Positions 1-64,000 of a stretch of DNA of 64,000 bases are shown here, one piece after another. The number at the start of each line of letters is the position of its first letter. The stretch's first letter is position 1. The stretch is from Gammaproteobacteria bacterium (GTDB lineage: Bacteria > Pseudomonadota > Gammaproteobacteria > VBWC01). The DNA is taken from the NCBI GenBank assembly GCA_023266115.1, contig JAHFRU010000003.1, positions 191,978 to 255,977 on the forward strand. The letters run 5' to 3'. The notes beneath the pieces were generated by a model that saw nothing but the letters and a program-made list of their open reading frames with translations, searched no databases and was not told the origin of the DNA. Both the position numbers and the translations under genes were made by a program.

Positions 1-253
1 GCGACCGGGTGACACGGCGTTCGGCATTCCACCGGCGCAGATGACGAGGCGCGCGGCGCGTGGTCAGCAGCGCGCGCAGGACTATATAAATCGTCACGAA
101 CGCAACGATCGCCATGCCGCCGAATACCAGCAGCGTGGTCTCGACCGTGGTCCCCTGGAACGCGATGCGCACATAGCCGGGGTCCTGATGTGCGATCAGC
201 GCCAGTGCGACACCGATCACCAGCGCCACGATGATGATCACCATGCGTTTCAT
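1..253 (-). CDS. hemY: HemY, porphyrin-operon membrane protein (N-terminal part; runs off the left edge)
   Basis: The visible 84 residues begin MKRMVIIIVALVIGVALALI and include the stretch DPGYVRIAF, which is typical of proteobacterial HemY. Two hydrophobic segments (about residues 4-20 and 40-60) indicate a membrane anchor; the TPR part expected in this family would lie beyond the edge. The ATG (251-253) overlaps the hemX stop as ATGA, so the two are probably translationally coupled. The biochemical role of this HemY, which is not the protoporphyrinogen oxidase that shares the name, is not settled; its link to haem synthesis rests on operon position. Identification relies on the N-terminus and the hemCDXY order. 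Confidence 0.85.
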   Translation of the reverse strand, partial: MKRMVIIIVALVIGVALALIAHQDPGYVRIAFQGTTVETTLLVFGGMAIVAFVTIYIVLRALLTTRRAPRHLRRWNAERRVTRS

Positions 254-1476
254 CGTTCCGCGTCTCGGGTTACCTGACTCGCCACGGTGACGTCACCGTG
301 CCCCGGCGCCTGCGCGGTACCCTCACCGCGGCGGTTCGACCAGTTACGCAGCGCCTGCAACGACGTGGAAACCTCCGGGAAATCCGGGCTCAGATCCACG
401 TTGTCGAGCAGTGCCAGGCTGTCCAGCAGATTGCTGCGCGCAGTGCTTTCCCGAAAATAGGTGGTGATCCAGGTGCGCGTGGCGTTCAGGCTGTCACGGA
501 AGGTTTCGGTATCGCGCTGCAGCAGCGCGAGCCGCGCGGCTTCAAGCTTCAGGCCGAGATTCTGCCGGAAAAACACCCGTTGATCGGGTGTCAGTAACGG
601 GCTGTTGCCGCTGTCGCTCGCGTGGGTCACGACGACCAGATTGCGTATCGCCGCCCAGGCTGCACCCGCCGCCGCCCGCCAGCCCTCGGCGGGCGCTTCC
701 GTGCTGCCGGCCTGTTCACCGGGTTCCACGCCGGACAGCGGCAGATCGTCGATGCGGTGCTGGAGGCTGCCGAGCGACAGCGCCATGCCGGTGATGTCCG
801 GCACCGTGACCGACTGCAGCGCGTTGATGTCGTCGGCAATGGCGCTGCGCGCGGTAATCAGCGACGGATCGCCGGTACTCTTCAAACGTTCGTCGGCGGC
901 AAGCAGCGCTGCGACCGCGGTAGCGACATCATTGGCCAGTTTCAACCGCTCGCCGGCGATCCGGACCAGATACTCCGCCTCGGCCACGAGCCAGCCGTTG
1001 GCCCGGTCGCGGCTGACCTCGGCGTGCAGTGTATCGATCGCATCATTGATCTGCTGCTGGGCGTTTTGCACCTCGCCCAGCTGCGAAGTGATGGCCTGAA
1101 TCCGGGTCTGGTCCTCGTTCAGCCGGTTCTCCAGTACGGGCAGCGTCGCGCGTGTCTCGCCGGACAATGCCGCGGAACGTGCGTCTATTAGCTGCAGCGT
1201 CGAGCCGAGTTGCTGGCGGTCGGTCTGCTGCGTCTGCCAAGTATAATAACTGGCACCGCCGGCGGCCAGCGCCAGCAATAGTGCCAGCAAGGCGACGAAC
1301 GATCGGCCGCGCCGCGGCGCCGCGGCGGCACGTGCCGCGCTGCCGGTTCTGGCCGTCACAGTCGTCGGGTCAGGCCGGTCGGATTTCGGTTCCTTTTTCG
1401 ATGCAGATGAGGTGTTGTCGGCGGCGCCGGATTCAGGGTTGCCTGCAGGCATTTTTGCTTGGGTGGATGTCGTCAT
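250..1476 (-). CDS. hemX: HemX, uroporphyrinogen-III operon membrane protein
   Basis: A 408-residue protein with a low-complexity cytoplasmic head (about 60 residues), one transmembrane helix (around FVALLALLLALAAGG) and a long periplasmic region with coiled-coil character, ending in DUF513-type sequence. It lies between hemD and hemY, as in Pseudomonas and enterobacteria. The family is often labelled an uroporphyrinogen-III C-methyltransferase, but no SAM-binding motif is visible and a methyltransferase call is not supported here. The start at MTTSTQAK is chosen because AGAGGAAA stands just upstream; a start 14 codons earlier would run back into hemD. Its stop overlaps the hemY start. Confidence 0.88.
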   Translation of the reverse strand: MTTSTQAKMPAGNPESGAADNTSSASKKEPKSDRPDPTTVTARTGSAARAAAAPRRGRSFVALLALLLALAAGGASYYTWQTQQTDRQQLGSTLQLIDARSAALSGETRATLPVLENRLNEDQTRIQAITSQLGEVQNAQQQINDAIDTLHAEVSRDRANGWLVAEAEYLVRIAGERLKLANDVATAVAALLAADERLKSTGDPSLITARSAIADDINALQSVTVPDITGMALSLGSLQHRIDDLPLSGVEPGEQAGSTEAPAEGWRAAAGAAWAAIRNLVVVTHASDSGNSPLLTPDQRVFFRQNLGLKLEAARLALLQRDTETFRDSLNATRTWITTYFRESTARSNLLDSLALLDNVDLSPDFPEVSTSLQALRNWSNRRGEGTAQAPGHGDVTVASQVTRDAER

Positions 1477-1478
1477 GT

Positions 1479-2291
1479 TTATTTCCTCTGACCGGCAACG
1501 CCTGTCGTTGACCACCACTGGCGGATAACGTCGACCAGCGCCTCGTCGGTCGCTTCCGCGGCGACCAGCATGGGGCCGGTGAAACCGCGCGCGGTGGCGA
1601 GCGCAGCGCCACGCTGACTGAGCAACGCCAGAGGCCTGTTCAATAATAACTTTCTTCCCGCGTCGCCGACCAGTTCGAGAAGATTTTCGAGGCCTTCGTT
1701 ACTCGTCACCACGACGGCGTCGATATTACCACGGGAATAATCCTGAAACAGAGGCCGGCCGGCCGGCTCCGGTTTGATACGTTGATAAACGTCCGCATAT
1801 TCAACCGTCGCGCCGCGTTGCCGCAACGTATCGCCGAGCAATTCCCGGCCGCCAATGCCGCGAAATATCACGATTCTTGTTCCGGATACCGATTGCATCG
1901 CGGCTGTCGCCAGCAATGCCTCGCTGTTGTAGCCCGCTGACGGGCAGATATCCACGTGCCGCCACTGTTGTTCAAGCCGCTCTGCCGTTGCCTTGCCGAT
2001 CGCGGCAAGGGTCAATCGCGCGGGGAGATGACCGCGCACGCGCCGGATCAGTTCAATGCCGTGGTCGACGGCATTGGCGCTGATGAAGATCGCGATATCA
2101 AAATTGTCCAGGTGTTCGACCACGCGGGTTGCCGCGCTGGGGTCGGCGGGCGGGGCAATGTCGATGACCGGAAACCGGATGACACGCCCGCCGTCGCCTT
2201 CGATCAATTCACATAAATGTTGCGACTGGTGCGCCGGGCGCGTCACCAGCACGGTAATGCCGGCGAGGCCCGCGGACCGTTCAGTGGGCAT
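1479..2291 (-). CDS. hemD: Uroporphyrinogen-III synthase
   Basis: HemD cyclises hydroxymethylbilane to uroporphyrinogen III, inverting ring D, and is the fourth step from glutamate to haem, sirohaem and related tetrapyrroles. The 270-residue protein is a normal length for this poorly conserved two-lobed family. It opens with an [11 protein letters not shown] strand typical of the family and has the later segment [12 protein letters not shown]. The ATG lies inside the 3' end of hemC (11-nt overlap), and the stop is 2 nt from the hemX start, so hemC-D-X-Y form a compact leftward operon. The call rests on the N-terminal motif and context. Confidence 0.93.
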
Positions 2292-3210
2292 GCAGCCGTT
2301 CCAGTATCACGCCGGCGCCGCGGGCCAGCAGTTCATTCGCGAGCTGCGTGCCGAGTTGTTGAGCCTGCCGCGCATCCCCGGTGATATCGCCGCGTATCAC
2401 CCGGCTGCCGTCGGGTTCGCCGACCAGGCCGCGCAATGTCAGTGTGCCGTCGCTCAGCGTTGCGTAGCCGGCGATCGGTACCTGGCAGCCGCCGCCCAGC
2501 CGCCGGTTGAACGCGCGCTCGGCGGTGATACGGGTTTGGGTGTCGGCGTGGGCGAGCACGGCGATCAGCCCGTTGACCCACGGGTCATCGACGCGGCACT
2601 CGATGCCGACGACTCCCTGGCCGATCGCCGGCAGGCTGATGTCCGTGTCGAGAGACTCGGTGACGCGATTCGCCAGACCGAGGCGTTTCAGGCCGGCCGC
2701 CGCCAGCACGATGGCATCGTACTCGCCCTGATCGAGCTTGCCGAGCCGGGTGCCGACGTTGCCGCGCAGGTCGCGGATTTCGAGATCGGGACGCAAGGTG
2801 CGTAACTGGCACTGGCGTCGCAGGCTGGAGGTACCGACGCGCGCGCGCTGAGGCAATGCGCTGAAGCTATTAACAGTGTTCGAGACGAACGCATCGCGCG
2901 GGTCCTCGCGCTCGAGCACCACCGGCAGGTGCAGGCCCGCGGGGAACTCTACCGGCACGTCCTTCATCGAATGCACTGCGATGTCCGCGCGGCCTTCGAG
3001 CATGCCTTGCTCGAGCTCTTTGACGAACAGACCCTTGCCGCCGATCCTGGCGAGCGGGCTGTCGAGTATCTTGTCGCCCTGGGTCACCATGCGCACCAGT
3101 TCGATGCTCAGCCCCGGGTGGGCCTGGAGCAGGCGGTCACGGACATGTTCGGCCTGCCAAAGCGCGAGCGGACTTTGGCGTGTGGCGATACGAAGTATAT
3201 TTTTCGGCAT
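2281..3210 (-). CDS. hemC: Porphobilinogen deaminase (hydroxymethylbilane synthase)
   Basis: HemC polymerises four porphobilinogens to hydroxymethylbilane in the cytosol. The 309-residue protein starts [20 protein letters not shown], a standard HemC N-terminus. It keeps VHSMKDVP and [11 protein letters not shown], which hold the substrate-binding arginines, and [12 protein letters not shown] with Cys242, the residue that carries the dipyrromethane cofactor. It heads the leftward hemCDXY operon. A 155-bp gap separates it from algR, and AT-rich sequence (about 3225-3240) just upstream could hold its promoter, although I see no convincing -35. Nothing in the protein is unusual. Confidence 0.98.
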
Positions 3211-3365
3211 GGGTAACAGGTCGCTGTCTATATATTATGAATCCGCCTGGAACGCACGGCCGCCGTACTGCGGCGCCACCGGACCTGGGGCGGCAATATC
3301 AGGCAGACGGGGATTTTAACAGGGCCGGCGGTGCGGCCGTTAATCGGCGTGCGCAGGTGTTGGAG

Positions 3366-4115
3366 CTAGGCCAGGCGCGAGCCGAGCGACTTGAGCGCCT
3401 GCCGGACATCGGCAATCTGCCGGCGGCTCACCGGCAGGCGGCCGTCAAGCCCGCGCAGGGTCACAGCGAAATGTCCGTCAGGGCCTTTTTCGATGCCGGA
3501 CAGACAGGCAGTCGCCACCAGATATTTGCGGTGGATACGCAGAAAGCGGTCGGTGAATTCGTCTTCCAGTATTTTCAACGTGTCCTCGATCAGCGTCGTG
3601 CCGTGCCGGTGGCGGACGGTGACGTATTTCTGCTCGGCCTCGAAGTACAGAATGTCGATCACCGGTATCAATTCGATGGTGCCTGCGCGGGTTGCGCTGA
3701 TATGCGTGCGTGGCAGCGGGTTGCCGGAGGTCGTCGCGATGGAGGTCAGTTGTGTGCGGGACAGCTGGCGGGCCCGTTCGAGCGCCTCGATCAGGCGTTC
3801 CTTGCGTATCGGTTTGAGCAGGTAGTCCACGGCGCGTGCCTGAAACGCGTCCAGCGCATGGTCGCCATAGGCGGTTGTGAAGATCACCGCCGGCGGATGC
3901 GCCAGCCGTGTCAGGTGCATTGCCGCTTCCAGTCCGTCCATGCCAGGCATGCGAATATCGAGCAGCACGACATCGGGTTCCGTCTGCTGCGCGACGGCAA
4001 GCGCTTCGGCGCCATTGCCGGCCTCGCCGACGATCTCGCCCGCCACGTGTTCGGCGATCAGGTCGCGCAGGCGCGACCGTGCAAGGTGTTCGTCATCGAC
4101 GATCAGTATCCTCAT
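3366..4115 (-). CDS. algR: LytTR-family response regulator, AlgR-like
   Basis: A 249-residue regulator. The receiver domain (residues 1-120) has the acidic pair D7/D8, the phosphoacceptor D53 in VVLLDIRMPGMDG and the conserved lysine in LLKPI. The DNA-binding half is of LytTR type, with the segments LYFEAEQKYVTVR and FLRIHRKYLV. Its ATG overlaps the stop of the kinase gene as ATGA, so the pair is one coupled operon. In Pseudomonas the same pair sits next to hemC and argH and controls alginate, type IV pili and virulence; the position here supports orthology, but the regulon cannot be inferred from the sequence. Confidence 0.93.
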   Translation of the reverse strand: MRILIVDDEHLARSRLRDLIAEHVAGEIVGEAGNGAEALAVAQQTEPDVVLLDIRMPGMDGLEAAMHLTRLAHPPAVIFTTAYGDHALDAFQARAVDYLLKPIRKERLIEALERARQLSRTQLTSIATTSGNPLPRTHISATRAGTIELIPVIDILYFEAEQKYVTVRHRHGTTLIEDTLKILEDEFTDRFLRIHRKYLVATACLSGIEKGPDGHFAVTLRGLDGRLPVSRRQIADVRQALKSLGSRLA

Positions 4116-5206
4116 GACCTGGGTCCGGTGCGGTAAGGAAACGATACCGTCACGGTGTAGCGGTTGTCGTGTTGTTCCGTGGTGAGGCGTCCGGCGCCGT
4201 CGAAATACGCTTCGAGCCGGGCGCGTATGTTCGCCAGCGCCATATGATTGCCGTCGTGCGGGGGTGGCGTCGTCCCGCTACTTGTACCGCGGTCGCCCGT
4301 GGCAACCGGATTGATGATCGTCACCTTGACGACGCCGTTTTCCAGTTGGCCGGACAGGTGGATCGTGCCGCCGCCGGTCAGCGGTTCTATGCCGTGATAG
4401 ATCGCGTTCTCGACCAGTGGCTGGATGGTAAAGGCCGGCAACAGCGCATCGCCGGGCAGCCGTTCGCCGTGCCATTCGATTGTCAGCCGGTCGCCGAGGC
4501 GCAATATTTCGATGTTCAGGTAACGCCGTGCGAGATCCAGCTCGTCGTGCAGGCTGGTCATGCGGCGCACGTCACCGAGGGTCGCGCGAAACAGATCGGC
4601 CAGGTCCACGACGACGCGCTCGGCGACATCGGGCTGGCGCCGGGTCAGGCTGGCGATGGTGTTCATGCTGTTGAAGAGAAAGTGCGGCCGGATGCGCGCC
4701 TGCAATGCCTCGAGCCGCGCGTGCGACACCGCTTCAATATGCCTTTTCGACTGATGCTGTACATAAAAATAGCGTAGCGCTACCGTCGCCACAATAATCG
4801 CCAGCGCGAGGTTGCGCAGCAGAAAATCGATATGCTGGTTGGCGGTGATCAGGGTGACGTTGCCGATATACCCGTTCAGCTGAAACGCCACCTCGCTGAA
4901 CAGCGCGGTGATCGAGAGAATTAATGCGTAACCGTAAAGCGTCGCCCGCAGATCGCTGGTGCGGCGCAGCCAGCGGCGGCTGGCACACAACAGTGCAGCG
5001 CACGACAGGCCGACCCACTGCACGAACAGCGAGATCATGCTCAGGTTGGTCCATCTTTCGTCGATCGGTTGAGCCGGTGCCAGCGCCATGATGAACGCGA
5101 TCAATTCACCGATGACGACTACCAGCAGCACGACGCGTACCGCACAGAAGTCCGGCAGAAACGAATCGCCCATCACCTGGCCGTTATCGTGTATATGCTC
5201 CTTCAT
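4112..5206 (-). CDS. algZ: LytS/YehU-type sensor histidine kinase, AlgZ-like
   Basis: A 364-residue membrane kinase. The first 150 residues hold about four hydrophobic segments (for example VRVVLLVVVIGELIAFIMAL). The His_kinase domain follows, with the phosphoacceptor in IRPHFLFNSMNTIA, and a short ATPase region has the N-box-like VENAIYHG. This layout is characteristic of kinases partnering LytTR regulators. The start at MKEHIHDNG is chosen because GACGAGG precedes it; longer reading frames upstream lack membrane-kinase features. It overlaps algR by 4 nt. In Pseudomonas AlgZ (FimS) acts through AlgR. The divergent neighbour is argH. Confidence 0.92.
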   Translation of the reverse strand: MKEHIHDNGQVMGDSFLPDFCAVRVVLLVVVIGELIAFIMALAPAQPIDERWTNLSMISLFVQWVGLSCAALLCASRRWLRRTSDLRATLYGYALILSITALFSEVAFQLNGYIGNVTLITANQHIDFLLRNLALAIIVATVALRYFYVQHQSKRHIEAVSHARLEALQARIRPHFLFNSMNTIASLTRRQPDVAERVVVDLADLFRATLGDVRRMTSLHDELDLARRYLNIEILRLGDRLTIEWHGERLPGDALLPAFTIQPLVENAIYHGIEPLTGGGTIHLSGQLENGVVKVTIINPVATGDRGTSSGTTPPPHDGNHMALANIRARLEAYFDGAGRLTTEQHDNRYTVTVSFPYRTGPRS

Positions 5207-5448
5207 CGATGCCTCGTCCCTGCAGGACTGGTTCCTGAAGGGTCGCCTGATTGGTGTCTCCCGTTCGTCAGTGGTGTGGTCCGGATTCCGGATTACGCCG
5301 TCCCCTGTATCGGCGGCTATGGCGTTCTCTGCAATGCAGGCATGACTGCGATGGCGGGGTAACGCGTTGAATTGGCGGAAGACAGGCCGAGCCGGTGGTG
5401 ACAAAAATTGCTATACTGCGCGCAATCCTCGTGCGGATACGTCTGGTA

Positions 5449-6843
5449 ATGGGCAAAAACATCGAAAAACCCTGGGGCGGGCGCTTTGCCGAGCGCACCG
5501 ACGAACTGGTCGAGCGTTTTACCGCGTCGGTGCAGTTCGACAGCCGATTGTACCGGCACGACATCACCGCGTCGATTGCACACGCGCGGATGCTGGCGCA
5601 CGTCGGCGTCATCAGCGAAAGCGATCGTGACGCGATTGTGAAAGGCCTCGGGAAAATCGCCGACGATATCGAGCGCGGCAACTTCGCCTGGTCGGCGGGG
5701 CTCGAAGATGTGCACATGAATATCGAGGCACGCCTGACGGAGCATATCGGTGATGCCGGCAAGCGGTTGCACACGGCGCGGTCGCGCAATGACCAGGTTG
5801 CGACCGATCTGCGCCTGTACCTGCGCGACGAGGTGGACGAGATCGATGGCGAGATCCTCGGATTGCAGCGTGCCCTGCTCGATGTCGCCGAGCGCGAGGC
5901 CGCGACGATCATGCCGGGATTTACCCATATGCAGACGGCGCAACCGGTGACGTTTGGCCACCATATGATGGCGTGGTTTGAAATGCTGGCGCGCGACCGT
6001 ACGCGCCTGTCGGACTGCCGCGCGCGCATCAATGTCATGCCGCTTGGCTCGGCCGCGCTGGCCGGAACCAGTTATCCGGTCGATCGCGAATACACCGCAA
6101 AGCTGCTCGGGTTTGATGGCGTATGCGCGAACTCGCTCGATGCCGTCAGCGACCGCGACTTCGTCATCGAATTCAACGCGGCGGCGGCGCTGATCATGGT
6201 GCACCTGTCGCGGTTTTCGGAGGAGCTGATCCTGTGGTCGTCGGCGCAGTTTAATTTTGTTGCGCTGCCGGATCGTTATTGCACCGGCTCGTCGATCATG
6301 CCGCAGAAAAAGAACCCGGACGTCGCCGAGCTGGTGCGCGGCAAGACCGGGCGCGTCACCGGCAACCTGCTCGCGCTGCTGATGCTGATGAAGGGCCAGC
6401 CGCTGGCTTACAACCGAGACAATCAGGAAGACAAGGAGCCGTTGTTCGATTCCGTCGACACCGTGAAGGCGTCGCTGCAGGTATACAGCGGCATGATCGC
6501 CGCGCTCGACGTCAGAAGAGATGTCATGCACGATGCGGCGCTGCGTGGCTTTGCGACGGCAACCGATCTGGCCGATTATCTGGTGCGTAAGGGCGTGGCG
6601 TTTCGTGACGCCCACGAGATCGTCGGGCGCGCGGTACGTTATGGCGTGGAATCCGGCCAGGATCTGGCGCAGATGTCGCTCGATGAGCTGCGGCAGTTTT
6701 GGGCAACGATAGACGAAGACGTGTTCGCCGTGCTGACCCTCGATGGCTCGGTCACGGCCCGCGATCACATCGGCGGGACCGCGCCCGTTCAGGTGCGCGC
6801 CGCCGTATCACGTGCGCGCGCTGCGCTTGACGCCGCCGGCTGA
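5449..6843 (+). CDS. argH: Argininosuccinate lyase
   Basis: ArgH splits argininosuccinate into arginine and fumarate, the last step of arginine synthesis. The 464-residue protein begins [13 protein letters not shown] and has the fumarase/aspartase-superfamily signature [11 protein letters not shown] with the mobile catalytic serine loop, plus [10 protein letters not shown] place the start at the ATG before [12 protein letters not shown], which matches the family N-terminus, although the frame is open 18 codons upstream. A TATACT element at 5412-5417 may be the -10 of its promoter, but its -35 is poor. The gene is divergent from algZ and ends 4 bp from the convergent PAS-GGDEF gene. Confidence 0.98.
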
Positions 6844-6847
6844 CCCG

Positions 6848-7696
6848 CTAGCCGACGGCGATATGATTCGGTGCGGCGGCGGCCTCGTTGGCGAGGCGCG
6901 CGACACGCTCCAGTAATTTTCGGCTGTCGTCACCTTTTTCCCAGCCGGTTACCCCGTATCGCGTCGTCAGTGCCACGGTTTTGTTATCGGTGTTTTTCAG
7001 CGTCGTTATGGCCAGCTGCTGAGCGATTTTGGTGGCCAGATCGGTAGCGGCATCACGTGCTGTTTCGGGCAGTATCAGCAGAAACTCCCCGCCATCGAGC
7101 CGACCGACGATGTCAGTCCAGCGCAATTGATCCTTAAGCTCGCGACTAATCGATACCAGGATCGACTTACCGGCGCCGGTGCCGTAGCGTTTGTCGAGTT
7201 GTGCCGGGTCGTCGGTGCGGATGCGTATCACGCTGAACGGATTGCCGTAGCGCCGGCTGCGCGATACCAGCGGTTCCAGGTTCTGCAACAGTGCACGCCG
7301 GTTGGCGAGCCCGGTCAGCGAGTCGCGCGTGTCGAATTCGTCAAATTGCTGCGTCAGCCGGTTATTTTCGGCGTGCAAACGCTGTTGTTCCGTTACGTCG
7401 ACCAGAAAAATCGCCTGCCCGTCGCCATCGAGTTTCTCGCGCCAGCCTCGCAACCAGCGGGCTGGCCGCGATTCCGCAGCCGGGATGTAACCGATATCCT
7501 GCGACTCAAACAGCCAGGCAAGCGGTTTCAGCGATGCCGCGTGCTGCCCGGCAAGGGGCGACGGGTCGAGCCCCAGCAAAGCGCCGATATTCGCGTTGCA
7601 CCAGATTATCGTGTTGTCGCGCGCCAGCATGATGATGCCGCAAGGGGCTGTATCGAGTAATTTCAGCGCCGCTGTGTGCGATATTTCACGAGTCAT
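6848..7696 (-). CDS. PAS-GGDEF protein with degenerate GGDEF motif
   Basis: A soluble 282-residue protein. Residues 5-100 look like a PAS sensor domain ending in the typical VDVTEQQ junction, and residues 125-280 are a GGDEF domain (DSLTGLANRRAL near its start). The catalytic motif reads DGGEF (201-205): the first Gly is Asp and the metal-binding third residue is Gly. RWTD (192-195) fits the RxxD inhibitory c-di-GMP-binding site at the correct five-residue spacing. I infer a protein that binds or senses c-di-GMP rather than making it. AAGGGAA precedes the ATG. It is a monocistronic gene convergent with argH. Confidence 0.85.
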   Translation of the reverse strand: MTREISHTAALKLLDTAPCGIIMLARDNTIIWCNANIGALLGLDPSPLAGQHAASLKPLAWLFESQDIGYIPAAESRPARWLRGWREKLDGDGQAIFLVDVTEQQRLHAENNRLTQQFDEFDTRDSLTGLANRRALLQNLEPLVSRSRRYGNPFSVIRIRTDDPAQLDKRYGTGAGKSILVSISRELKDQLRWTDIVGRLDGGEFLLILPETARDAATDLATKIAQQLAITTLKNTDNKTVALTTRYGVTGWEKGDDSRKLLERVARLANEAAAAPNHIAVG

Positions 7697-8039
7697 TTAT
7701 GTTCCCTTTTTTCTGTCAGGCAACGGAACCGAGCCGCCAGTTGCCGGTGATCAATGATGCGTCGGGGGTGTCTGGATAATCTTCGTGTACTGATAGCGGA
7801 AACGCCATGCATGTCTTTAGCCTGTATGGGTGATGTTCTGGAGTTGGATTACGCCGTGCCGATAATGGACTGACAAGGTGACGATTGCGGCGGGAACCGA
7901 AAGTCCAGGTGGTGTCCATGCCGGGACGCGGGCCCCCACCGCCGGCGTTCGATTCACGAAAAGGGTGGAGAATCATGGTGTCAGGTGCCGGTTGTGGCTC
8001 CGCCGCAGCGGTCAGGCAAGCATAAATTCCAGGCAACCG
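7697..8039 (+). other. Non-coding gap upstream of cyaA
   Basis: This 343-bp stretch separates the divergent PAS-GGDEF gene and cyaA. Open frames cross it on both strands but show no family resemblance and no good start, so I call no gene. It presumably holds the promoters of both genes. I could not pick a convincing -35/-10 pair or a clear CRP-type palindrome. Confidence 0.5.
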
Positions 8040-10931
8040 ATGGCAGTGACGGGTCTACGGGAAATCAAGGCGCTGAAGCGTCGTTTTATGGCGCTCAACC
8101 GTGATCGCCTCGAGCGCACGCGCGATTCGCTGCGCGCCAAGCAGGTCGCGTTTCTCGATCTATTGCCGCTGATCTTTCACGTCAATCACCCGCTGTTACC
8201 GGGTTTCATAACCAAGGACAGCCCGCGCGGGATCTCGGACTACAGCCCGAGCGCGCGGTCGTTAAAGGCCGCTAACAAGCTGGCGAAAAGCTTTTACACG
8301 CGCAAGCGCGCGCTGCTGCACTACGACATCTATTCGATATTTATCATGGGTAGCAGCGGCACCATCGCCCACTCCGACGCGAGTGATTTCGACGTCTGGA
8401 TCTGTCACCGCGCCGATATTCCTCCGGTGCAGCTGAGCGAGCTGCGTCAGAAGGCAACCGCGGTCGAGCATTGGGCGGCCGCCCTCGGTGTGACCGCACA
8501 CTTCTTTTTGATGGACGCCGAGAGCTTCAGGGCCGGGGAGCGCGTAACGCTGTCTTCGGAGAGCAGTGGCAGCGCGCAACACCACCTGCTGCTCGAGGAG
8601 TTCTACCGCACCAGCCTGCTGCTGGCCGGGCGCTATCCGTTGTGGTGGATGGTGCCGGTCGAATACGAGAACGACTACGACAATTACGTGCATGAACTGT
8701 TGCGCAAGGGGTTTATCCGCAACAACGAATATGTCGATTTCGGTGCGCTGCCGACGATTCCGCCGGCGGAGTTCTTTGGCGCCGCCCTCTGGCAGCTGTA
8801 CAAGGCGATAGACTCGCCATACAAGTCGTTGTTGAAGATGTTTCTGATGGAAACCTACGCGCAGGAATATCCGCACGGTGATCTGTTGAGCCGCCGATTT
8901 AAATATGCGGTTTACGAAGGTGAGAAAAACCTCAGCCATCTCGATCCGTACGTGATGTTGTACCAGAAGATCGAGGACCACTTTCGCGCGCGGAATGACG
9001 ACGAACGTATCAATCTTCTGCGCCGCTGTTTTTACTTCAAGGTTAACGAACGTATTTCCAGTCTGGATATGAAGGTCGACGACACCGAATGGCGGCGCAC
9101 TTTCGTCGTCGAGCTGCTGCGCCGCTGGGGATGGACGGATGCAGACTTGCGCGTGCTGAACACCCGGCCGCAATGGAAGTTTGGCCAGGTCAGTTACGAG
9201 CGCAACGTGCTGGTGAACGAGCTGACGACCAGCTATACGTTCCTGTCGAACTTTGCCCGTGACAAGGGAGAGCTTTGTGCTATCGATCAGCGGGACCTGA
9301 ACATCCTCGGTCGAAAACTGTTTGCGGCGTTCGAACGGCGCGCCGAGAAGATCGAGATAATAAACCATGGCATTTCAGACGATTTATGGGAGAGTCATCT
9401 GTCGGTGCATCAGGTCAGCAGTCGCGACGGCCATAGTAGCTGGGTAATTTATCGCGGCACGCTGAACGCCGACGAGGCGGCGCGCGAAACCCCGCTGAAG
9501 CGGGCCTACAGCATCGTGGAGCTGCTCGCCTGGTGCCACTTTAACGGTTTGGTAGATAACCGCACGATTCTGACGTTGCTGGCGCGCGACGGCGGCGCGA
9601 CGGTAAAGGAGATATATGGTCTGGTGGACGCGTTACAGCGACTATTTCCGGCCGCGCTACTCGAGGAAACCAACATGGAGGTTTTCGAGAACGCCCCCCG
9701 CCCGTTGGTGACTGCCATATTTGCCAATGTCGGCATCGATCCAATGTATAACCGCACGCGCGATGGAAAGATGCTGACCAGCAACAAAACCGATGCGCTC
9801 AGCTACAGTGGTCTTAACGAAAATCTCGTCGTGTCGCTGGACCAGGTAGTCGTGACGAGCTGGCAGGAAGTGGAGATCTACCGGTATAGTGGCGCGGACT
9901 GTATTTTCGATTGCGTGTGCGACTATTATCGCCGGGTGCCACCGTCGCGCGGTATACCGTTGCCGCGCGTTTCCGCACACAGTTTTTCGTCGATGCGTGG
10001 CGCGACTATAGGAAGCCGCATTGAGCAGGTGTTTGCCGATGTGATCGACAATTTCTATAAAGGCATCAATACAGAAACACGACGCTACGTGGTTCGTTCC
10101 GGAAACTCGTTCGTCATACTGCGGAAGAACGCTGAAGCGCTCGAGTACCAGCGCGTCGGTAATCTTGATCCCCTCCATGTCGAGCTGGCGCGCGGCAGGC
10201 CGGTGTTCAGCCCGATTGCGGCGGACCGCTTTGCGCTGACCGATACTGTCCTGCCAAACGTGTTCGATGTGAATCGTCCGGATGTGATTCAGCTGTTTCT
10301 TCTCGCGGATGCTTCGCTAGCGACGGTTTATGTTGCCGACGAGCGGGGTTCGATCTATTTCGAGCAGCGTACATTCCACAGGATGGACTCCCTGGTGAAT
10401 CAATTCATGTTGTTTTTCGATGCGATTGCTCATCGGCGCGAGATCCATGGTGGCTACGCCGGTACCGCGGCTCCGGTAACTTTTCCGGTGAGCTGTTATG
10501 AAATAACGCGCAGCAAGAAAAGCGGCGTGACTCTGCGTCGGATCAATATCGACAGCATGCGCGGAGCCGCCGGTTTCTTCAGCGTCAAGGTCATCGGCAA
10601 CGCGGTTGCCAACAGCGATCTCGGCTATACGATTTTCTGTGAAGACCGTGAATTCAGTTCTTTGGAGTTCGGGGCGGATGTGTTTCGCGAAGTGGCCGCT
10701 CATATCACGCGTCTGCGAGATACGACGGCCGCCTATCCGATTTATATCACCGACATCGACATACCCGGCACAGTGCTTGGTGCCGATCCCGACGGCCACG
10801 TACAGACGATTCACTATCTGAATTACAAGAAGCAAATCGAGGATCAGTTGAATCGCGCGCTCGGTATCGCGTCTGACAGCGACAGGCCCGCCAATATTGT
10901 TGATCGTCTGATGAACCTGGTGCGCGGTTGA
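8040..10931 (+). CDS. cyaA: Class I adenylate cyclase
   Basis: CyaA makes cAMP from ATP, the effector of CRP/Vfr-type regulators. The 963-residue protein has the class I catalytic N-terminus (roughly residues 1-470) with the nucleotidyltransferase signature GSSGTIAHSDASDFDVWICH, including the metal-binding D-x-D. The C-terminal half is the less conserved regulatory part. I start it at MAVTGLREIK because this matches the family N-terminus; the 54 codons of open frame upstream look non-coding. The length is close to Pseudomonas CyaA and longer than the enterobacterial protein. The argH-cyaA-lysA neighbourhood is also seen in pseudomonads. Confidence 0.97.
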   Translation: MAVTGLREIKALKRRFMALNRDRLERTRDSLRAKQVAFLDLLPLIFHVNHPLLPGFITKDSPRGISDYSPSARSLKAANKLAKSFYTRKRALLHYDIYSIFIMGSSGTIAHSDASDFDVWICHRADIPPVQLSELRQKATAVEHWAAALGVTAHFFLMDAESFRAGERVTLSSESSGSAQHHLLLEEFYRTSLLLAGRYPLWWMVPVEYENDYDNYVHELLRKGFIRNNEYVDFGALPTIPPAEFFGAALWQLYKAIDSPYKSLLKMFLMETYAQEYPHGDLLSRRFKYAVYEGEKNLSHLDPYVMLYQKIEDHFRARNDDERINLLRRCFYFKVNERISSLDMKVDDTEWRRTFVVELLRRWGWTDADLRVLNTRPQWKFGQVSYERNVLVNELTTSYTFLSNFARDKGELCAIDQRDLNILGRKLFAAFERRAEKIEIINHGISDDLWESHLSVHQVSSRDGHSSWVIYRGTLNADEAARETPLKRAYSIVELLAWCHFNGLVDNRTILTLLARDGGATVKEIYGLVDALQRLFPAALLEETNMEVFENAPRPLVTAIFANVGIDPMYNRTRDGKMLTSNKTDALSYSGLNENLVVSLDQVVVTSWQEVEIYRYSGADCIFDCVCDYYRRVPPSRGIPLPRVSAHSFSSMRGATIGSRIEQVFADVIDNFYKGINTETRRYVVRSGNSFVILRKNAEALEYQRVGNLDPLHVELARGRPVFSPIAADRFALTDTVLPNVFDVNRPDVIQLFLLADASLATVYVADERGSIYFEQRTFHRMDSLVNQFMLFFDAIAHRREIHGGYAGTAAPVTFPVSCYEITRSKKSGVTLRRINIDSMRGAAGFFSVKVIGNAVANSDLGYTIFCEDREFSSLEFGADVFREVAAHITRLRDTTAAYPIYITDIDIPGTVLGADPDGHVQTIHYLNYKKQIEDQLNRALGIASDSDRPANIVDRLMNLVRG

Positions 10932-10950
10932 GCCGCCGCCCGCCGCGGCA

Positions 10951-11628
10951 TTAGTCCGCGGTCGACAACCGATGCCTGAGCCAGGCGCCGATGTCGGCGA
11001 TTTCAGCAGGATTGACACTGTGTTCCATAGCGTAGGCGTGCCACGCAATCTCATATCCGGCTTGCATTAACAGGTCGCGCGATCGCTCAGCGAGGCGAAC
11101 AGGAACGATCGTGTCACGCGTGCCGTGGCCCATGAAAATCGGCATGGCGCCAGCACCGCCATGCGCCTCGGCGGCCAGCCGGTCGGCGAGCGGTAGATAG
11201 CTCGACAACGCCAGGACGCCGGCCAGCCGCTGCGGATACCGCAAGGCGGTGTGCAGGGCAATAGCGCCGCCCTGTGAAAATCCGGCGAGTACGATCCGGT
11301 TGGCCGGGACGCCTGCACCCACTTCGCGTTCAATCAGCCGGCCGACAGCCGCCGCTGAGTCGCGTATCCCCTCTTCATCCTCGCGCCGGTCCATGCCGGT
11401 TGCGAGGATGTCGTACCAGGCGCGCATCACATGGCCGCCGTTGATGGTCACCGGCCGGTGTGGCGCGTGCGGGAACACGAACCGTATGCCAAGTTCGTCC
11501 GGCAGGCCAAGTTCCGGTACGACCGGCACGAAATCATTGCCGTCAGCGCCGAGGCCGTGTAGCCAGATGACGACGGCGCGCGCCGGACCGACCGGGGCTA
11601 ACTCGACGCAGGGGAGGGAGGAGGACAT
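10951..11628 (-). CDS. Alpha/beta-hydrolase, carboxylesterase/lysophospholipase type
   Basis: A 225-residue soluble hydrolase of the phospholipase/carboxylesterase family (YpfH/EstB-like). The oxyanion-side motif WLHGLGADGNDF lies near residue 27, and the nucleophile serine is in GFSQGGAIAL. The catalytic Asp is probably in HGTRDTIVP and the His in AMEHSV, completing the triad in the usual order. The natural substrate cannot be read from the sequence; the family hydrolyses short-chain esters and lysophospholipids. An in-frame start six codons upstream is possible and neither start has a strong ribosome-binding site. It is convergent with cyaA (19 bp between the stops). Confidence 0.9.
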   Translation of the reverse strand: MSSSLPCVELAPVGPARAVVIWLHGLGADGNDFVPVVPELGLPDELGIRFVFPHAPHRPVTINGGHVMRAWYDILATGMDRREDEEGIRDSAAAVGRLIEREVGAGVPANRIVLAGFSQGGAIALHTALRYPQRLAGVLALSSYLPLADRLAAEAHGGAGAMPIFMGHGTRDTIVPVRLAERSRDLLMQAGYEIAWHAYAMEHSVNPAEIADIGAWLRHRLSTAD

Positions 11629-11694
11629 GGGGCTATTGTGCCACACGCCGCGCGAGGCGGTGGCGATTTGGAAACAACTGGTTTATCCGGTGTG

Positions 11695-11723
11695 TTCATC
11701 GGTTCATATTAAAGGTTTATACT
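11695..11723 (+). promoter_or_regulatory. Candidate sigma-70 promoter for lptM-lysA
   Basis: A TATACT -10 (11718-11723) stands 17 bp after TTCATC (11695-11700), a weak -35. It is 34 bp before the lptM ATG and in the only gap ahead of the lptM-lysA pair. The call is based on pattern and position only. Confidence 0.45.
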
Positions 11724-11756
11724 TCAGCGCATGCCCCTGTATCTGTCCGAGTGCCG

Positions 11757-11894
11757 ATGAAACGCTGCGTGTTTTTGTCATTGATGATGCTGGTTATCCT
11801 CGCCGGATTGCTTGCGTGCGGCAACAAGGGGCCGCTGTATCTGCCCCAGGAAAAACAGGCGCCGGCCACTCCGGGCACAGCGCCGCCTGAATAA
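11757..11894 (+). CDS. lptM: LptM (YifL)-type small lipoprotein
   Basis: A 45-residue lipoprotein. A short signal sequence ends in the lipobox LLAC, so Cys21 would be acylated, and the family signature CGNKGPLYLP follows at once. The tail is Pro/Ala/Gln-rich. In E. coli LptM associates with LptD and helps it reach its correctly disulfide-bonded form at the outer membrane. The gene directly precedes lysA (11 bp), the usual gammaproteobacterial order. Its lipobox-to-signature layout makes the call firm despite the small size. Confidence 0.9.
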   Translation: MKRCVFLSLMMLVILAGLLACGNKGPLYLPQEKQAPATPGTAPPE

Positions 11895-11905
11895 ACGGAT
11901 CGACC

Positions 11906-13159
11906 ATGGACCATTTCAATTACCGTAACGGGCGCCTGTATGCCGAGGATATCGCGCTTGCCGCGATCGCCGAGCAACACGGTACACCGTGTTACGTCTA
12001 TTCGCGCGCCACCATCGAGCGGCACTGGCGCGCTTTCGATGGCGTGTTCGCAGGTCGTGACCATCTGGTGTGCTACGCCGTCAAGGCCAACTCCAATATC
12101 GCGGTGCTGAACCTGCTGGCGCGGCTGGGTTCCGGATTCGATATTGTCTCGGGTGGTGAGCTGGAGCGCGTACTGCGCGCTGGCGGTGATCCGGCGAAGA
12201 CAGTGTTCTCGGGCGTCGGCAAGACCGAACAGGAGATTCAGCGTGGGCTGGAGGCCGGCATCCTGTGTTTCAATGTCGAGTCGGAAAGCGAGCTGGAGCG
12301 GATCGATCGTATAGCCGTTCGCTTGGGCAAGGTCGCGCCCGTGTCGCTGCGCGTCAATCCGGACGTTGACGCGAAGACCCATCGTTACATCTCGACAGGG
12401 TTGAAGGAAAACAAGTTCGGCATCGACATCAGCGATGCGATCAGCGTCGCGATACGGGCGGTCGAACGTTCGGGTGTCGAACTGGTGGGTATCGACTGTC
12501 ATATCGGTTCCCAGCTGACTGACAGCGCGCCCTTTGTCGCGGCGCTGGAGCGGATCGTGCAGCTCGCGGAGCAACTGAAGATTCAGGGTATTCCGGTGCG
12601 CCATCTCGATATCGGCGGTGGTCTCGGCATCACCTACCGTGATGAAACACCGCCAGACCCGGCGGCCTACGCAACGGCGATCTTCGCAAAGCTGGTGGAC
12701 GAAAAATACAAGATTATTTTAGAGCCGGGCCGTGCGATCGTCGGTAATGCCGGCATATTGCTGACGCGCGTCGAGTATCTGAAGGCCAACCATCACAAGA
12801 ACTTCGCGATCGTCGATGCAGGCATGAACGATCTGATGCGTCCGGCGCTGTATGACGCGTGGCAGAATATCATTCCGGTGGAACAGAAGTCCGATGCCGA
12901 CGCGCGTGTCTATGACGTCGTCGGTCCGGTCTGCGAAACCGGCGATTTTCTCGGTAAGGAACGCGAGCTTGCGGTCCGTGAAGGCGACCTGCTCGCGGTG
13001 CGATCGGCCGGTGCTTATGGATTCTCGATGAGCTCCAACTACAATTCCCGCCCGCGCGCGGCCGAGGTCATGGTCGATGGCGGGCGCGCCTATCTGATCC
13101 GAGAACGGGAGACCATCGACGGATTGATGGTCGGCGAGATGCTGCTACCCAGCGTGTAA
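11906..13159 (+). CDS. lysA: Diaminopimelate decarboxylase
   Basis: LysA decarboxylates meso-diaminopimelate to lysine, the last step of lysine synthesis, using PLP. The 417-residue fold-type III enzyme has the PLP lysine at position 60 in CYAVKANSN and the barrel motif DCHIGSQ. The glycine-rich phosphate loop reads DIGGGLGI and is followed by EPGRAIVGNAG. GPVCETGDF supplies the active-site Cys/Glu from the partner subunit. It follows lptM in an apparent operon. In many relatives dapF comes next, but here a methyltransferase gene follows after 57 bp. Confidence 0.98.
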   Translation: MDHFNYRNGRLYAEDIALAAIAEQHGTPCYVYSRATIERHWRAFDGVFAGRDHLVCYAVKANSNIAVLNLLARLGSGFDIVSGGELERVLRAGGDPAKTVFSGVGKTEQEIQRGLEAGILCFNVESESELERIDRIAVRLGKVAPVSLRVNPDVDAKTHRYISTGLKENKFGIDISDAISVAIRAVERSGVELVGIDCHIGSQLTDSAPFVAALERIVQLAEQLKIQGIPVRHLDIGGGLGITYRDETPPDPAAYATAIFAKLVDEKYKIILEPGRAIVGNAGILLTRVEYLKANHHKNFAIVDAGMNDLMRPALYDAWQNIIPVEQKSDADARVYDVVGPVCETGDFLGKERELAVREGDLLAVRSAGAYGFSMSSNYNSRPRAAEVMVDGGRAYLIRERETIDGLMVGEMLLPSV

Positions 13160-13216
13160 GCCTACCGGCGCAGAAGTAATGTTTTCCTTGCTTGCAGATC
13201 GATCGGACAATCGCCC

Positions 13217-13882
13217 ATGCGCCGTACCCCGGAACCCGAGTTGATGGACGATAACGCCCAGGCGCACGCCTACGCGCTGGCGGATTTTGACGAACCGCAC
13301 GCGCGGTTCGTCGCGCTGCTCGGCGCGCAGTTTTCTGATTTAGATCGCGAGTGCCGCATGCTGGATCTCGGCTGCGGGGCGGCGGACATCATGATCCGTG
13401 TCGCGCATGCGTATCCACGGTGTTGCATCGATGGTGTCGACGGCGCCGGGGCGATGTTGCGCTATGGCCGGGACGCGGTCGCGAACGCCGGTCTGGGGCC
13501 GCGCCTGAATCTCGTGCATGGTTATCTGCCGGGCGTGATACTGCCCGCGACCGATTACGACGCCGTAATCTCGAACAGCCTGCTGCATCACCTGAAAAGC
13601 CCGCGGGATCTTTGGCAGGCGATCGCTCAATTCGGGCGCAGGGGTGCAGCGGTATTTGTGATGGATCTGCTGCGGCCGGTAACCCGCGAGGAAGTGGCGG
13701 CATTGGTCAGCGAGTATGCCGGTAATGAGCCGGAGATTCTGCGCCGGGATTTTTTTAATTCCCTGTGCGCGGCGTACCGGCCGGATGAGGTGCGCCGCCA
13801 GCTGGCCGAGACCGGCCTTGAGCATTTGGCCGTTGAACAGGCGTCGGACCGGCACTTGATCGTGTACGGCGTTCTCGGCTGA
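13217..13882 (+). CDS. Class I SAM-dependent methyltransferase, substrate unknown
   Basis: A 221-residue soluble protein with Rossmann methyltransferase motifs: motif I MLDLGCGAADI (about residue 52), an acidic loop after strand 2 (DGVDGAGAML), and motif IV-like YDAVISNSLLHHL. This pattern is common to small-molecule and ubiquinone-type methyltransferases and does not tell the substrate. It follows lysA on the same strand, in the position often held by dapF, and may be cotranscribed. A lysine-pathway role is not implied. The ATG is the first in the frame; later in-frame ATGs (for example at MDDNAQ) are possible starts. Confidence 0.85.
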   Translation: MRRTPEPELMDDNAQAHAYALADFDEPHARFVALLGAQFSDLDRECRMLDLGCGAADIMIRVAHAYPRCCIDGVDGAGAMLRYGRDAVANAGLGPRLNLVHGYLPGVILPATDYDAVISNSLLHHLKSPRDLWQAIAQFGRRGAAVFVMDLLRPVTREEVAALVSEYAGNEPEILRRDFFNSLCAAYRPDEVRRQLAETGLEHLAVEQASDRHLIVYGVLG

Positions 13883-13994
13883 GCAGTCCGACACGGTTCC
13901 GGTGAATTGTCATTTCGGCTGGTGCACAGGTTGACCCGTAATCCGGCGCCTTGCTGCCGCTGCGGTCTGGATTCCCGCCTGCGCAAGAATGATG

Positions 13995-14166
13995 TTAAGG
14001 AACCGCTGATGTGTCGTCATTCCCGCGAAAGTGCGACTGCATGGATGCAGGAGGGCGGCGTCGGGAACAGCCGCCGAGGAATCCAGCAACACACTGTTTC
14101 GAAAGCTCTGGATTCCGGGTCTCCGCTACGCCCGCCCGGAATGACGACACATCAGCGGTTCCTTAA
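13995..14166. repeat. MITE-like element, copy 1, with perfect 29-bp terminal inverted repeats
   Basis: A 172-bp non-coding element bounded by identical inverted ends of 29 bp that start TTAAGGAACCGCTGATGTGT. Inside is a second inverted pair, GGAATCCAG and CTGGATTCC, so the whole unit could fold into a long hairpin. It lacks coding capacity and has a diverged partner at 45525-45709. Upstream, about 13910-13993 carries a similar GGATTCCCGCC-type fragment, perhaps an older decayed copy. The ends read TTAA, which may reflect the target site. Confidence 0.88.
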
Positions 14167-14191
14167 TAGATTCGGCCGATTTTACTCGTCT

Positions 14192-14647
14192 TCACTTGAA
14201 TCCGTGCTGCCGCCAGGCTTCATAGAGAACAATCGCGACGGCGTTGGACAGATTCAGGCTACGGCTATACGGTTGCATCGGGATGCGCAGCACCTGTGAT
14301 TCCGGCAGCTGCGCAAGTATGCCGGCCGGCATACCACGCATTTCCGGGCCGAACAGCAGTGCGTCGCCGGGCTGGAAATCGACAGCCGTATAGCAGATCG
14401 TTCCTTTGGTTGAGCAGGCGAGCATTCGGTTCGGCTGAGCGGCGGCCGTAAATGTATCCAGGCTGTCATGTTCGCGTATCCGCGCGAACTCATGGTAATC
14501 CAGTCCGGCACGTCTGAGCTTGCTGTCATCGAGATCGAATCCCAGCGGCCGGATCAGGTGCAAATCGCTGCCGCTGTTCGCGCACAGGCGTATAATGTTG
14601 CCGGTGTTCGGCGGGATTTCCGGTTGATAAAGTACGATGTGAAACAT
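14192..14647 (-). CDS. trmL: tRNA (cytidine/uridine-34-2'-O)-methyltransferase
   Basis: TrmL adds 2'-O-methyl to the wobble base of leucine tRNAs. The 151-residue SPOUT protein is the short, single-domain form typical of TrmL. It begins [20 protein letters not shown], and its C-terminal knot motifs include [16 protein letters not shown] and [16 protein letters not shown]. The start is set by the family N-terminus; the 22 open codons upstream would lie inside the divergent pyrD. Its ATG and that of pyrD are only 2 bp apart on opposite strands. Confidence 0.95.
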
Positions 14648-14649
14648 TG

Positions 14650-15615
14650 ATGGCTGACGACGTAAGCGATTTACTGGCGGTTGAATTCTGCGGCATGCGC
14701 CTGGCGACGCCACTGGTGCTGCTGTCCGGTTGTGTCGGCTTCGGCGAAGAATACACGCGCGTTGACGGCTTTTCCAATCGCGACGTCGGCGCCGTGTGTT
14801 TGAAAGGCACGACGCTGGCGCCGCGGCTCGGTAACCCGCCGCACCGAGTCTATGAAACGCCGCTGGGGATGCTGAACGCGATCGGGCTGCAGAATCCGGG
14901 CGCGCGGTATGTGGTCGACGAGATTCTGCCGAAACTGGATTTCGCCGAAACCCGGTTTATCGCTAACGTGTCGGGATCGACCGTTGAGGAATACGAGGAA
15001 GTCACGCGCATCTTCGACGAATCGCCGATCGATGCAATCGAGATCAATATTTCCTGCCCGAACGTAAAAGAAGGCGGCGTCGCGTTCGGAAACGATCCGG
15101 ACATGTCGGCGCGCGTTGTTGCGGCGTGCCGCAAGGTCACCGACAAGCCGCTGATCACCAAGTTGTCGCCGAACCAGACGGATATTGCCGAGAATGCCCG
15201 ACGTTGTATCGAGGCCGGTACGGATGCGTTCGCGGTCATCAATACGTTGATGGGCATGGCGGTGGATATCGAGAGCCGCACGCCGTTTATCGGTAACAAT
15301 CAGGGTGGACTATCGGGTCCGGCGATCAAGCCGATTGCGTTACTGAAGGTGCATCAGGTCTATCAGGTGTGCCGCGCGCACGATATTCCGATCATCGGCC
15401 AGGGCGGGATTCTGACCGCGCAGGATGCGCTGGAATTCATCATCGCCGGCGCCGGCACGGTCGGTATTGGTACGGCGCTGTTCTACGATCCGCTGGTGTG
15501 CCCGAAGATTAACGCTGGCATCGCCGACTATCTGCGGCGTCATCGCCTCGCCAACGTGCAGCAACTGGTGGGTTCGCTGGTGCTGCACGAAGCGACAAAA
15601 AGAGTCTGCGTTTGA
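14650..15615 (+). CDS. pyrD: Dihydroorotate dehydrogenase, class 1B type
   Basis: PyrD oxidises dihydroorotate to orotate, step four of pyrimidine synthesis. The 321-residue flavoprotein lacks a membrane N-terminal helix. It has the class 1 catalytic cysteine in [12 protein letters not shown] and the FMN motifs [24 protein letters not shown] and IGQGGI. The conserved [11 protein letters not shown] resembles class 1B enzymes, which pair with the iron-sulfur subunit PyrK; no pyrK is adjacent. Most gammaproteobacteria use the membrane class 2 enzyme, so this may be an extra or replacing enzyme, or a related dihydropyrimidine-type enzyme. The ATG is used here; a TTG one codon earlier is also open. 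Confidence 0.85.
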
Positions 15616-15639
15616 CCGCCACGCGATGCCCGCGCGGTA

Positions 15640-17052
15640 TCAGGACAGATCGGTCTCCATATCGAGTTCCTTGATCTTGCGGGTCAGCGTGTTGCGTCCC
15701 CAGCCGAGCAGTTTCGCCGCCTCCTGACGCCGCCCACCGGTGTGCTTGAGCGCCATCTGGATCATCAACCGTTCAAAGCGTGGCACCGCCGTGTCGAGTA
15801 TGCCGGTTTCTCCGCGGGCAAGTGTCCGGTCCGCCCAGTTCTTCAGTGCGGTTTCCCATTGATCGCTCTCGCCGGGCGCGCTGGTTTCGTTGCGTAGCTC
15901 CGGCGGCAGCTCTTCGATGCGTATCACCTGACCGGGTGACATGACGGTGAGCCAGTGACAGGTGTTTTCCAGCTGCCGCACATTACCGGGCCAGTCGAGA
16001 CCGCACAGGAATTTTTCGGCATCCGGATGCAGAGTTTTCATCTCGGTGTTGAGCTGCTTGGCCGCTGACGCCAGAAAATGCCGCAACAATGTCGGGATGT
16101 CCTCGCGGCGTTGGCGCAGTGGCGGGATGTGCACGCGGATCACGTTCAGCCGGTGAAACAGATCCTCGCGAAATGCGCCGCTCTTGACACGCTGTTCCAG
16201 ATCCTGGTGGGTTGCTGTGATGACGCGCACATCGACCTTTACCGGGGTATGGCCGCCAACGCGGTAGAACTCGCCGTCGGCGAGCACGCGCAGCAGGCGC
16301 GTTTGCAGGTCCGCGGGCATGTCGCCGATTTCATCGAGAAACAAGGTGCCGCCGTCCGCCTGTTCGAAGCGGCCGCGGCGTTGCGTCTGCGCACCGGTGA
16401 AGGCGCCGCGCTCGTGGCCGAACAGTTCGGATTCAAGCAGTTCGCGCGGGATCGCTGCCATATTCAGTGCGATGAACTGCCCGCCGGACCGCGGGCTGTG
16501 GCGATGCAGGGCGCGCGCGACAAGTTCCTTGCCGGTGCCGGTCTCGCCGTTAATCAGCACTGTGACGTTGGAGCGTGACAATCGCCCTATGGCGCGAAAC
16601 ACCTCCTGCATCGCCGGTGCGGAACCGATGATGTCGGCCGGCCGCGTGCCGGATTCGATTTCGCTACGTGTGTGGCTGCGATGGCGCTGGTCGACCGCGC
16701 GGCGCACGAGACTGACCGCATCGTCGACGTCGAACGGTTTCGGCAGGTACTCGAAGGCGCCGCCTCCATAGGCGGATACCGCACTGTCGAGGTCGGAATG
16801 CGCGGTCATGATGATGACTGGCAGGTCCGGGTGACGGGTATGTATGCCATCGAGCAGCGCCAGCCCGTCCATGCCTGGCATGCGGATGTCGGCGACGATG
16901 ACATCCGGCTGTCGCGATGCCAGCCGCTCAAGGATGCCATTGGCGCTTTCGAAGCAACTTACATCCATATTGGCCTGGGAGAGCGCCTTTTCCAGCACCC
17001 AGCGTATCGAGCGGTCGTCATCAACGACCCAGACTTGTTCACTTTTGGTCAT
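15640..17052 (-). CDS. ntrC: Nitrogen regulator NtrC (sigma-54 activator)
   Basis: NtrC activates sigma-54 promoters under nitrogen limitation. The 470-residue protein has a receiver with DDD acidic residues near position 11 and phosphoacceptor D55 in VIVADIRMPGMDG. The AAA+ domain has Walker A GETGTGKE and the sigma-54-contacting GAFTGA loop. A Fis-type helix-turn-helix follows (RRQEAAKLLGWGRNTLTRKI). Its start lies inside the 3' end of ntrB (14-nt overlap), so the two are coupled. The ATG at MTKSEQVW matches the family start. Matching binding sites are visible before glnA and ntrB. Confidence 0.98.
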   Translation of the reverse strand: MTKSEQVWVVDDDRSIRWVLEKALSQANMDVSCFESANGILERLASRQPDVIVADIRMPGMDGLALLDGIHTRHPDLPVIIMTAHSDLDSAVSAYGGGAFEYLPKPFDVDDAVSLVRRAVDQRHRSHTRSEIESGTRPADIIGSAPAMQEVFRAIGRLSRSNVTVLINGETGTGKELVARALHRHSPRSGGQFIALNMAAIPRELLESELFGHERGAFTGAQTQRRGRFEQADGGTLFLDEIGDMPADLQTRLLRVLADGEFYRVGGHTPVKVDVRVITATHQDLEQRVKSGAFREDLFHRLNVIRVHIPPLRQRREDIPTLLRHFLASAAKQLNTEMKTLHPDAEKFLCGLDWPGNVRQLENTCHWLTVMSPGQVIRIEELPPELRNETSAPGESDQWETALKNWADRTLARGETGILDTAVPRFERLMIQMALKHTGGRRQEAAKLLGWGRNTLTRKIKELDMETDLS

Positions 17053-18124
17053 GTGTTGTCTCCAACGGGAGCAGCAGGGTAAAGGTGGTTTCGCCGGCGG
17101 TGCTGCTGCATTCAATCAATCCTCCATGCTGGTTAACCAGACTTTGGGCTATCGCGAGGCCTAGGCCGGTGCCGTCGGCGCGGCCTGTGACCATCGGATA
17201 GAAGATGTTTTCGATCATGTCTGGAGGTATGCCCGTGCCGTTATCGATAATGTCGATGCGCGCCGCCAGCCGGTGACGCCCGTGTCCGATCGTGAGCTGC
17301 CGTTGCGTGCGCGTGCGCAGGGTAATGGTGCCTTTTCCCTCAATCGCCTGCGTCGCGTTGCGCACGATATTCAGCACGGCCTGGATGATCTGATCCAGGT
17401 CGGCATAGACTTCCGGGATGCTTGGATCATAGTCGCGCACGATCTCGATCGGTTTCGTCAGCTCTGCCTGTACCAGCGTGCGCACGTGTTCGAGCACCTG
17501 GTGAATGTTGATCAACCGCTTCTGCGGCAGCGTATTCGGGCCAAGCATGCGGTTCATCAGATTCTGCAAACGGTCCGCCTCGCGGATGATCACGTCGGTG
17601 TATTCTTTCAACGCCTCGTTTGGCAGCGCGCGCTCCAGCAACTGCGCGGCGCCGCGCAGGCCGCCGAGCGGATTTTTGATTTCGTGGGCGATGCCGCGCA
17701 CGATCGCGCGCGTCGCCTGTTGTTTGGCGAGCTGATTTTCATCGCGCGAGATGCGCATGTGACGATCCACCTGCGCCATTTCAACCAGCAACATCGGGCT
17801 GAGTCGTGGGCCGCTGAACGGCGTCACCGAGCAGTCGACCGTAATCGGTCCGTGTCCCGGTAGTGTCAGTTCCATCTGGTACTCGGTTAGTGGGTGATCG
17901 TTGACCAGCGACCGGCGCAGGGTTTTCTCGAACTCGACCGCGTCTGGCAACAATTCACCGCACAGCTTGCCGGTCGCCTGCCGGGCGCTGATCGCCAGCA
18001 TCATCTCGCCGGCCGGGTTGATGAACAGCAGGGTGAGCGTCCGGTCGAACACCAGCACGGCGGTGCCAAGGTGCTCAATGATGCGTCGAACGGCGTCATC
18101 GTCAATTAAGGGCTTGTCGGGCAT
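17039..18124 (-). CDS. ntrB: Nitrogen sensor kinase NtrB
   Basis: NtrB phosphorylates or dephosphorylates NtrC under control of PII. The 361-residue soluble kinase has an N-terminal PAS domain (about residues 10-120), the phosphoacceptor His in VRGIAHEIKNPLGGLRGA and an ATPase domain with DNGTGIPPD and GTGLGLAIAQS. It has no membrane segments, as expected. The start is the ATG before PDKPLID; a TTG five codons earlier is possible. A 311-bp non-coding gap upstream carries an NtrC-like palindrome overlapping a TATAAT. The DUF4124 gene and glnA lie beyond it on the same strand. Confidence 0.97.
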   Translation of the reverse strand: MPDKPLIDDDAVRRIIEHLGTAVLVFDRTLTLLFINPAGEMMLAISARQATGKLCGELLPDAVEFEKTLRRSLVNDHPLTEYQMELTLPGHGPITVDCSVTPFSGPRLSPMLLVEMAQVDRHMRISRDENQLAKQQATRAIVRGIAHEIKNPLGGLRGAAQLLERALPNEALKEYTDVIIREADRLQNLMNRMLGPNTLPQKRLINIHQVLEHVRTLVQAELTKPIEIVRDYDPSIPEVYADLDQIIQAVLNIVRNATQAIEGKGTITLRTRTQRQLTIGHGRHRLAARIDIIDNGTGIPPDMIENIFYPMVTGRADGTGLGLAIAQSLVNQHGGLIECSSTAGETTFTLLLPLETTHDQK

Positions 18125-18435
18125 ACGATGGCTTAGCAAGATCTGAACCAGCTGCGTGAATCTGACGTCCGCATTCGACTTTCCCGTGCGAACGAATAAT
18201 AAAACTCAATAAAATAGATAGTTGTACGTAATCGACGATCGTACAAACGCGGCGGCAATAGTGGCGGAACACCCAGCACGGCGCGCCTGGGTCCTCGTGA
18301 CGTCCAAAACCGGGCTATTGTGCACTATTATAGTGCGTTTTTCAAGGCGTAGGATGGCCAGGGAAATGTCAACGGGCGCAGAACCAGTTACGTGCGGCCC
18401 GCCAGAAAAAATGGATTCGAGTAAGCCTGTAACGG
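18125..18435 (-). other. Non-coding gap between the DUF4124 gene and ntrB
   Basis: This 311-bp gap has no plausible gene. It holds the NtrC-like palindrome at 18321-18337. An AT-rich stretch (about 18185-18225) nearer ntrB could contain a second promoter, but no clear -35/-10 pair was found there. Confidence 0.6.
18321..18337 (-). promoter_or_regulatory. NtrC-like binding site overlapping a possible ntrB -10
   Basis: The sequence TGCACTATTATAGTGCG contains the perfect 15-bp palindrome GCACTATTATAGTGC and fits the enterobacterial NtrC consensus (TGCACN5-7GTGCA). Read leftward, its centre is TATAAT, a perfect sigma-70 -10 hexamer, about 200 bp before ntrB; the matching -35 is weak. In E. coli an NtrC site overlaps the glnL (ntrB) promoter and represses it. 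The same arrangement is inferred here. Confidence 0.68.
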
Positions 18436-18951
18436 CTAGCGAACAGATACGCGCTGCAAATGAAACACGCTGGTACCCGACGTACGGACGATTCCGCCAC
18501 CGGCGTTTTTGATCTGGACTTGCACAGTATGTGTACCACGGTCGAGGTTTGACAGATTTATCGATGTACTCTTGATGCGGTCAGCGACGATGTTTCCGTC
18601 CAGTGTTAGTGTCATATAATGGCCAGCCGCCGTGTCCAGCGTGGGTGTGATCGTTAGGCTGATCGTGACGTTACCGGCGTTGTCGCGAATCGTTGTGTCG
18701 TTGGCAGGGCTGGTGACGGCGAGTTCCGAATAAACGGTGTTTGTATCCTGCGGGATGGCCTTGGTCTCGGCTGGCGGCGGTACAATGCCCGGCCGAAAAG
18801 TCTGTGTTGGCGGCGCCTGGATTTTCTGGGCTTTCGCGCGCGGCTGGTCAGAAAATACCGTGTCGCCGTTTTCGTCGACCCATTTGTATATCTCGGCGTG
18901 GGCGGCGAAGGGTAGCAGCAGGATCAGAGCCGGCAGTGACAGGGTTTTCAT
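18436..18951 (-). CDS. Exported DUF4124-domain protein
   Basis: A 171-residue protein with a clear signal peptide (LPALILLLPFAAHA, cleaved before EIYKW). The DUF4124 hallmark follows at once: EIYKWVDENGDTVFSDQP. The rest has a proline-rich linker and a beta-rich C-terminal half with Ig-like spacing (about residues 85-170). DUF4124 proteins are common periplasmic or envelope proteins of unknown function in gamma- and betaproteobacteria. This one sits between glnA and ntrB on the same strand, separated from glnA by a strong terminator, so its own regulation is unclear. Two adjacent ATGs begin the gene. Confidence 0.85.
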   Translation of the reverse strand: MKTLSLPALILLLPFAAHAEIYKWVDENGDTVFSDQPRAKAQKIQAPPTQTFRPGIVPPPAETKAIPQDTNTVYSELAVTSPANDTTIRDNAGNVTISLTITPTLDTAAGHYMTLTLDGNIVADRIKSTSINLSNLDRGTHTVQVQIKNAGGGIVRTSGTSVFHLQRVSVR

Positions 18952-18990
18952 CATCGTCGCAAGATAATCCATGCCCGGTAGCGCTGACAA

Positions 18991-19027
18991 GCGAAAAGAA
19001 CCCCCGACGGGCGGGGGTTCTTTTCGC
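18991..19027. terminator. Bidirectional-looking terminator downstream of glnA
   Basis: A perfect 15-bp stem, GCGAAAAGAACCCCC paired with GGGGGTTCTTTTCGC, with a 7-nt loop. The stem carries T-rich tracts on both strands, so it can end glnA transcripts moving left. It lies 19 bp past the glnA stop and before the DUF4124 start. Confidence 0.93.
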
Positions 19028-19046
19028 GGCGATTAACGATTTCGAC

Positions 19047-20456
19047 TTACAGACTGTAGTACATGTCGAACTCGACCGGATGCGTTGTCATGCGTATACG
19101 CGTGACTTCACCCATCTTGAGGTCGATATAGCCGTCGATCATATCATTGGTAAACACGTCGCCGCGTGTCAGGAATTCGCGGTCCTTGTCCAGGTAGTCC
19201 AATGCCTGGTCAAGCGCGTGGCAAACGGTTGGGATCTTCTTCTCCTCTTCCGGTGGCAGATCGTAAAGATCCTTGTCCATCGCCTCGCCCGGGTGGATCT
19301 TGTTCTGGATGCCGTCCAGACCGGCCATCATCATTGCACTGAAGCCGAGATACGGGTTGCAGCTTGGATCCGGGAAGCGAACCTCGATACGGCGTGCCTT
19401 CGGGTTCGGATCGAACGGAATGCGCACCGATGCCGAGCGATTGCGCGCGGAATAGGCCAGCAGAACCGGCGCCTCGAAACCCGGCACCAGACGCTTGTAA
19501 CTGTTGGTGCCTGGGTTGGTGAACGCATTGATCGCGCGGGCATGTTTGAAGATACCGCCGATGTAGTACAGCGCGTTTTCGGACAGGCCGCCGTAACGAT
19601 TGCCACTGAAAAGGTTCTGGCCGTCCTTGAACAAGGACTGGTGGCAGTGCATGCCGCTGCCATTGTCGCCGACCAGCGGTTTCGGCATGAAGGTGGCTGT
19701 CCGGCCGTAGGCATGCGCGACGTTCATAATAACGTATTTCAGAATCTGTACTTCGTCGGCCTTCCGGAGCAGTGTGTTGAAACGTGTGCCGATTTCACAC
19801 TGGCCGGCGGTCGCGACCTCGTGATGGTGGACTTCGACCTTAAGGCCCATTTCTTCCAGCGCCAGACACATCGCGGAGCGCAGGTCCTGGAATGAATCGA
19901 CCGGCGGTACCGGGAAGTAGCCGCCCTTGACGCCTGGGCGGTGCCCGATGTTACCGTCTTCAAACACGCGCTCGGAGTTCCAGTGGGCTTCCTCGGCATC
20001 GATCTTGACGAACGAGCCGCTCATGTCGGCGCCCCAGCGCACGTCGTCGAAGATGAAGAATTCCGGTTCCGGCCCGAAATATACGGTGTCCGCGATACCT
20101 GTCGATTTCAGGTAGGCCTCGGCGCGTTTCGCCAGCGAGCGCGGATCGCGCTCATAACCGGTCATTGTGTGCGGTTCGAGAATGTCACAACGGATGATCA
20201 GCGTCGGCTCATCAGTAAACGGGTCCAGCACGGCCGTGGAGGCCTCAGGCATTAGCACCATGTCGGATTCATGAATACCTTTCCAGCCGGCGATACTGGA
20301 GCCGTCAAACATCTTGCCGTATTCGAAGAAGCTGTCGTCCAGCGTGTGCGATGGCACCGACACGTGCTGCTCCTTGCCTCGGGTATCCGTAAACCGAAGA
20401 TCGACGAACTTGACCTTGTTGTCGTCGATGATCTTCATAACATTTGCTGCTGACAT
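19047..20456 (-). CDS. glnA: Glutamine synthetase, type I
   Basis: GlnA makes glutamine from glutamate, ammonia and ATP, as a dodecamer in the cytosol. The 469-residue protein carries the type I signatures [11 protein letters not shown], the ATP-site glycine-rich segment and [19 protein letters not shown]. The adenylylation site is present (tyrosine in [10 protein letters not shown]), so GlnE-type covalent control is expected. A GGAG stands upstream of the ATG. The promoter region shows a sigma-54 element and two NtrC-like sites, and a strong terminator follows the gene. The ntrBC genes are downstream on the same strand. Confidence 0.99.
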
Positions 20457-20542
20457 TGGTTTTCTCCAGCTGGTAACGTTGGTACGTGATTATGCGGGCG
20501 CCGGGATACCGGGCACCCTAGAAAATCATGACAGCCAGTGCT

Positions 20543-20560
20543 GAAGCATGAAGCATGCCA
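20543..20560 (-). promoter_or_regulatory. Sigma-54 (RpoN) promoter of glnA
   Basis: On the minus strand the sequence reads TGGCATGCTTCATGCTTC. The invariant GG and GC are separated by exactly 10 nt, as required for -24/-12 promoters (consensus TGGCACG-N4-TTGC). The predicted start is near 20534, about 78 bp before the glnA ATG. Two upstream NtrC-like sites support it. Confidence 0.85.
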
Positions 20561-20623
20561 CGACTTAACTCTTCTAAATATCAATAAGTTTCTAGTAAAT
20601 TTCGTCTTCACTCGAGCATCGTA

Positions 20624-20640
20624 AGCACAATAATAGCGCA
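20624..20640 (-). promoter_or_regulatory. NtrC-like enhancer site, proximal
   Basis: On the minus strand TGCGCTATTATTGTGCT matches the NtrC dyad at nearly all conserved positions. It is centred about 98 bp upstream of the predicted sigma-54 start of glnA. Confidence 0.75.
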
Positions 20641-20654
20641 TCTGGCGCCTCGCG

Positions 20655-20671
20655 AGCCCCATTATGGCGCA
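20655..20671 (-). promoter_or_regulatory. NtrC-like enhancer site, distal
   Basis: On the minus strand TGCGCCATAATGGGGCT matches the NtrC dyad. Its centre is 31 bp (three helical turns) from the proximal site and about 129 bp upstream of the predicted start. The paired arrangement resembles the two strong enhancer sites of E. coli glnA. Confidence 0.75.
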
Positions 20672-20682
20672 ACCAGCAGGCG

Positions 20683-20919
20683 TTATCCCGCTATCTTGCC
20701 GACCTCAACCGTGATGATGAACTCGCCCGAACGGGTTTCCGTGGCTATGACCGCATGACCGTGCATCCGGCACCATGCGGGAATGTCGTTGGTCGCCCCG
20801 GGGTCGGTACAGACTACCTCCACGATATCGCCAGGCGCAAGGGATTTTATCTTGTTTTGTGTGCGTATCACTGGCATCGGACAGAGCAGCCGCCGCGCAT
20901 CCAGCGTGTGCCGCGTCAT
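20683..20919 (-). CDS. TusA/SirA-family sulfur carrier protein
   Basis: A 78-residue protein of the TusA family. It has the signature LDARRLLCPMPVIRTQ, in which the Cys carries persulfide sulfur, and the usual beta-alpha-beta-alpha-beta length. TusA-like proteins pass sulfur to tRNA-thiolating or other sulfur-using enzymes. Its ATG overlaps the stop of the upstream PP-loop gene as ATGA, so sulfur delivery to that protein is a reasonable inference. Other tusA paralogues may exist outside the window, so I do not assign the tusA symbol. glnA and its enhancer sites lie just downstream. Confidence 0.88.
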   Translation of the reverse strand: MTRHTLDARRLLCPMPVIRTQNKIKSLAPGDIVEVVCTDPGATNDIPAWCRMHGHAVIATETRSGEFIITVEVGKIAG

Positions 20920-21956
20920 ATGTACCACTCGTGGGGTATTTCGTCCTCGGCGAACGGCTGAACATCGAGCCGCGTTGTGACGCCCTGGTGGACAACGTCG
21001 ACCTGTACCAGGGCGGCGTTACGGCCCTGGCTGAAGCGCGCGGTGACGCGCGCCGCGAGTTGCAGATCACTCTCATCGGCCGTGCCGTCCAGCAAAGCGA
21101 GCGGGCCGTGGTGGCTGATTGGCCGCAGACAGGTGAACTGACGACGGTATCCTTCGAGAAAGTTGTTCTCGCCTTCTTCGCGCCCGATGATCAGTTTGAA
21201 ATGCGGGCGCGGCCGCAGGTGACGACCGACCTTCAACAGCATGATGTCGTCCAGTTCGTATTCCTTGCTGCCGCGTACCTGCCACAGGTCCGTCAGTTTG
21301 CGCGCGTAAGTAGCGTCGGTCAGAAAGCAGCAGCCGCCGGCCGGCTGGGCGTAATCGGTGATGCCGTGTGCGGCAGCGAGCGCCATCTGCGGTTTTCGGT
21401 TGCGTCCGTTGAAATCAAACAGTTTGTCCCGGTCGACCCAGCCCTCGCGCTCGGGCCGAGTCGGCGGCAGTAGTTTTGCGCTGAGCGGACGCAGTAACAG
21501 ATCCCCGGCGCCGGATTCCCGGGCGATTACCGGCATGGTGTCCTTGCGCTGCGACATCGGCCGTTGGCCGATCACTTCGCCGGTCACTACAAAATCGAAA
21601 CCGTTTTCCGTCATCCACTGGTAGGCCTTGCCGACCATGAAACCCTTGCAGTCGAGACACGGGTTCAGGTTGGCGCCGTAGCCGTGTTTTGGTTTGGTCA
21701 GGACATCCTTGTATTCGTCGATGACGTCAATGATATGTAGCCGGATGCCCAGTTGTTCCGCCGCCCACAGCGCATTGTTACGCTTGGGCCGGGCACGGTC
21801 TTTCGCGCGTATCGCGTGCGTATGGCCCTCGACGCAGAAGCCGGTGAAGAAGTTGATGCCCTCCACGTGAATGCCCTGCTCGAGCATGGTTCTGGCAGCG
21901 AGCATAGAATCGAGGCCGCCGGATATGAGTGCGACTGCTTTGCGGGTGGTTGCCAT
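20916..21956 (-). CDS. PP-loop ATPase, predicted RNA-thiolating enzyme (ThiI/MnmA-like)
   Basis: A 346-residue protein with the N-type ATP pyrophosphatase loop SGGLDSMLA at about residues 13-21. Cysteine motifs NPCLDCKGFMV and AQPAGGCCFLTD could take part in sulfur transfer. The C-terminal 130 residues (with VGRHLRPRPHFKLIIGRE) resemble the NFACT-R-like RNA-binding module found in some ThiI-like proteins, from memory. It is often annotated as a tRNA 2-thiouridylase or methyltransferase, but true MnmA motifs differ. Translational coupling to a TusA-like carrier supports sulfur insertion into RNA; the target base is unknown. The ATG at MATTRKAVAL is used; 16 codons upstream are open. Confidence 0.8.
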   Translation of the reverse strand: MATTRKAVALISGGLDSMLAARTMLEQGIHVEGINFFTGFCVEGHTHAIRAKDRARPKRNNALWAAEQLGIRLHIIDVIDEYKDVLTKPKHGYGANLNPCLDCKGFMVGKAYQWMTENGFDFVVTGEVIGQRPMSQRKDTMPVIARESGAGDLLLRPLSAKLLPPTRPEREGWVDRDKLFDFNGRNRKPQMALAAAHGITDYAQPAGGCCFLTDATYARKLTDLWQVRGSKEYELDDIMLLKVGRHLRPRPHFKLIIGREEGENNFLEGYRRQFTCLRPISHHGPLALLDGTADESDLQLAARVTARFSQGRNAALVQVDVVHQGVTTRLDVQPFAEDEIPHEWYI

Positions 21957-22085
21957 GTGTCGTTGCCGGTGCTCCGGGATATTGCTTGTGTCGCGCGCCA
22001 GCATGGCCTATCCGCAAATGACAGAAAGTACTTAGTGCAATAGTGTCATGCGGAGCAGCAATGCCGCCCGGAGGGGTTCGCCTGT

Positions 22086-22685
22086 CTAGTGAGGCTTGAT
22101 TCTAGAGGAATTCGAGGAATCAACAAAGAGGTTTGAATCGGCTTGTCCGTCAGTTACGTCAGGACGCAGTAGTTTATACGCATAGCGGCTGCCGGTACTT
22201 GCGGCGAGCTCGAGCATACTAAGCGGCGCGAGGCGCCGGGTTTTCTCGCCCAGAGTACGCATGGCGAGCAGCACATCCATCAACGTGACGAAGCCCTTCG
22301 CCAGCTGGGCGAATATCTCGGCATTATCATGCTCCAGCCGGGCGGCCAGTTCCTGATAGGCAGTTCTGCCCAGGTCAACGAAATAGTGGACGCTGACATG
22401 GCGATGTTCTGCCTGTTCCGGAAACAGGCCGGAATACAGCAGACACTGGTCGCCGACATCGCGCAGCCGGGTCTGGCGAACGCGGCCGATCGCCAAAGTC
22501 CCCCGCAGAAAATCCAGCGCGAAGACCCGGCCAGCGAGTTCCGGCCGGTCAACGAACCGCATCAGGACAAAAACGAGGTAGCTTTCCAGTTCCTTGTTCA
22601 GCTGGCAATCGGCAGCCACCTGCGCCTCGTTGACCAGCGCGTGCCACTGTGCGGTAGGATTTGAATGCAGTGTCAGTGTCATCAT
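22086..22685 (-). CDS. Conserved protein of unknown function
   Basis: A 199-residue, mostly helical, soluble protein that I do not recognise by function. Features are an N-terminal WHALVNEAQV segment, a Leu/Tyr-rich ESYLVFVLMRFVDRPEL and the central YSGLFPEQAEHRHVSVHYFVDLG. No signal peptide, membrane span or nucleotide-binding loop is visible. I have an impression of similar proteins in other gammaproteobacteria, but could not check it. It is upstream of the PP-loop/TusA pair on the same strand, with about 130 bp between them, and divergent from glyQ. Start is the first of two adjacent ATGs. Confidence 0.75.
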   Translation of the reverse strand: MMTLTLHSNPTAQWHALVNEAQVAADCQLNKELESYLVFVLMRFVDRPELAGRVFALDFLRGTLAIGRVRQTRLRDVGDQCLLYSGLFPEQAEHRHVSVHYFVDLGRTAYQELAARLEHDNAEIFAQLAKGFVTLMDVLLAMRTLGEKTRRLAPLSMLELAASTGSRYAYKLLRPDVTDGQADSNLFVDSSNSSRIKPH

Positions 22686-22846
22686 AAACTGCTCTAGGCA
22701 CTATATACAAAATATCGACCCGCAGGAAAGCGACTTTAAGTGTGCTGCCGGCGCGCTGTTGTTCCGGCCGGGCCGGCGGAGTCACTCAGGATTGGTGCGG
22801 GCCCTGCGTTGCGGGGCATTACCCGCTGACGGTGTGCTGACCGCGC

Positions 22847-22875
22847 TGTATTCGCCATCTGGCGCGGGCTATACT
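22847..22875 (+). promoter_or_regulatory. Candidate promoter of glyQS
   Basis: TATACT (22870-22875) stands 17 bp after TGTATT (22847-22852), 36 bp before the glyQ start. The -10 is near-consensus and the -35 is weak. Location in the glyQ upstream gap supports it. Confidence 0.5.
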
Positions 22876-22910
22876 TGCCGCGACATTTTTTCGCGTGTGA
22901 AGGAATCAGC

Positions 22911-23867
22911 TTGAGTCAGGCAAAAAAGCGTGTTTCGGCACGGCCGAAGTCGGGCAAGGTGCTCTCTTTCCAGGAGATCATCCTGCGATTGCAGCAGTAC
23001 TGGGCAGCGCAGGGTTGCGTTCTGATGCAACCTTATGACAACGAGGTCGGCGCCGGCACGTTTCATCCCGCGACGTTTTTGCGCGCCATCGGACCGGAGC
23101 CGTGGCGCGCGGCGTATGTGCAGCCGTCACGACGTCCGACCGACGGGCGTTACGGCGAGAATCCAAACCGATTGCAACACTATTATCAGTTTCAGGTCGT
23201 ACTGAAGCCATCGCCGCTGGATATACAGGATCTGTATCTCGATTCGTTACGCGAGTTGGGCATCGATGTGCTGACGCAGGATGTCCGCTTCGTCGAGGAC
23301 GACTGGGAATCGCCGACACTGGGGGCGTGGGGGCTGGGCTGGGAGGTCTGGTTGAACGGCATGGAGGTTACGCAGTTCACCTATTTTCAGCAGGTCGGCG
23401 GTCTCGATTGCCGGCCGGTAACCGGCGAAATCACCTATGGACTGGAACGCATCGCGATGTATCTGCAGGGAGTCGACAGCGTGTTCGATCTGGTCTGGGC
23501 GACCGGGCCCGTGCGCTATCGTGACGTGTATTACCAGAACGAAGTGGAAATGTCGGCGTATAACTTCGAGCACGCCGACGTCGACGGGTTGTTCGCCCGG
23601 TTCGATGCCTGCGAGCAGGAAGGCAAGCGTTTGATTGTGCAGAAACTGCCGCTGCCGGCCTACGACCAGGTGTTGAAGGCGTCGCATGCGTTCAACCTGC
23701 TGGATGCGCGGCATGCCATCAGCGTGACCGAGCGGGCGCGGTATATCGGGCGCGTACGTGCGATGGCGCGCGGTGTCGCGCAGGCGTATTACGACAGCCG
23801 GATGCCGGTTCAAACGGATGACAAGACGTCACCGCAGGCGACTGCCGGCAACGCGCGGCGGATGTGA
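22911..23867 (+). CDS. glyQ: Glycyl-tRNA synthetase alpha subunit
   Basis: GlyQ is the catalytic subunit of the alpha2-beta2 bacterial glycyl-tRNA synthetase. It carries the class II core: [47 protein letters not shown] and the motif-3 region [14 protein letters not shown]. The 318-residue protein is slightly longer than the E. coli form because of an N-terminal basic tail and a short C-terminal tail. I choose a TTG start (22911) because AAGGA stands 6 nt before it. No ATG lies nearby, and the earlier in-frame TTG at 22875 overlaps the candidate -10 box. It abuts glyS. Confidence 0.97.
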
Positions 23868-23869
23868 TC

Positions 23870-25993
23870 ATGGCGCGAGCGAAGAAACAGGCGAACGCGA
23901 CCGGTTCCCGCAGCCGCGGACAGCCGCTGCTGATCGAGATCGGCACCGAGGAACTGCCGCCGAAATCGCTCAAGCGCCTCAGCGAGGCGTTCGGCGAGCG
24001 CCTGCGCCACCATCTGATTAATGAGCATTTGCTCGCCCCGGCTGTGACGACGGTAGAGACGTTCGCGACGCCGCGCCGACTGGCGGTGCTGATTCCGGAC
24101 GTGCGCTCGCGCCAGCAGGATCAGCAATCGAAGCGTCTGGGTCCGTCGGTGCAGGCGGCGTTCGACGCGGCCGGCAAGCCGACCGGCGCGGCCATCGGCT
24201 TCGCAAAATCCTGCGGGGTGGCGCTGGACGCGCTGGCGCGCGAAGAGACGGACAAGGGACAGCGGCTGGTGTATATCCAGCAGGTTAAAGGTCAGGCGGC
24301 GGACAAGGTGATCCCGTTGGTCCTGGAACGCGCCATCAAGGAGCTGCCGGTGGCGAAGCGCATGCGCTGGGGCGATCTAAGCGTCGAATTCGTCAGGCCG
24401 GTGCATTGGCTGGTAGTTCTGCACGGCAAGCAGCTTATCAAAATGAACCTGCTGTCCGTCACGTCGGATCGCAAGACCCGGGGTCACCGCTTCCACCATC
24501 CCGGGGCCATCACGCTCGACTCCGCAGCGAGCTATGTCGCGCAGCTGGAAAAAAAGGGCCATGTGATTGCGTCATTTGCTGAACGTCGTGCACGCATCGC
24601 TGCAGCGGTGACGCGGCTCGCCGCGGATATCGGCGGCAGTACGCCGGCGGATGACGAGTTGCTGGACGAGATCACCGGTCTGGTCGAGTCGCCGCACGCG
24701 ATCCTTGGCGGTTTCGACAAGCGGTTTCTTGATGTGCCCAAGGAAGCGCTGGTGACCACGATGCGCAACAACCAGAAGTATTTTCCGGTTGTAAACAGGA
24801 AGGGCGGCCTGTTGCCGCACTTCATCACCATCAGCAACATCAAGAGCAAAAGCCCGGCGCAGGTGCGTGCCGGTAACGAGCGCGTGCTGCGCGCCCGCTT
24901 TTCGGACGCGCGCTTTTTCTGGGATACCGACCGCAAGGTGCGCCTGGAACAACGCGTCGATGCATTACGCACTGTCGTTTTTCACGTCAAACTGGGCACG
25001 CTGTTCGACAAGACCGGGCGAGTGCAGCGGCTAGCAGTGCGTATTGCCGAAATGCTTGGTGCCAACCGGCCAGTGGTGCAGCGTGCCGCGTTGCTGGCCA
25101 AGACCGACCTGATGACCGCGATGGTCGGCGAGTTCCCGACGCTGCAAGGCACCATGGGCCGGTATTACAGCGTGCACGACGGCGAGGCGGCTGAGGTTGC
25201 CGTCGCGATGGAAGAACAGTATCTGCCGCGTTTTGCCGGTGACGCGTTGCCGGCGACCGGCACTGGCCAGGCGCTCGCGATCGCCGACCGGCTCGACACG
25301 CTGGTGGGCATCTTTGGTATCGGTGAGCTGCCGACCGGCGACAAGGATCCGTTCGCGCTGCGTCGCGCGGCGCTGGGCGTACTGCGTACCATCATCGAAC
25401 AACGTCTCGACCTGGACCTCGCTGAACTGCTCGACTATGCGGTCAGTATTTACGATCTGAAGTTCGAGCCAGGCGGGGTCGCTGACGCAGTGTTCGCGTT
25501 CATGATGGAGCGCCTGCGGGCGTACTATCACGACGCCGGCATTGGTGCCGACGTGTTCGAGGCGGTGCTGACCTGCAGGCCGACGCGACCGGGGGATTTC
25601 GATCGGCGTGTGCGCGCCGTCGAGGTGTTCCGCGGGCTGCCGGAAGCGGCCAGCCTGACGGCGGCGAACAAACGGATCGCCAATATATTGCGCCAGGCCA
25701 ACGGCGCGGTACCCGGCGTGTTATCGCCGGAACTGCTGCAGGATATTGCCGAGCGGGAACTGGTGACCCGCATGGTGGCGCTCGCTGGCGAACTGGCGCC
25801 ATTGCTGGAAAGGGGCGATTACCAGACCTACCTGGTGCGGCTTGCGCGGATACGTGACGCCGTCGATACATTTTTCGACAGCGTGCTGGTGATGGTCGAC
25901 AATGAAAAATTGCGCAACAACCGGCTGGCGCTGCTGGCGCAGACGCGCGCGCTGTTTCTGCGTATTGCCGACCTGTCGTGTTTGCAGGGGTGA
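23870..25993 (+). CDS. glyS: Glycyl-tRNA synthetase beta subunit
   Basis: The beta subunit binds tRNA-Gly. The 707-residue protein begins with a short basic tail and then LLIEIGTEELPPKSL, the family N-terminus. It contains KRMRWGD, FVRPVHWLVVLHG and the HD-like core region with LPTGDKDPFALRRAALGVLR. The C-terminal anticodon-binding part is intact. The ATG (23870) follows the glyQ stop by 2 nt; a GTG six bases earlier overlaps it and could also serve. The gene is in an operon with glyQ and probably the following mazG-like and gmhB genes. Confidence 0.97.
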   Translation: MARAKKQANATGSRSRGQPLLIEIGTEELPPKSLKRLSEAFGERLRHHLINEHLLAPAVTTVETFATPRRLAVLIPDVRSRQQDQQSKRLGPSVQAAFDAAGKPTGAAIGFAKSCGVALDALAREETDKGQRLVYIQQVKGQAADKVIPLVLERAIKELPVAKRMRWGDLSVEFVRPVHWLVVLHGKQLIKMNLLSVTSDRKTRGHRFHHPGAITLDSAASYVAQLEKKGHVIASFAERRARIAAAVTRLAADIGGSTPADDELLDEITGLVESPHAILGGFDKRFLDVPKEALVTTMRNNQKYFPVVNRKGGLLPHFITISNIKSKSPAQVRAGNERVLRARFSDARFFWDTDRKVRLEQRVDALRTVVFHVKLGTLFDKTGRVQRLAVRIAEMLGANRPVVQRAALLAKTDLMTAMVGEFPTLQGTMGRYYSVHDGEAAEVAVAMEEQYLPRFAGDALPATGTGQALAIADRLDTLVGIFGIGELPTGDKDPFALRRAALGVLRTIIEQRLDLDLAELLDYAVSIYDLKFEPGGVADAVFAFMMERLRAYYHDAGIGADVFEAVLTCRPTRPGDFDRRVRAVEVFRGLPEAASLTAANKRIANILRQANGAVPGVLSPELLQDIAERELVTRMVALAGELAPLLERGDYQTYLVRLARIRDAVDTFFDSVLVMVDNEKLRNNRLALLAQTRALFLRIADLSCLQG

Positions 25994-25996
25994 CCG

Positions 25997-26332
25997 ATGA
26001 TGAATGCCGATTCTTATAACGACATGCTCGCGGCGGTGCAGACCTTTCACGACAAGCACGACCTGTCCGGCACGGGCGGCGAAGATCTCGCGTATCGCGT
26101 GGCGTTAATGGCCGAGGAGCTCGGCGAGATTTCGGCGTGTATCACCAGAGGCCGGCCGGGTGACATGCTGGCCGAGGAATGTGCCGATTTGTTGATCCTG
26201 CTGCTCGGCACGGCGCTGGCGGCGGATTTCGACTTGCGCGACGCGTTCTGGGGAAAGATCGGCAAGCTCTCCACACGTGAGGCACGCATGATCGACGGGC
26301 GTGTCCGCGTGTCTGAGTTTGGCGATAACTGA
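25997..26332 (+). CDS. MazG-like nucleotide pyrophosphohydrolase
   Basis: A 111-residue all-helical protein with the MazG/dUTPase-type metal motif: MAEELGEISACI (EExxE) followed by EECADLLILLLG (ExxxD). This size and single domain match MazG-like proteins, which cleave nucleoside triphosphates to monophosphates and pyrophosphate. Full MazG is longer and has two such domains. The substrate is unknown. It lies 3 bp after glyS and 17 bp before gmhB, apparently in the same transcript. Two ATGs in tandem begin the gene. Confidence 0.82.
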   Translation: MMNADSYNDMLAAVQTFHDKHDLSGTGGEDLAYRVALMAEELGEISACITRGRPGDMLAEECADLLILLLGTALAADFDLRDAFWGKIGKLSTREARMIDGRVRVSEFGDN

Positions 26333-26349
26333 CGGGTGGGCAGGCGGTT

Positions 26350-26889
26350 ATGCGACTGATCATTCTCGACCGCGATGGGGTCATCAACGAGGATTCGGAT
26401 GATTACATCAAGACGCCCGAGGAGTGGCTGCCGATCCCAGGCAGTCTTGAGGCGATCGCACGGCTGACACGCGCGAAATATCGCGTCGTCATCGCGACCA
26501 ACCAATCGGGTCTTGGCAGGGGGCTGTTCGACGCCAGCATGTTGTCGCGCATCCATGAGAAGATGCACCGCAAGGTGGCCGAGGCGGGGGGCCGGATAGA
26601 AGCGATCTTTTTCTGTCCGCACGCGCCGGACGATCATTGTGAGTGCCGCAAGCCCAAACCAGGATTGTTCCACGACATCGCGAGCCGGCTGTATGTGGAT
26701 CTGCAGGATGTGCCGGCCGTGGGCGATGCGCTGCGTGATATCCAGGCCGCGCAGGCGACTGGTGCCCGCCCGGTGCTGGTCCGTACCGGCAAGGGCAGCC
26801 GCGCGCTGGCGGCGGCAACCGGCCTCAAAGGCGTGGCCGTATTTGACGATCTTGCCGCGGTGGCCGATGCATTGCTTGCCGCCGACTGA
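26350..26889 (+). CDS. gmhB: D-glycero-beta-D-manno-heptose-1,7-bisphosphate 7-phosphatase
   Basis: GmhB removes the 7-phosphate of heptose bisphosphate on the way to ADP-heptose for the LPS core. The 179-residue HAD phosphatase has DxD nucleophiles in ILDRDGVINEDSD, the motif-II region VVIATNQSGLGRG and the zinc-binding loop CPHAPDDHCECRKPKPG, which is diagnostic of GmhB. The closing acidic motif reads VGDALRDIQAA; the usual second Asp of the GDxxxD motif is present in shifted form. It lies between the mazG-like gene and plsC, a common gammaproteobacterial order. Confidence 0.95.
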   Translation: MRLIILDRDGVINEDSDDYIKTPEEWLPIPGSLEAIARLTRAKYRVVIATNQSGLGRGLFDASMLSRIHEKMHRKVAEAGGRIEAIFFCPHAPDDHCECRKPKPGLFHDIASRLYVDLQDVPAVGDALRDIQAAQATGARPVLVRTGKGSRALAAATGLKGVAVFDDLAAVADALLAAD

Positions 26890-26908
26890 ATGATCAACGT
26901 ACTACGCT

Positions 26909-27703
26909 GTGGCCGTGCCCGACTCCACTAATCCGTCGCCCCGTCTGCCTGGTATCGTGTCGTTATCGGTGCGTTCGGCGCTGTTCATGGTCGTCATGAC
27001 CGTGTCGACGGTGATTTTCGCACCGCTCGCCGTGCTGACCTTTCCATTGCCGTTTTACCAGCGATACTGGTTCATCAGTCGCTGGACCATGTTCAATCTC
27101 TTCATGCTGGAGAAGCTGTGCCGCCTGCGCTTTGAAGTCGAGGGCGGCGCGAACATACCGGCACAGTCCGCGATTATTTTCTGCAAGCACCAGTCGACCT
27201 GGGAGACCTTCGCGCTGCAGAAAATCTTTCCGCCGCAGGTCTGGATACTGAAGCGCGAGTTATTGTGGATGCCGTTTTTTGGCTGGGGTCTGGCAATGCT
27301 TGAACCGATTGCGATCGATCGCAAGTCGGGACGCAAGGCCGTAATGCAATTGCTCGAGCAGGGTGCCCAGCGCTTGCAGAATGGTCGCTGGGTGGTGGTG
27401 TTTCCGGAAGGGACGCGGGTGGCGCCCGGCGCGCGACGCCGGTATGGCATCGGCGGCGCGCTGCTAGCTGAAAAGACCGGCCATCTGATCGTGCCGGTCG
27501 CACACAACGCCGGCGAATACTGGCCGCGTCGCGGCTTTATCAAGCGTCCGGGCACCATCCTGCTGGTCATCGGCCCGATTATCGATCCCGACGGTCTTGC
27601 TGCTGAGCAGATCAACAAGCTGGCCGAAGACTGGATCGAAACCACGATGCAGCGGATCACGACGCTGTCCGGCAATGCCGCTTCATCGCCGCCGGAACGC
27701 TAA
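26909..27703 (+). CDS. plsC: 1-acyl-sn-glycerol-3-phosphate acyltransferase family protein
   Basis: PlsC-type enzymes acylate lysophosphatidic acid to phosphatidic acid. The 264-residue protein has an N-terminal hydrophobic segment, the catalytic box as KHQSTWETF (Hx4E instead of the usual Hx4D), a second block with EPIAIDRKSGRKA, and VFPEGTRVAPG for the substrate phosphate. The Hx4E form is seen in a subgroup of proteobacterial acyltransferases, from memory. It starts at GTG, the only reasonable start in the frame upstream of the first hydrophobic segment. Its stop overlaps that of the convergent rsmA by 3 bp. Confidence 0.88.
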   Translation: MAVPDSTNPSPRLPGIVSLSVRSALFMVVMTVSTVIFAPLAVLTFPLPFYQRYWFISRWTMFNLFMLEKLCRLRFEVEGGANIPAQSAIIFCKHQSTWETFALQKIFPPQVWILKRELLWMPFFGWGLAMLEPIAIDRKSGRKAVMQLLEQGAQRLQNGRWVVVFPEGTRVAPGARRRYGIGGALLAEKTGHLIVPVAHNAGEYWPRRGFIKRPGTILLVIGPIIDPDGLAAEQINKLAEDWIETTMQRITTLSGNAASSPPER

Positions 27704-28521
27704 CTGTTCGGCCTGGCCGATACCGCGTTGGCGAGTGCCGCGAACTCACCGAGCGACAGCGTTTCGGCACGCCGTTGCGGATCGATGCCGCAGCCGGTGA
27801 TTTCCGCATCGGTCAGCAGCGTCCTGATGGAATTGCGCAGTGTTTTGCGCCGCTGCGAAAAGGCCTGCGCCACGACGCGCGCAAACTGCGCCGGATCGGC
27901 GACGGCAACCGGCGGCGCGTCATGAGGCGTCAGGCGTACCATGGCCGAATCGACGCGGGGCGGTGGGGTGAACGCGCCCGGTCCGATCCCGAACAGTCTT
28001 GTCACGGCGCAATGGTATTGCACCATGACGCTGAGCCGGCCGTAAGCGCCACCGCCGGGCGTCGCCGCCATCCGGTCGACGACCTCCTTCTGCAACATGA
28101 AGTGCATGTCGCTGATGCAGGTCTTTTGGTCGAGTAAATGAAATATCAGCGGCGTTGAAATGTTGTAAGGTAGGTTGCCGATGATGCGCAGCTTGCCGGC
28201 GCCGCGCACCAGCTGATAGAAATCGTAGGACAGCGCGTCGGCGGAATGCACGGTCAACTGCCCGGCGTTGGCGCACGTCTCGCGCAACGTCGGAATCAAA
28301 TCGCGGTCGAGTTCCACTGCGTCGAGCTTGCCGATCGCCTGCAACAAGAGCAGCGTCAGCGCGCCGCGGCCCGGCCCGATCTCGACAACGTGCTGACCCG
28401 GCTGCGGGTGGAACGACGCGACGATTCTGCCGATGATGGCGGGGTCGTGCAGGAAATGCTGGCCAAAGCGTTTGCGCGGCAACGGCCTGCGCAGTGGCGA
28501 GGTGTCCGCAAAGCGGGTCAT
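27700..28521 (-). CDS. rsmA: 16S rRNA dimethyladenosine transferase
   Basis: RsmA (KsgA) dimethylates two adjacent adenines near the 3' end of 16S rRNA. The 273-residue protein has the [11 protein letters not shown]-terminal motif, the SAM motif [12 protein letters not shown], and the catalytic motif [17 protein letters not shown]. The C-terminal region has [12 protein letters not shown]. It overlaps pdxA by 4 nt (ATGA), so it is coupled in the lptD-surA-pdxA-rsmA run. The order matches pseudomonads and enterobacteria. Confidence 0.97.
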
Positions 28522-29531
28522 CGGCGGGCGGCGGAAGGCGGCTTGGTGCCGCTGAGCTGAATCGCGGACCGGACCGCGTACTCGAGGCTGCTGACGCCGG
28601 CGCGCCGGGTGCCGGCCAGCTCCAGCGCGGTACCGTGGTCGACCGATGTGCGCACGAACGGCAGGCCCAGAGTGATGTTGACTGCGTTGCCGAATCCCAA
28701 GTGTTTAAGTACCGGCAGACCCTGGTCATGGTACATCGACAGTACCGCATCGCACTGTGCCAGATACTTCGGCGTGAACAGCGTGTCGGCCGGTAATGGG
28801 CCGGCCAGTTCCATGCCGGCCGCGCGCAGTCGCTGTATTACCGGCTGAATCACCGTGATTTCCTCGTCGCCGAGGTGACCGTCCTCGCCGGCGTGCGGAT
28901 TGAGACCGCACACCAGTATCCGCGGACGCCTGATGCCGAAGCGTTGCGTTAGATCGTCGTGCAGTACGGTGAGCACCGATTCAAGCCGCGGTTGGGTGAT
29001 CGCGGCGCAGACATCGCGCAGACGTACATGCGTGGTGACCAGCGCCACACGCAGCCCATCGGTTTCAAGCATCATGACCGGTTGCGCAGCGCCGCAGAAT
29101 CCGGCGAGAAATTCGGTATGACCGCTGAATGGATAGCCGGCGTCATTGATGACACCCTTATGCACCGGGCCGGTCACCAGCGCATCGAATTCACCGTTCA
29201 GGCATGCGGTTGCGGCGGTGGCAAGCGTATCCAGGACATAGCCGGCGTTGGCAGGATCCAGGCGACCGGCGTCGACCGGTTTCGCGAGTTGCACTGGCAG
29301 TACTTTTAGTGACCCCGCTGCCACGGGGGTACGCGCTTCGGCGGCGCTATACTCGACGATATCCAGCGGCAGCCCAAGTTGCGCGGCGCGGGAGCGTAGT
29401 ACGGCCGGGTCAGCAATCGCGACGATGTCCGCCATTGGTGCGCGTTGCGCCAGCAGGACACAGAGGTCGGGGCCGATACCGGCCGGTTCGCCCGGTGTCA
29501 GCGCGAGACGCGGCACGGCGTGTGTGATCAT
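28518..29531 (-). CDS. pdxA: 4-hydroxythreonine-4-phosphate dehydrogenase
   Basis: PdxA oxidises 4-phosphohydroxy-threonine for pyridoxal phosphate synthesis. The 337-residue protein begins with [15 protein letters not shown], has [13 protein letters not shown], the metal-binding residues in SGHTEFLA, and the C-terminal [15 protein letters not shown] and RTSVDHGTA. All core motifs are present. It sits between surA and rsmA in the conserved outer-membrane-biogenesis and vitamin B6 order. Confidence 0.97.
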
Positions 29532-29589
29532 CCTGTTATGTCCGTGGCTATTGCGGCAGCGATATTGTCGCCGCGCTTATCGGTCGGGT

Positions 29590-30882
29590 CTACAGCCGGT
29601 ATTCGACAAAGGTCTCGTCGCGCAAGCGTCGCAGCCACGCCTGGGTCTCCTCGTCGATCTTGCGTTTGCGGATGAGGTCGCGCGCCTTGCTGTGCTCGGA
29701 TTCTTCGGTGTCATCATGCTCGCGCCGCTCCAGCGCCTGGATGATGTGCCAGCCGAAATTGCTTTGCACCGGTTCGCTGATGGCCCCGGGTTCGAGGGCA
29801 TTCATCGCCTTCTCGAACGGCGGCACTGTATCGCCCGGTGACAGCCAGCCGAGATCGCCGCCCCGCTTTGCTGACGCGGTGTCAGCCGAATGCCGGGACG
29901 CCAGATCGGCAAAGTCGGCGCCCGCCAGCACCTGCTCCCTCAGATCGCGGAGTCGTGCGACGACGTCCGCCTCGGTAACGAGTTCGTTGGTTTTTAGCAG
30001 AATATGGCGTGCACGCGTTTGGGTAACGATGACGCGCTCGGCACCGCGATAATCAAGCAGCTTGATAATGTGAAAGCCGCTCGGGCTGCGCATGACTTCA
30101 CTGATGTTGCCGGGGGGCATGCGTGGTACGACACTGGCGAACAGTGTCGGTAATTCCCCGGCCTTGCGCCAGCCGAGGTCTCCCCCTTCCAGCGCCTGCG
30201 GACTGTCGGACAGGGACATGGCCGTTTGAGCGAAATCCGCTCCCTCGCGCAGTTGGGTCATGATGGCATCGATGCGCCGCCGCGCGTCCTGGATTTTCTC
30301 CGCCGACGCCGCTTCGGGAACAGCCACCAGAATGTGCGCCAAATGGTACTCGTCAGTCGCTCTTCCCTGGGTTTTCTGGGTTTCGAGGAAGCGCTCGATC
30401 TCACCCTCGGAAACCACTATCTGATTGTCAACTTGGCGCTGATTCAGGCGACCGACGGCGATTTCATTGCGCATGTCCTCGCGAAACTTTTCAAAGCTGA
30501 AGCCGTCCTGCTCCAGCACGTCGCGGAACGCGGCGAGCGACAGCTTGTTCTGTTCCGCGATAACGCCGACCGTCCGGTCAAGCGTTGCGTCGTCGACGCG
30601 GATGCCGGTGCGTTCCGCCAGTTGCAACTGCATGCGCATGCCGATCAGTCGCTCGAGCACCTGCCGGTCGAGGACGTCAGGCGGCGGCAGCCGTGTGTTG
30701 CTTTGCGCCAGTTGCCGTTTGATGACGGCAATCGCGTTATCAAGCTCGGCGCGCGTGATGACGTCGTCGTTGACCACGGCGACAATCCGGTCGAGTTCGG
30801 TCGTCTTTGCAGTGTCGGCGAACGTGGCGTCGCCGGACAAGGTCGCCAAAAGCAGACATGTGGACAGCCAATATTTTTTCAT
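29590..30882 (-). CDS. surA: Periplasmic chaperone / peptidyl-prolyl isomerase SurA
   Basis: SurA escorts beta-barrel proteins through the periplasm to the Bam complex. The 430-residue protein has an N-terminal signal peptide (cleaved after about ATFA), the N-domain with LDRIVAVVNDDVITRAEL, and two parvulin domains with YHLAHILVAVPE (about residues 180-290) and TRARHILLKTNEL (about 290-400). A C-terminal helix region with WLRRLRDETFVEYRL closes it. It is 25 bp downstream of lptD on the same strand, the classic lptD-surA order; LptD itself is a SurA client in E. coli. Confidence 0.97.
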   Translation of the reverse strand: MKKYWLSTCLLLATLSGDATFADTAKTTELDRIVAVVNDDVITRAELDNAIAVIKRQLAQSNTRLPPPDVLDRQVLERLIGMRMQLQLAERTGIRVDDATLDRTVGVIAEQNKLSLAAFRDVLEQDGFSFEKFREDMRNEIAVGRLNQRQVDNQIVVSEGEIERFLETQKTQGRATDEYHLAHILVAVPEAASAEKIQDARRRIDAIMTQLREGADFAQTAMSLSDSPQALEGGDLGWRKAGELPTLFASVVPRMPPGNISEVMRSPSGFHIIKLLDYRGAERVIVTQTRARHILLKTNELVTEADVVARLRDLREQVLAGADFADLASRHSADTASAKRGGDLGWLSPGDTVPPFEKAMNALEPGAISEPVQSNFGWHIIQALERREHDDTEESEHSKARDLIRKRKIDEETQAWLRRLRDETFVEYRL

Positions 30883-30907
30883 CGTTGCGGTAAGTCAGAA
30901 CAACAGG

Positions 30908-33127
30908 TTAGCGTGAGTAGCCTAGAATACCATTCTCCAGAAGACCCTCGACACGGTTGCCGACGGATGTCAGGCCTTTCAACTCCAGTTCGACGAACAA
31001 CGAGCGGTTGCTGGCGCCGGTCGGGTCGTTGATATAGGACCGTCCGACCATCGATAGCCGCCAGCAGCAGCTTTCATATTCCAGCCCCGCCAGTGATTCC
31101 AGCGTACGCTGGTCCAGCATCGAGTAGTTCCAGCGCCCGACGGCGCGCCATCGCCGGTGCAGCGGCCACAACAATGACAGGTCGGTCTGTTCGAGCGCAG
31201 TATCGCGAAACCGGTAGGACATATTGATGACCCGCCCGGTGGTCGGATGGTATTGCACGCTGAAAGTTCCCTTCTCGGTACGGTCGGCCTCGTGGTTCCA
31301 CTGCCAGTCCGCCCGGGTCGTCCAGCTGCTGGTCGGATTGGCGACTATTTCGGCGACCAGATCGGAGGTGCTCCGTGTTTCGGGGGTGCCGGCGGACAGG
31401 GTTACTTCGCGGTCATCAAAATAAACGATCTGCCCGATACTGGCGCGCAGCCGTTCGTTACCGCTGGCGTTTTCGATGTACCGCGTGGTGAGTCCCATGC
31501 TGAGCTGGTTGGCATCGCCGACCCGGTCGGCGCCCGTGTAGCGGTTGTCGCGAAACAATTCCGAGTAGCCAAAGTCCCTGGCGCCGGTGTCGAACAACGG
31601 CAGCGCCGACTGGTCCCGTTCGGGCACGTAGAGATAATACAGGCGCGGTTCCAGTGTCTGCAGATAATCAGCTGATTGCCACCGGGTGTCGCGCTCGAAG
31701 AATACGCCCGAATCGACGCTGATTATCGGCATGCCGCGATGCGGTTCATCCGCGACGCCAGGGACCTGGGCGTCCAGCTGGTACTGCGTGTAGCGCAGGG
31801 TGAGCTCGGGAAGCAGATAGGCGACAATGGTTTCGACGGGCAGGCTGATGCGCGGCGCGATATCGACTCGGCTGCCGGTCACGCTGTCCGCGCGCTCGAA
31901 GTGGACCAGTTCGCTGTGAAACGCCATCTCCGTGCCACCGCCTTGTGGCAGCGGGCTGGTCGCGAACAGCAGTTGCGGCAGGCGCTGGTACGGTCGCGAG
32001 GTGGCCGGGATGGTTTCGTCGACGGTCTGGAAGCCTTGCAGGCGGCCCAGAAACATCGCGTCGTCGCCGGTATAGCTCAGATCGGCGCGCCGCTCGAGAT
32101 GCGTAATACTGGCCAGGCTTAGGCTGTTTTCCAGGTCCTGGAAGTACTCGCCGTCGGAGACGTAGCTGGCGTCGATGTCGCCGCGCCAGGCCGGCGAGAA
32201 TGTCGTGGTGTGCCGCAGCGCCGCCAGTTGGCGATTATCACCAAACAGTGTGTCGTCGGGCAGGTATTCGACGTTGAGTTCGCCATAACTGCCGCCCGTC
32301 AGGTAGCGGAACTCGCTGCGGGCCTGCGTGCCGCGCCTGGAAATAAGGCGTGGCGTGATCGTCGCATCGTAGTCCGGTGCGATATTCCAGTAGTACGGGA
32401 TGCTGATCTCGGTTCCGGATTCATTGGAGGTGCCGAAGCTTGGCACCAGTACGCCGGACTTGCGTCGATCATCGATCGGGAAGGTGATGTACGGGAAATA
32501 CAGAAACGGCACGCCCTGGAACGACAACGTTGCGTGGGTCGCGGTGCCGAAGCCGTGCTCGCGATCGAGCTTTACGTTACGCGATTTCAGATACCAGTCA
32601 TTGTCGCCTGGATCGCAGGTTGTGTAGGTCGCGTGCGATAGTCGCAGCACCTCGCGGCTCTCGAAGCGGACAGACTCGGCGCTGCCACGGGCATGCCGGT
32701 CGGTCAGGAAAAACGCCGGGTTCTCGATGTAGCCGTGCTCGCCGGCGAGGTCGAAGTCAGCCTTTGATCCCTCTATCACCAGGCCGTCGCGCTGCAAACG
32801 CACGTTACCCTGCACCTGTGTCTGCCCGGCGTCACTTTCGTAGTACGCCTCATCAGCCTCGATCAATTGACCGCCGCGCCGTATCGAGACATTACCTAGC
32901 AGCGAAAAAATGTTGGAATCGCGGACTTCGCCACGATCGGCCGTCAGCTCGGTGGCCAGGAATTCGTCGCTGACGGGATGCGGTGTGTCGGCACTACGGT
33001 CAGTGACCGATTCGCACAGCCCCCAGGTGGATGCCGGCGGAGCGCCCGCCTGCACTCCCGCGGACAGCAGCCAGAGCGGCGCGATCAGTATGTGGCCAAT
33101 ATGGCGTGTGCGTCTGAAATCGATCAC
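30908..33127 (-). CDS. lptD: LPS-assembly outer-membrane protein LptD
   Basis: LptD is the outer-membrane barrel that, with LptE, inserts LPS in the outer leaflet. The 739-residue protein has a signal peptide, an N-terminal jellyroll (about residues 50-170, with GNVSIRRGGQLIEADEA), a lumenal start FPYITFPIDDRRKSG that is typical of LptD, and a beta-rich barrel. Cysteines occur near residues 38 and 175 and as a CC pair in YESCCWRL near the C-terminus, fitting the disulfide pattern of the family. The start codon is GTG. The gene heads a leftward run with surA, pdxA and rsmA. Confidence 0.97.
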   Translation of the reverse strand: MIDFRRTRHIGHILIAPLWLLSAGVQAGAPPASTWGLCESVTDRSADTPHPVSDEFLATELTADRGEVRDSNIFSLLGNVSIRRGGQLIEADEAYYESDAGQTQVQGNVRLQRDGLVIEGSKADFDLAGEHGYIENPAFFLTDRHARGSAESVRFESREVLRLSHATYTTCDPGDNDWYLKSRNVKLDREHGFGTATHATLSFQGVPFLYFPYITFPIDDRRKSGVLVPSFGTSNESGTEISIPYYWNIAPDYDATITPRLISRRGTQARSEFRYLTGGSYGELNVEYLPDDTLFGDNRQLAALRHTTTFSPAWRGDIDASYVSDGEYFQDLENSLSLASITHLERRADLSYTGDDAMFLGRLQGFQTVDETIPATSRPYQRLPQLLFATSPLPQGGGTEMAFHSELVHFERADSVTGSRVDIAPRISLPVETIVAYLLPELTLRYTQYQLDAQVPGVADEPHRGMPIISVDSGVFFERDTRWQSADYLQTLEPRLYYLYVPERDQSALPLFDTGARDFGYSELFRDNRYTGADRVGDANQLSMGLTTRYIENASGNERLRASIGQIVYFDDREVTLSAGTPETRSTSDLVAEIVANPTSSWTTRADWQWNHEADRTEKGTFSVQYHPTTGRVINMSYRFRDTALEQTDLSLLWPLHRRWRAVGRWNYSMLDQRTLESLAGLEYESCCWRLSMVGRSYINDPTGASNRSLFVELELKGLTSVGNRVEGLLENGILGYSR

Positions 33128-33406
33128 GGTAAGCGTAGTTGTTTTCTGGAATTATGAGGGATAGGCCGCCTAGAAGCATACCTGCTTCATCGAGGTGCCC
33201 CAACTACACGCGTCCGATAACCTGATGTTTTGTTTGCCGGGTTGACTGGTGTGCTTGTGACTCTGTCGCCGTCGCTGCAGGCCTGGTCACGGCCGTGATT
33301 CGGGTTGCGGGCTGGCAAGGTGCTGCATTGATTGTCCACGCGTTTCCCGGAACGCTCGTCGAGCCAGCGTGAACGATGGCCGCAGTGACGTAACTGCGCA
33401 AGAGAC

Positions 33407-33435
33407 TTGGGCTCGGGGCAGTTATTTGGTAGAAT
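33407..33435 (+). promoter_or_regulatory. Candidate sigma-70 promoter for the TPR/Exb cluster or a leader RNA
   Basis: TTGGGC (33407-33412) and TAGAAT (33430-33435) are separated by 17 bp. The predicted start near 33442 leaves a leader of about 345 nt before the first gene at 33786. The pair is the best promoter-like match in the gap. Confidence 0.55.
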
Positions 33436-33441
33436 CCCCGC

Positions 33442-33660
33442 GCTTGAGTTTGCCGTGCATTGCAGGCCGATAAAATCCGCGCGATTTTTGCCAGGGCGCG
33501 GTGTCGGGGCTGGGCGCAGTAGGAAGTGAAACAGCGAAGATCCGAGTTCGTTTAATTCCTGTCACGTCACGCGTGTTATCCGCGGAAGATGTTTACAACC
33601 CCGGCTGACCATTCTGATCGCGCGCCAGCATCTGTTCCCGCGGTAGCGGGCTTTAACTTG
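33442..33660 (+). ncRNA. Possible small RNA or 5' leader upstream of the TPR/Exb cluster
   Basis: From the predicted start after the TAGAAT box, about 200 nt lead to a hairpin CCCGC-GGTA-GCGGG (33637-33650) followed by CTTTAACTTG, a weak terminator-like tail. No known RNA family was recognised. It could be a short RNA ending there or a leader that controls the cluster. Evidence is pattern only. Confidence 0.25.
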
Positions 33661-33711
33661 TTGATGTTTATTGGGTTGTTGTTTTCGATTGGCGTGGCTG
33701 ACTAAAGAAAT

Positions 33712-33735
33712 ACCCCCGCTTAACGATATGGGGGT
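33712..33735. terminator. Hairpin upstream of the TPR/Exb cluster
   Basis: ACCCCC pairs with GGGGGT across a 12-nt loop, about 50 bp before the first gene. On the + strand no T-tract follows; on the minus strand ATTTCTTTAG follows. It may be a terminator on the minus strand or a leader structure. Confidence 0.35.
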
Positions 33736-33785
33736 GTTACCGCTGGTCCTGATTTCAGCGTGTGCTCTGTGGGCGAGGTTTGGGG

Positions 33786-34331
33786 ATGAAGCGCTTTCTG
33801 ACCGTTTTGCTGTGGGCGGCACTGGCAATGAGTGCCCGTGCCCAGGATGCGACACCGGACGAGGTAGAGCGCCTCGCGGGTGAGCGTTTCCAGTTACTTG
33901 AAGGGCAGGTTCAGTCGTTAAAGCGCGATATTCTTGGTTTCAGCCGCGATCTTCACTCATTGATGAAAGAAGCACTGTTTCCCGCGGAAACCCAGCTTGC
34001 CGTCTATATTTCTGCGGACAGCGCCGTCGGGTTCCAGATCAGTTCGCTGCAGATTACGCTGGACGGCAAGGCGATCGCAAACCGGGTATATTCGCCCGCC
34101 GAAAACGGGGCTCTGCGGGAAGGCGGCGTACAGCGGCTATTTCTTGGGCGCGTCGATCCGGGCAAGCACAAGCTAACCATTTCTTATCTTGTCAGCGAGG
34201 CGGAAGGCCGCAGTTTCCGCGGCGACAAGTCGTTTGATTTTAGCAAGGACGAGACGTCAAAGATTCTCGAAGTGATCATTTCCGGTGGCACTCAGCCGGA
34301 TCTCAATCTCAAGGAATGGAGATCGTCCTGA
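33786..34331 (+). CDS. Small exported protein, first gene of the TPR/Exb cluster
   Basis: A 181-residue protein with a signal peptide (MKRFLTVLLWAALAMSARAQ). A helical, coiled-coil-like segment follows (about residues 27-60), and then a beta-rich domain (about 65-165, with LQITLDGKAIANRVYS and VDPGKHKLTISYLV). I do not recognise the family with certainty. Position and exported nature fit an accessory periplasmic part of the machine encoded downstream, possibly comparable to GltC of Myxococcus. GAGG precedes the ATG at normal spacing, and the stop is 13 bp before the giant TPR gene. Confidence 0.85.
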   Translation: MKRFLTVLLWAALAMSARAQDATPDEVERLAGERFQLLEGQVQSLKRDILGFSRDLHSLMKEALFPAETQLAVYISADSAVGFQISSLQITLDGKAIANRVYSPAENGALREGGVQRLFLGRVDPGKHKLTISYLVSEAEGRSFRGDKSFDFSKDETSKILEVIISGGTQPDLNLKEWRSS

Positions 34332-34344
34332 CGACGAAAGATCG

Positions 34345-37300
34345 ATGTCCTGTTTGACTATTTCCCCTCGCCTGGCGGTCTTGTTGTCCGGTGCCCTGCT
34401 GTACTGTGGGGCGGTGCCGGCCGCAGATATTAACGGGTTGCGGGTCGATTTCAAGGACATCTATTCGCGCGAAGTCCTCTATCACTATTATCAAAACGAC
34501 TTCATCACGGCACTGTCACTCCCCACGGCCTTGCAGGACGGAACGATAGCAACTCGCGGATTGACTAATACCGACCTGTTGCTGGCTCAGTCGTATATCA
34601 GCTACGGGCTGCATACCGATGTCGAGGAGATGTTCCGCGCCGGTAAGACTGTGACTGCGACGCCGGCGCTGCTGGCTCGCACACAACTTGATCTTGCCCG
34701 GGCCTATTATCATCGCGGCATCTACAAGCGTGCCGAGGAGATACTGTCGCAGTCCGACTCCACATTGCCGAGCGATCTCAACGAAGAACGGCAGGTGTTG
34801 TTAGGCGATGTGCTGCTGGTACAGGGTCGCCTCGAGCGCGCCGTACAGGTGCTCAACATGCTGCGGGGCGAGTCGAACTGGACTTATTATGGTATGTACA
34901 ACCGGGCGATCGCGCTGCATCGGCTCAAGCGCGCCGACGAGGCCGTAAGCTCCCTGGAAGCGCTGGCGAGCGTGTTCAGCGACGATGAAGAGGTCAAGGC
35001 TCTGCGCGACCGGGCCAACCTGACGCTTGCCCAGATCGCGCTCAATGACAAGAATCACGAACGTGCCCGGGCGTACTTTGAAAAAATTCCCCCCACCAGC
35101 GTCTATTACGAGGAAGCGCTGCTCGGACTGGGGTGGTCCCGGACGCTGGCCGGTGATCATTATGGTTCGCTCACATCCTGGCAGAAACTCCAGAAAGGTG
35201 ATGTAACCAGCGCCCGTGTCCAGCAGGCATTGATTGCTGCGCCATTCGTGCTCGGTCAGCTCGGCGACCAGGTAACATCGCTGAAAAAGAATCAGGATGC
35301 GATCAGCGTATACAGCGCACAACTCGAGGCCATTGACGAGGCGATCAAGGCGTTGCATGAAGGGCCGCTGCTGGACAAGGTTCTTGCGCTCAAGCCGGAG
35401 TCCAAGAGCGGCGGTGTCAAGCTGACCGGCAGCTTCCTGTCTGCTCCCGGGTCGAAATACCTGGTTGAGTTACTGGCGCGTAATGAATTCCGGACAGCGT
35501 CCGTCAATTATCGCGATCTCGGTGTGCTGAGACGCTCGCTGGTGGGTTGGGATCGCGATATCAAGTCATACGGGTACGTGTTGCAGGCGCGCAAGAAATT
35601 TGACGCGCTGAAGCAGCAGCTCGACGCGTTTCACGATCGCATCGATCAATTGCTTGTTGAAGTCGATTCGCTGGCTGAAATTCATAAGGAGTATATTCGC
35701 GACCTCTGCATTACGTCGCTGAATCAGGACAAGGATAGGCTGAGGCAGTATCTGGGATTCGCTCGACTGGCAGTGGCGCAGAGCTATGACTCACAGTTTG
35801 TTCGTCAGGAAAGCGGGACTCCCGCGCCGGCCGCGGCAGCAGAAGGGGCTATCGCCGGTTCCAAAACAAATAATATGGAAAGGGCGATCGAGAACTACCG
35901 TATCTTTCTCGGGCTAGGTATCCATCACCCGCAGAACGGCTCGGTAATCCGGCGGCTCGCCGATCTGGAGATGATCAAGAGCGAGCGTGCCGAGCCAGGC
36001 ATCGCGACCAAAGACGTCTCGCCGACCGCCAGCTTCGGCCAGATTATGGAGCTGTACGATACGATCCTGAAGGCCAATCCGCGCGGTCCGGGCAACGATC
36101 ACGTCTATTATCAGCTTGCCAAGATATTCGACCTGAAAGGTGAATCGGCCAAGGCGATAGAGTGGCTGGAGAAGCTCGGGACGGATTATCCCGCCAGCAT
36201 ATATGCGGAAGAGGTCCATTTCCGTCTTGGCGAGAACTATTTCGCCAAGGGTCGCTACGCGGACGCCGAGAGGGAGTACCGGGGTGTCGTCACCAAGGGC
36301 GAGTTTTCAGCGTTTTACGAAAAGGCGCTGTATAAGTTCGGTTGGGCGATGTACAAGCAAGGCCGTTACGACGACGGTATCAAGGTCTTCTTTCAGTTGC
36401 TCGATCGCAAACTGGGCGATGCGCGGACCTGGCGTGTCGGCGAGAAACCCATCGAGCTGTCGCGCGGCGACAAGGAGCTTGCCGATGATATCTTCCGCGC
36501 CATCAGTCTGAGCGTATCGCATCTGGATGGTGTGAATTCGCTGGCGAAATACTTCTCTGAAATGGGTAATCGTACCTATCAGGTGCGCGCCTACGAGGCT
36601 CTGGCCGATTATTATCTTGAGAAGGACCGCGTTGCCGATGCCACCGAAACGCTGCGCACGTTTGCAAACCTGTATCCGGGGCACCCGCAGGCGCCGTTTT
36701 TTCACCTGAAGGTTATGGACGCCTACCGGCAGGCGGGATACAAGGCGCTGCTGCTTGAGGCGAAGACTGAATTTGCCAAGGCCAACGAGGTTGGCAGCGT
36801 CGCGTGGTTGAGTTATGGACCGGAAGTCCAGGACAAGATCCGCCCGCGTCTGCGCGAGATTATCGAAGAACTCGGCCGCTACTACCACGCCACCGCACAG
36901 AAGACCAGGGATCCCGAGGCGTACAAGGCGGCCGCCGGCTGGTACCAGTCCTATGTCCACAGCTTCCCCGGCGAGCCGAAGACCGGGGAGATCAATTACC
37001 TGCTTGCGGATATCTACACCGAAACGGGACAGCACGAGCTTGCGGCGCAAGAGTACGAGCGAACCGCGTATGACTACCCGCCACACGGCAAGGCCGCCGA
37101 TGCCGCCTACGCCGGGCTGGTTTCCCTGCAACGCGAGACACAGGGTGCGCAGGGACCGCAACAGCGTAAAGTCCGCCTCGCGATGGTTGATGGCACTATC
37201 CGCTTTGCCGAGCACTTTCCCAAGGACGCGCGCGTACCCGGCGCGATGACCAAGGCGACCCAGGAATTGTTCTCGATGGACGAGTTGGGACGTTCGGCGG

Positions 37301-38535
37301 AAGTGGCGGAACGTATACTGGTGTTGACCACGCCGCAGGACACGGAAGCGCGGCGCGAGGCATGGACGATCATTGCGCACACGGCGTTCGAGAACAAGGA
37401 TTTCCCGAAGGCCGAGTCATCCTACCAGCAGTTGCTGGGGTTCGTTCCGGCGAGCGATCCTGCCTATCAAAAGACCGTTGAGCAGTATGCGTTGTCGATC
37501 TATCGCCAGGCCGAGGCGGCCAATGCCATTGGCGACCTCGAGAGTGCGATTGCGCACTTCCTGCGCGTTGGCCAGGCGGCACCGACGTCTTCAGTGCGCG
37601 TAAACGCGGATTTCGATGCCGCCAACGCGCTACTTGCCAAGAAAGACTGGAAGGGCGCAATTGCGGTGCTTGAGGATTTCCGCCGGCGCTATCCGACGCA
37701 TGAATTGCAGGAGAACGTCACGACCAAGCTGGCAGTCGCCTACATGGAAACCAATCAAACGGACAAGGCGGCCGGAGAGTTCTCGTCGATTTCGTTCCAC
37801 GGGACGAACCCCGACCTGCAACGCGAGGCGAGCTGGCAGGCGGTAGAGTTGTACGAGAAGGCCGGCAGGGACGCGGAAGCCATTACCGCCTTGAACACCT
37901 ATCTCAACCGTTTCCCGACGCCGCTGGAGCCGGCGACGGAGGCGCGGCATCGGCTGGCGGACCATCACAAAAAAGCCGGCCAGGCCGACGAATATCATCG
38001 CTGGTTACAGGAGATCATCAAGGCCGACAAGGAGGGTGGTACACAGCGCACCGACCGGACACGTTATCTCGCGGCAAGTGCCGCTTATGAGCTGGCCGCC
38101 ATCACTATCGAACCATTTAACAGTATTAAACTGACGATGCCGCTGAAGACCAGCCTGGAAGCGAAGAAGAAGGCCATGGAAACGACGCTACAGGCGTTCG
38201 GTCAGGCGGCGGAGTACGAAGTGGCCGATGTCACGCCGGCGGCGACCTACTGGATCGCCAGTATCTACGAGGAATTCGGCAAATCCCTGATGGCGTCGGA
38301 GCGGCCGCCGGAACTGAGCGGTGAAGAGCTTGAGCAATATAATGTGCTGCTTGAAGAGCAGGCCTTCCCGTTTGAGGAAAAGGCGATCGAGATACACGAA
38401 ATCAATGCCCGGCGCGTCGCTAACGGCATCTACAATGAGTGGGTCCGGAAGAGTTTTGCCGGTTTAAGTAAGTTGATGCCGGCCCGATACTCTAAGAGTG
38501 AAAAAGGGGAGCTTTACATTGAAGCGATCAACTAA
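34345..38535 (+). CDS. Giant exported tetratricopeptide-repeat protein
   Basis: A 1396-residue protein beginning with a signal peptide (about LAVLLSGALLYCGAVPAA). Nearly all of the rest is helical repeats of TPR type, for example ARTQLDLARAYYHRGIYKRA, YYQLAKIFDLKGESAKAIEW and EVHFRLGENYFAKGRYADA. A low-complexity linker (TPAPAAAAEGA) breaks the array near residue 500. It has no enzyme motif and looks like a periplasmic scaffold. In the Agl-Glt gliding complex of Myxococcus a large TPR protein (GltD/AgnA) has a comparable role; similarity is by architecture only. The ATG at MSCLTISP is used, just after the upstream stop. Confidence 0.88.
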   Translation: MSCLTISPRLAVLLSGALLYCGAVPAADINGLRVDFKDIYSREVLYHYYQNDFITALSLPTALQDGTIATRGLTNTDLLLAQSYISYGLHTDVEEMFRAGKTVTATPALLARTQLDLARAYYHRGIYKRAEEILSQSDSTLPSDLNEERQVLLGDVLLVQGRLERAVQVLNMLRGESNWTYYGMYNRAIALHRLKRADEAVSSLEALASVFSDDEEVKALRDRANLTLAQIALNDKNHERARAYFEKIPPTSVYYEEALLGLGWSRTLAGDHYGSLTSWQKLQKGDVTSARVQQALIAAPFVLGQLGDQVTSLKKNQDAISVYSAQLEAIDEAIKALHEGPLLDKVLALKPESKSGGVKLTGSFLSAPGSKYLVELLARNEFRTASVNYRDLGVLRRSLVGWDRDIKSYGYVLQARKKFDALKQQLDAFHDRIDQLLVEVDSLAEIHKEYIRDLCITSLNQDKDRLRQYLGFARLAVAQSYDSQFVRQESGTPAPAAAAEGAIAGSKTNNMERAIENYRIFLGLGIHHPQNGSVIRRLADLEMIKSERAEPGIATKDVSPTASFGQIMELYDTILKANPRGPGNDHVYYQLAKIFDLKGESAKAIEWLEKLGTDYPASIYAEEVHFRLGENYFAKGRYADAEREYRGVVTKGEFSAFYEKALYKFGWAMYKQGRYDDGIKVFFQLLDRKLGDARTWRVGEKPIELSRGDKELADDIFRAISLSVSHLDGVNSLAKYFSEMGNRTYQVRAYEALADYYLEKDRVADATETLRTFANLYPGHPQAPFFHLKVMDAYRQAGYKALLLEAKTEFAKANEVGSVAWLSYGPEVQDKIRPRLREIIEELGRYYHATAQKTRDPEAYKAAAGWYQSYVHSFPGEPKTGEINYLLADIYTETGQHELAAQEYERTAYDYPPHGKAADAAYAGLVSLQRETQGAQGPQQRKVRLAMVDGTIRFAEHFPKDARVPGAMTKATQELFSMDELGRSAEVAERILVLTTPQDTEARREAWTIIAHTAFENKDFPKAESSYQQLLGFVPASDPAYQKTVEQYALSIYRQAEAANAIGDLESAIAHFLRVGQAAPTSSVRVNADFDAANALLAKKDWKGAIAVLEDFRRRYPTHELQENVTTKLAVAYMETNQTDKAAGEFSSISFHGTNPDLQREASWQAVELYEKAGRDAEAITALNTYLNRFPTPLEPATEARHRLADHHKKAGQADEYHRWLQEIIKADKEGGTQRTDRTRYLAASAAYELAAITIEPFNSIKLTMPLKTSLEAKKKAMETTLQAFGQAAEYEVADVTPAATYWIASIYEEFGKSLMASERPPELSGEELEQYNVLLEEQAFPFEEKAIEIHEINARRVANGIYNEWVRKSFAGLSKLMPARYSKSEKGELYIEAIN

Positions 38536-39121
38536 CTATTGTATCGCGGCTATCGGCGTGGTCTTAAGCCTGTCACTCGGTGGTTGCGGGTCCGCGCCGT
38601 CACGGCAGGCAGCCGTTCCGGTTCCGGTGGAACCGGTTGCACCGGTTCTGCTCGATGAGCAGACGCGCAGTGATTTTTCGCTGGCGACCAGCGCGTTGGC
38701 CGCCGGGCGCCTGGAGGAAGCGGAAAGGATGCTGGTCGCGTTGACCGTGGCGCATCCCGATCTCTACGGTCCATATGCCAATCTGGGGATCGTCTATGCC
38801 CGCGAAGGCAATGTCGAATCAGCGGAAAAGGCGTTGCAGAAGGCGATTACCCTGAAACCCGGCGCCGTTGAGACCTATAACCAGCTGGGGATTCTTTACC
38901 GGAATGCGGGGCGTTTCGAAGACGCCCGCAAGGCGTACGAGCGAGCGCTTGAGATTGATCCGAAATACGCCAACGCGCAGCTGAATATCGGCATTCTCTA
39001 TGATCTTTATCTGCTCGATTACAAGAACGCTGCGAAACATTACAAGCGTTACCAGCGTTTGGTGCCGGAGAAAGACGAAGAGGTTTCGATGTGGATTGCC
39101 GATCTGAAGCGGCGCCAGTGA
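38519..39121 (+). CDS. TPR lipoprotein of the TPR/Exb cluster
   Basis: A 200-residue lipoprotein. The signal sequence ends in the lipobox SLGGC, a Pro/Val-rich linker follows, and then at least three TPR motifs (PYANLGIVYAREGNVESAEK, YNQLGILYRNAGRFEDARK and AQLNIGILYDLYLLDYKNA). I place the start at a TTG that has GGGGAG 8 nt upstream and overlaps the end of the giant TPR gene by 17 nt; a GTG seven codons earlier is an alternative. An outer-membrane TPR lipoprotein is also part of the Agl-Glt machine (GltE/AglT), so an envelope-bridging role is inferred. Confidence 0.88.
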   Translation: MKRSTNYCIAAIGVVLSLSLGGCGSAPSRQAAVPVPVEPVAPVLLDEQTRSDFSLATSALAAGRLEEAERMLVALTVAHPDLYGPYANLGIVYAREGNVESAEKALQKAITLKPGAVETYNQLGILYRNAGRFEDARKAYERALEIDPKYANAQLNIGILYDLYLLDYKNAAKHYKRYQRLVPEKDEEVSMWIADLKRRQ

Positions 39122-39152
39122 CGCGATAACCGATTTTTTTGCAGTGAATACG

Positions 39153-39449
39153 ATGACCAGAAATATTTTATTCGTTTTGTTCGCAACGCTGCTGGTGTCG
39201 GTTGCGCCGGCCGGCGCGCAGGACCGCGTTGACGTGCAGGGTGCGACTATCGTCGGTGACAGCGAGTTGCCGAAGATCCTTTATATCGTCCCGTGGCGTA
39301 GTCCGTTCGACAGCAATGTCAGCGATATGTCACCGGTGAGTCTGGTTTCACCGCGTATGGCTCCCCTGGACAGGGATGAATTCCGGCGCATGCTGGATTA
39401 TGAAGACAAGATTCGCGTTAACAATTTATGGGGTGGCGCCGCCCGGTAA
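39153..39449 (+). CDS. Short exported protein of the TPR/Exb cluster
   Basis: A 98-residue protein with a signal peptide (ILFVLFATLLVSVAPAGAQ). The mature part (about 76 residues) includes KILYIVPWRSPFDSN and ends LDRDEFRRMLDYEDKIRVNN. I do not recognise a family. The KILYIVPW and end motifs look conserved in character rather than random, and the gene is in line between the TPR lipoprotein and the ExbB-type gene. A GTG three codons upstream is an alternative start. Its function is unknown. Confidence 0.75.
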   Translation: MTRNILFVLFATLLVSVAPAGAQDRVDVQGATIVGDSELPKILYIVPWRSPFDSNVSDMSPVSLVSPRMAPLDRDEFRRMLDYEDKIRVNNLWGGAAR

Positions 39450-39531
39450 TTTCCGGTTCCGGGCAAGGGGCTGCGCGGAAAACGGGAATTGGTGAAATTT
39501 CGCCGGTTCGATCACGGTTTGGCGAGTTTGG

Positions 39532-39547
39532 AATATGGGCCCATATT
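39532..39547. promoter_or_regulatory. Perfect 16-bp palindrome upstream of the ExbB-type gene
   Basis: AATATGGGCCCATATT is a perfect palindrome lying in the only sizeable gap (144 bp) inside the cluster, 46 bp before the exbB-like ATG. It could be an operator or an internal processing or terminator structure; no T-tract follows. Confidence 0.4.
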
Positions 39548-39593
39548 ACGCCGGTTGCCGGCGGTACTGACTGAGAGATGAGGAGAAAGAAGC

Positions 39594-40247
39594 ATGGACA
39601 GTTTTAATACGATCGTAAGGTTTATGCAGGAAGGCGGGATATTCATGTATCCCATTATGCTGGTTACGGCGATCGGCATTGCTATCGCGATCGAGAGGTT
39701 TATCTACCTTACCATATCGAAGAACCACAACCAGAAGATGTGGGAGTCCCTGGTGCCGATACTCGAAAGCGGCGATCACCACCAGATCATGCAAGTCGCG
39801 ACCGAGTCCGACGCGCCGATGGGCAAGGTGCTGGCCTATGGGCTGTCACGCAGTCCGCTGGCGCGGCGCCGCGATGACATGGAAACCGCGATGGAGGAGG
39901 GGCTGATGGAGATCATCCCCAATCTGGAAAAGCGCACGCATTATCTGGCAACGCTGGCGAACATCGCGACATTGCTCGGACTGCTTGGCACGATTATCGG
40001 TCTTATCCAGGCATTTACCGCGGTATCAAGCGCGGACCCGGCGGAAAAAGCCAATTTGCTGTCGTCCAGTATTTCCGTCGCGATGAATACGACGGCGTTC
40101 GGGTTGCTCGGTGCGATACCATTGCTGCTGGCACACGCGTTTTTGCAGAGCAAGACCACCAGTGTCGTTGACGGGATCGAAATGGCAGCGGTCAAATTCC
40201 TGAACGCGATCACCGGCGGCGGCCGCGTTGAAGGCGAACGTCCATGA
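39594..40247 (+). CDS. ExbB/TolQ/MotA-type proton channel
   Basis: A 217-residue inner-membrane protein with three hydrophobic segments: about residues 16-38 (YPIMLVTAIGIAIAIERFIY), 118-140 (LATLANIATLLGLLGTIIGL) and 160-182 (NTTAFGLLGAIPLLLAHAFL). The layout and the TLLGLLGTIIGLI and Thr-containing last helix are typical of the MotA/TolQ/ExbB family. These form the ion-channel ring around a dimer of ExbD-type rods and use proton flow to do work across the envelope. It overlaps the following exbD-like gene by 4 nt. In gliding Myxococcus the equivalent is AglR. Confidence 0.93.
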   Translation: MDSFNTIVRFMQEGGIFMYPIMLVTAIGIAIAIERFIYLTISKNHNQKMWESLVPILESGDHHQIMQVATESDAPMGKVLAYGLSRSPLARRRDDMETAMEEGLMEIIPNLEKRTHYLATLANIATLLGLLGTIIGLIQAFTAVSSADPAEKANLLSSSISVAMNTTAFGLLGAIPLLLAHAFLQSKTTSVVDGIEMAAVKFLNAITGGGRVEGERP

Positions 40248-40753
40248 GCAGCCGTTTCCGGAAGCCGCGTCATCACGAAGTGCCGGAACTCAACATCACC
40301 GCATTCATGAATCTCATGGTGGTGCTGGTGCCGTTTCTGCTGCTGACGGCGGTCTTCTCGCAGGTCACTATCCTTGAGTTATTTGTGCCGCCGGCGTCTG
40401 TTTCGAGCGGCGCCAACCCGGACGCGAATGACTTGCAGCTCGAAGTGATCCTGCGCAAGGACGTGCTTGAGGTGGCCGACCGGCCGGGAAGTATGGTGGC
40501 ACGCTTTGAGAAGGGCACTGACGGATACGACCTCAAGGGTTTATCCGAGGTGTTGCAGAAGATGAAGCGGCATTTTCCGGACAAGACCGACGCGCTGCTG
40601 TTGTCCGAACCGGATATCTCCTATGACCTGCTGGTGCAGGTAATGGACAAGATCAACGTCGTGGAGGTCGTTACCCCCGGTCAGGTGGTGAGGCTCGAGC
40701 TGTTCAAGGATATATCGCTTGGTGACGCACCGGTCATTGTGGAAAAGAATTGA
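40244..40753 (+). CDS. ExbD/TolR-type subunit with Asn in place of the channel Asp
   Basis: A 169-residue protein with a short cytoplasmic head, one transmembrane helix (about residues 21-42) and a periplasmic domain with an ExbD/TolR fold (LQLEVILRKDVLEVAD; DALLLSEPDISYDLLVQVMDKI). The helix begins ELNITAFMNLMVVLVPFLL. Aligned with its neighbour's EINLVSMMDIFTILVFFLL, its residue N23 stands where D29 of the partner, the proton-carrying Asp of the family, should be. It therefore may be a structural, non-proton-carrying partner. ATGA overlap with the channel gene. Confidence 0.88.
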   Translation: MSSRFRKPRHHEVPELNITAFMNLMVVLVPFLLLTAVFSQVTILELFVPPASVSSGANPDANDLQLEVILRKDVLEVADRPGSMVARFEKGTDGYDLKGLSEVLQKMKRHFPDKTDALLLSEPDISYDLLVQVMDKINVVEVVTPGQVVRLELFKDISLGDAPVIVEKN

Positions 40754-40772
40754 TAGCAGCAGGTAACAGATC

Positions 40773-41282
40773 ATGAAGATGTCGCGGCGCGCGAAGCGCA
40801 TGGAACAGCATCACAAGCGTCACAAGACCGCTGAAATCAACCTGGTTTCCATGATGGATATATTCACGATCCTGGTCTTCTTTCTGCTTGTGAATTCGTC
40901 GACCGTCGAACAGTTGCCAACAAATGCCGTCAAACTTCCCGAGTCCATCTCGGACAAAAAGCCGGAGGAGATGCTCGTGGTGATCGTGAGCGACAGCGAT
41001 ATTGTAGTCGCGGGTCGCAAGGTGGCGGATGTCGCGACTGTCGTTACATCGAACTCCGAGATCATACCGGGCCTGAAACAGGAGCTGGATTATCAGGCCG
41101 GCAAGGCGGGTCGCCGGAGCGCCGCGCCGGGTGATTTTAATGGTCAGATCATGATCATGGGAGACAAGGTGGTCCCGTACAAGCTGCTAAAGAAGATTAT
41201 GATGACGTGCAGCCAGGCAAGCTACAGCCAGATTTATCTCGCTGTCGAGCAAATGGAGACCAAGGCAGGGGGCGCGACATGA
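40773..41282 (+). CDS. ExbD/TolR-type subunit with intact channel Asp
   Basis: A 169-residue protein with a basic cytoplasmic head (KMSRRAKRMEQHHKRHK), one transmembrane helix containing the family's proton-path Asp (D29 in MMDIFTILVFFLLVNSS), and a periplasmic domain (VVIVSDSDIVVAGRKV; KVVPYKLLKKIMMTC). With the previous gene it gives two non-identical ExbD-like rods, as in the Agl motor of Myxococcus (AglQ and AglS). Its stop overlaps the next ATG as ATGA. Confidence 0.93.
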   Translation: MKMSRRAKRMEQHHKRHKTAEINLVSMMDIFTILVFFLLVNSSTVEQLPTNAVKLPESISDKKPEEMLVVIVSDSDIVVAGRKVADVATVVTSNSEIIPGLKQELDYQAGKAGRRSAAPGDFNGQIMIMGDKVVPYKLLKKIMMTCSQASYSQIYLAVEQMETKAGGAT

Positions 41283-42199
41283 GCGCCGGGGCTGCTGCCT
41301 ATCAATCGCTGGACTTGCCGTGGACGGTGCAGGCGTCTGACGAGCGTCGTTTCAAAAATATTCTATGGATCGTGCTTGCGATTTGCATCGCAATCAGCGC
41401 GGTTGTTCCGTGGCTTAACATACCGCAAGTGACACGCGAGGAGGCGGAGGCCCTGCCGCCGCGACTTGCGACGCTCATCATTGAGAAAAAAGTGGAGCCA
41501 CCACCGCCGCAGGAGGTCAAGAAGGAGGAGGAACCGACACCCGAGGAGACCAAGCAGGAGGAGAAGAAGCCGGAAGAAAAGATACAGGCTGCTCGTGAGA
41601 AGGCATCAAAGTCGGGCCTGGTCGCGTTACGTAACGAACTTGCGGACCTGCGCAGTAATCCGGCACTGGAGAGCCTGAAGAAGAATACAGCCCTGTTATC
41701 AAGTGGGCTGGAGATGATCACCAATCAACGTTCCATCATCACGTCAAACGTGGCGAGAGGAAGTGGTGGCGTTCAGGGTCAGGCGATCAATCGCAATATT
41801 GGCGTCCAGTCGCTGGCGTCGATTTCAACCACGCAAGTGGAGTCGCCAATAGGCGTTGATGACGTGAAAGTGGCGAATGACGACCCTAAAAAGCCACGCA
41901 GAAAGACCCGGAGCCTCGAGGAGATTCAGCTGGTGCTGGAGCAGAACAAAGGGGCGCTGTTCTCGCTTTACCATCGTGCGCTGCGCAGTGATCCGTCCCT
42001 GCAGGGCAAGGTTGTTCTTGAGCTGACAGTGGCGCCCAACGGCGTGATCCTCGACTGCAAGGTAGTTTCCAGCGATGTGCGGGACGATGATTTTCTGCGC
42101 AAGCTGGTGGCGCGGGTGAAGTTGTTCGATTTTGGTACCAAAGATGTCGAAGAGATGATCGTGACCTACCCGATCGATTTCCTGCCTACTTCCGGATGA
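41279..42199 (+). CDS. TonB-like protein with AgmX/PglI (GltG/GltJ)-type C-terminal domain
   Basis: A 306-residue single-pass protein. A cytoplasmic head is followed by one transmembrane helix (ILWIVLAICIAISAVVPWL) and a Pro/Glu/Lys-rich spacer (about residues 65-100), then a helical region. The C-terminal domain (about 215-300) contains ALFSLYHRALRSDPSLQGKV and DCKVVSSDVRDDDF, features I associate with the AgmX/PglI C-terminal domain of gliding proteins GltG and GltJ. It resembles a TonB-type energy-transducing arm reaching through the periplasm. It starts by ATGA overlap with the second exbD-like gene and closes the cluster. Confidence 0.88.
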   Translation: MSAGAAAYQSLDLPWTVQASDERRFKNILWIVLAICIAISAVVPWLNIPQVTREEAEALPPRLATLIIEKKVEPPPPQEVKKEEEPTPEETKQEEKKPEEKIQAAREKASKSGLVALRNELADLRSNPALESLKKNTALLSSGLEMITNQRSIITSNVARGSGGVQGQAINRNIGVQSLASISTTQVESPIGVDDVKVANDDPKKPRRKTRSLEEIQLVLEQNKGALFSLYHRALRSDPSLQGKVVLELTVAPNGVILDCKVVSSDVRDDDFLRKLVARVKLFDFGTKDVEEMIVTYPIDFLPTSG

Positions 42200-42297
42200 T
42201 CGCCTGACGGCGTTACTATAGCCTGACGGTTTTCGATCACGAACCAGAAAAGAACAGCGGTTATCGCCACAGATGACCGCGCATATCCGGCCCGTCT

Positions 42298-43293
42298 ATG
42301 CCACAACGTGTGGAACAATTGAAGCGCTGGCTGCGTAACACGCTCGGCCATGTCGATTTTCAGATAACGCCGGCATCCAGCGACGCCAGCTTCCGGCGTT
42401 ATTTTCGTGTTGCCTGCGACGGGCAGACCCACATCGTCATGGACGCGCCCCCCGACAGGGAAGACTGTGGACCTTATTTAAGAGTCGCGAGCGCCTTTCT
42501 TGACGCCGGCCTGAACGTTCCCCGTGTGCTCGATAGCGACACGCAGCTGGGGTTTTTGCTGCTGACGGATATGGGTGACCGATTGTATCTCGATGCGCTG
42601 GATAATCAGACGGCCGGGCCGTTGTATGACGATGCAATAGACGCCTTGCTGCGCCTGCAGCGGCACGGCGCCGGTCGGGAATCCTTTCTTCCGCCGTACG
42701 ATCACGCGTTGTTGATCAAGGAAATGACACTGTTCGGCGACTGGTACCTGGGCCGGCATCTGGGGCTGTCGCTGGGTGCCGCGCAGCAACGCACGCTCGA
42801 CAGCGCATACGATTTTCTTGCCGCGTCAGCGCTGGAGCAACCACGGGTCTGGGTGCATCGCGATTATCATTCCCGCAATCTGATGGTGACCGGAACGAAC
42901 AATCCCGGTGTGCTCGATTTTCAGGATGCCGTCACCGGTCCGGTGACCTATGATCTGGTGTCGCTGCTGCGGGACTGTTATATCGCCTGGCCGCGCGATG
43001 CCGTCGAGCGTTGGGTAGAAAATTATTTTGGCCGGGCGCAAGCGGCCGGGTTGCTGGGTGGAGTGCAGTTTATGGCGCTATTACGCTGGTTCGATCTGAT
43101 GGGTGTGCAGCGGCACCTGAAGGCAACCGGAATATTTGCGCGGCTGAAACACCGCGATGGCAAGCCCGGTTATCTGCGCGATATTCCGCGCACACTTGGT
43201 TACGTGCTGGACGTCAGCGGTCGTTTTCCGGAGCTCGCCGAACTGAGAAAATTTCTTGATACCGCAGTCGTGCCGCGATTGGCGGCGTTCTAG
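42298..43293 (+). CDS. amgK: N-acetylmuramate/N-acetylglucosamine kinase AmgK
   Basis: AmgK phosphorylates MurNAc or GlcNAc at the anomeric carbon for cell-wall recycling that bypasses de novo UDP-MurNAc synthesis. The 331-residue aminoglycoside-phosphotransferase-fold protein has the catalytic loop WVHRDYHSRNLMV and the metal-binding GVLDFQDAVTGP. Its nucleotide loop is in SSDASFRRYFRV. In pseudomonads amgK is divergent from lptD and is followed by murU. Here lptD is 9 kb away because the TPR/Exb cluster intervenes, and no murU follows. Confidence 0.88.
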   Translation: MPQRVEQLKRWLRNTLGHVDFQITPASSDASFRRYFRVACDGQTHIVMDAPPDREDCGPYLRVASAFLDAGLNVPRVLDSDTQLGFLLLTDMGDRLYLDALDNQTAGPLYDDAIDALLRLQRHGAGRESFLPPYDHALLIKEMTLFGDWYLGRHLGLSLGAAQQRTLDSAYDFLAASALEQPRVWVHRDYHSRNLMVTGTNNPGVLDFQDAVTGPVTYDLVSLLRDCYIAWPRDAVERWVENYFGRAQAAGLLGGVQFMALLRWFDLMGVQRHLKATGIFARLKHRDGKPGYLRDIPRTLGYVLDVSGRFPELAELRKFLDTAVVPRLAAF

Positions 43294-43300
43294 AATCGCG

Positions 43301-45130
43301 TCAGAGAATGCGTTTGGTCTTGGTGATATCGAGTGCCGCGGCCGGCTTGTCGGTCAATTCAAAGCGGAAGCGCGAATACGAGTAGGTGTTGTCGAGTAAC
43401 TTTGTTAGCCTGGCCCAGAGCATCTCCGTGCCTATATTCAGCGCGACCATTGAGCCAACGTCATAGACCGCGGCCGGTGTAATCAGCGTCGTCGGATGTT
43501 CGCGCGGTTCCAGTCGTGGTGTCAGCAGTCCGCGATAGTATTCGCCACCGGAGCCGACCCCTCTCAACGCCTTCGTCGCCACCGCCCGGGCATCTTCGGC
43601 GAGCCGGTTAATGCCAAACGTCAGTCCCTGCCGCGCGCTCGATTTCAGCCAGATCACCGCACCGATGTTCCATTCCTTGCCTACCGCATTTTCCATCTGA
43701 AAGGCAATCAAATCGCCGACCCTGAGTTGCATGCTGGCGTTGAACGCGCATTCGGCATCGAGTCCGTTACCACTTTCGCGCAGCTGCCGGCACAGAAAAG
43801 GCTCGATGCTGACGCCCGATGACTTTGCCTGCTGTGCCTGCTCCTGTGTCGAATTGGCGAAAATCTTTTCCCAGATATCCTTGCCGATTTCTGCCGGGCT
43901 GCCGAATTTCGACGTGCGTGGCACGTTGATGCCGGTATCCAGCCGTGTTGCCTGCTCCTCCTGGATCCACGGCGTCTGGTCGGTATCGATCAAGGTCAGC
44001 GAATCGAGATTGCCTGATTCGAGGTTGCTTTTTCCCTGTTCGATTTCATCGCGCTCCGGAGAAAATTCCGCACCGCCGCTCATCAGGTAATGGCAGTTGG
44101 TCAGACCGATAATGATGGCGAGTTGCATCGGATTGGCGACGCGCCTGGAGATGCGTTCGGAACGAACCGCCCAGGCCTGGGCAATACGCTGGTAGAGACC
44201 GCGTTGGCGGCGTTCAAACAGGTTGTTCTGCTGTGCACCGGACTTGCTGCTGCGCGCCGCCATCGACTGGACATGCGCGTTAACAATGTTCACCAGCTTC
44301 GAAACGTCCAGACGCCGGCCGTGCTTCGGCAGCGCCCCCGCTTCGTCGTGGGCATAATAAGGGGATTTGTCGGCGTCGAGATCCACGACGAATTCGATCC
44401 CGGCAGGCGCTGCCTGATCAATCGGCAGAATACGGCAATTGTCCGTCCATGCGGACAAATGCCGATAGGCATCGGCCGCCTCACCCTGCATCAACTGGTA
44501 TGGATTTGCCAGTGCCAGCATTGCAATGCGTTTATAGGCGCTGAGTATCGTCGCGGCCTCATTCTGGTCGACGCCGTTTACCGGTCGCTCGAGTAATCCA
44601 TTTTCATGGGCATAGTGATAGAACTGATGCAGTTCAAACCATGCGCTGGCCGGCTCCGGTGAGTAGACGACGTAGGACTCGACGATCCAGCGTGACAGCT
44701 GCAGCACGGACTGATAGACAGCAAGTGTCAGCAACGCGCCGGGCGAGTCTTTGCTGGTGGTAATCGTAGCGAGTTCAACCGCCGCGATTTTGTAACCACC
44801 GGCCAATTCAGCGCACAGCTGCTCCACCAGTCCGGCATTGACTGCATTTTTGTCGCTCAGCGGGAACGCGGCGCTAAGATAGGTCTTTTTCAGCCCGGTG
44901 CAGAGCGTATCCACCAGCGGCGCAAACTGTGCCAGCAACTGGAGACGCTCGGCGACCGGGATCTGACAGCGGTTAATGTCGTGCAGCGCGTTGATCGACC
45001 GGCGCGCCGCCTCGGGTGAATCTGTTAGCGGGAGTGCGTCTACCCATGACTTGAGTGTCCCGGGACGCACCGGAACCGAGTCAGGCTTACCTGCCCGCTG
45101 TTCCGGGATCATTACTCTCAGTCGACTCAT
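43301..45130 (-). CDS. Large conserved protein of unknown function
   Basis: A 609-residue, mainly helical, soluble protein that I cannot assign. An N-terminal segment (about residues 25-100) with the pattern SWVDALPLTDSPEAARRSIN and VAERLQLLAQFAPLVDTL resembles the start of large proteobacterial proteins sometimes labelled c-di-GMP-binding or chaperone-like. The C-terminal 150 residues, with LRVGDLIAFQMEN and WNIGAVIWLKSSARQGLTFG, have a PilZ-like beta-barrel spacing. The RxxxR and DxSxxG c-di-GMP motifs are not evident, so no ligand is claimed. It is convergent with amgK (7 bp). Confidence 0.8.
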   Translation of the reverse strand: MSRLRVMIPEQRAGKPDSVPVRPGTLKSWVDALPLTDSPEAARRSINALHDINRCQIPVAERLQLLAQFAPLVDTLCTGLKKTYLSAAFPLSDKNAVNAGLVEQLCAELAGGYKIAAVELATITTSKDSPGALLTLAVYQSVLQLSRWIVESYVVYSPEPASAWFELHQFYHYAHENGLLERPVNGVDQNEAATILSAYKRIAMLALANPYQLMQGEAADAYRHLSAWTDNCRILPIDQAAPAGIEFVVDLDADKSPYYAHDEAGALPKHGRRLDVSKLVNIVNAHVQSMAARSSKSGAQQNNLFERRQRGLYQRIAQAWAVRSERISRRVANPMQLAIIIGLTNCHYLMSGGAEFSPERDEIEQGKSNLESGNLDSLTLIDTDQTPWIQEEQATRLDTGINVPRTSKFGSPAEIGKDIWEKIFANSTQEQAQQAKSSGVSIEPFLCRQLRESGNGLDAECAFNASMQLRVGDLIAFQMENAVGKEWNIGAVIWLKSSARQGLTFGINRLAEDARAVATKALRGVGSGGEYYRGLLTPRLEPREHPTTLITPAAVYDVGSMVALNIGTEMLWARLTKLLDNTYSYSRFRFELTDKPAAALDITKTKRIL

Positions 45131-45812
45131 TCTGCCGGTCCCTTCATCTAACTATCCAAGACACGATGTCGGCTGTAACGCTGGAATCTTGATGGTTTAC
45201 CGGCCTGCAATACGCCGCGATCCGTGTGCATTTTCTGGTTGATCTCGCGAATCTGCCGTAGCATAAACGACCTGAATATCAAAGGAAAGCGTGATGCTCC
45301 CCGTGTATTCACCGGTTGGCGGTGACGCCATGTTTCGATAAGCCAGCGATTTGCCCGGAGATACGTCGGCGGCATTTAGGTCGTTAGTTCTGGCCGCCGT
45401 CTGCGTCCGATTCTGATAACGACGCTGACCAGTATCTTCTGGCATGTTGCCGCTGCTGTTGTCGTGGGGGCGGGTACCGGGCTTTATCGAGGGCTGGCCA
45501 GGGTGATCATTGGCGGTATGAGCGTTAGGGAAGCTCTGATGTGTCGTCATTCCGGGCGGAGCGCAGCGGAGACCCGGAATCCAGCGCTTTCGAAACAGGG
45601 TGTTACTGGATTCCTCGGCGGCCGTTCCCGACACCGCCCTACCTCGTCCATCCGTGGACTCGCGCTTTCGCTGGAATGACAACAAGATGATTAAGTCAGA
45701 GTTTCCTTAGCACGGTGTTCACATTGACACTGTTGCCCGGCCTGTTACGTATCGGTGAGGGCTTGGCATAGCTGGCTGCCCGGGCGCCGGCCAGCTGAGC
45801 CGGCGTGAGCCT
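45131..45812. other. Non-coding gap with one MITE-like element
   Basis: This 682-bp gap has no convincing gene. A minus-strand frame (45197-45685) crosses the gap but its C-terminal part reads through the repeat, so it is probably not coding. The element at 45525-45709 fills the middle. About 45131-45524 shows no feature I can name. Confidence 0.6.
45525..45709. repeat. MITE-like element, copy 2 (diverged)
   Basis: This element matches the reverse complement of the copy at 13995-14166: both share CTGATGTGTCGTCATTCC, the GGAGACCCGGAATCCAG segment and TTTCGAAACAG. Its right end carries extra bases and mismatches, so the terminal repeats are no longer perfect. It is probably older or further decayed than copy 1. 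Confidence 0.83.
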
Positions 45813-46982
45813 CTAGACCGCCGAGCCGCACACCGCCGCGTAATCGATGTAGCCTGGAAACCCCGTGTCGCTGTTGCAGTACGTGCACTTCGGGTTACGT
45901 TTGAACTTCATTTCCGTGAAGCGGCCGTACAGCGCGTCGTAATACAGGAACCGGCCGATCAGCGGCTCGCCGATACCGAGCAGTATCTTGACGGTTTCGA
46001 CTGCCTCCATGACGCCGATGACGCCGGGGAGTACGCCGAGCACTCCGGCCTGCGCACACGACGGCGCGGCCTCGGGCGGTGGCGGTTCCGGAAACAGGCA
46101 GCGATAGCACGGCCCGGGATTTTTTTCGTTCGCCGGCCAGAATACTGTGAGCTGCCCTTCGAATCTGAACACTGCGCCATGCACATTGGGAATACGGTGC
46201 TTGATGCAGGCATCGTTGACCAGGTAACGCGTCGCGAAGTTATCCGAGCCATCTACCACCACGTCGTACTGCGAGAATAACTCGTCGACGTTGTCGCTGT
46301 TCAGGTGCAGTTGATACGGCACGACCTTGATCTTCGGGTTCAGCGCCTCGAGCGTTTCCACCGCCGAGGTTACCTTGGCGATGCCAACGCGGGCGTCGGT
46401 GTGCAGTATCTGGCGTTGCAGGTTGCTGCGGTCGACGACATCGTGATCGACAATACCCAGCGTGCCGACACCGGCCGCCGCCAGGTAATAGGCGGCGGGT
46501 GAGCCCAGACCACCGGCGCCGATCAGCAGTACCTTGCTGTCCATCAGTTTGAGCTGGCCTTTCTCGCCGACTTCCGGCATCAACAGGTGGCGCGAATAGC
46601 GTTCACGTGCGTCTTCGTCGAGCATGCGCGGAATCTCGAACGGCAGGCCGTCGTTTTTCCAGCGGTTAAAGCCGCCGGCGACCGAGCGCACATTCCGGTA
46701 ACCCAGTTTCTTCAGATTTTCAGCGGCGAACAGCGAACGCACGCCGCCGGCGCACATGACCAGCAGCGGGCAATTCGTATCGGGTACCGCGTCCTCGATA
46801 CGCAGTTCCAGATAGCTGCGGCCGAGCCGGTGGGCGCCGGCCGGACTGCCCTGCTTGATTTCATCGATTTCCCGGACGTCGATCAGTGCGGCACCCTGCT
46901 TTTGCAGGGTGATCGCCTCCTTCGGCGTCACCTCGGCAATCTCCGCCTTGAGTTCGTTCAGGCGCTGATCTTTGGCCTTCAT
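45813..46982 (-). CDS. moeB: Rhodanese-MoeB/ThiF-type adenylyltransferase fusion
   Basis: A 389-residue protein with two domains. Residues about 15-115 form a rhodanese domain with the persulfide Cys in LLVMCAGGVRS. Residues about 125-385 form an E1-like adenylyltransferase with the nucleotide motif LIGAGGLGSPAAYYL and the conserved DHDVVDRSNLQRQ. Zinc cysteine pairs are in CYRC and CTYC. It would adenylate and sulfurate a small ubiquitin-like carrier such as MoaD or ThiS, with the rhodanese domain as a sulfur source. The rhodanese is N-terminal, whereas eukaryotic MOCS3 has it C-terminal. moaD/thiS partners are not in the window. Confidence 0.9.
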   Translation of the reverse strand: MKAKDQRLNELKAEIAEVTPKEAITLQKQGAALIDVREIDEIKQGSPAGAHRLGRSYLELRIEDAVPDTNCPLLVMCAGGVRSLFAAENLKKLGYRNVRSVAGGFNRWKNDGLPFEIPRMLDEDARERYSRHLLMPEVGEKGQLKLMDSKVLLIGAGGLGSPAAYYLAAAGVGTLGIVDHDVVDRSNLQRQILHTDARVGIAKVTSAVETLEALNPKIKVVPYQLHLNSDNVDELFSQYDVVVDGSDNFATRYLVNDACIKHRIPNVHGAVFRFEGQLTVFWPANEKNPGPCYRCLFPEPPPPEAAPSCAQAGVLGVLPGVIGVMEAVETVKILLGIGEPLIGRFLYYDALYGRFTEMKFKRNPKCTYCNSDTGFPGYIDYAAVCGSAV

Positions 46983-47345
46983 CGTCGCGCTCCCGTATCA
47001 AATTCAGTTCTGACTATATGCAACGGCCCGGCACGGAAAATCTTTATTTACCGGGGAGTTAACTGGATCGGTCCCGGATCTGCCGGCCGCCGTTCGAATG
47101 GCGACGCTGTCCCGGTGTCGGATGCCGGGCGCGTCGCGCCACGCGATTATAGCAAAACATCGCCGGCCTGCGCCCCGCGGTCGACCGGTAACTTATAGAT
47201 TTTAATTAAATATTTAGGGCCCCGGCCGATAAAAGCGCTACGGCCTCGACCGTTCTCGCGGGCAAGTCTGTTGGCGAGCTCCGGGAACGCGCGGAATGCA
47301 GGAAACTGAATACAACGGACGGTGTGCGTACCGGAACGGTTTGCA
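46983..47345. other. Non-coding gap between moeB and the two-partner secretion genes
   Basis: This 363-bp divergent gap has no gene. An AT-rich island (47189-47217) stands out from GC-rich surroundings. It probably holds promoters for one or both genes; I could not define -10/-35 pairs. Confidence 0.55.
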
Positions 47346-49028
47346 ATGCAACAGTCCATACGGAAATGGATGCTGATCGGGTTAACGCTCGCGTCGCCGG
47401 CGGTTGCGCAGGCCGCGCCCGGCGTCGGGGACCTGATGCGGGATGCGGAGCGCGCGACAGTCGATAAGTCTCCCGATGTCGCCCCGCCTATCGAGACACC
47501 CGCCATCCGGCCGCAGCACAACCTGTCAGGTGTGACCGTGACGGCCAGTGTATTCAGGTTCGAGGGTAATCAGCTCATTTCCGGCGCGCAACTTGCCGGT
47601 GCGCTGGAAGACATGCTGCACCGGCCGTTGACGTTCGACGACTTGCAGGAGGCCGTGAGTCGCGTGACGCAGCGTTATCAGCGCGCCGGTTACATCGCGT
47701 TCGCGTACCTGCCGCCACAGAAGATCGTCGAGGGTACCGTCACCATTCGTGTTATCGAGGCAGTATTCGGCGGAGCTCGAGTTGCCGGTGGTATTGCGCG
47801 TGTGTCGCATGCCTTCGTCGAGCGCATCGTCGATACCGCTCATGCGCCGGGCGATCCCGTCCGTCTCGACAAACTGGAGCGCGGCGTGCTGCTGGCGAAT
47901 GACCTGTCGGGTGTCGGTGTCACAGCGGCGCTTGTGCCCGGCGATACCGAAGGGAAGACCGACCTGCAGGTGGTGCTCGTCGATGAGGCGCCGGTATCGG
48001 GAAATATCATGATTGATAATGCCGGTGCGCGCGCTACCGGCGAGGAACGTGTGATCGGTCAGCTCCACTGGAACAGCCCGACCGGCCGTGGCGACCTGCT
48101 GACCGCGACCTTGCTCGGCAGTCAACTCGCGCGCTACGGGCGTCTGCACTACGGCATGCCGATGGGGAGTGACAGCTGGCGCGTCGGCGCCTACTACTCG
48201 AATTTGCCGTACGAACTCGGCAAGGAATTCAGCGGCCTCGCGGCCGAGGGCGACGGTGACACGGCCGGGGCCGACGCCACCTATGCGTTGCTGCGTGGCC
48301 GTCATACCAATCTTTTCGTCAACGCCACTGTGGAAGGCCGGCACTATCAGAATCGTTCCCTGGGAACGGTCGACAGCGATTACCGGGTCAACCGGCTTAC
48401 GCTCGGCGTGCAGGGCAATCACGATGACGGCCTTGGGCTGGGCGGGTCGTCGGAGTGGGATGTTGATCTGGTCACCGGTCGGGTGGATCTCGACGGATCG
48501 CCGAGCAAGACACTCGATGATTTGACGGTAGCGACGCACGGTAATTACCAGCTGGTCGCGATGAATGGCAGCCGGTTACAGCAGCTGTCCACGAATGCCG
48601 CCATCTATCTGCGCGCGGTGGCACAGTTCGCGAGTACCAATCTCGATTCTTCCGAACACTTCGCGCTGGGCGGGCCGACCGGCATACGTGCCTATCCGGT
48701 CAGCGAAGGCAGCGGCGATGAAGGCTACGTGGTGTCGCTGGAGTTGCGCCACCGGGCCAGCGCCACGACCACGCTGGCGACGTTCTACGACTATGGTTCC
48801 ATCCGCCAGAACGACGACAACAATTTCCCGGGCGCGCCCGGGTTGAACCGCTATTCACTGCAAGGCGTTGGCCTGTCGCTACTCTGGTCGCCGCGCTCGA
48901 ATATCAATGCCAATTTCACCTGGGCGCAGCGGCTTGGTGATAACCCGAACCGCTTGTCGAGCGGCGCGGACCGGGACGGAAGCCTGCGCAAGGACCGTAT
49001 CTGGTTGAACCTCCAGTACGCATTCTGA
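47346..49028 (+). CDS. Two-partner secretion outer-membrane transporter (TpsB; ShlB/FhaC family)
   Basis: A 560-residue outer-membrane protein with a signal peptide (MLIGLTLASPAVAQA). POTRA-like repeats follow (about residues 60-220, including FRFEGNQLISGAQLAGALED and the conserved QRYQRAGYIAFAYLPPQ), then a 16-strand-type barrel. Motif 3 of the Omp85/TpsB family appears as LGGPTGIRAYPVSEGSGDEG, the tip loop that lines the pore. The C-terminus is aromatic (LQYAF), as needed for Bam insertion. It lies 1 bp ahead of its giant cargo gene, so the two are a TpsB-TpsA pair. Start ATG is chosen to give the signal peptide. Confidence 0.95.
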   Translation: MQQSIRKWMLIGLTLASPAVAQAAPGVGDLMRDAERATVDKSPDVAPPIETPAIRPQHNLSGVTVTASVFRFEGNQLISGAQLAGALEDMLHRPLTFDDLQEAVSRVTQRYQRAGYIAFAYLPPQKIVEGTVTIRVIEAVFGGARVAGGIARVSHAFVERIVDTAHAPGDPVRLDKLERGVLLANDLSGVGVTAALVPGDTEGKTDLQVVLVDEAPVSGNIMIDNAGARATGEERVIGQLHWNSPTGRGDLLTATLLGSQLARYGRLHYGMPMGSDSWRVGAYYSNLPYELGKEFSGLAAEGDGDTAGADATYALLRGRHTNLFVNATVEGRHYQNRSLGTVDSDYRVNRLTLGVQGNHDDGLGLGGSSEWDVDLVTGRVDLDGSPSKTLDDLTVATHGNYQLVAMNGSRLQQLSTNAAIYLRAVAQFASTNLDSSEHFALGGPTGIRAYPVSEGSGDEGYVVSLELRHRASATTTLATFYDYGSIRQNDDNNFPGAPGLNRYSLQGVGLSLLWSPRSNINANFTWAQRLGDNPNRLSSGADRDGSLRKDRIWLNLQYAF

Positions 49029-49029
49029 G

Positions 49030-52000
49030 ATGCTCACAGCGACGCGCCAAAGCGAAGAAATCACATGCCGCCGCCGGCTGGTCCTGTCGGCCGCTGCGGT
49101 ATGGTGTATCGCCGCGATGTGCGGCGCGCAAGCACAGACCGCCGAGGAATCCAACACGCTGCCGGTGCTGGATCGGGTCAGCGCCGGTACTGCGACAGTA
49201 CGTCAGTCGGGCGCAAGACTGGATATCGACCAGACAACGGACAAGGCGATTGTCGACTGGCAAACGTTTAACGTCGGTCGCGACGCGCACGTCAATTTCA
49301 ATCAGCCGTCGTCATCGTCCGTGGCACTCAACCGGGTGCTGGATACGCAGGCGAGCCAGATATACGGCCGGTTGACCGCCAACGGTCAGGTGTTTCTCGC
49401 CAATTCGCAGGGCGTGTATTTTGCACCCGGCGCGCAGGTCGATGTCGGCGCACTGGTTGCGACCACGCATCGGATCAGCGACGATAATTTTCTGAACAGG
49501 ATACTGCGTTTCACGCGCGTCGGTTCCGGCGGCGCTGTTATCAACGAGGCCGATCTCCATGCGCACGACCGCGGGTATCTCGCGCTGCTCGCCGACGAGG
49601 TGCGCAATGACGGCGTGATGACCGCGCGCCTCGGCACCGTCGCACTTGCTGCGGGTGAGGCGTTCACTCTGCAGTTCGACGATGGCCTGCTGAGCAACGT
49701 TGTTGTCGACGAGTCCCATCTGCGGGCGCTGGTCGAGAATCGTCGCGCGATAGTCACGCCGGGCGGCATGGTCATCCTCGCGGCACGCGCTGCCAACAGC
49801 CTGCTGGGTGGCGTCGTTAACAACAGCGGCCATATCGCGGCAACCGGGCTTGCGGTGCATGACGGCGTCATCGTTCTGGACGCGTCGAATGCCATCGAAT
49901 CGAGTGGAACGCTGGACGCCAGTAATGCGAGCGGTGACGGTGGCCGCGTGGAAGTGCATGCCGGTGACACGGCGATCGTGACCGGCATGATCGCTGTCGA
50001 TGGCACCGGCACGCACGGTGGCCGGGTGACGGTGACCGCAGCGCAGGTGGGACTGTTCGATAACGCAGCGATTTCCGCCAATGGCCAAACCGGTGGCGGA
50101 CAGGTCTACGTCGGTGGTGGCTGGCAGGGGAATGATCACGCGATACGCAAGGCCGATGCGGTGGTTATGTCGACCGGCGCGCGCATCGATGCAAATGCGA
50201 TCGATCATGGCGATGGCGGCACCGTGGTGCTGTGGTCGGAGCGCTACACCGGCTTTTACGGACAAATCCTCGCGCGCGGCGGTGGCACTGGCGGTAATGG
50301 CGGCAGCGTCGAGACCTCCAGTCACGACAACCTGCAGGCAATAGGCGCGGTGGACGCCGGCGCGGCGTTCGGCAGTGCCGGCGTGTGGCTGCTCGATCCA
50401 CGTAACGTGACGATTACCTCCAGCACCGCCAACGGCAGTTTCGACAGCGGCTCACCGAATACCTTCACGCCGACCGCGGATAATGCCTCGGCCAATGTGT
50501 CGACAATCAATACCAGCCTCAGCGGCGGCACCAGCGTCACCATTACCACCGGCTCCACCGGCGCCCAGCAAGGCCGTATCACGCTGAGTTCGGCGATTGC
50601 CAAGAGCGGCAATAACACCGCGACACTGACGTTGAACGCCGCGCAGGACATCATTCTGGATGCCGGTATCAGCGCGAGCAACGGTATTCTGAATGTTGTG
50701 CTCGAGCCCGGTACCGGCTCGATCGTGGCTAACCAGGACATCACCACCAACGGCGGCAGTCTGGATTTCAAGAAGGGCGTCTATGTCGGCGGCGCGGGGG
50801 TACGCAGTTTCACCACCAAGGGCGGCGCAGTCGATTTCCGCGGCGACCTGCTGATCGGTAATACCAACGGACTGACGATCAACTCGACCAACGCCGGCGC
50901 AGACGGTGCGGTGACCTTCCACGGCAAGGTCGATTCCGGTAATACCTACACCTATGTGGCCGGCGCGGTGAACTGGGACACGGCGCTCGCCAGTGCCAAG
51001 TCGGGTAACGGCGACGCCACCGGCGATACCTATCTTGCGACCATCACCAGTCAGCTGGAGAACAGCATTGCTGGCAGCGCGGCCGGTTACCTGGCATCGT
51101 GGCTGGGCGCACGGCGCATCGTCGGTCTCGGTACCGATGCCAACTGGCGCTGGGTGACCGGACCCGAAGGATTGGAAGACAGTGGCAACGGTCGCCAGTT
51201 CTTCACCCAGAACAGCGGCAGCTCCGGCGGCACGGCGATCAACGGCGCCTATACGAACTGGAGCACCAACGAGCCGAACAACTGGTCGGGTGGCGTAGCG
51301 AACCAGCCGCTCACGACCGAATACGAAAGTACGCTGCAATTTACCGGCACCGCCGGTCGTTGGAACGATCTCGCCAGGACCAGTACCTCGCCGCTCGGCT
51401 ATGTCAGGGAGACCAACGCCACGCCATCGCCGCTGACGGTTAACTCGGGCACCGCGACCACGACGTTCACGAATCTGGTCGGCAGCAACAAGGCGCTCAG
51501 TGCCGTCAGCGTGACGGCGAACACGGTCGCGATCAACGGCGGCGGAGTAACGACCAGCGACACGCAGACCTACAACGGCAACATCACGCTCGGCGCGGCC
51601 GCCACCACGCTGACCCAGACTGCGGCGGGTACAGACTTCACACTACCGGCGAGCCGGACGACCAGCAACGCGAGCGGCGGCAATGCGGCGCTGACGATCA
51701 AGACGACGCGCGATATTGTTTTCGGCGACAACAGCAGCATTGCGTCGTCGACGGGTGCGCTCGCCGTTACGCTGTGGTCGGACTCGGACAACGACGAGTC
51801 GGGCCGCGTCCAGGCAGGTTCGAACGTCGGCATCAGCAGTAACGGTGGCAACATCACGCTGGGCGGTGGTACCAATCCGGCCAGTGACTATGCTGTTGGC
51901 AGAACGGCCTCGCCGAACGAAGACGGCATCCGCTTCGCCTCGAACGTCACGCTCAACGCCGCCGGTGGCAATATCAGCCTGTTCGGCAAGGGCGGCACCG

Positions 52001-55000
52001 GCACTGGTGACAACAAGGGTATTGAATTCGACACCGGCAGTCAGATCATCACCAGCGGCACGGGTACCATCACGCTCAACGGCGTCGGCGGCACCAACTC
52101 CGGTGCCGGCGGATCGAGTTATGGTGTTAACTTGCGGCAGAATTCTCTGGTGCAGTCGGGCAGTGGTGCGATCTCGATCATCGGTCAGGGCGGCAGTGCA
52201 GGTTCCGGTGGCAGTAACCATGGCGTCGTGATCGAGAGCGATACACCCGCCGCCGGCGCCGGCTATATACAATCCGGCAGCGGCGCCATCACCATTACCG
52301 GCGTATCGGGCGATGCCAGCGCCATACGCTTCACCGGCAACAGCTATATAGGCAAGGGCAATCTCGGCGCATCGTCCAGCAACATCGCGCTGGTCGGTGA
52401 CTCCATCAGCCTCGCGACGACCGCGCAGGTCGAGAGTAGCGGCACGCTGACCGTCAGGCCGAACACGGCGTCCACGACGACAGGCGTCGGTGCGGGTGGC
52501 GGTACGTTGAGCCTGCCGCAGAGCTATTTCTGGAACGGCACCACCGGGATCTTCAAAAACGGTTTCAGCGGTATCACCATCGGTTCGGCCAGTCAGACCG
52601 GCGTCATTACGATTGATGGACTCGATTACAGTGATCCGCTGACGCTCCAGGCCGGCGGTGCCGGCGGCAGTATTGCGCTCGCCGGGGCGCTCGCCGACGG
52701 TGCCGCCAGCCGTGCCGGCGCGCTCAGCCTGATCGCCAACGGCGCGATCGCCGGCGCGGCTAATATCACGACCGCTGACCAGAACCTGTTGATCAATACC
52801 GCCAGCGGCAGCGGCACGCTGAGCGGCGTGCTCGCACCGGGGGCCGGTGGACTGACCAGGCAGGGTGCCGGCACCACGGTTTTGTCCGGTGCCAACACCT
52901 ATACCGGTGCGACGACGATCAGCGCCGGGATATTGCGCGCCGGCGCGGCGAACGTGCTGTCCGACAGTACCGCGGTGACGGTCGCCGGTGGCGCAACCTA
53001 TGATCTGAACAGTCTTGACGACACGATCGGTTTGCTTGCCGGCGCCGGTAACGTCACGCTGGGTTCGGCGACGTTAACCACCGGCGCTAACAACGGCAGC
53101 AGCACCTTCAGCGGTGTGGCGTCCGGCACAGGCGGGCTGACCAAGCAGGGCAGCGGCACGTTTACGCTGTCCGGCAGCAACGCCTACAGCGGCGCCACGA
53201 CGATCAACGCAGGCGCCTTGCAGGCCGGTGCGGCGAATGTATTGTCCGACAGCACGGCGGTGACGATTACAAGTGGTGCGAGCTACGATCTGAACGGTAA
53301 CGACGACACCGTCGCGTCGTTCGCCGGCGGTGGCAACATCACGCTGGGCGCCGGCACGCTGACCTCGAACGGCAGTAACGCCAGCACGACATTCAGCGGT
53401 ATGGCCTCCGGTACGGGCGGTCTGATCAAGCAGGGCAGCGGCACGTTGACGTTGTCCGGCAACAATAGCTATAGCGGCACAACGCTGGTGAGTGCCGGGT
53501 CGCTGGCCGCGGCGCATGCGAATGCCTTGGGCACGACCGCCGGTGGCACGACGGTCGCCAGCGGCGCGACACTGGATCTGCAAAATATCGGTATCGGTGC
53601 CGAAGCGGTCACGCTCAACGGCGGCACGCTGGCCGCAACGACAGGCACCAGCAGTTTGTCTGGCGCGATCGCGCTGGGCGCCGACAGCAACCTGAATGTT
53701 TCTGGCACGCAGCTAACCTTGTCCGGCGTGGTCAGCGGTGCCAACGCCCTGAACAAGACCGGCGCCGGTACGGCGGTATTATCGGGCAACAATACCTATA
53801 ACGGAACAACGACGGTCAGCGCCGGCACACTGATCGCGGCGCATGCCAATGCACTGGGCGCGACGGCGGCCGGTACCACGGTCGCCGACGGCGCGACCTT
53901 GTTGATTAACAGCGTCGTCATCGGCAACGAGGCCGTCTCGATCAACGGTACCGGCGTCGGTAGGTTGGGTGCGCTGCAAGGCAGCGGAACGGCGTCGCTG
54001 GCCGGCGCGGTCGCGGCCAGTACCAGTGCGACGGTCGGCGGCAGTGGTGGCCTGACGCTCGGTGCGCTCACCATCGCTGACGGCCAGACGTTGACGCTGG
54101 GCACGGGCGGCGCGCTCAACCTGACAACCGGTGCGACCAGCGGCGTCGGCGGCGGCGCGAGTTCGAATCTCACTGTGAATACCGCCGGAACCGCGACGCT
54201 GGGCGCCGTCGGTACCGACATCGGCGCGGTGAACGTCGCTGCCGCCGATACCACGTTGAACGCGGTGACCGCCAATACCATGGCCGTCGTCGATAGTGGC
54301 GCCAACGGCGTAACGCTCGATGGCGTGTTGACCGCGAACGCGAACAACGATGCCACCGCGCTGGTGATTGCCGCCGGTCAGTTCACCAACAACGTCGGCG
54401 CCGGTGCGCTGGCAACGCCGAACGGCAGCAGCCGCTGGCTGGTCTACACGGCGACGCCGGCGAGTAATACCTTCGGCGGTCTGGCGAGCGGGAATCAGGC
54501 GCTGTGGAACAAGACCTACGCCGGTTACGCGCCGGCCAGCGTGGTCGAAACCGGTAATCGCTATCTGTTCAGCACGCAGCCGACGCTGGCAATCACTGCG
54601 AGCAACAAGACCAAGACCTACGGCGATACGGTGAGCCTCGCCAGCCCGGTGCTCGGTACCGATTACAGCGTGTCCGGCTTTGCCACTGCCGCGACCTACG
54701 GCAATGTGTTTACGCAGGATGCCGCCGGCAATGCGTTGAGCGGCGCGCCGACACTGGCATCCGCTGGCGCGGCGGCGAGCGCCGCGGTGGCCGGTTCGCC
54801 CTATGCACTGACTATCGCCGCCGGGACGCTGGCGGTCGGTAACGGTTACGCGACCAACTACACCAACGGCACGCTGACCGTTGACACCAAGGCGCTGACG
54901 CTGCCGAGCCTGGCCGCCAGTAACAAGATATATGACGGTAACACCAGCGCGGCGATATCGAGCTATGGCGCCTTGACCGGCGTTATCGGCGCCGACAGCG

Positions 55001-57768
55001 TGAGCCTCAACAGCGGCGGCGTTAGCGCAAGCTTCGATACGAAGAACGTCGGCATCGGCAAGACCGTGACCGTCAGCGGCCTCGGTCTGAGCGGCGTCAG
55101 TGCCGGCAACTACAGTATCGCCAATCACGCGACAACGGCCGACATCACACCCAAGACCGTTACGATCGGTGGCGTCGCGGCGAACAACAAGGTGTACGAT
55201 GGCAATACGTCAGCGACGTTGAGCGGCAGTGGCAGTTTGAGCGGCTTCGTCGGCAGCGAGACACTGGTACTGAACGCGCCTGCGACAGTGACGTTCGCCA
55301 GCAAGAACGTCGGCACCGGCAAGACCGTGACCGCCGCCGGCTACACCATCGCCGACGGAACCAACGGCGGGCTCGCCAGCAACTATCAGCTCGCCAGCGC
55401 CAGTGCGGCGGTGACGGCCAACATCACATCACGCCCGGTGAACCTGACCGGCAAGGCTGCGGTTGATCGGAACTACAACGGCACTGTGGCCATGGCGGTC
55501 GGCGAGCCGGGATACGCCGTCGGGGCCGGGGCCGGTACCGGGCTGGTTGGTGGTGACAGCGCCAGTATTGCGGGTGCCGCCGTGTATGACGGCGTTAACG
55601 CGGGCACTCATCAGGTACTGCGCAGTTCGCTCGCACTGACCGGTGCGGATGCCGCCAACTACATGCTGGTCTGGGTCGATGGCAGCGGCACGATCAATCA
55701 GGCGCCGTTGACGATGACTGCCAACGCTGCGGCGAAAATCATCTTCGATACTGATCCGGCACTGACCGCCGGTTACAGCGGCTTCGTCAACGGTGAGACG
55801 GCGGCGGTGTTGTCGAATGTCACCGTCGCGCGCGCGGCGGGTGAGGTCTCGGGCGCTTACACGATTACTCCGGCAGCGACCTCGGCCAACTATGTCGTCA
55901 CGCCGGTGACTGGTACGTTCACGATTTATCCGGCGGATACCTTGTTGGTGGTATTGAATGACGCCACGAAGTTCTACGGTAATCCGCTGCCGCCGCTGGT
56001 GGTTGGCAGCGCGCGGTATTGTCCCGCCAGCAGCTGTACCAACGCCACGAGCATACGGGCGCTGGTGTTGACCAACAATGGCAGCGACAACTGGACCGCC
56101 GTCGACGGGCTGGGCGGCACGGCCAGCATTGACGTCAGTACGTCGGCAACCGCGGCGTCCCCGGTGGGTACCTACGCGATCACCGCCGCGGTTGCCAAGA
56201 CCGGCAACAACAATTTCAACCTGATCGCGGTGCAGGGCAGCGATCTCGTCGTGACACCGCGCCCGGTCACGGTGTCGACCAGCGCCGTCAGCAAGACCTA
56301 TGACGGCGGGGTAGGGCTGACCGGCGCGACGGCGACGATTACCAATATAGTGGGCGGCGATGACGTGTCCGTCGCCGGCGCCGGGCAATACAACAACAAG
56401 AATGCCGGCACACCCGGCTATACGCTGTCGGGGCTGAGCCTGTCGGGGGCCGCTGCGGCCAACTATAGCCTGGGATCGCTGGCGAGCAGCGGTATCAGCG
56501 GCAGCGGCACGATCAATAAGGCGACGGTCGCTATCAGCGGGCTTGCCGCACAGAACAAGATCTATGACGCAACGACAGCAGCGACGTTCGGCAGTATCGG
56601 CGCACTGTCCGGTCTGATCGGCAGCGAGACGCTGGTGCTGAACGCGCCAACGACGGTAATGTTCGACACCAGGAACGTTGGCGTCGGCAAGACCGTGACG
56701 GCGAGTGGCTATACCGCGACGGACGGGACCAGCGGCGGGCTGGCCGGCAACTATCAGCTTGCCAGTGCCAGTGTCGCCACCGTGGCGGATATCACGGCGA
56801 AGAGTCTGACGCTATCGGGTCTGGCGGCGAGCGACAAGGTCTACGACGGTAATACGAATGCGACAGTATCGGGTTACGGCACGCTATCGGGCGTGATTGG
56901 CGCCGATGCCGTCAGCTTGAACAGCGGGGGTACGAGTGCAGGCTTCAATACGCGCAACGTCGGCATCGGCAAGACCGTGACCGTCAGCGGCCTCGGCCTG
57001 AGCGGAACAGACGCCGGCAACTACAGCATTGCCAATCACTTGGCGACGGCCGATATCACGGCGAAGAATCTGACGCTGGCGGGTCTGTCTGCCGGCGACA
57101 AGGTCTATGACGGCAATACGAATGCGACGGTCACGAGCTATGGGACATTGTCAGGCGTGATTGGTGTGGACGCTGTCAGCCTTAACAATGGCAGCGCAAG
57201 CGCGAGCTTCGATACCAGGAGTGCCGGCGTCGGCAAGACAGTGACCGTCAGCGGCCTCGGCTTGAGCGGGGCGGATGTCGGCAACTATGCGATCGCCGAC
57301 CAGACCACGACGGCGACGATTAGCAAACGGCCGCTGACGGTGACGGCGGACAACAAGTCGCGCACTGAAGGCGAGACGAACCCCGTGCTGACCGCGACGT
57401 ACGCCGGATGGGTGAACGGAGAAACACTCGCAACGTCAGGTGTTGGCGGCAGCCCGCTACTGACGACAACGGCGGATTCAACGAGCGCGCCGGGTGGGTA
57501 TGACATTGTTGCGGCACCGGGCACGCTGAGTGCCGGGAACTACGACTTCCGTTTTGTACACGGCTTCTTGACCGTGGCGCTATCGCCGCCAGCAATGCCT
57601 GGCATGCGGTATATCGCCGGTATATCGCCGAACGAGTCGCGGCCGCCGTTGCTGGCAGCGATGCTGGTGGATGATCTGGAGGGAGTGCCGGTTACTATTC
57701 GCTGCGAAGCGTTTGGCTCCATTGCGGCAACACATCCTGAATGCGCGGGCCGCGGTCAGGGTCAATAA
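49030..57768 (+). CDS. Giant two-partner secreted adhesin-like protein (TpsA) with lectin-like, beta-repeat and YDG/MBG domains
   Basis: A 2912-residue secreted protein. Its first ~300 residues have a signal region and a filamentous-haemagglutinin TPS domain (QTFNVGRDAHVNFNQP, SSSSVALNRV, GRLTANGQVFLANSQGV). About residues 638-797 look like a C-type lectin-like domain with YLATITSQLEN, WRWVTGPE, NWSTNEPNNWSG and GRWNDLARTS. About 1273-1610 hold four autotransporter-type beta-strand repeats (pattern GGLTKQGSGTFTLSG). Residues about 1850-2855 hold YDG and MBG-type repeats (KVYDGNTNATVS). TpsB is 1 bp upstream. The likely role is adhesion or surface binding; no toxin domain is visible at the C-terminus. 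Confidence 0.93.
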   Translation: MLTATRQSEEITCRRRLVLSAAAVWCIAAMCGAQAQTAEESNTLPVLDRVSAGTATVRQSGARLDIDQTTDKAIVDWQTFNVGRDAHVNFNQPSSSSVALNRVLDTQASQIYGRLTANGQVFLANSQGVYFAPGAQVDVGALVATTHRISDDNFLNRILRFTRVGSGGAVINEADLHAHDRGYLALLADEVRNDGVMTARLGTVALAAGEAFTLQFDDGLLSNVVVDESHLRALVENRRAIVTPGGMVILAARAANSLLGGVVNNSGHIAATGLAVHDGVIVLDASNAIESSGTLDASNASGDGGRVEVHAGDTAIVTGMIAVDGTGTHGGRVTVTAAQVGLFDNAAISANGQTGGGQVYVGGGWQGNDHAIRKADAVVMSTGARIDANAIDHGDGGTVVLWSERYTGFYGQILARGGGTGGNGGSVETSSHDNLQAIGAVDAGAAFGSAGVWLLDPRNVTITSSTANGSFDSGSPNTFTPTADNASANVSTINTSLSGGTSVTITTGSTGAQQGRITLSSAIAKSGNNTATLTLNAAQDIILDAGISASNGILNVVLEPGTGSIVANQDITTNGGSLDFKKGVYVGGAGVRSFTTKGGAVDFRGDLLIGNTNGLTINSTNAGADGAVTFHGKVDSGNTYTYVAGAVNWDTALASAKSGNGDATGDTYLATITSQLENSIAGSAAGYLASWLGARRIVGLGTDANWRWVTGPEGLEDSGNGRQFFTQNSGSSGGTAINGAYTNWSTNEPNNWSGGVANQPLTTEYESTLQFTGTAGRWNDLARTSTSPLGYVRETNATPSPLTVNSGTATTTFTNLVGSNKALSAVSVTANTVAINGGGVTTSDTQTYNGNITLGAAATTLTQTAAGTDFTLPASRTTSNASGGNAALTIKTTRDIVFGDNSSIASSTGALAVTLWSDSDNDESGRVQAGSNVGISSNGGNITLGGGTNPASDYAVGRTASPNEDGIRFASNVTLNAAGGNISLFGKGGTGTGDNKGIEFDTGSQIITSGTGTITLNGVGGTNSGAGGSSYGVNLRQNSLVQSGSGAISIIGQGGSAGSGGSNHGVVIESDTPAAGAGYIQSGSGAITITGVSGDASAIRFTGNSYIGKGNLGASSSNIALVGDSISLATTAQVESSGTLTVRPNTASTTTGVGAGGGTLSLPQSYFWNGTTGIFKNGFSGITIGSASQTGVITIDGLDYSDPLTLQAGGAGGSIALAGALADGAASRAGALSLIANGAIAGAANITTADQNLLINTASGSGTLSGVLAPGAGGLTRQGAGTTVLSGANTYTGATTISAGILRAGAANVLSDSTAVTVAGGATYDLNSLDDTIGLLAGAGNVTLGSATLTTGANNGSSTFSGVASGTGGLTKQGSGTFTLSGSNAYSGATTINAGALQAGAANVLSDSTAVTITSGASYDLNGNDDTVASFAGGGNITLGAGTLTSNGSNASTTFSGMASGTGGLIKQGSGTLTLSGNNSYSGTTLVSAGSLAAAHANALGTTAGGTTVASGATLDLQNIGIGAEAVTLNGGTLAATTGTSSLSGAIALGADSNLNVSGTQLTLSGVVSGANALNKTGAGTAVLSGNNTYNGTTTVSAGTLIAAHANALGATAAGTTVADGATLLINSVVIGNEAVSINGTGVGRLGALQGSGTASLAGAVAASTSATVGGSGGLTLGALTIADGQTLTLGTGGALNLTTGATSGVGGGASSNLTVNTAGTATLGAVGTDIGAVNVAAADTTLNAVTANTMAVVDSGANGVTLDGVLTANANNDATALVIAAGQFTNNVGAGALATPNGSSRWLVYTATPASNTFGGLASGNQALWNKTYAGYAPASVVETGNRYLFSTQPTLAITASNKTKTYGDTVSLASPVLGTDYSVSGFATAATYGNVFTQDAAGNALSGAPTLASAGAAASAAVAGSPYALTIAAGTLAVGNGYATNYTNGTLTVDTKALTLPSLAASNKIYDGNTSAAISSYGALTGVIGADSVSLNSGGVSASFDTKNVGIGKTVTVSGLGLSGVSAGNYSIANHATTADITPKTVTIGGVAANNKVYDGNTSATLSGSGSLSGFVGSETLVLNAPATVTFASKNVGTGKTVTAAGYTIADGTNGGLASNYQLASASAAVTANITSRPVNLTGKAAVDRNYNGTVAMAVGEPGYAVGAGAGTGLVGGDSASIAGAAVYDGVNAGTHQVLRSSLALTGADAANYMLVWVDGSGTINQAPLTMTANAAAKIIFDTDPALTAGYSGFVNGETAAVLSNVTVARAAGEVSGAYTITPAATSANYVVTPVTGTFTIYPADTLLVVLNDATKFYGNPLPPLVVGSARYCPASSCTNATSIRALVLTNNGSDNWTAVDGLGGTASIDVSTSATAASPVGTYAITAAVAKTGNNNFNLIAVQGSDLVVTPRPVTVSTSAVSKTYDGGVGLTGATATITNIVGGDDVSVAGAGQYNNKNAGTPGYTLSGLSLSGAAAANYSLGSLASSGISGSGTINKATVAISGLAAQNKIYDATTAATFGSIGALSGLIGSETLVLNAPTTVMFDTRNVGVGKTVTASGYTATDGTSGGLAGNYQLASASVATVADITAKSLTLSGLAASDKVYDGNTNATVSGYGTLSGVIGADAVSLNSGGTSAGFNTRNVGIGKTVTVSGLGLSGTDAGNYSIANHLATADITAKNLTLAGLSAGDKVYDGNTNATVTSYGTLSGVIGVDAVSLNNGSASASFDTRSAGVGKTVTVSGLGLSGADVGNYAIADQTTTATISKRPLTVTADNKSRTEGETNPVLTATYAGWVNGETLATSGVGGSPLLTTTADSTSAPGGYDIVAAPGTLSAGNYDFRFVHGFLTVALSPPAMPGMRYIAGISPNESRPPLLAAMLVDDLEGVPVTIRCEAFGSIAATHPECAGRGQGQ
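52848..53860 (+). repeat. Four tandem beta-strand repeats in the TpsA gene
   Basis: Units starting near 52848, 53130, 53418 and 53746 encode the pattern GGL-x-KQGSGT-x-x-LSG followed by NxYxGxTTxxAG, typical of autotransporter-associated beta-strand (PATR) repeats. They are diverged at DNA level (spaced about 280-330 bp) but clearly one family. Confidence 0.8.
54889..57330 (+). repeat. YDG/MBG-type repeat block in the TpsA gene
   Basis: Five units carry K-x-YDG or YDA-type starts (near 54925, 55180, 56563, 56830, 57100), each about 260-280 bp, plus related MBG-like units between them. Units share long DNA identity: AACGTCGGCATCGGCAAGAC occurs at 55045 and 56956, each followed by the same ~20 bases. 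The high identity suggests recent duplication or gene conversion. Confidence 0.8.
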
Positions 57769-57777
57769 TCCGGAATC

Positions 57778-57797
57778 GCGTGGCGATACTGCCACGC
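57778..57797. terminator. Hairpin downstream of the TpsA gene
   Basis: GCGTGGC pairs with GCCACGC across a 6-nt loop, starting 10 bp past the TpsA stop. No T-tract follows, so its use as an intrinsic terminator is uncertain. Confidence 0.35.
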
Positions 57798-57823
57798 CGG
57801 TTGCAGCGAACGAGATGACAAGT

Positions 57824-57900
<77 letters not shown>

Positions 57901-58114
57901 GGAACATATCGCGCCCTGCTATCCGCGATGCGATTGCAAGGCAACGTGGTTACGCTGGCCCGGCCTGCCATTGCCAGGGGCTCGCCAAGCGAGCGGCGTT
58001 TACCAGACATGCGGTCTTTACTCCCCTGACGGAGCTACGAGCCGCTCACCGCGATAAACCTGTTGAGGCAGGAAGTTTACCGCGGAACGAATAACAAAAG
58101 TATTAGGTCGGCGA

Positions 58115-59974
58115 TTAACTCTCGAGATCGATAAAGCTGCGCAGCCGTTCGGAGCGGCTCGGATGGCGCAGCTTGCGCAACGCCTTCGCCTCGATCTGGC
58201 GGATGCGTTCACGCGTGACGTCGAACTGTTTACCGACTTCTTCCAGCGTATGATCAGTGTTCATGCCGATGCCGAAACGCATGCGCAGGACCTTGGCTTC
58301 CCGCGCCGTCAGGCCTTCAAGCACTTCCTGGGTAGCCTCACGCAAGCCTTCGAAGGTAGCCGAATCCGGTGGCGAAAGAACGTTGGAGTCCTCGATAAAA
58401 TCGCCGAGGTGAGAATCTTCATCGTCGCCGATCGGTGTTTCCATCGAGATCGGTTCCTTGGCGATCTTCAGCACCTTGCGCACCTTGTCCTCCGGCATTT
58501 CCATCCGTATGGCAAGTTCCTCCGGTGTTGCTTCACGGCCCATCTCCTGCAGCATCTGGCGGGAAATCCGGTTCAGCTTGTTGATCGTTTCGATCATGTG
58601 TACGGGGATGCGTATCGTGCGCGCCTGATCGGCGATGGAACGCGTAATAGCCTGGCGTATCCACCAGGTTGCGTACGTGGAGAACTTGTAGCCCCGGCGA
58701 TATTCAAATTTGTCGACAGCCTTCATCAGGCCGATGTTGCCTTCCTGAATCAGGTCGAGGAATTGCAATCCGCGGTTGGTGTACTTCTTGGCAATCGAGA
58801 TCACCAGGCGCAGGTTTGCCTCGATCATTTCCTTCTTGGCGCGGCGCGCTTTCGCTTCGCCGATCGACATCTTGCGGTTGATATCCTTGATTTCGGCAAT
58901 CGTCAGTCCGCGCTGGCCTTGAATTCCGACGAGTTTGTTCTGTAAGCGGAGAATATCGTCGGCATGTTCCTTGATCGCCGCCGAATACGGCCGGCCCGCA
59001 TCGACCTGCTTCTGCAGCCACTTGAGGTTGGTCTCGTTGTCGGGGAAGGTCGTAATGAAATCCTTGCGAGGCATCTGTACCTGTTTGACACAGATATCCA
59101 TGATGGCCCGCTCATAACCACGGATTTCCTCGACGACGCTGCGCAGATCGCGGATCAGCTGTTCTGACAGCTTCGGCGCCAGCTTGAACTGCATGAAAAT
59201 ATCCGTGACTTCCTTCCACAGTTTGTTCGCCTTGGCATGATGCAAACCGTGTTTGGCGCGCGCCGCCGACGCCTTTTTGAAGCCGCCCCGCAGTTTATCG
59301 AAACGCACACGCACAACTTCCGGATCCGGGCCGGTGTCAGCGTCGCTATCATCGGCGCTGACGTCGTCGTCGCCGGCGTCGTCGTCACTGCTTTCGCTAT
59401 CACCGTCGGCCGTTGCCGTGGCGTCGGTACTGATCAGTTCGGCGGGAAGCTGTCCCGGGCTCTCGCTATCCGTGAACCCCGTGACGACATCCTTGAGGCG
59501 CATGTCTCCCGATGTCGATTCGTCGTAGACCTGAAGTAATCGCTCTATCGTGCCAGGAAACGTGGACAGCGCCGTGGCCATTTGCGCCAGGCCATCCTCG
59601 ATGCGCATGGCGATTTCAATTTCGCCTTCACGCGTCAGCAGCTCAACGGTGCCCATTTCGCGCATGTACATGCGCACCGGATCCGTCGTCCGTCCAAGTT
59701 CGGTCTCGACAGTCGCAAGCGCCGCCGCTGCCTCTTCCTCGGCGACGTCGTCGTCAGCGGTTGCGTCGACCATGATCAACGCATCGGTATCCGGCGCGGT
59801 TTCGTGCACCGTAATACCCATGTCGTTAATCATATTGATAATGTCTTCGATCTGGTCCGAATCGACGATGCCGGGCGGCAGATGGTCGTTGACCTCGCGA
59901 TAGGTCAAATAGCCCTGTTCTTTGCCCTTGGCAATCAATAACTTGAGCTGAGACTGCTGCTGTTCTGGATTCAT
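58115..59974 (-). CDS. rpoD: RNA polymerase primary sigma factor
   Basis: RpoD is the housekeeping sigma-70. The 619-residue protein begins [14 protein letters not shown] (region 1.1). It has a long acidic insert rich in Asp/Ser (about residues 190-220) in the non-conserved region. Core regions 2 and 3 read [28 protein letters not shown] and [17 protein letters not shown]. Region 4 reads [18 protein letters not shown]. The start is the family ATG; open codons upstream lack family sequence. It closes the rpsU-yqeY-dnaG-rpoD macromolecular synthesis order. Confidence 0.98.
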
Positions 59975-60053
59975 GCGTTTGTCACTACCCGTCACAAAAC
60001 AAAAAGACCGCACATATTAACGAAAATCACCGGCGCTTGCGAATATATTTTGC

Positions 60054-61802
60054 CTAACCGGGGTGGTTGCCGATTTCGGCGTGCAGCCGGCGAATTTCGA
60101 TTTTCTCTTCGGATGTCAGTAAAACCTTGCTGGTTAATTCGGCGAACCGTTGCCGTTTTCGCGCGTCGTCCAGGCGCGCGATGGCGCCAGTGAACTCCGC
60201 GGAAAGACCGGCCTCCGGGACGAGGTTCGGAGCGCGGGCCAGTTTCGTCAGCTGGCGTCCGTCGTCACTGTCGCGCCAGTGTTCGAGCAGCGCGGCGCCG
60301 TTTAAGTGGGGCTGCTCCTGAATCAGTTCAATCATTTGCACCAAAAGTTTTACTCCGGGGAACTCCAGGCTAGTCAGTCGGACAGGACTGCCCACCGTGA
60401 GGGCCAGCGAGGGCTGATGCAGTAGGCACCCGATTGCGGCCCTGACGGGCGACGGTCGCGTGGTGCCGCGGATGCCAGGAATCGCCGTTGCGGCGGCGGG
60501 GGGGTGTGCTTTCGCGCCTCCCGGCACGAGCCGCTTCACGGTGTCGGCGTCAGTACGGGCGAGTTCTGCGAGTTGTTCGACCATCATGTGCTGGAAAATA
60601 CCATTCGGGATTTTGTTAAGGAGTGGCCTGGCGAGTTCTACCAGCCGTGCCCGGCCATCAATGCTGGTTGTATCGGCCTGCTGGCATAGCGATTCATAGA
60701 AAAAAGCTGAAAGTGAGACTGATTCCGCGCACCGGATTTCAAACTTTTTCTTGCCGTCCCGGCGTATCAGTGTGTCCGGGTCATCGCCGTCGGGCAGAAA
60801 CATGAAACGGGTTTGGCGGCCTTCGCGGGCTGCCGGCAAGGAATTTTCCAGCGCCCGCCACGCCGCCTCGCGACCCGCGCGGTCGCCGTCGAAGCAAAAC
60901 ACAACTTCTGCTGTTTTGCGGAACAGTTGCTCGACGTGTTCTTTTGTCGTTGCGGTTCCGAGTGTCGCAACTGCGTGGGAAATTCCAAACTGTGCCAGTG
61001 CGACAACGTCCATGTAGCCTTCGACGACTATTAACCGATCGAGGCGGCGGGTCGCCTGGCATGCCTCGTAGAGTCCGTAAAGTTCCCGCCCCTTATGGAA
61101 CAGCGGTGTTTCCGGCGAGTTCAGGTACTTCGGCGTGTCTTCGCCCAGCACGCGGCCACCAAAACCAATGACCCTGCCGCGTGTATCGCGAATCGGAAAC
61201 ATGATGCGGTCCCGAAAGCGATCGTAGTACTTATTGTCCTCACGCTCGACTATCAGGCCTGCATGAGCGAGCTCTTCGCGCGGAATTCCGGACGCGCCAA
61301 GTTCCTTTATGAGATTATCCCAGCCGGGCGGGGCGTAGCCTATGCCGAACTGCGCCGCGATGTCGCCGGTAAGGCCGCGGTGCTTGAGATAATCGACCGC
61401 ACGCTTGGCCTGACTGTGATCTTTTAACTGACGTCGGAAAAAGTCTGCCGCGTGGCCCAGAACCTCATATAGATTGTGGTGCGGCGCTTCGGCTGCGCGT
61501 GCCTCGTGAGGAACGTCCAGACCCAGTCGGTTCGCCAGATCATTAATGGCCTCGACGAATTCGAGATGTTCATAGGCCATCAAGAACCCGATGGCCGTCC
61601 CGTGGGCGCCGCAGCCGAAACAGTGGTAGAACTGCTTGTCGCGACTTACCGTAAATGACGGTGTTTTCTCCTCGTGAAACGGACAGCATGCTGCGTAGTC
61701 GCGACCCGCCTTGCGCAGCGGTACGCAGCCGTCAATCAAGTCGACGATGTCGACCCTTGAGACTAGGTCATCTATGAATTGCTGTGGAATTCTGCCGGCC
61801 AT
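60054..61802 (-). CDS. dnaG: DNA primase
   Basis: DnaG makes RNA primers for replication. The 582-residue protein has the N-terminal zinc finger (CPFHEEKTPSF then YHCFGCGAHG), the RNA-polymerase core with FPIRDTRGRVIGFGGRVL, and the TOPRIM domain with VVEGYMDVVALAQ and FCFDGDRAGREAA. A C-terminal helicase-binding domain follows. It sits 79 bp upstream of rpoD and downstream of yqeY, the standard order. Confidence 0.98.
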   Translation of the reverse strand: MAGRIPQQFIDDLVSRVDIVDLIDGCVPLRKAGRDYAACCPFHEEKTPSFTVSRDKQFYHCFGCGAHGTAIGFLMAYEHLEFVEAINDLANRLGLDVPHEARAAEAPHHNLYEVLGHAADFFRRQLKDHSQAKRAVDYLKHRGLTGDIAAQFGIGYAPPGWDNLIKELGASGIPREELAHAGLIVEREDNKYYDRFRDRIMFPIRDTRGRVIGFGGRVLGEDTPKYLNSPETPLFHKGRELYGLYEACQATRRLDRLIVVEGYMDVVALAQFGISHAVATLGTATTKEHVEQLFRKTAEVVFCFDGDRAGREAAWRALENSLPAAREGRQTRFMFLPDGDDPDTLIRRDGKKKFEIRCAESVSLSAFFYESLCQQADTTSIDGRARLVELARPLLNKIPNGIFQHMMVEQLAELARTDADTVKRLVPGGAKAHPPAAATAIPGIRGTTRPSPVRAAIGCLLHQPSLALTVGSPVRLTSLEFPGVKLLVQMIELIQEQPHLNGAALLEHWRDSDDGRQLTKLARAPNLVPEAGLSAEFTGAIARLDDARKRQRFAELTSKVLLTSEEKIEIRRLHAEIGNHPG

Positions 61803-61955
61803 AATGAATCGACATCTCCGGCCTGTCGGTGTGCAATGCCGTTCGGTCGCGGCATTATCGCGTTAGGCTGGCGGCGCTGTCACGTGTCGTGCAAAAAGCT
61901 TGGACGAAGAGGGGGGCGACCGTCCGAGAACAGCCGATGATGGACAGGGTCGGGT

Positions 61956-62417
61956 TTACAGTGACGTTAGCCGTTCCTTGACCTTTGCGCCAACGGCGTT
62001 CATATCAGCGCGACCCTGTACATGTGGTTTCAGCGCGCCCATCACTTTGCCCATGTCTTTTGCTGAACTGGCGCCCACTTGCGCGATTGCGCGCACGATC
62101 AACTCACTAAGTTCCTTGGCTGTCAGCGCAGGAGGTAAGTATTCCTGAAGTACCGCTATTTCAAAGGATTCCTTGGCCGCGAGATCCTCTCGCCCGGCCG
62201 CCTGGTATTGCTCAACGGAATCGCGTCGCTGCTTGATCATCTTGTCCAGCACCGCAAGGACCTGGGTATTATCGAGCGTGATACGTTCGTCAACTTCACG
62301 CTGCTTGATCGCGGCCATACAAAGGCGGAGTGCGCCCAGGCGCTCCTTGTCTTTGGCCCGCATTGCGGCCTTTACGTCATCGTCAATGCGTTGTTTCAGG
62401 GGCGGTTGTGGGGACAC
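61956..62417 (-). CDS. yqeY: GatB/YqeY-domain protein
   Basis: YqeY proteins resemble the tail domain of the GatB amidotransferase subunit; a precise role is unknown. The 153-residue protein has LKQRIDDDVKAAMRAKDKERLGALR, AVLDKMIKQRRDSVEQYQAAGR, LQEYLPPALTAKEL and DMGKVMGALKPHVQGRADMNAV, all family blocks. The GTG start (62417) gives the usual length and N-terminus. A TTG at 62456 that overlaps the rpsU stop (TTGA) and has AAGG upstream is an alternative that would add 13 residues and couple it to rpsU. It lies between rpsU and dnaG, as in many gammaproteobacteria. Confidence 0.9.
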   Translation of the reverse strand: MSPQPPLKQRIDDDVKAAMRAKDKERLGALRLCMAAIKQREVDERITLDNTQVLAVLDKMIKQRRDSVEQYQAAGREDLAAKESFEIAVLQEYLPPALTAKELSELIVRAIAQVGASSAKDMGKVMGALKPHVQGRADMNAVGAKVKERLTSL

Positions 62418-62452
62418 GTTGATTTGGCAGAACGGAAGTAGTGCTGTGGATG

Positions 62453-62668
62453 TCAATACAACCTTACGCGCTTCGAAACGTCACGCAGCACCTTTTTCTG
62501 ATGACGCTTTACTGCCGCTGCCGCTTTTCGCTTACGAATCGACGTTGGTTTCTCATAGGCCTCGCGGCGACGCACTTCGGAAACGATACCGGCCTTTTCG
62601 CAGGTGCGTTTAAAGCGACGTAAAGCTACTTCAAACGGCTCGTGTTCTCTTACTCGTACTGACGGCAT
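62453..62668 (-). CDS. rpsU: 30S ribosomal protein S21
   Basis: S21 is a small 30S subunit protein. The 71-residue protein reads [19 protein letters not shown] at its start and contains [20 protein letters not shown] and a basic tail ending KRVRLY, matching bacterial S21. AGAGG stands upstream of the ATG. It is the first gene of the macromolecular synthesis run and has a clear promoter. In many relatives tsaD is divergent from rpsU; here a kelch-protein gene lies upstream on the same strand. Confidence 0.98.
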
Positions 62669-62745
62669 AAATTGAGCTACCTCTAACTGAAATTGTTGCG
62701 TGCCAGCATCGGCATTGACCACGCATTCTGGAGACAGAACGGGAA

Positions 62746-62773
62746 ATTATAACTTTTTATAGCGAAATCTCAA
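62746..62773 (-). promoter_or_regulatory. Sigma-70 promoter of rpsU
   Basis: On the minus strand TTGAGA (62768-62773) and the perfect TATAAT (62746-62751) are separated by 16 bp. The start would lie near 62739, about 70 bp before the rpsU ATG. This is one of the strongest promoter matches in the window. Confidence 0.82.
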
Positions 62774-62797
62774 TGCCCTGACCAACTTGTTTGCGTC

Positions 62798-63748
62798 TTA
62801 CGTGGAAAAATCGTAGCTGAACAGGGTGGATTGTGGAGTGCGGCCATCGTCGGCCCAACCGCCTATTAGGTAAACAGTTTCCCCTATTACCGCGACTCCA
62901 GTCGCCGCACGGGGTGCTGGCATCGACGGGAGCAGGGTCCATCGGTTGCTCGTGGCGTCGTAACGAGCTGCCCGATTGTGGATACCGTCCCCGCTGTACC
63001 CCCCGAAAACGCAGAATTTGTCGCCAATGATCGCTGCGCTTAAGCCGGCGGCTGGCCACGGGAGGACGAAATTGTCGCGGGTGGTCCAGCGATCTTGGTG
63101 CGCGTCGTATTCTTCAATCAATGTGAAGTTATTAAAACCTTGTGGTGTGAATGCGACCCCGCCCATAGCCAGTATCCGGTCGCCCATGGTTACGGCGGCC
63201 AGTGCAAACCGGGGTTGAGATAGGGGCGCGATGGGGTGCCAGGTTCCCGTTACTGGATCAAACCGTTCGCAGTAGTCAAAACCCGGGTCTGTTTTTGGAC
63301 CGCCGAGGTACGCTTCAGGATGGTGCCCTCCCAGCACAAATACCGCGCCATCAAGTTCTGCAACGGCCGGGTAATCGTGCGGCATGATCAACGCAGGACC
63401 GTCTTGCCATTGATCCAGCTCCGGATCGTAAATTTCAACTTTATTCAAAAATCTAAATGTACCGTCCGGGTGCTTAAAACCGCCGGCCATAACGTAAATC
63501 TTCCCCCCTATAACAGCCGTCACGGTTCCGGATCGGCGCGTCGGCATTGGCGAGACGTCACTCCATTCGTCCACTTTTGGGTCGTACACGACGCTCGAAT
63601 CGAGGCTTTGGAAGTTAGGGCCGCCGCCGCCAAGTACGTAAATCTTGTCGTTGACGACTGCGACGGCGCAATGCGAGCGCGCCACCGTCAGCGGCGTACG
63701 TTGAATCCAACCCCCGGTACGGGAGCTCGTCTTGGTCGATAATTTCAT
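62798..63748 (-). CDS. Kelch-repeat beta-propeller protein
   Basis: A 316-residue protein made mostly of kelch repeats. At least five units show the pattern of a GG doublet and a distant W with a Tyr/Phe: KIYVLGGGGPNF, KIYVMAGGFKHP, AVFVLGGHHPEA, KFCVFGGYSGDG and TVYLIGGWADDG, with WSDVSPMPTRRSG and similar W-containing linkers. Such propellers bind proteins or sugars. No signal peptide or membrane helix is clear, so it may be cytosolic. AGAGG precedes the ATG; a TTG 10 codons upstream is possible. It shares a strand with rpsU. Confidence 0.88.
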   Translation of the reverse strand: MKLSTKTSSRTGGWIQRTPLTVARSHCAVAVVNDKIYVLGGGGPNFQSLDSSVVYDPKVDEWSDVSPMPTRRSGTVTAVIGGKIYVMAGGFKHPDGTFRFLNKVEIYDPELDQWQDGPALIMPHDYPAVAELDGAVFVLGGHHPEAYLGGPKTDPGFDYCERFDPVTGTWHPIAPLSQPRFALAAVTMGDRILAMGGVAFTPQGFNNFTLIEEYDAHQDRWTTRDNFVLPWPAAGLSAAIIGDKFCVFGGYSGDGIHNRAARYDATSNRWTLLPSMPAPRAATGVAVIGETVYLIGGWADDGRTPQSTLFSYDFST

Positions 63749-63893
63749 AGAAACCGAACCTCTGGAAAAAGGGCTCAAGTTATGTGTGTAGCTCGGCTAC
63801 TGTCAACTTGTAAACTGAGCGTGGCGGCACATATCGAGGCCCCGACACTGTATGGCGTGTTAAAGAATTACACCTTTCTGGCGCTAATTACAG

Positions 63894-63899
63894 TATAAT
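63894..63899 (+). promoter_or_regulatory. Consensus -10 element reading out of the right edge
   Basis: TATAAT on the + strand; possible -35 hexamers at usual spacing (CACCTT at 63871) are weak. A gene may begin near the ATG at 63990 (ATGGATCGCC), but only 11 bases are visible and no call is made. It lies upstream of, and divergent from, the kelch gene. Confidence 0.5.
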
Positions 63900-64000
63900 G
63901 CTACCTCGCGCTTAGACTGGACGAGGCGTGTCCACGCGCACAACCCGTGGACGTGTTGTGCTGTTAAGCAGGTTAAATATCAATAGGATATGGATCGCCT

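Follow-up and report, generated by a model that had tools for sequence, protein, structure and literature searches.

An eight-gene operon of the gammaproteobacterial Agl-Glt core type, probably encoding a proton-driven force transducer of the cell envelope

The window is the whole 64,000-nucleotide stretch of DNA that was analysed, taken from a gammaproteobacterial genome (assembly GCA_023266115.1, contig JAHFRU010000003.1). Its ORF list contains eight open reading frames on one strand at 33786-42199 (+), in which neighbours overlap or are separated by short gaps. The original prediction had described eight such genes, and all of these ORFs were confirmed, with domain matches for R, Q, S, D, E and G. 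The genes and their flanks are:

30908-33127 (-): lptD, the 5' flank of the operon
33786-34331 (+): gene c, 181 aa with a signal peptide, the GltC-position gene
34345-38535 (+): gene D, a 1396-aa exported TPR protein, putatively a scaffold (TPR_6, 9.9e-32); a D1-D2 fusion
38498-39121 (+): gene E, a 207-aa TPR lipoprotein, GltE-position (TPR_2, 8.6e-20; lipobox LGGC)
39144-39449 (+): gene x, a small exported protein, 101 or 98 aa depending on the start codon (GTG or ATG)
39594-40247 (+): gene R, a TolQ/ExbB-type channel subunit of the AglR type (MotA_ExbB, PF01618, E 1.4e-27)
40244-40753 (+): gene Q, an ExbD/TolR-type rod (PF02472, 2.1e-12) with N23 at the proton-site position
40773-41282 (+): gene S, an ExbD/TolR-type rod (PF02472, 2e-18) with the canonical Asp, D29
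41279-42199 (+): gene G, a TonB-like transducer with one TM segment, a Pro/Lys/Glu-rich linker and an AgmX/PglI C-terminal domain
42298-43293 (+): amgK-like gene, the 3' flank of the operon

The C-terminal domain of G scores 58.3 bits with NF033768, whose cut-off is 40. No family in Pfam or NCBIfam matches c or x. The predicted length of 98 residues for x holds from the ATG and becomes 101 if the GTG start is taken. Outside the genus, related loci do not share lptD and amgK as neighbours, and promoter and terminator scans scored no better than shuffles. A 609-aa gene at 43301-45130 (-) is 97% conserved in the genus sibling and has no Pfam match.

Related loci were found by running a profile of R over 369 gammaproteobacterial genomes. 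The profile gives 251-379 bits in 83 genomes and 181-187 bits for two fragments in an 84th. Other TolQ/ExbB proteins reach at most 137 bits, leaving a gap of more than 100 bits to the R family. The core-positive set of about 84 genomes, against 285 core-negative ones, was drawn at this gap after the gap had been seen. Seventy loci with an R gene, the window's included, were then read. The full order c-D1-D2-(E)-x-R-Q-S-G is present in 58 of them; seven keep the same order with the 5' gene or genes undetected, some at contig ends; and five are motor-only (R-Q-S-G). Because the full order recurs so often, with seven more loci near-complete, the operon is not a chance assembly. The gene order is thus kept in 65 of the 70 loci, as the original prediction required, and its counter-case, that the eight genes are not conserved together, does not hold. 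Pairwise protein distances also co-vary across loci: the correlation of R with D2 is 0.68, and the maximum of 1000 permutations was 0.23.

Several other features were seen among these genomes. Four motor-only loci (L049, L050, L082, L083) have no TPR scaffold and have other conserved upstream neighbours; those close to L082 and L083 include a family of PP2C-like genes. Seven loci (L032, L041, L048, L056, L062, L080, L088) have a phosphoribulokinase-like gene 5' of the core in the same orientation. Second copies of R with one internal stop codon (G345:C92, G360:C136, G200:C69, G077:C5) are possibly decaying paralogues. Plasmid searches with R and S returned distant Vibrio ExbB-type matches or nothing.

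Homologues of gene c are the first gene of the operon in 58 loci. The AF2 model of c (pLDDT 84) shows a helix followed by an eight-stranded beta-sandwich, for which a fold search gave generic beta-sandwich matches alone (TM ~0.3); a scan of named genomes matched only a MAG of the same genus. In each of the 65 loci that are not motor-only, gene x follows D/E and precedes R, with the consensus IxGNxELPKxLYIVPWK. Its AF2 model is of low confidence (pTM 0.28), and the protein is probably largely unstructured.

In most relatives, D is split into D1, as a rule 470-700 aa long, and D2, usually of 930-1120 aa. A profile search places a D1-like part at residues ~33-486 of the window's D and a D2-like part at ~507-1394. 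The genus sibling has the same fusion, as do three genomes that belong to a different family (L032, L048, L062), and E is joined to the end of D2 in four loci. Since both D1-D2 and D2-E fusions occur, they suggest that D1, D2 and E act as one TPR scaffold.

Thr133 and Thr167 of R, in the pore, are conserved and align with the Thr residues of TolQ. Where ExbD has the Asp that binds the proton (FIDVM), Q shows Asn in all but one of the 70 loci (69); the exception, L021, has Asp. In S the aligned residue is Asp throughout (70 of 70). Elsewhere in the window's genome, three further ExbD/TolR copies all have the Asp, so the Asn of Q is no genome-wide habit. For Myxococcus, PMC3858216 reports that proton conductance is lost with the AglQ substitution D28N and that the machine is then paralysed. 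A review describes AglQ and AglS as both having Asp, and states as an open question whether they form heterodimers or homodimers (PMC9389320). In the present family, an inert rod and an active one are conserved together in the same operon. The best explanation is a heterodimeric axle in which a single site can be protonated, as the alignments suggest. Alternatively, Q could form homodimers that do nothing, or the motor could work around the Asn.

TonB and TolA contact their motors through a His in the TM segment (PMC12204202). Neither an SHLS motif nor a conserved TM His was found in G; in nine of the 70 proteins a His occurs within or close to the TM segment, at positions that vary. In Myxococcus, AglR binds GltG, according to PMC3169522 and PMC3858216, and GltA and GltB are proposed barrel contacts of GltG (PMC5349195).

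Large exported proteins are encoded near some copies of the core. G is at least 446 aa long in ten loci, of which one (L057) looks like a start miscall. In seven of the other nine, the gene after G encodes a giant exported protein, and all seven giants fall into a single sequence cluster (one copy is incomplete at the end of its stretch); DUF11 is present in the one giant protein scanned. In L076, G is followed by an unclustered exported protein of 1610 aa. In L084, the product of the gene next to a long G is an apparently haem-binding protein of 725 aa. The window itself has a two-partner secretion pair 5 kb downstream of the operon, with other genes between and ~91% identity in the genus sibling:

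47322-49028 (+): TpsB, a ShlB/FhaC-type transporter
49030-57768 (+): TpsA adhesin, 2912 aa, with TPS, PATR, YDG and MBG domains

In many loci the genes upstream of the core, on the same strand, include a thioredoxin-like gene (a cluster of 16 loci), DUF3570 (12 loci) and/or ApbE (13 loci), and in some loci also a small OM-barrel gene and an SH3-OM-barrel gene. A family of ~535 aa with a Tat-like N-terminus (RRDFIGQG) and no Pfam match occurs near ApbE and the core in L053, L043, L052, L066, L074 and L085. DUF3570, which is probably an outer-membrane barrel judging from its family and sequence, is known to be flavinylated, and its genes frequently group with those for ApbE, thioredoxin and DUF4266; the paper describing this (PMC8238504) does not mention gliding, ExbD or TPR. 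A profile of the core-linked DUF3570 subfamily gives at least 250 bits in 55 genomes, and other DUF3570 proteins reach at most 163. The subfamily has SGAS or SSAS at the motif region, and the motif is degenerate in many copies.

Core-linked DUF3570 is present in 52 of 84 core-positive genomes and in three of 285 core-negative ones (Fisher 3e-37). Counted by family, the figures are 28 of 45 and 1 of 137 (4e-20), with kinship above the family level uncorrected. The three core-negative genomes that have it are all fragmented assemblies; completeness is 71% in one and 86% in another. The DUF3570 gene lies off the contig of the R gene used in half of the genomes with both (26 of 52), so the co-occurrence is more than hitch-hiking. 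The profile detected no member of the subfamily in the window's genome or in the genus sibling. Thus, the best clue to a partner does not apply to the window's genome.

A complex of this kind has been described before. According to Luciano et al. (2011, PMC3169522) and PMC3858216, a standalone core of GltC/D/E/G, AglR/Q/S and one additional gene occurs in gammaproteobacteria, and its function is unknown; the original prediction had mentioned such a set. Wartel et al. (2013, PMC3858216) call it a standalone basal transport machinery. For the group, PMC3169522 reports that in phylogenies the core proteins fall together with GltC/D/E/G and AglR/Q/S of M. xanthus. The additional gene may correspond to x or to the D1 part. 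The window's operon contains TPR proteins D and E, an AgmX/PglI-type G, R, Q, S, a GltC-position gene and an extra gene. Because these are the same eight gene types, the window holds a member of the gammaproteobacterial core complex, matched by gene content. What is new here is the survey of gene order, the Asn/Asp split, the D1-D2 fusion and the DUF3570 co-occurrence; neither the split nor the DUF3570 link appears in the core descriptions within the available text of PMC3169522 and PMC3858216. The parallel with Agl-Glt drawn at the outset stands for the published gammaproteobacterial core and does not extend to the Myxococcus Glt proteins at equivalog level: GltG (35.6 bits against 650), GltE (29.1 against 225) and GltJ (18.7 against 450) all fall far under the NCBIfam cut-offs.

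The operon probably encodes a proton-driven force transducer of the Agl-Glt core type that spans the envelope from the inner to the outer membrane. The proton-driven envelope device first proposed is in keeping with the ExbB/ExbD-type motor domains and the TonB-like G. Gene content, gene order, co-inheritance, the Asn/Asp split and the DUF3570 co-occurrence are read directly from the sequences, and a stoichiometry, a force path and a cargo can be inferred from them. In the inner-membrane motor, five R subunits would surround a heterodimer of Q and S. Only S has a protonatable Asp; therefore, under a 5:2 rotary model, about one proton would be used per 72 degrees, or about five for a full turn instead of ten. 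This motor would drive G, whose TonB-like C-terminal domain would cross the periplasm and reach an outer-membrane scaffold made of D, E, x and c. What the machine acts on would probably be, in most gammaproteobacteria, a component of the outer membrane, with core-linked DUF3570 the leading candidate. The likely job would be that surface or outer-membrane material is moved, assembled or energised, rather than gliding. The most specific version, in which an obligate Q-S heterodimer with one site forms an asymmetric 5:2 motor that consumes five protons in each turn and in most hosts has a dedicated DUF3570 protein of the outer membrane as its target, is put forward tentatively.

The motility reading of the original prediction, a surface-gliding motor that moves an adhesion complex along the cell as in Myxococcus, now appears very unlikely. 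In its favour are the core gene set, the same as that of Luciano et al. (PMC3169522), the giant exported proteins after seven N-terminally extended G genes, the large exported protein of L076, possibly an adhesin, and the TpsA adhesin of the window. Yet that paper argues that the core alone is unable to drive gliding, and the equivalog cut-offs for GltG, GltE and GltJ are missed. No Roadblock/MglB protein was detected in the window's genome (PF03259, no match), and flagellar FlhA is present. Gliding is unsupported here because the genome has neither DUF3570 nor a detectable MglB-type protein, yet has FlhA. More widely, FlhA is commoner in core-positive genomes (71 of 84) than in core-negative ones (128 of 285), a difference that lifestyle and phylogeny confound.

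A redox- or metal-related process of the outer membrane, with DUF3570, thioredoxin, DUF4266 and ApbE energised by the motor, is rather unlikely. Many loci have genes for DUF3570, thioredoxin and ApbE immediately 5' of the core in the same orientation, core and DUF3570 strongly co-occur, DUF3570 is a known substrate for flavinylation by ApbE (PMC8238504), and the core-linked copies have SGAS or SSAS at the motif region. However, the subfamily is absent from 32 of the 84 core-positive genomes, the window's included, its motif is degenerate in many copies, and ApbE adjoins the core in just 13 loci. TonB-type nutrient import or Tol-Pal-type stabilisation of the envelope would explain the ExbB-, ExbD- and TonB-like components, but is very unlikely. 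R stands more than 100 bits apart from TolQ and ExbB, and it misses their equivalog cut-offs (TolQ 56.8 against 221, ExbB 32.8 against 206). The window's genome has separate ExbD/TolR copies, G lacks the conserved TM His, and the operon has no gene for TolB, Pal or a TonB receptor.

The core complex has been known since 2011 as an envelope machine to which no function is assigned. With a near-invariant Asn/Asp split, stoichiometry and proton count become testable by single mutants in a gammaproteobacterium that can be cultured. The DUF3570 co-occurrence, often unlinked, names a concrete candidate for the outer-membrane partner.

The closest known system is the gammaproteobacterial core itself (PMC3169522, PMC3858216), which has the same gene types in one operon and from which the window's operon differs in the fusion of D1 and D2. 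Agl-Glt of Myxococcus xanthus shares the AglR-type channel, two rods, a TonB-like protein of the GltG type and TPR proteins. It differs in its Group A glt genes, which form no part of the window's operon, and in that AglQ and AglS are both described with Asp (PMC9389320), whereas Q of the window's type has Asn. The Agl-Nfs spore-coat machinery of Myxococcus uses the same class of motor and moves a surface polymer around the cell, but Nfs uses AglRQS in trans. Tol-Pal and Ton share the TolQ/ExbB and TolR/ExbD folds and the TonB-like C-terminus. In contrast to them, the window's operon has no Pal, TolB or TBDT gene, and combines two differing rods, one without the Asp, with a TPR scaffold.
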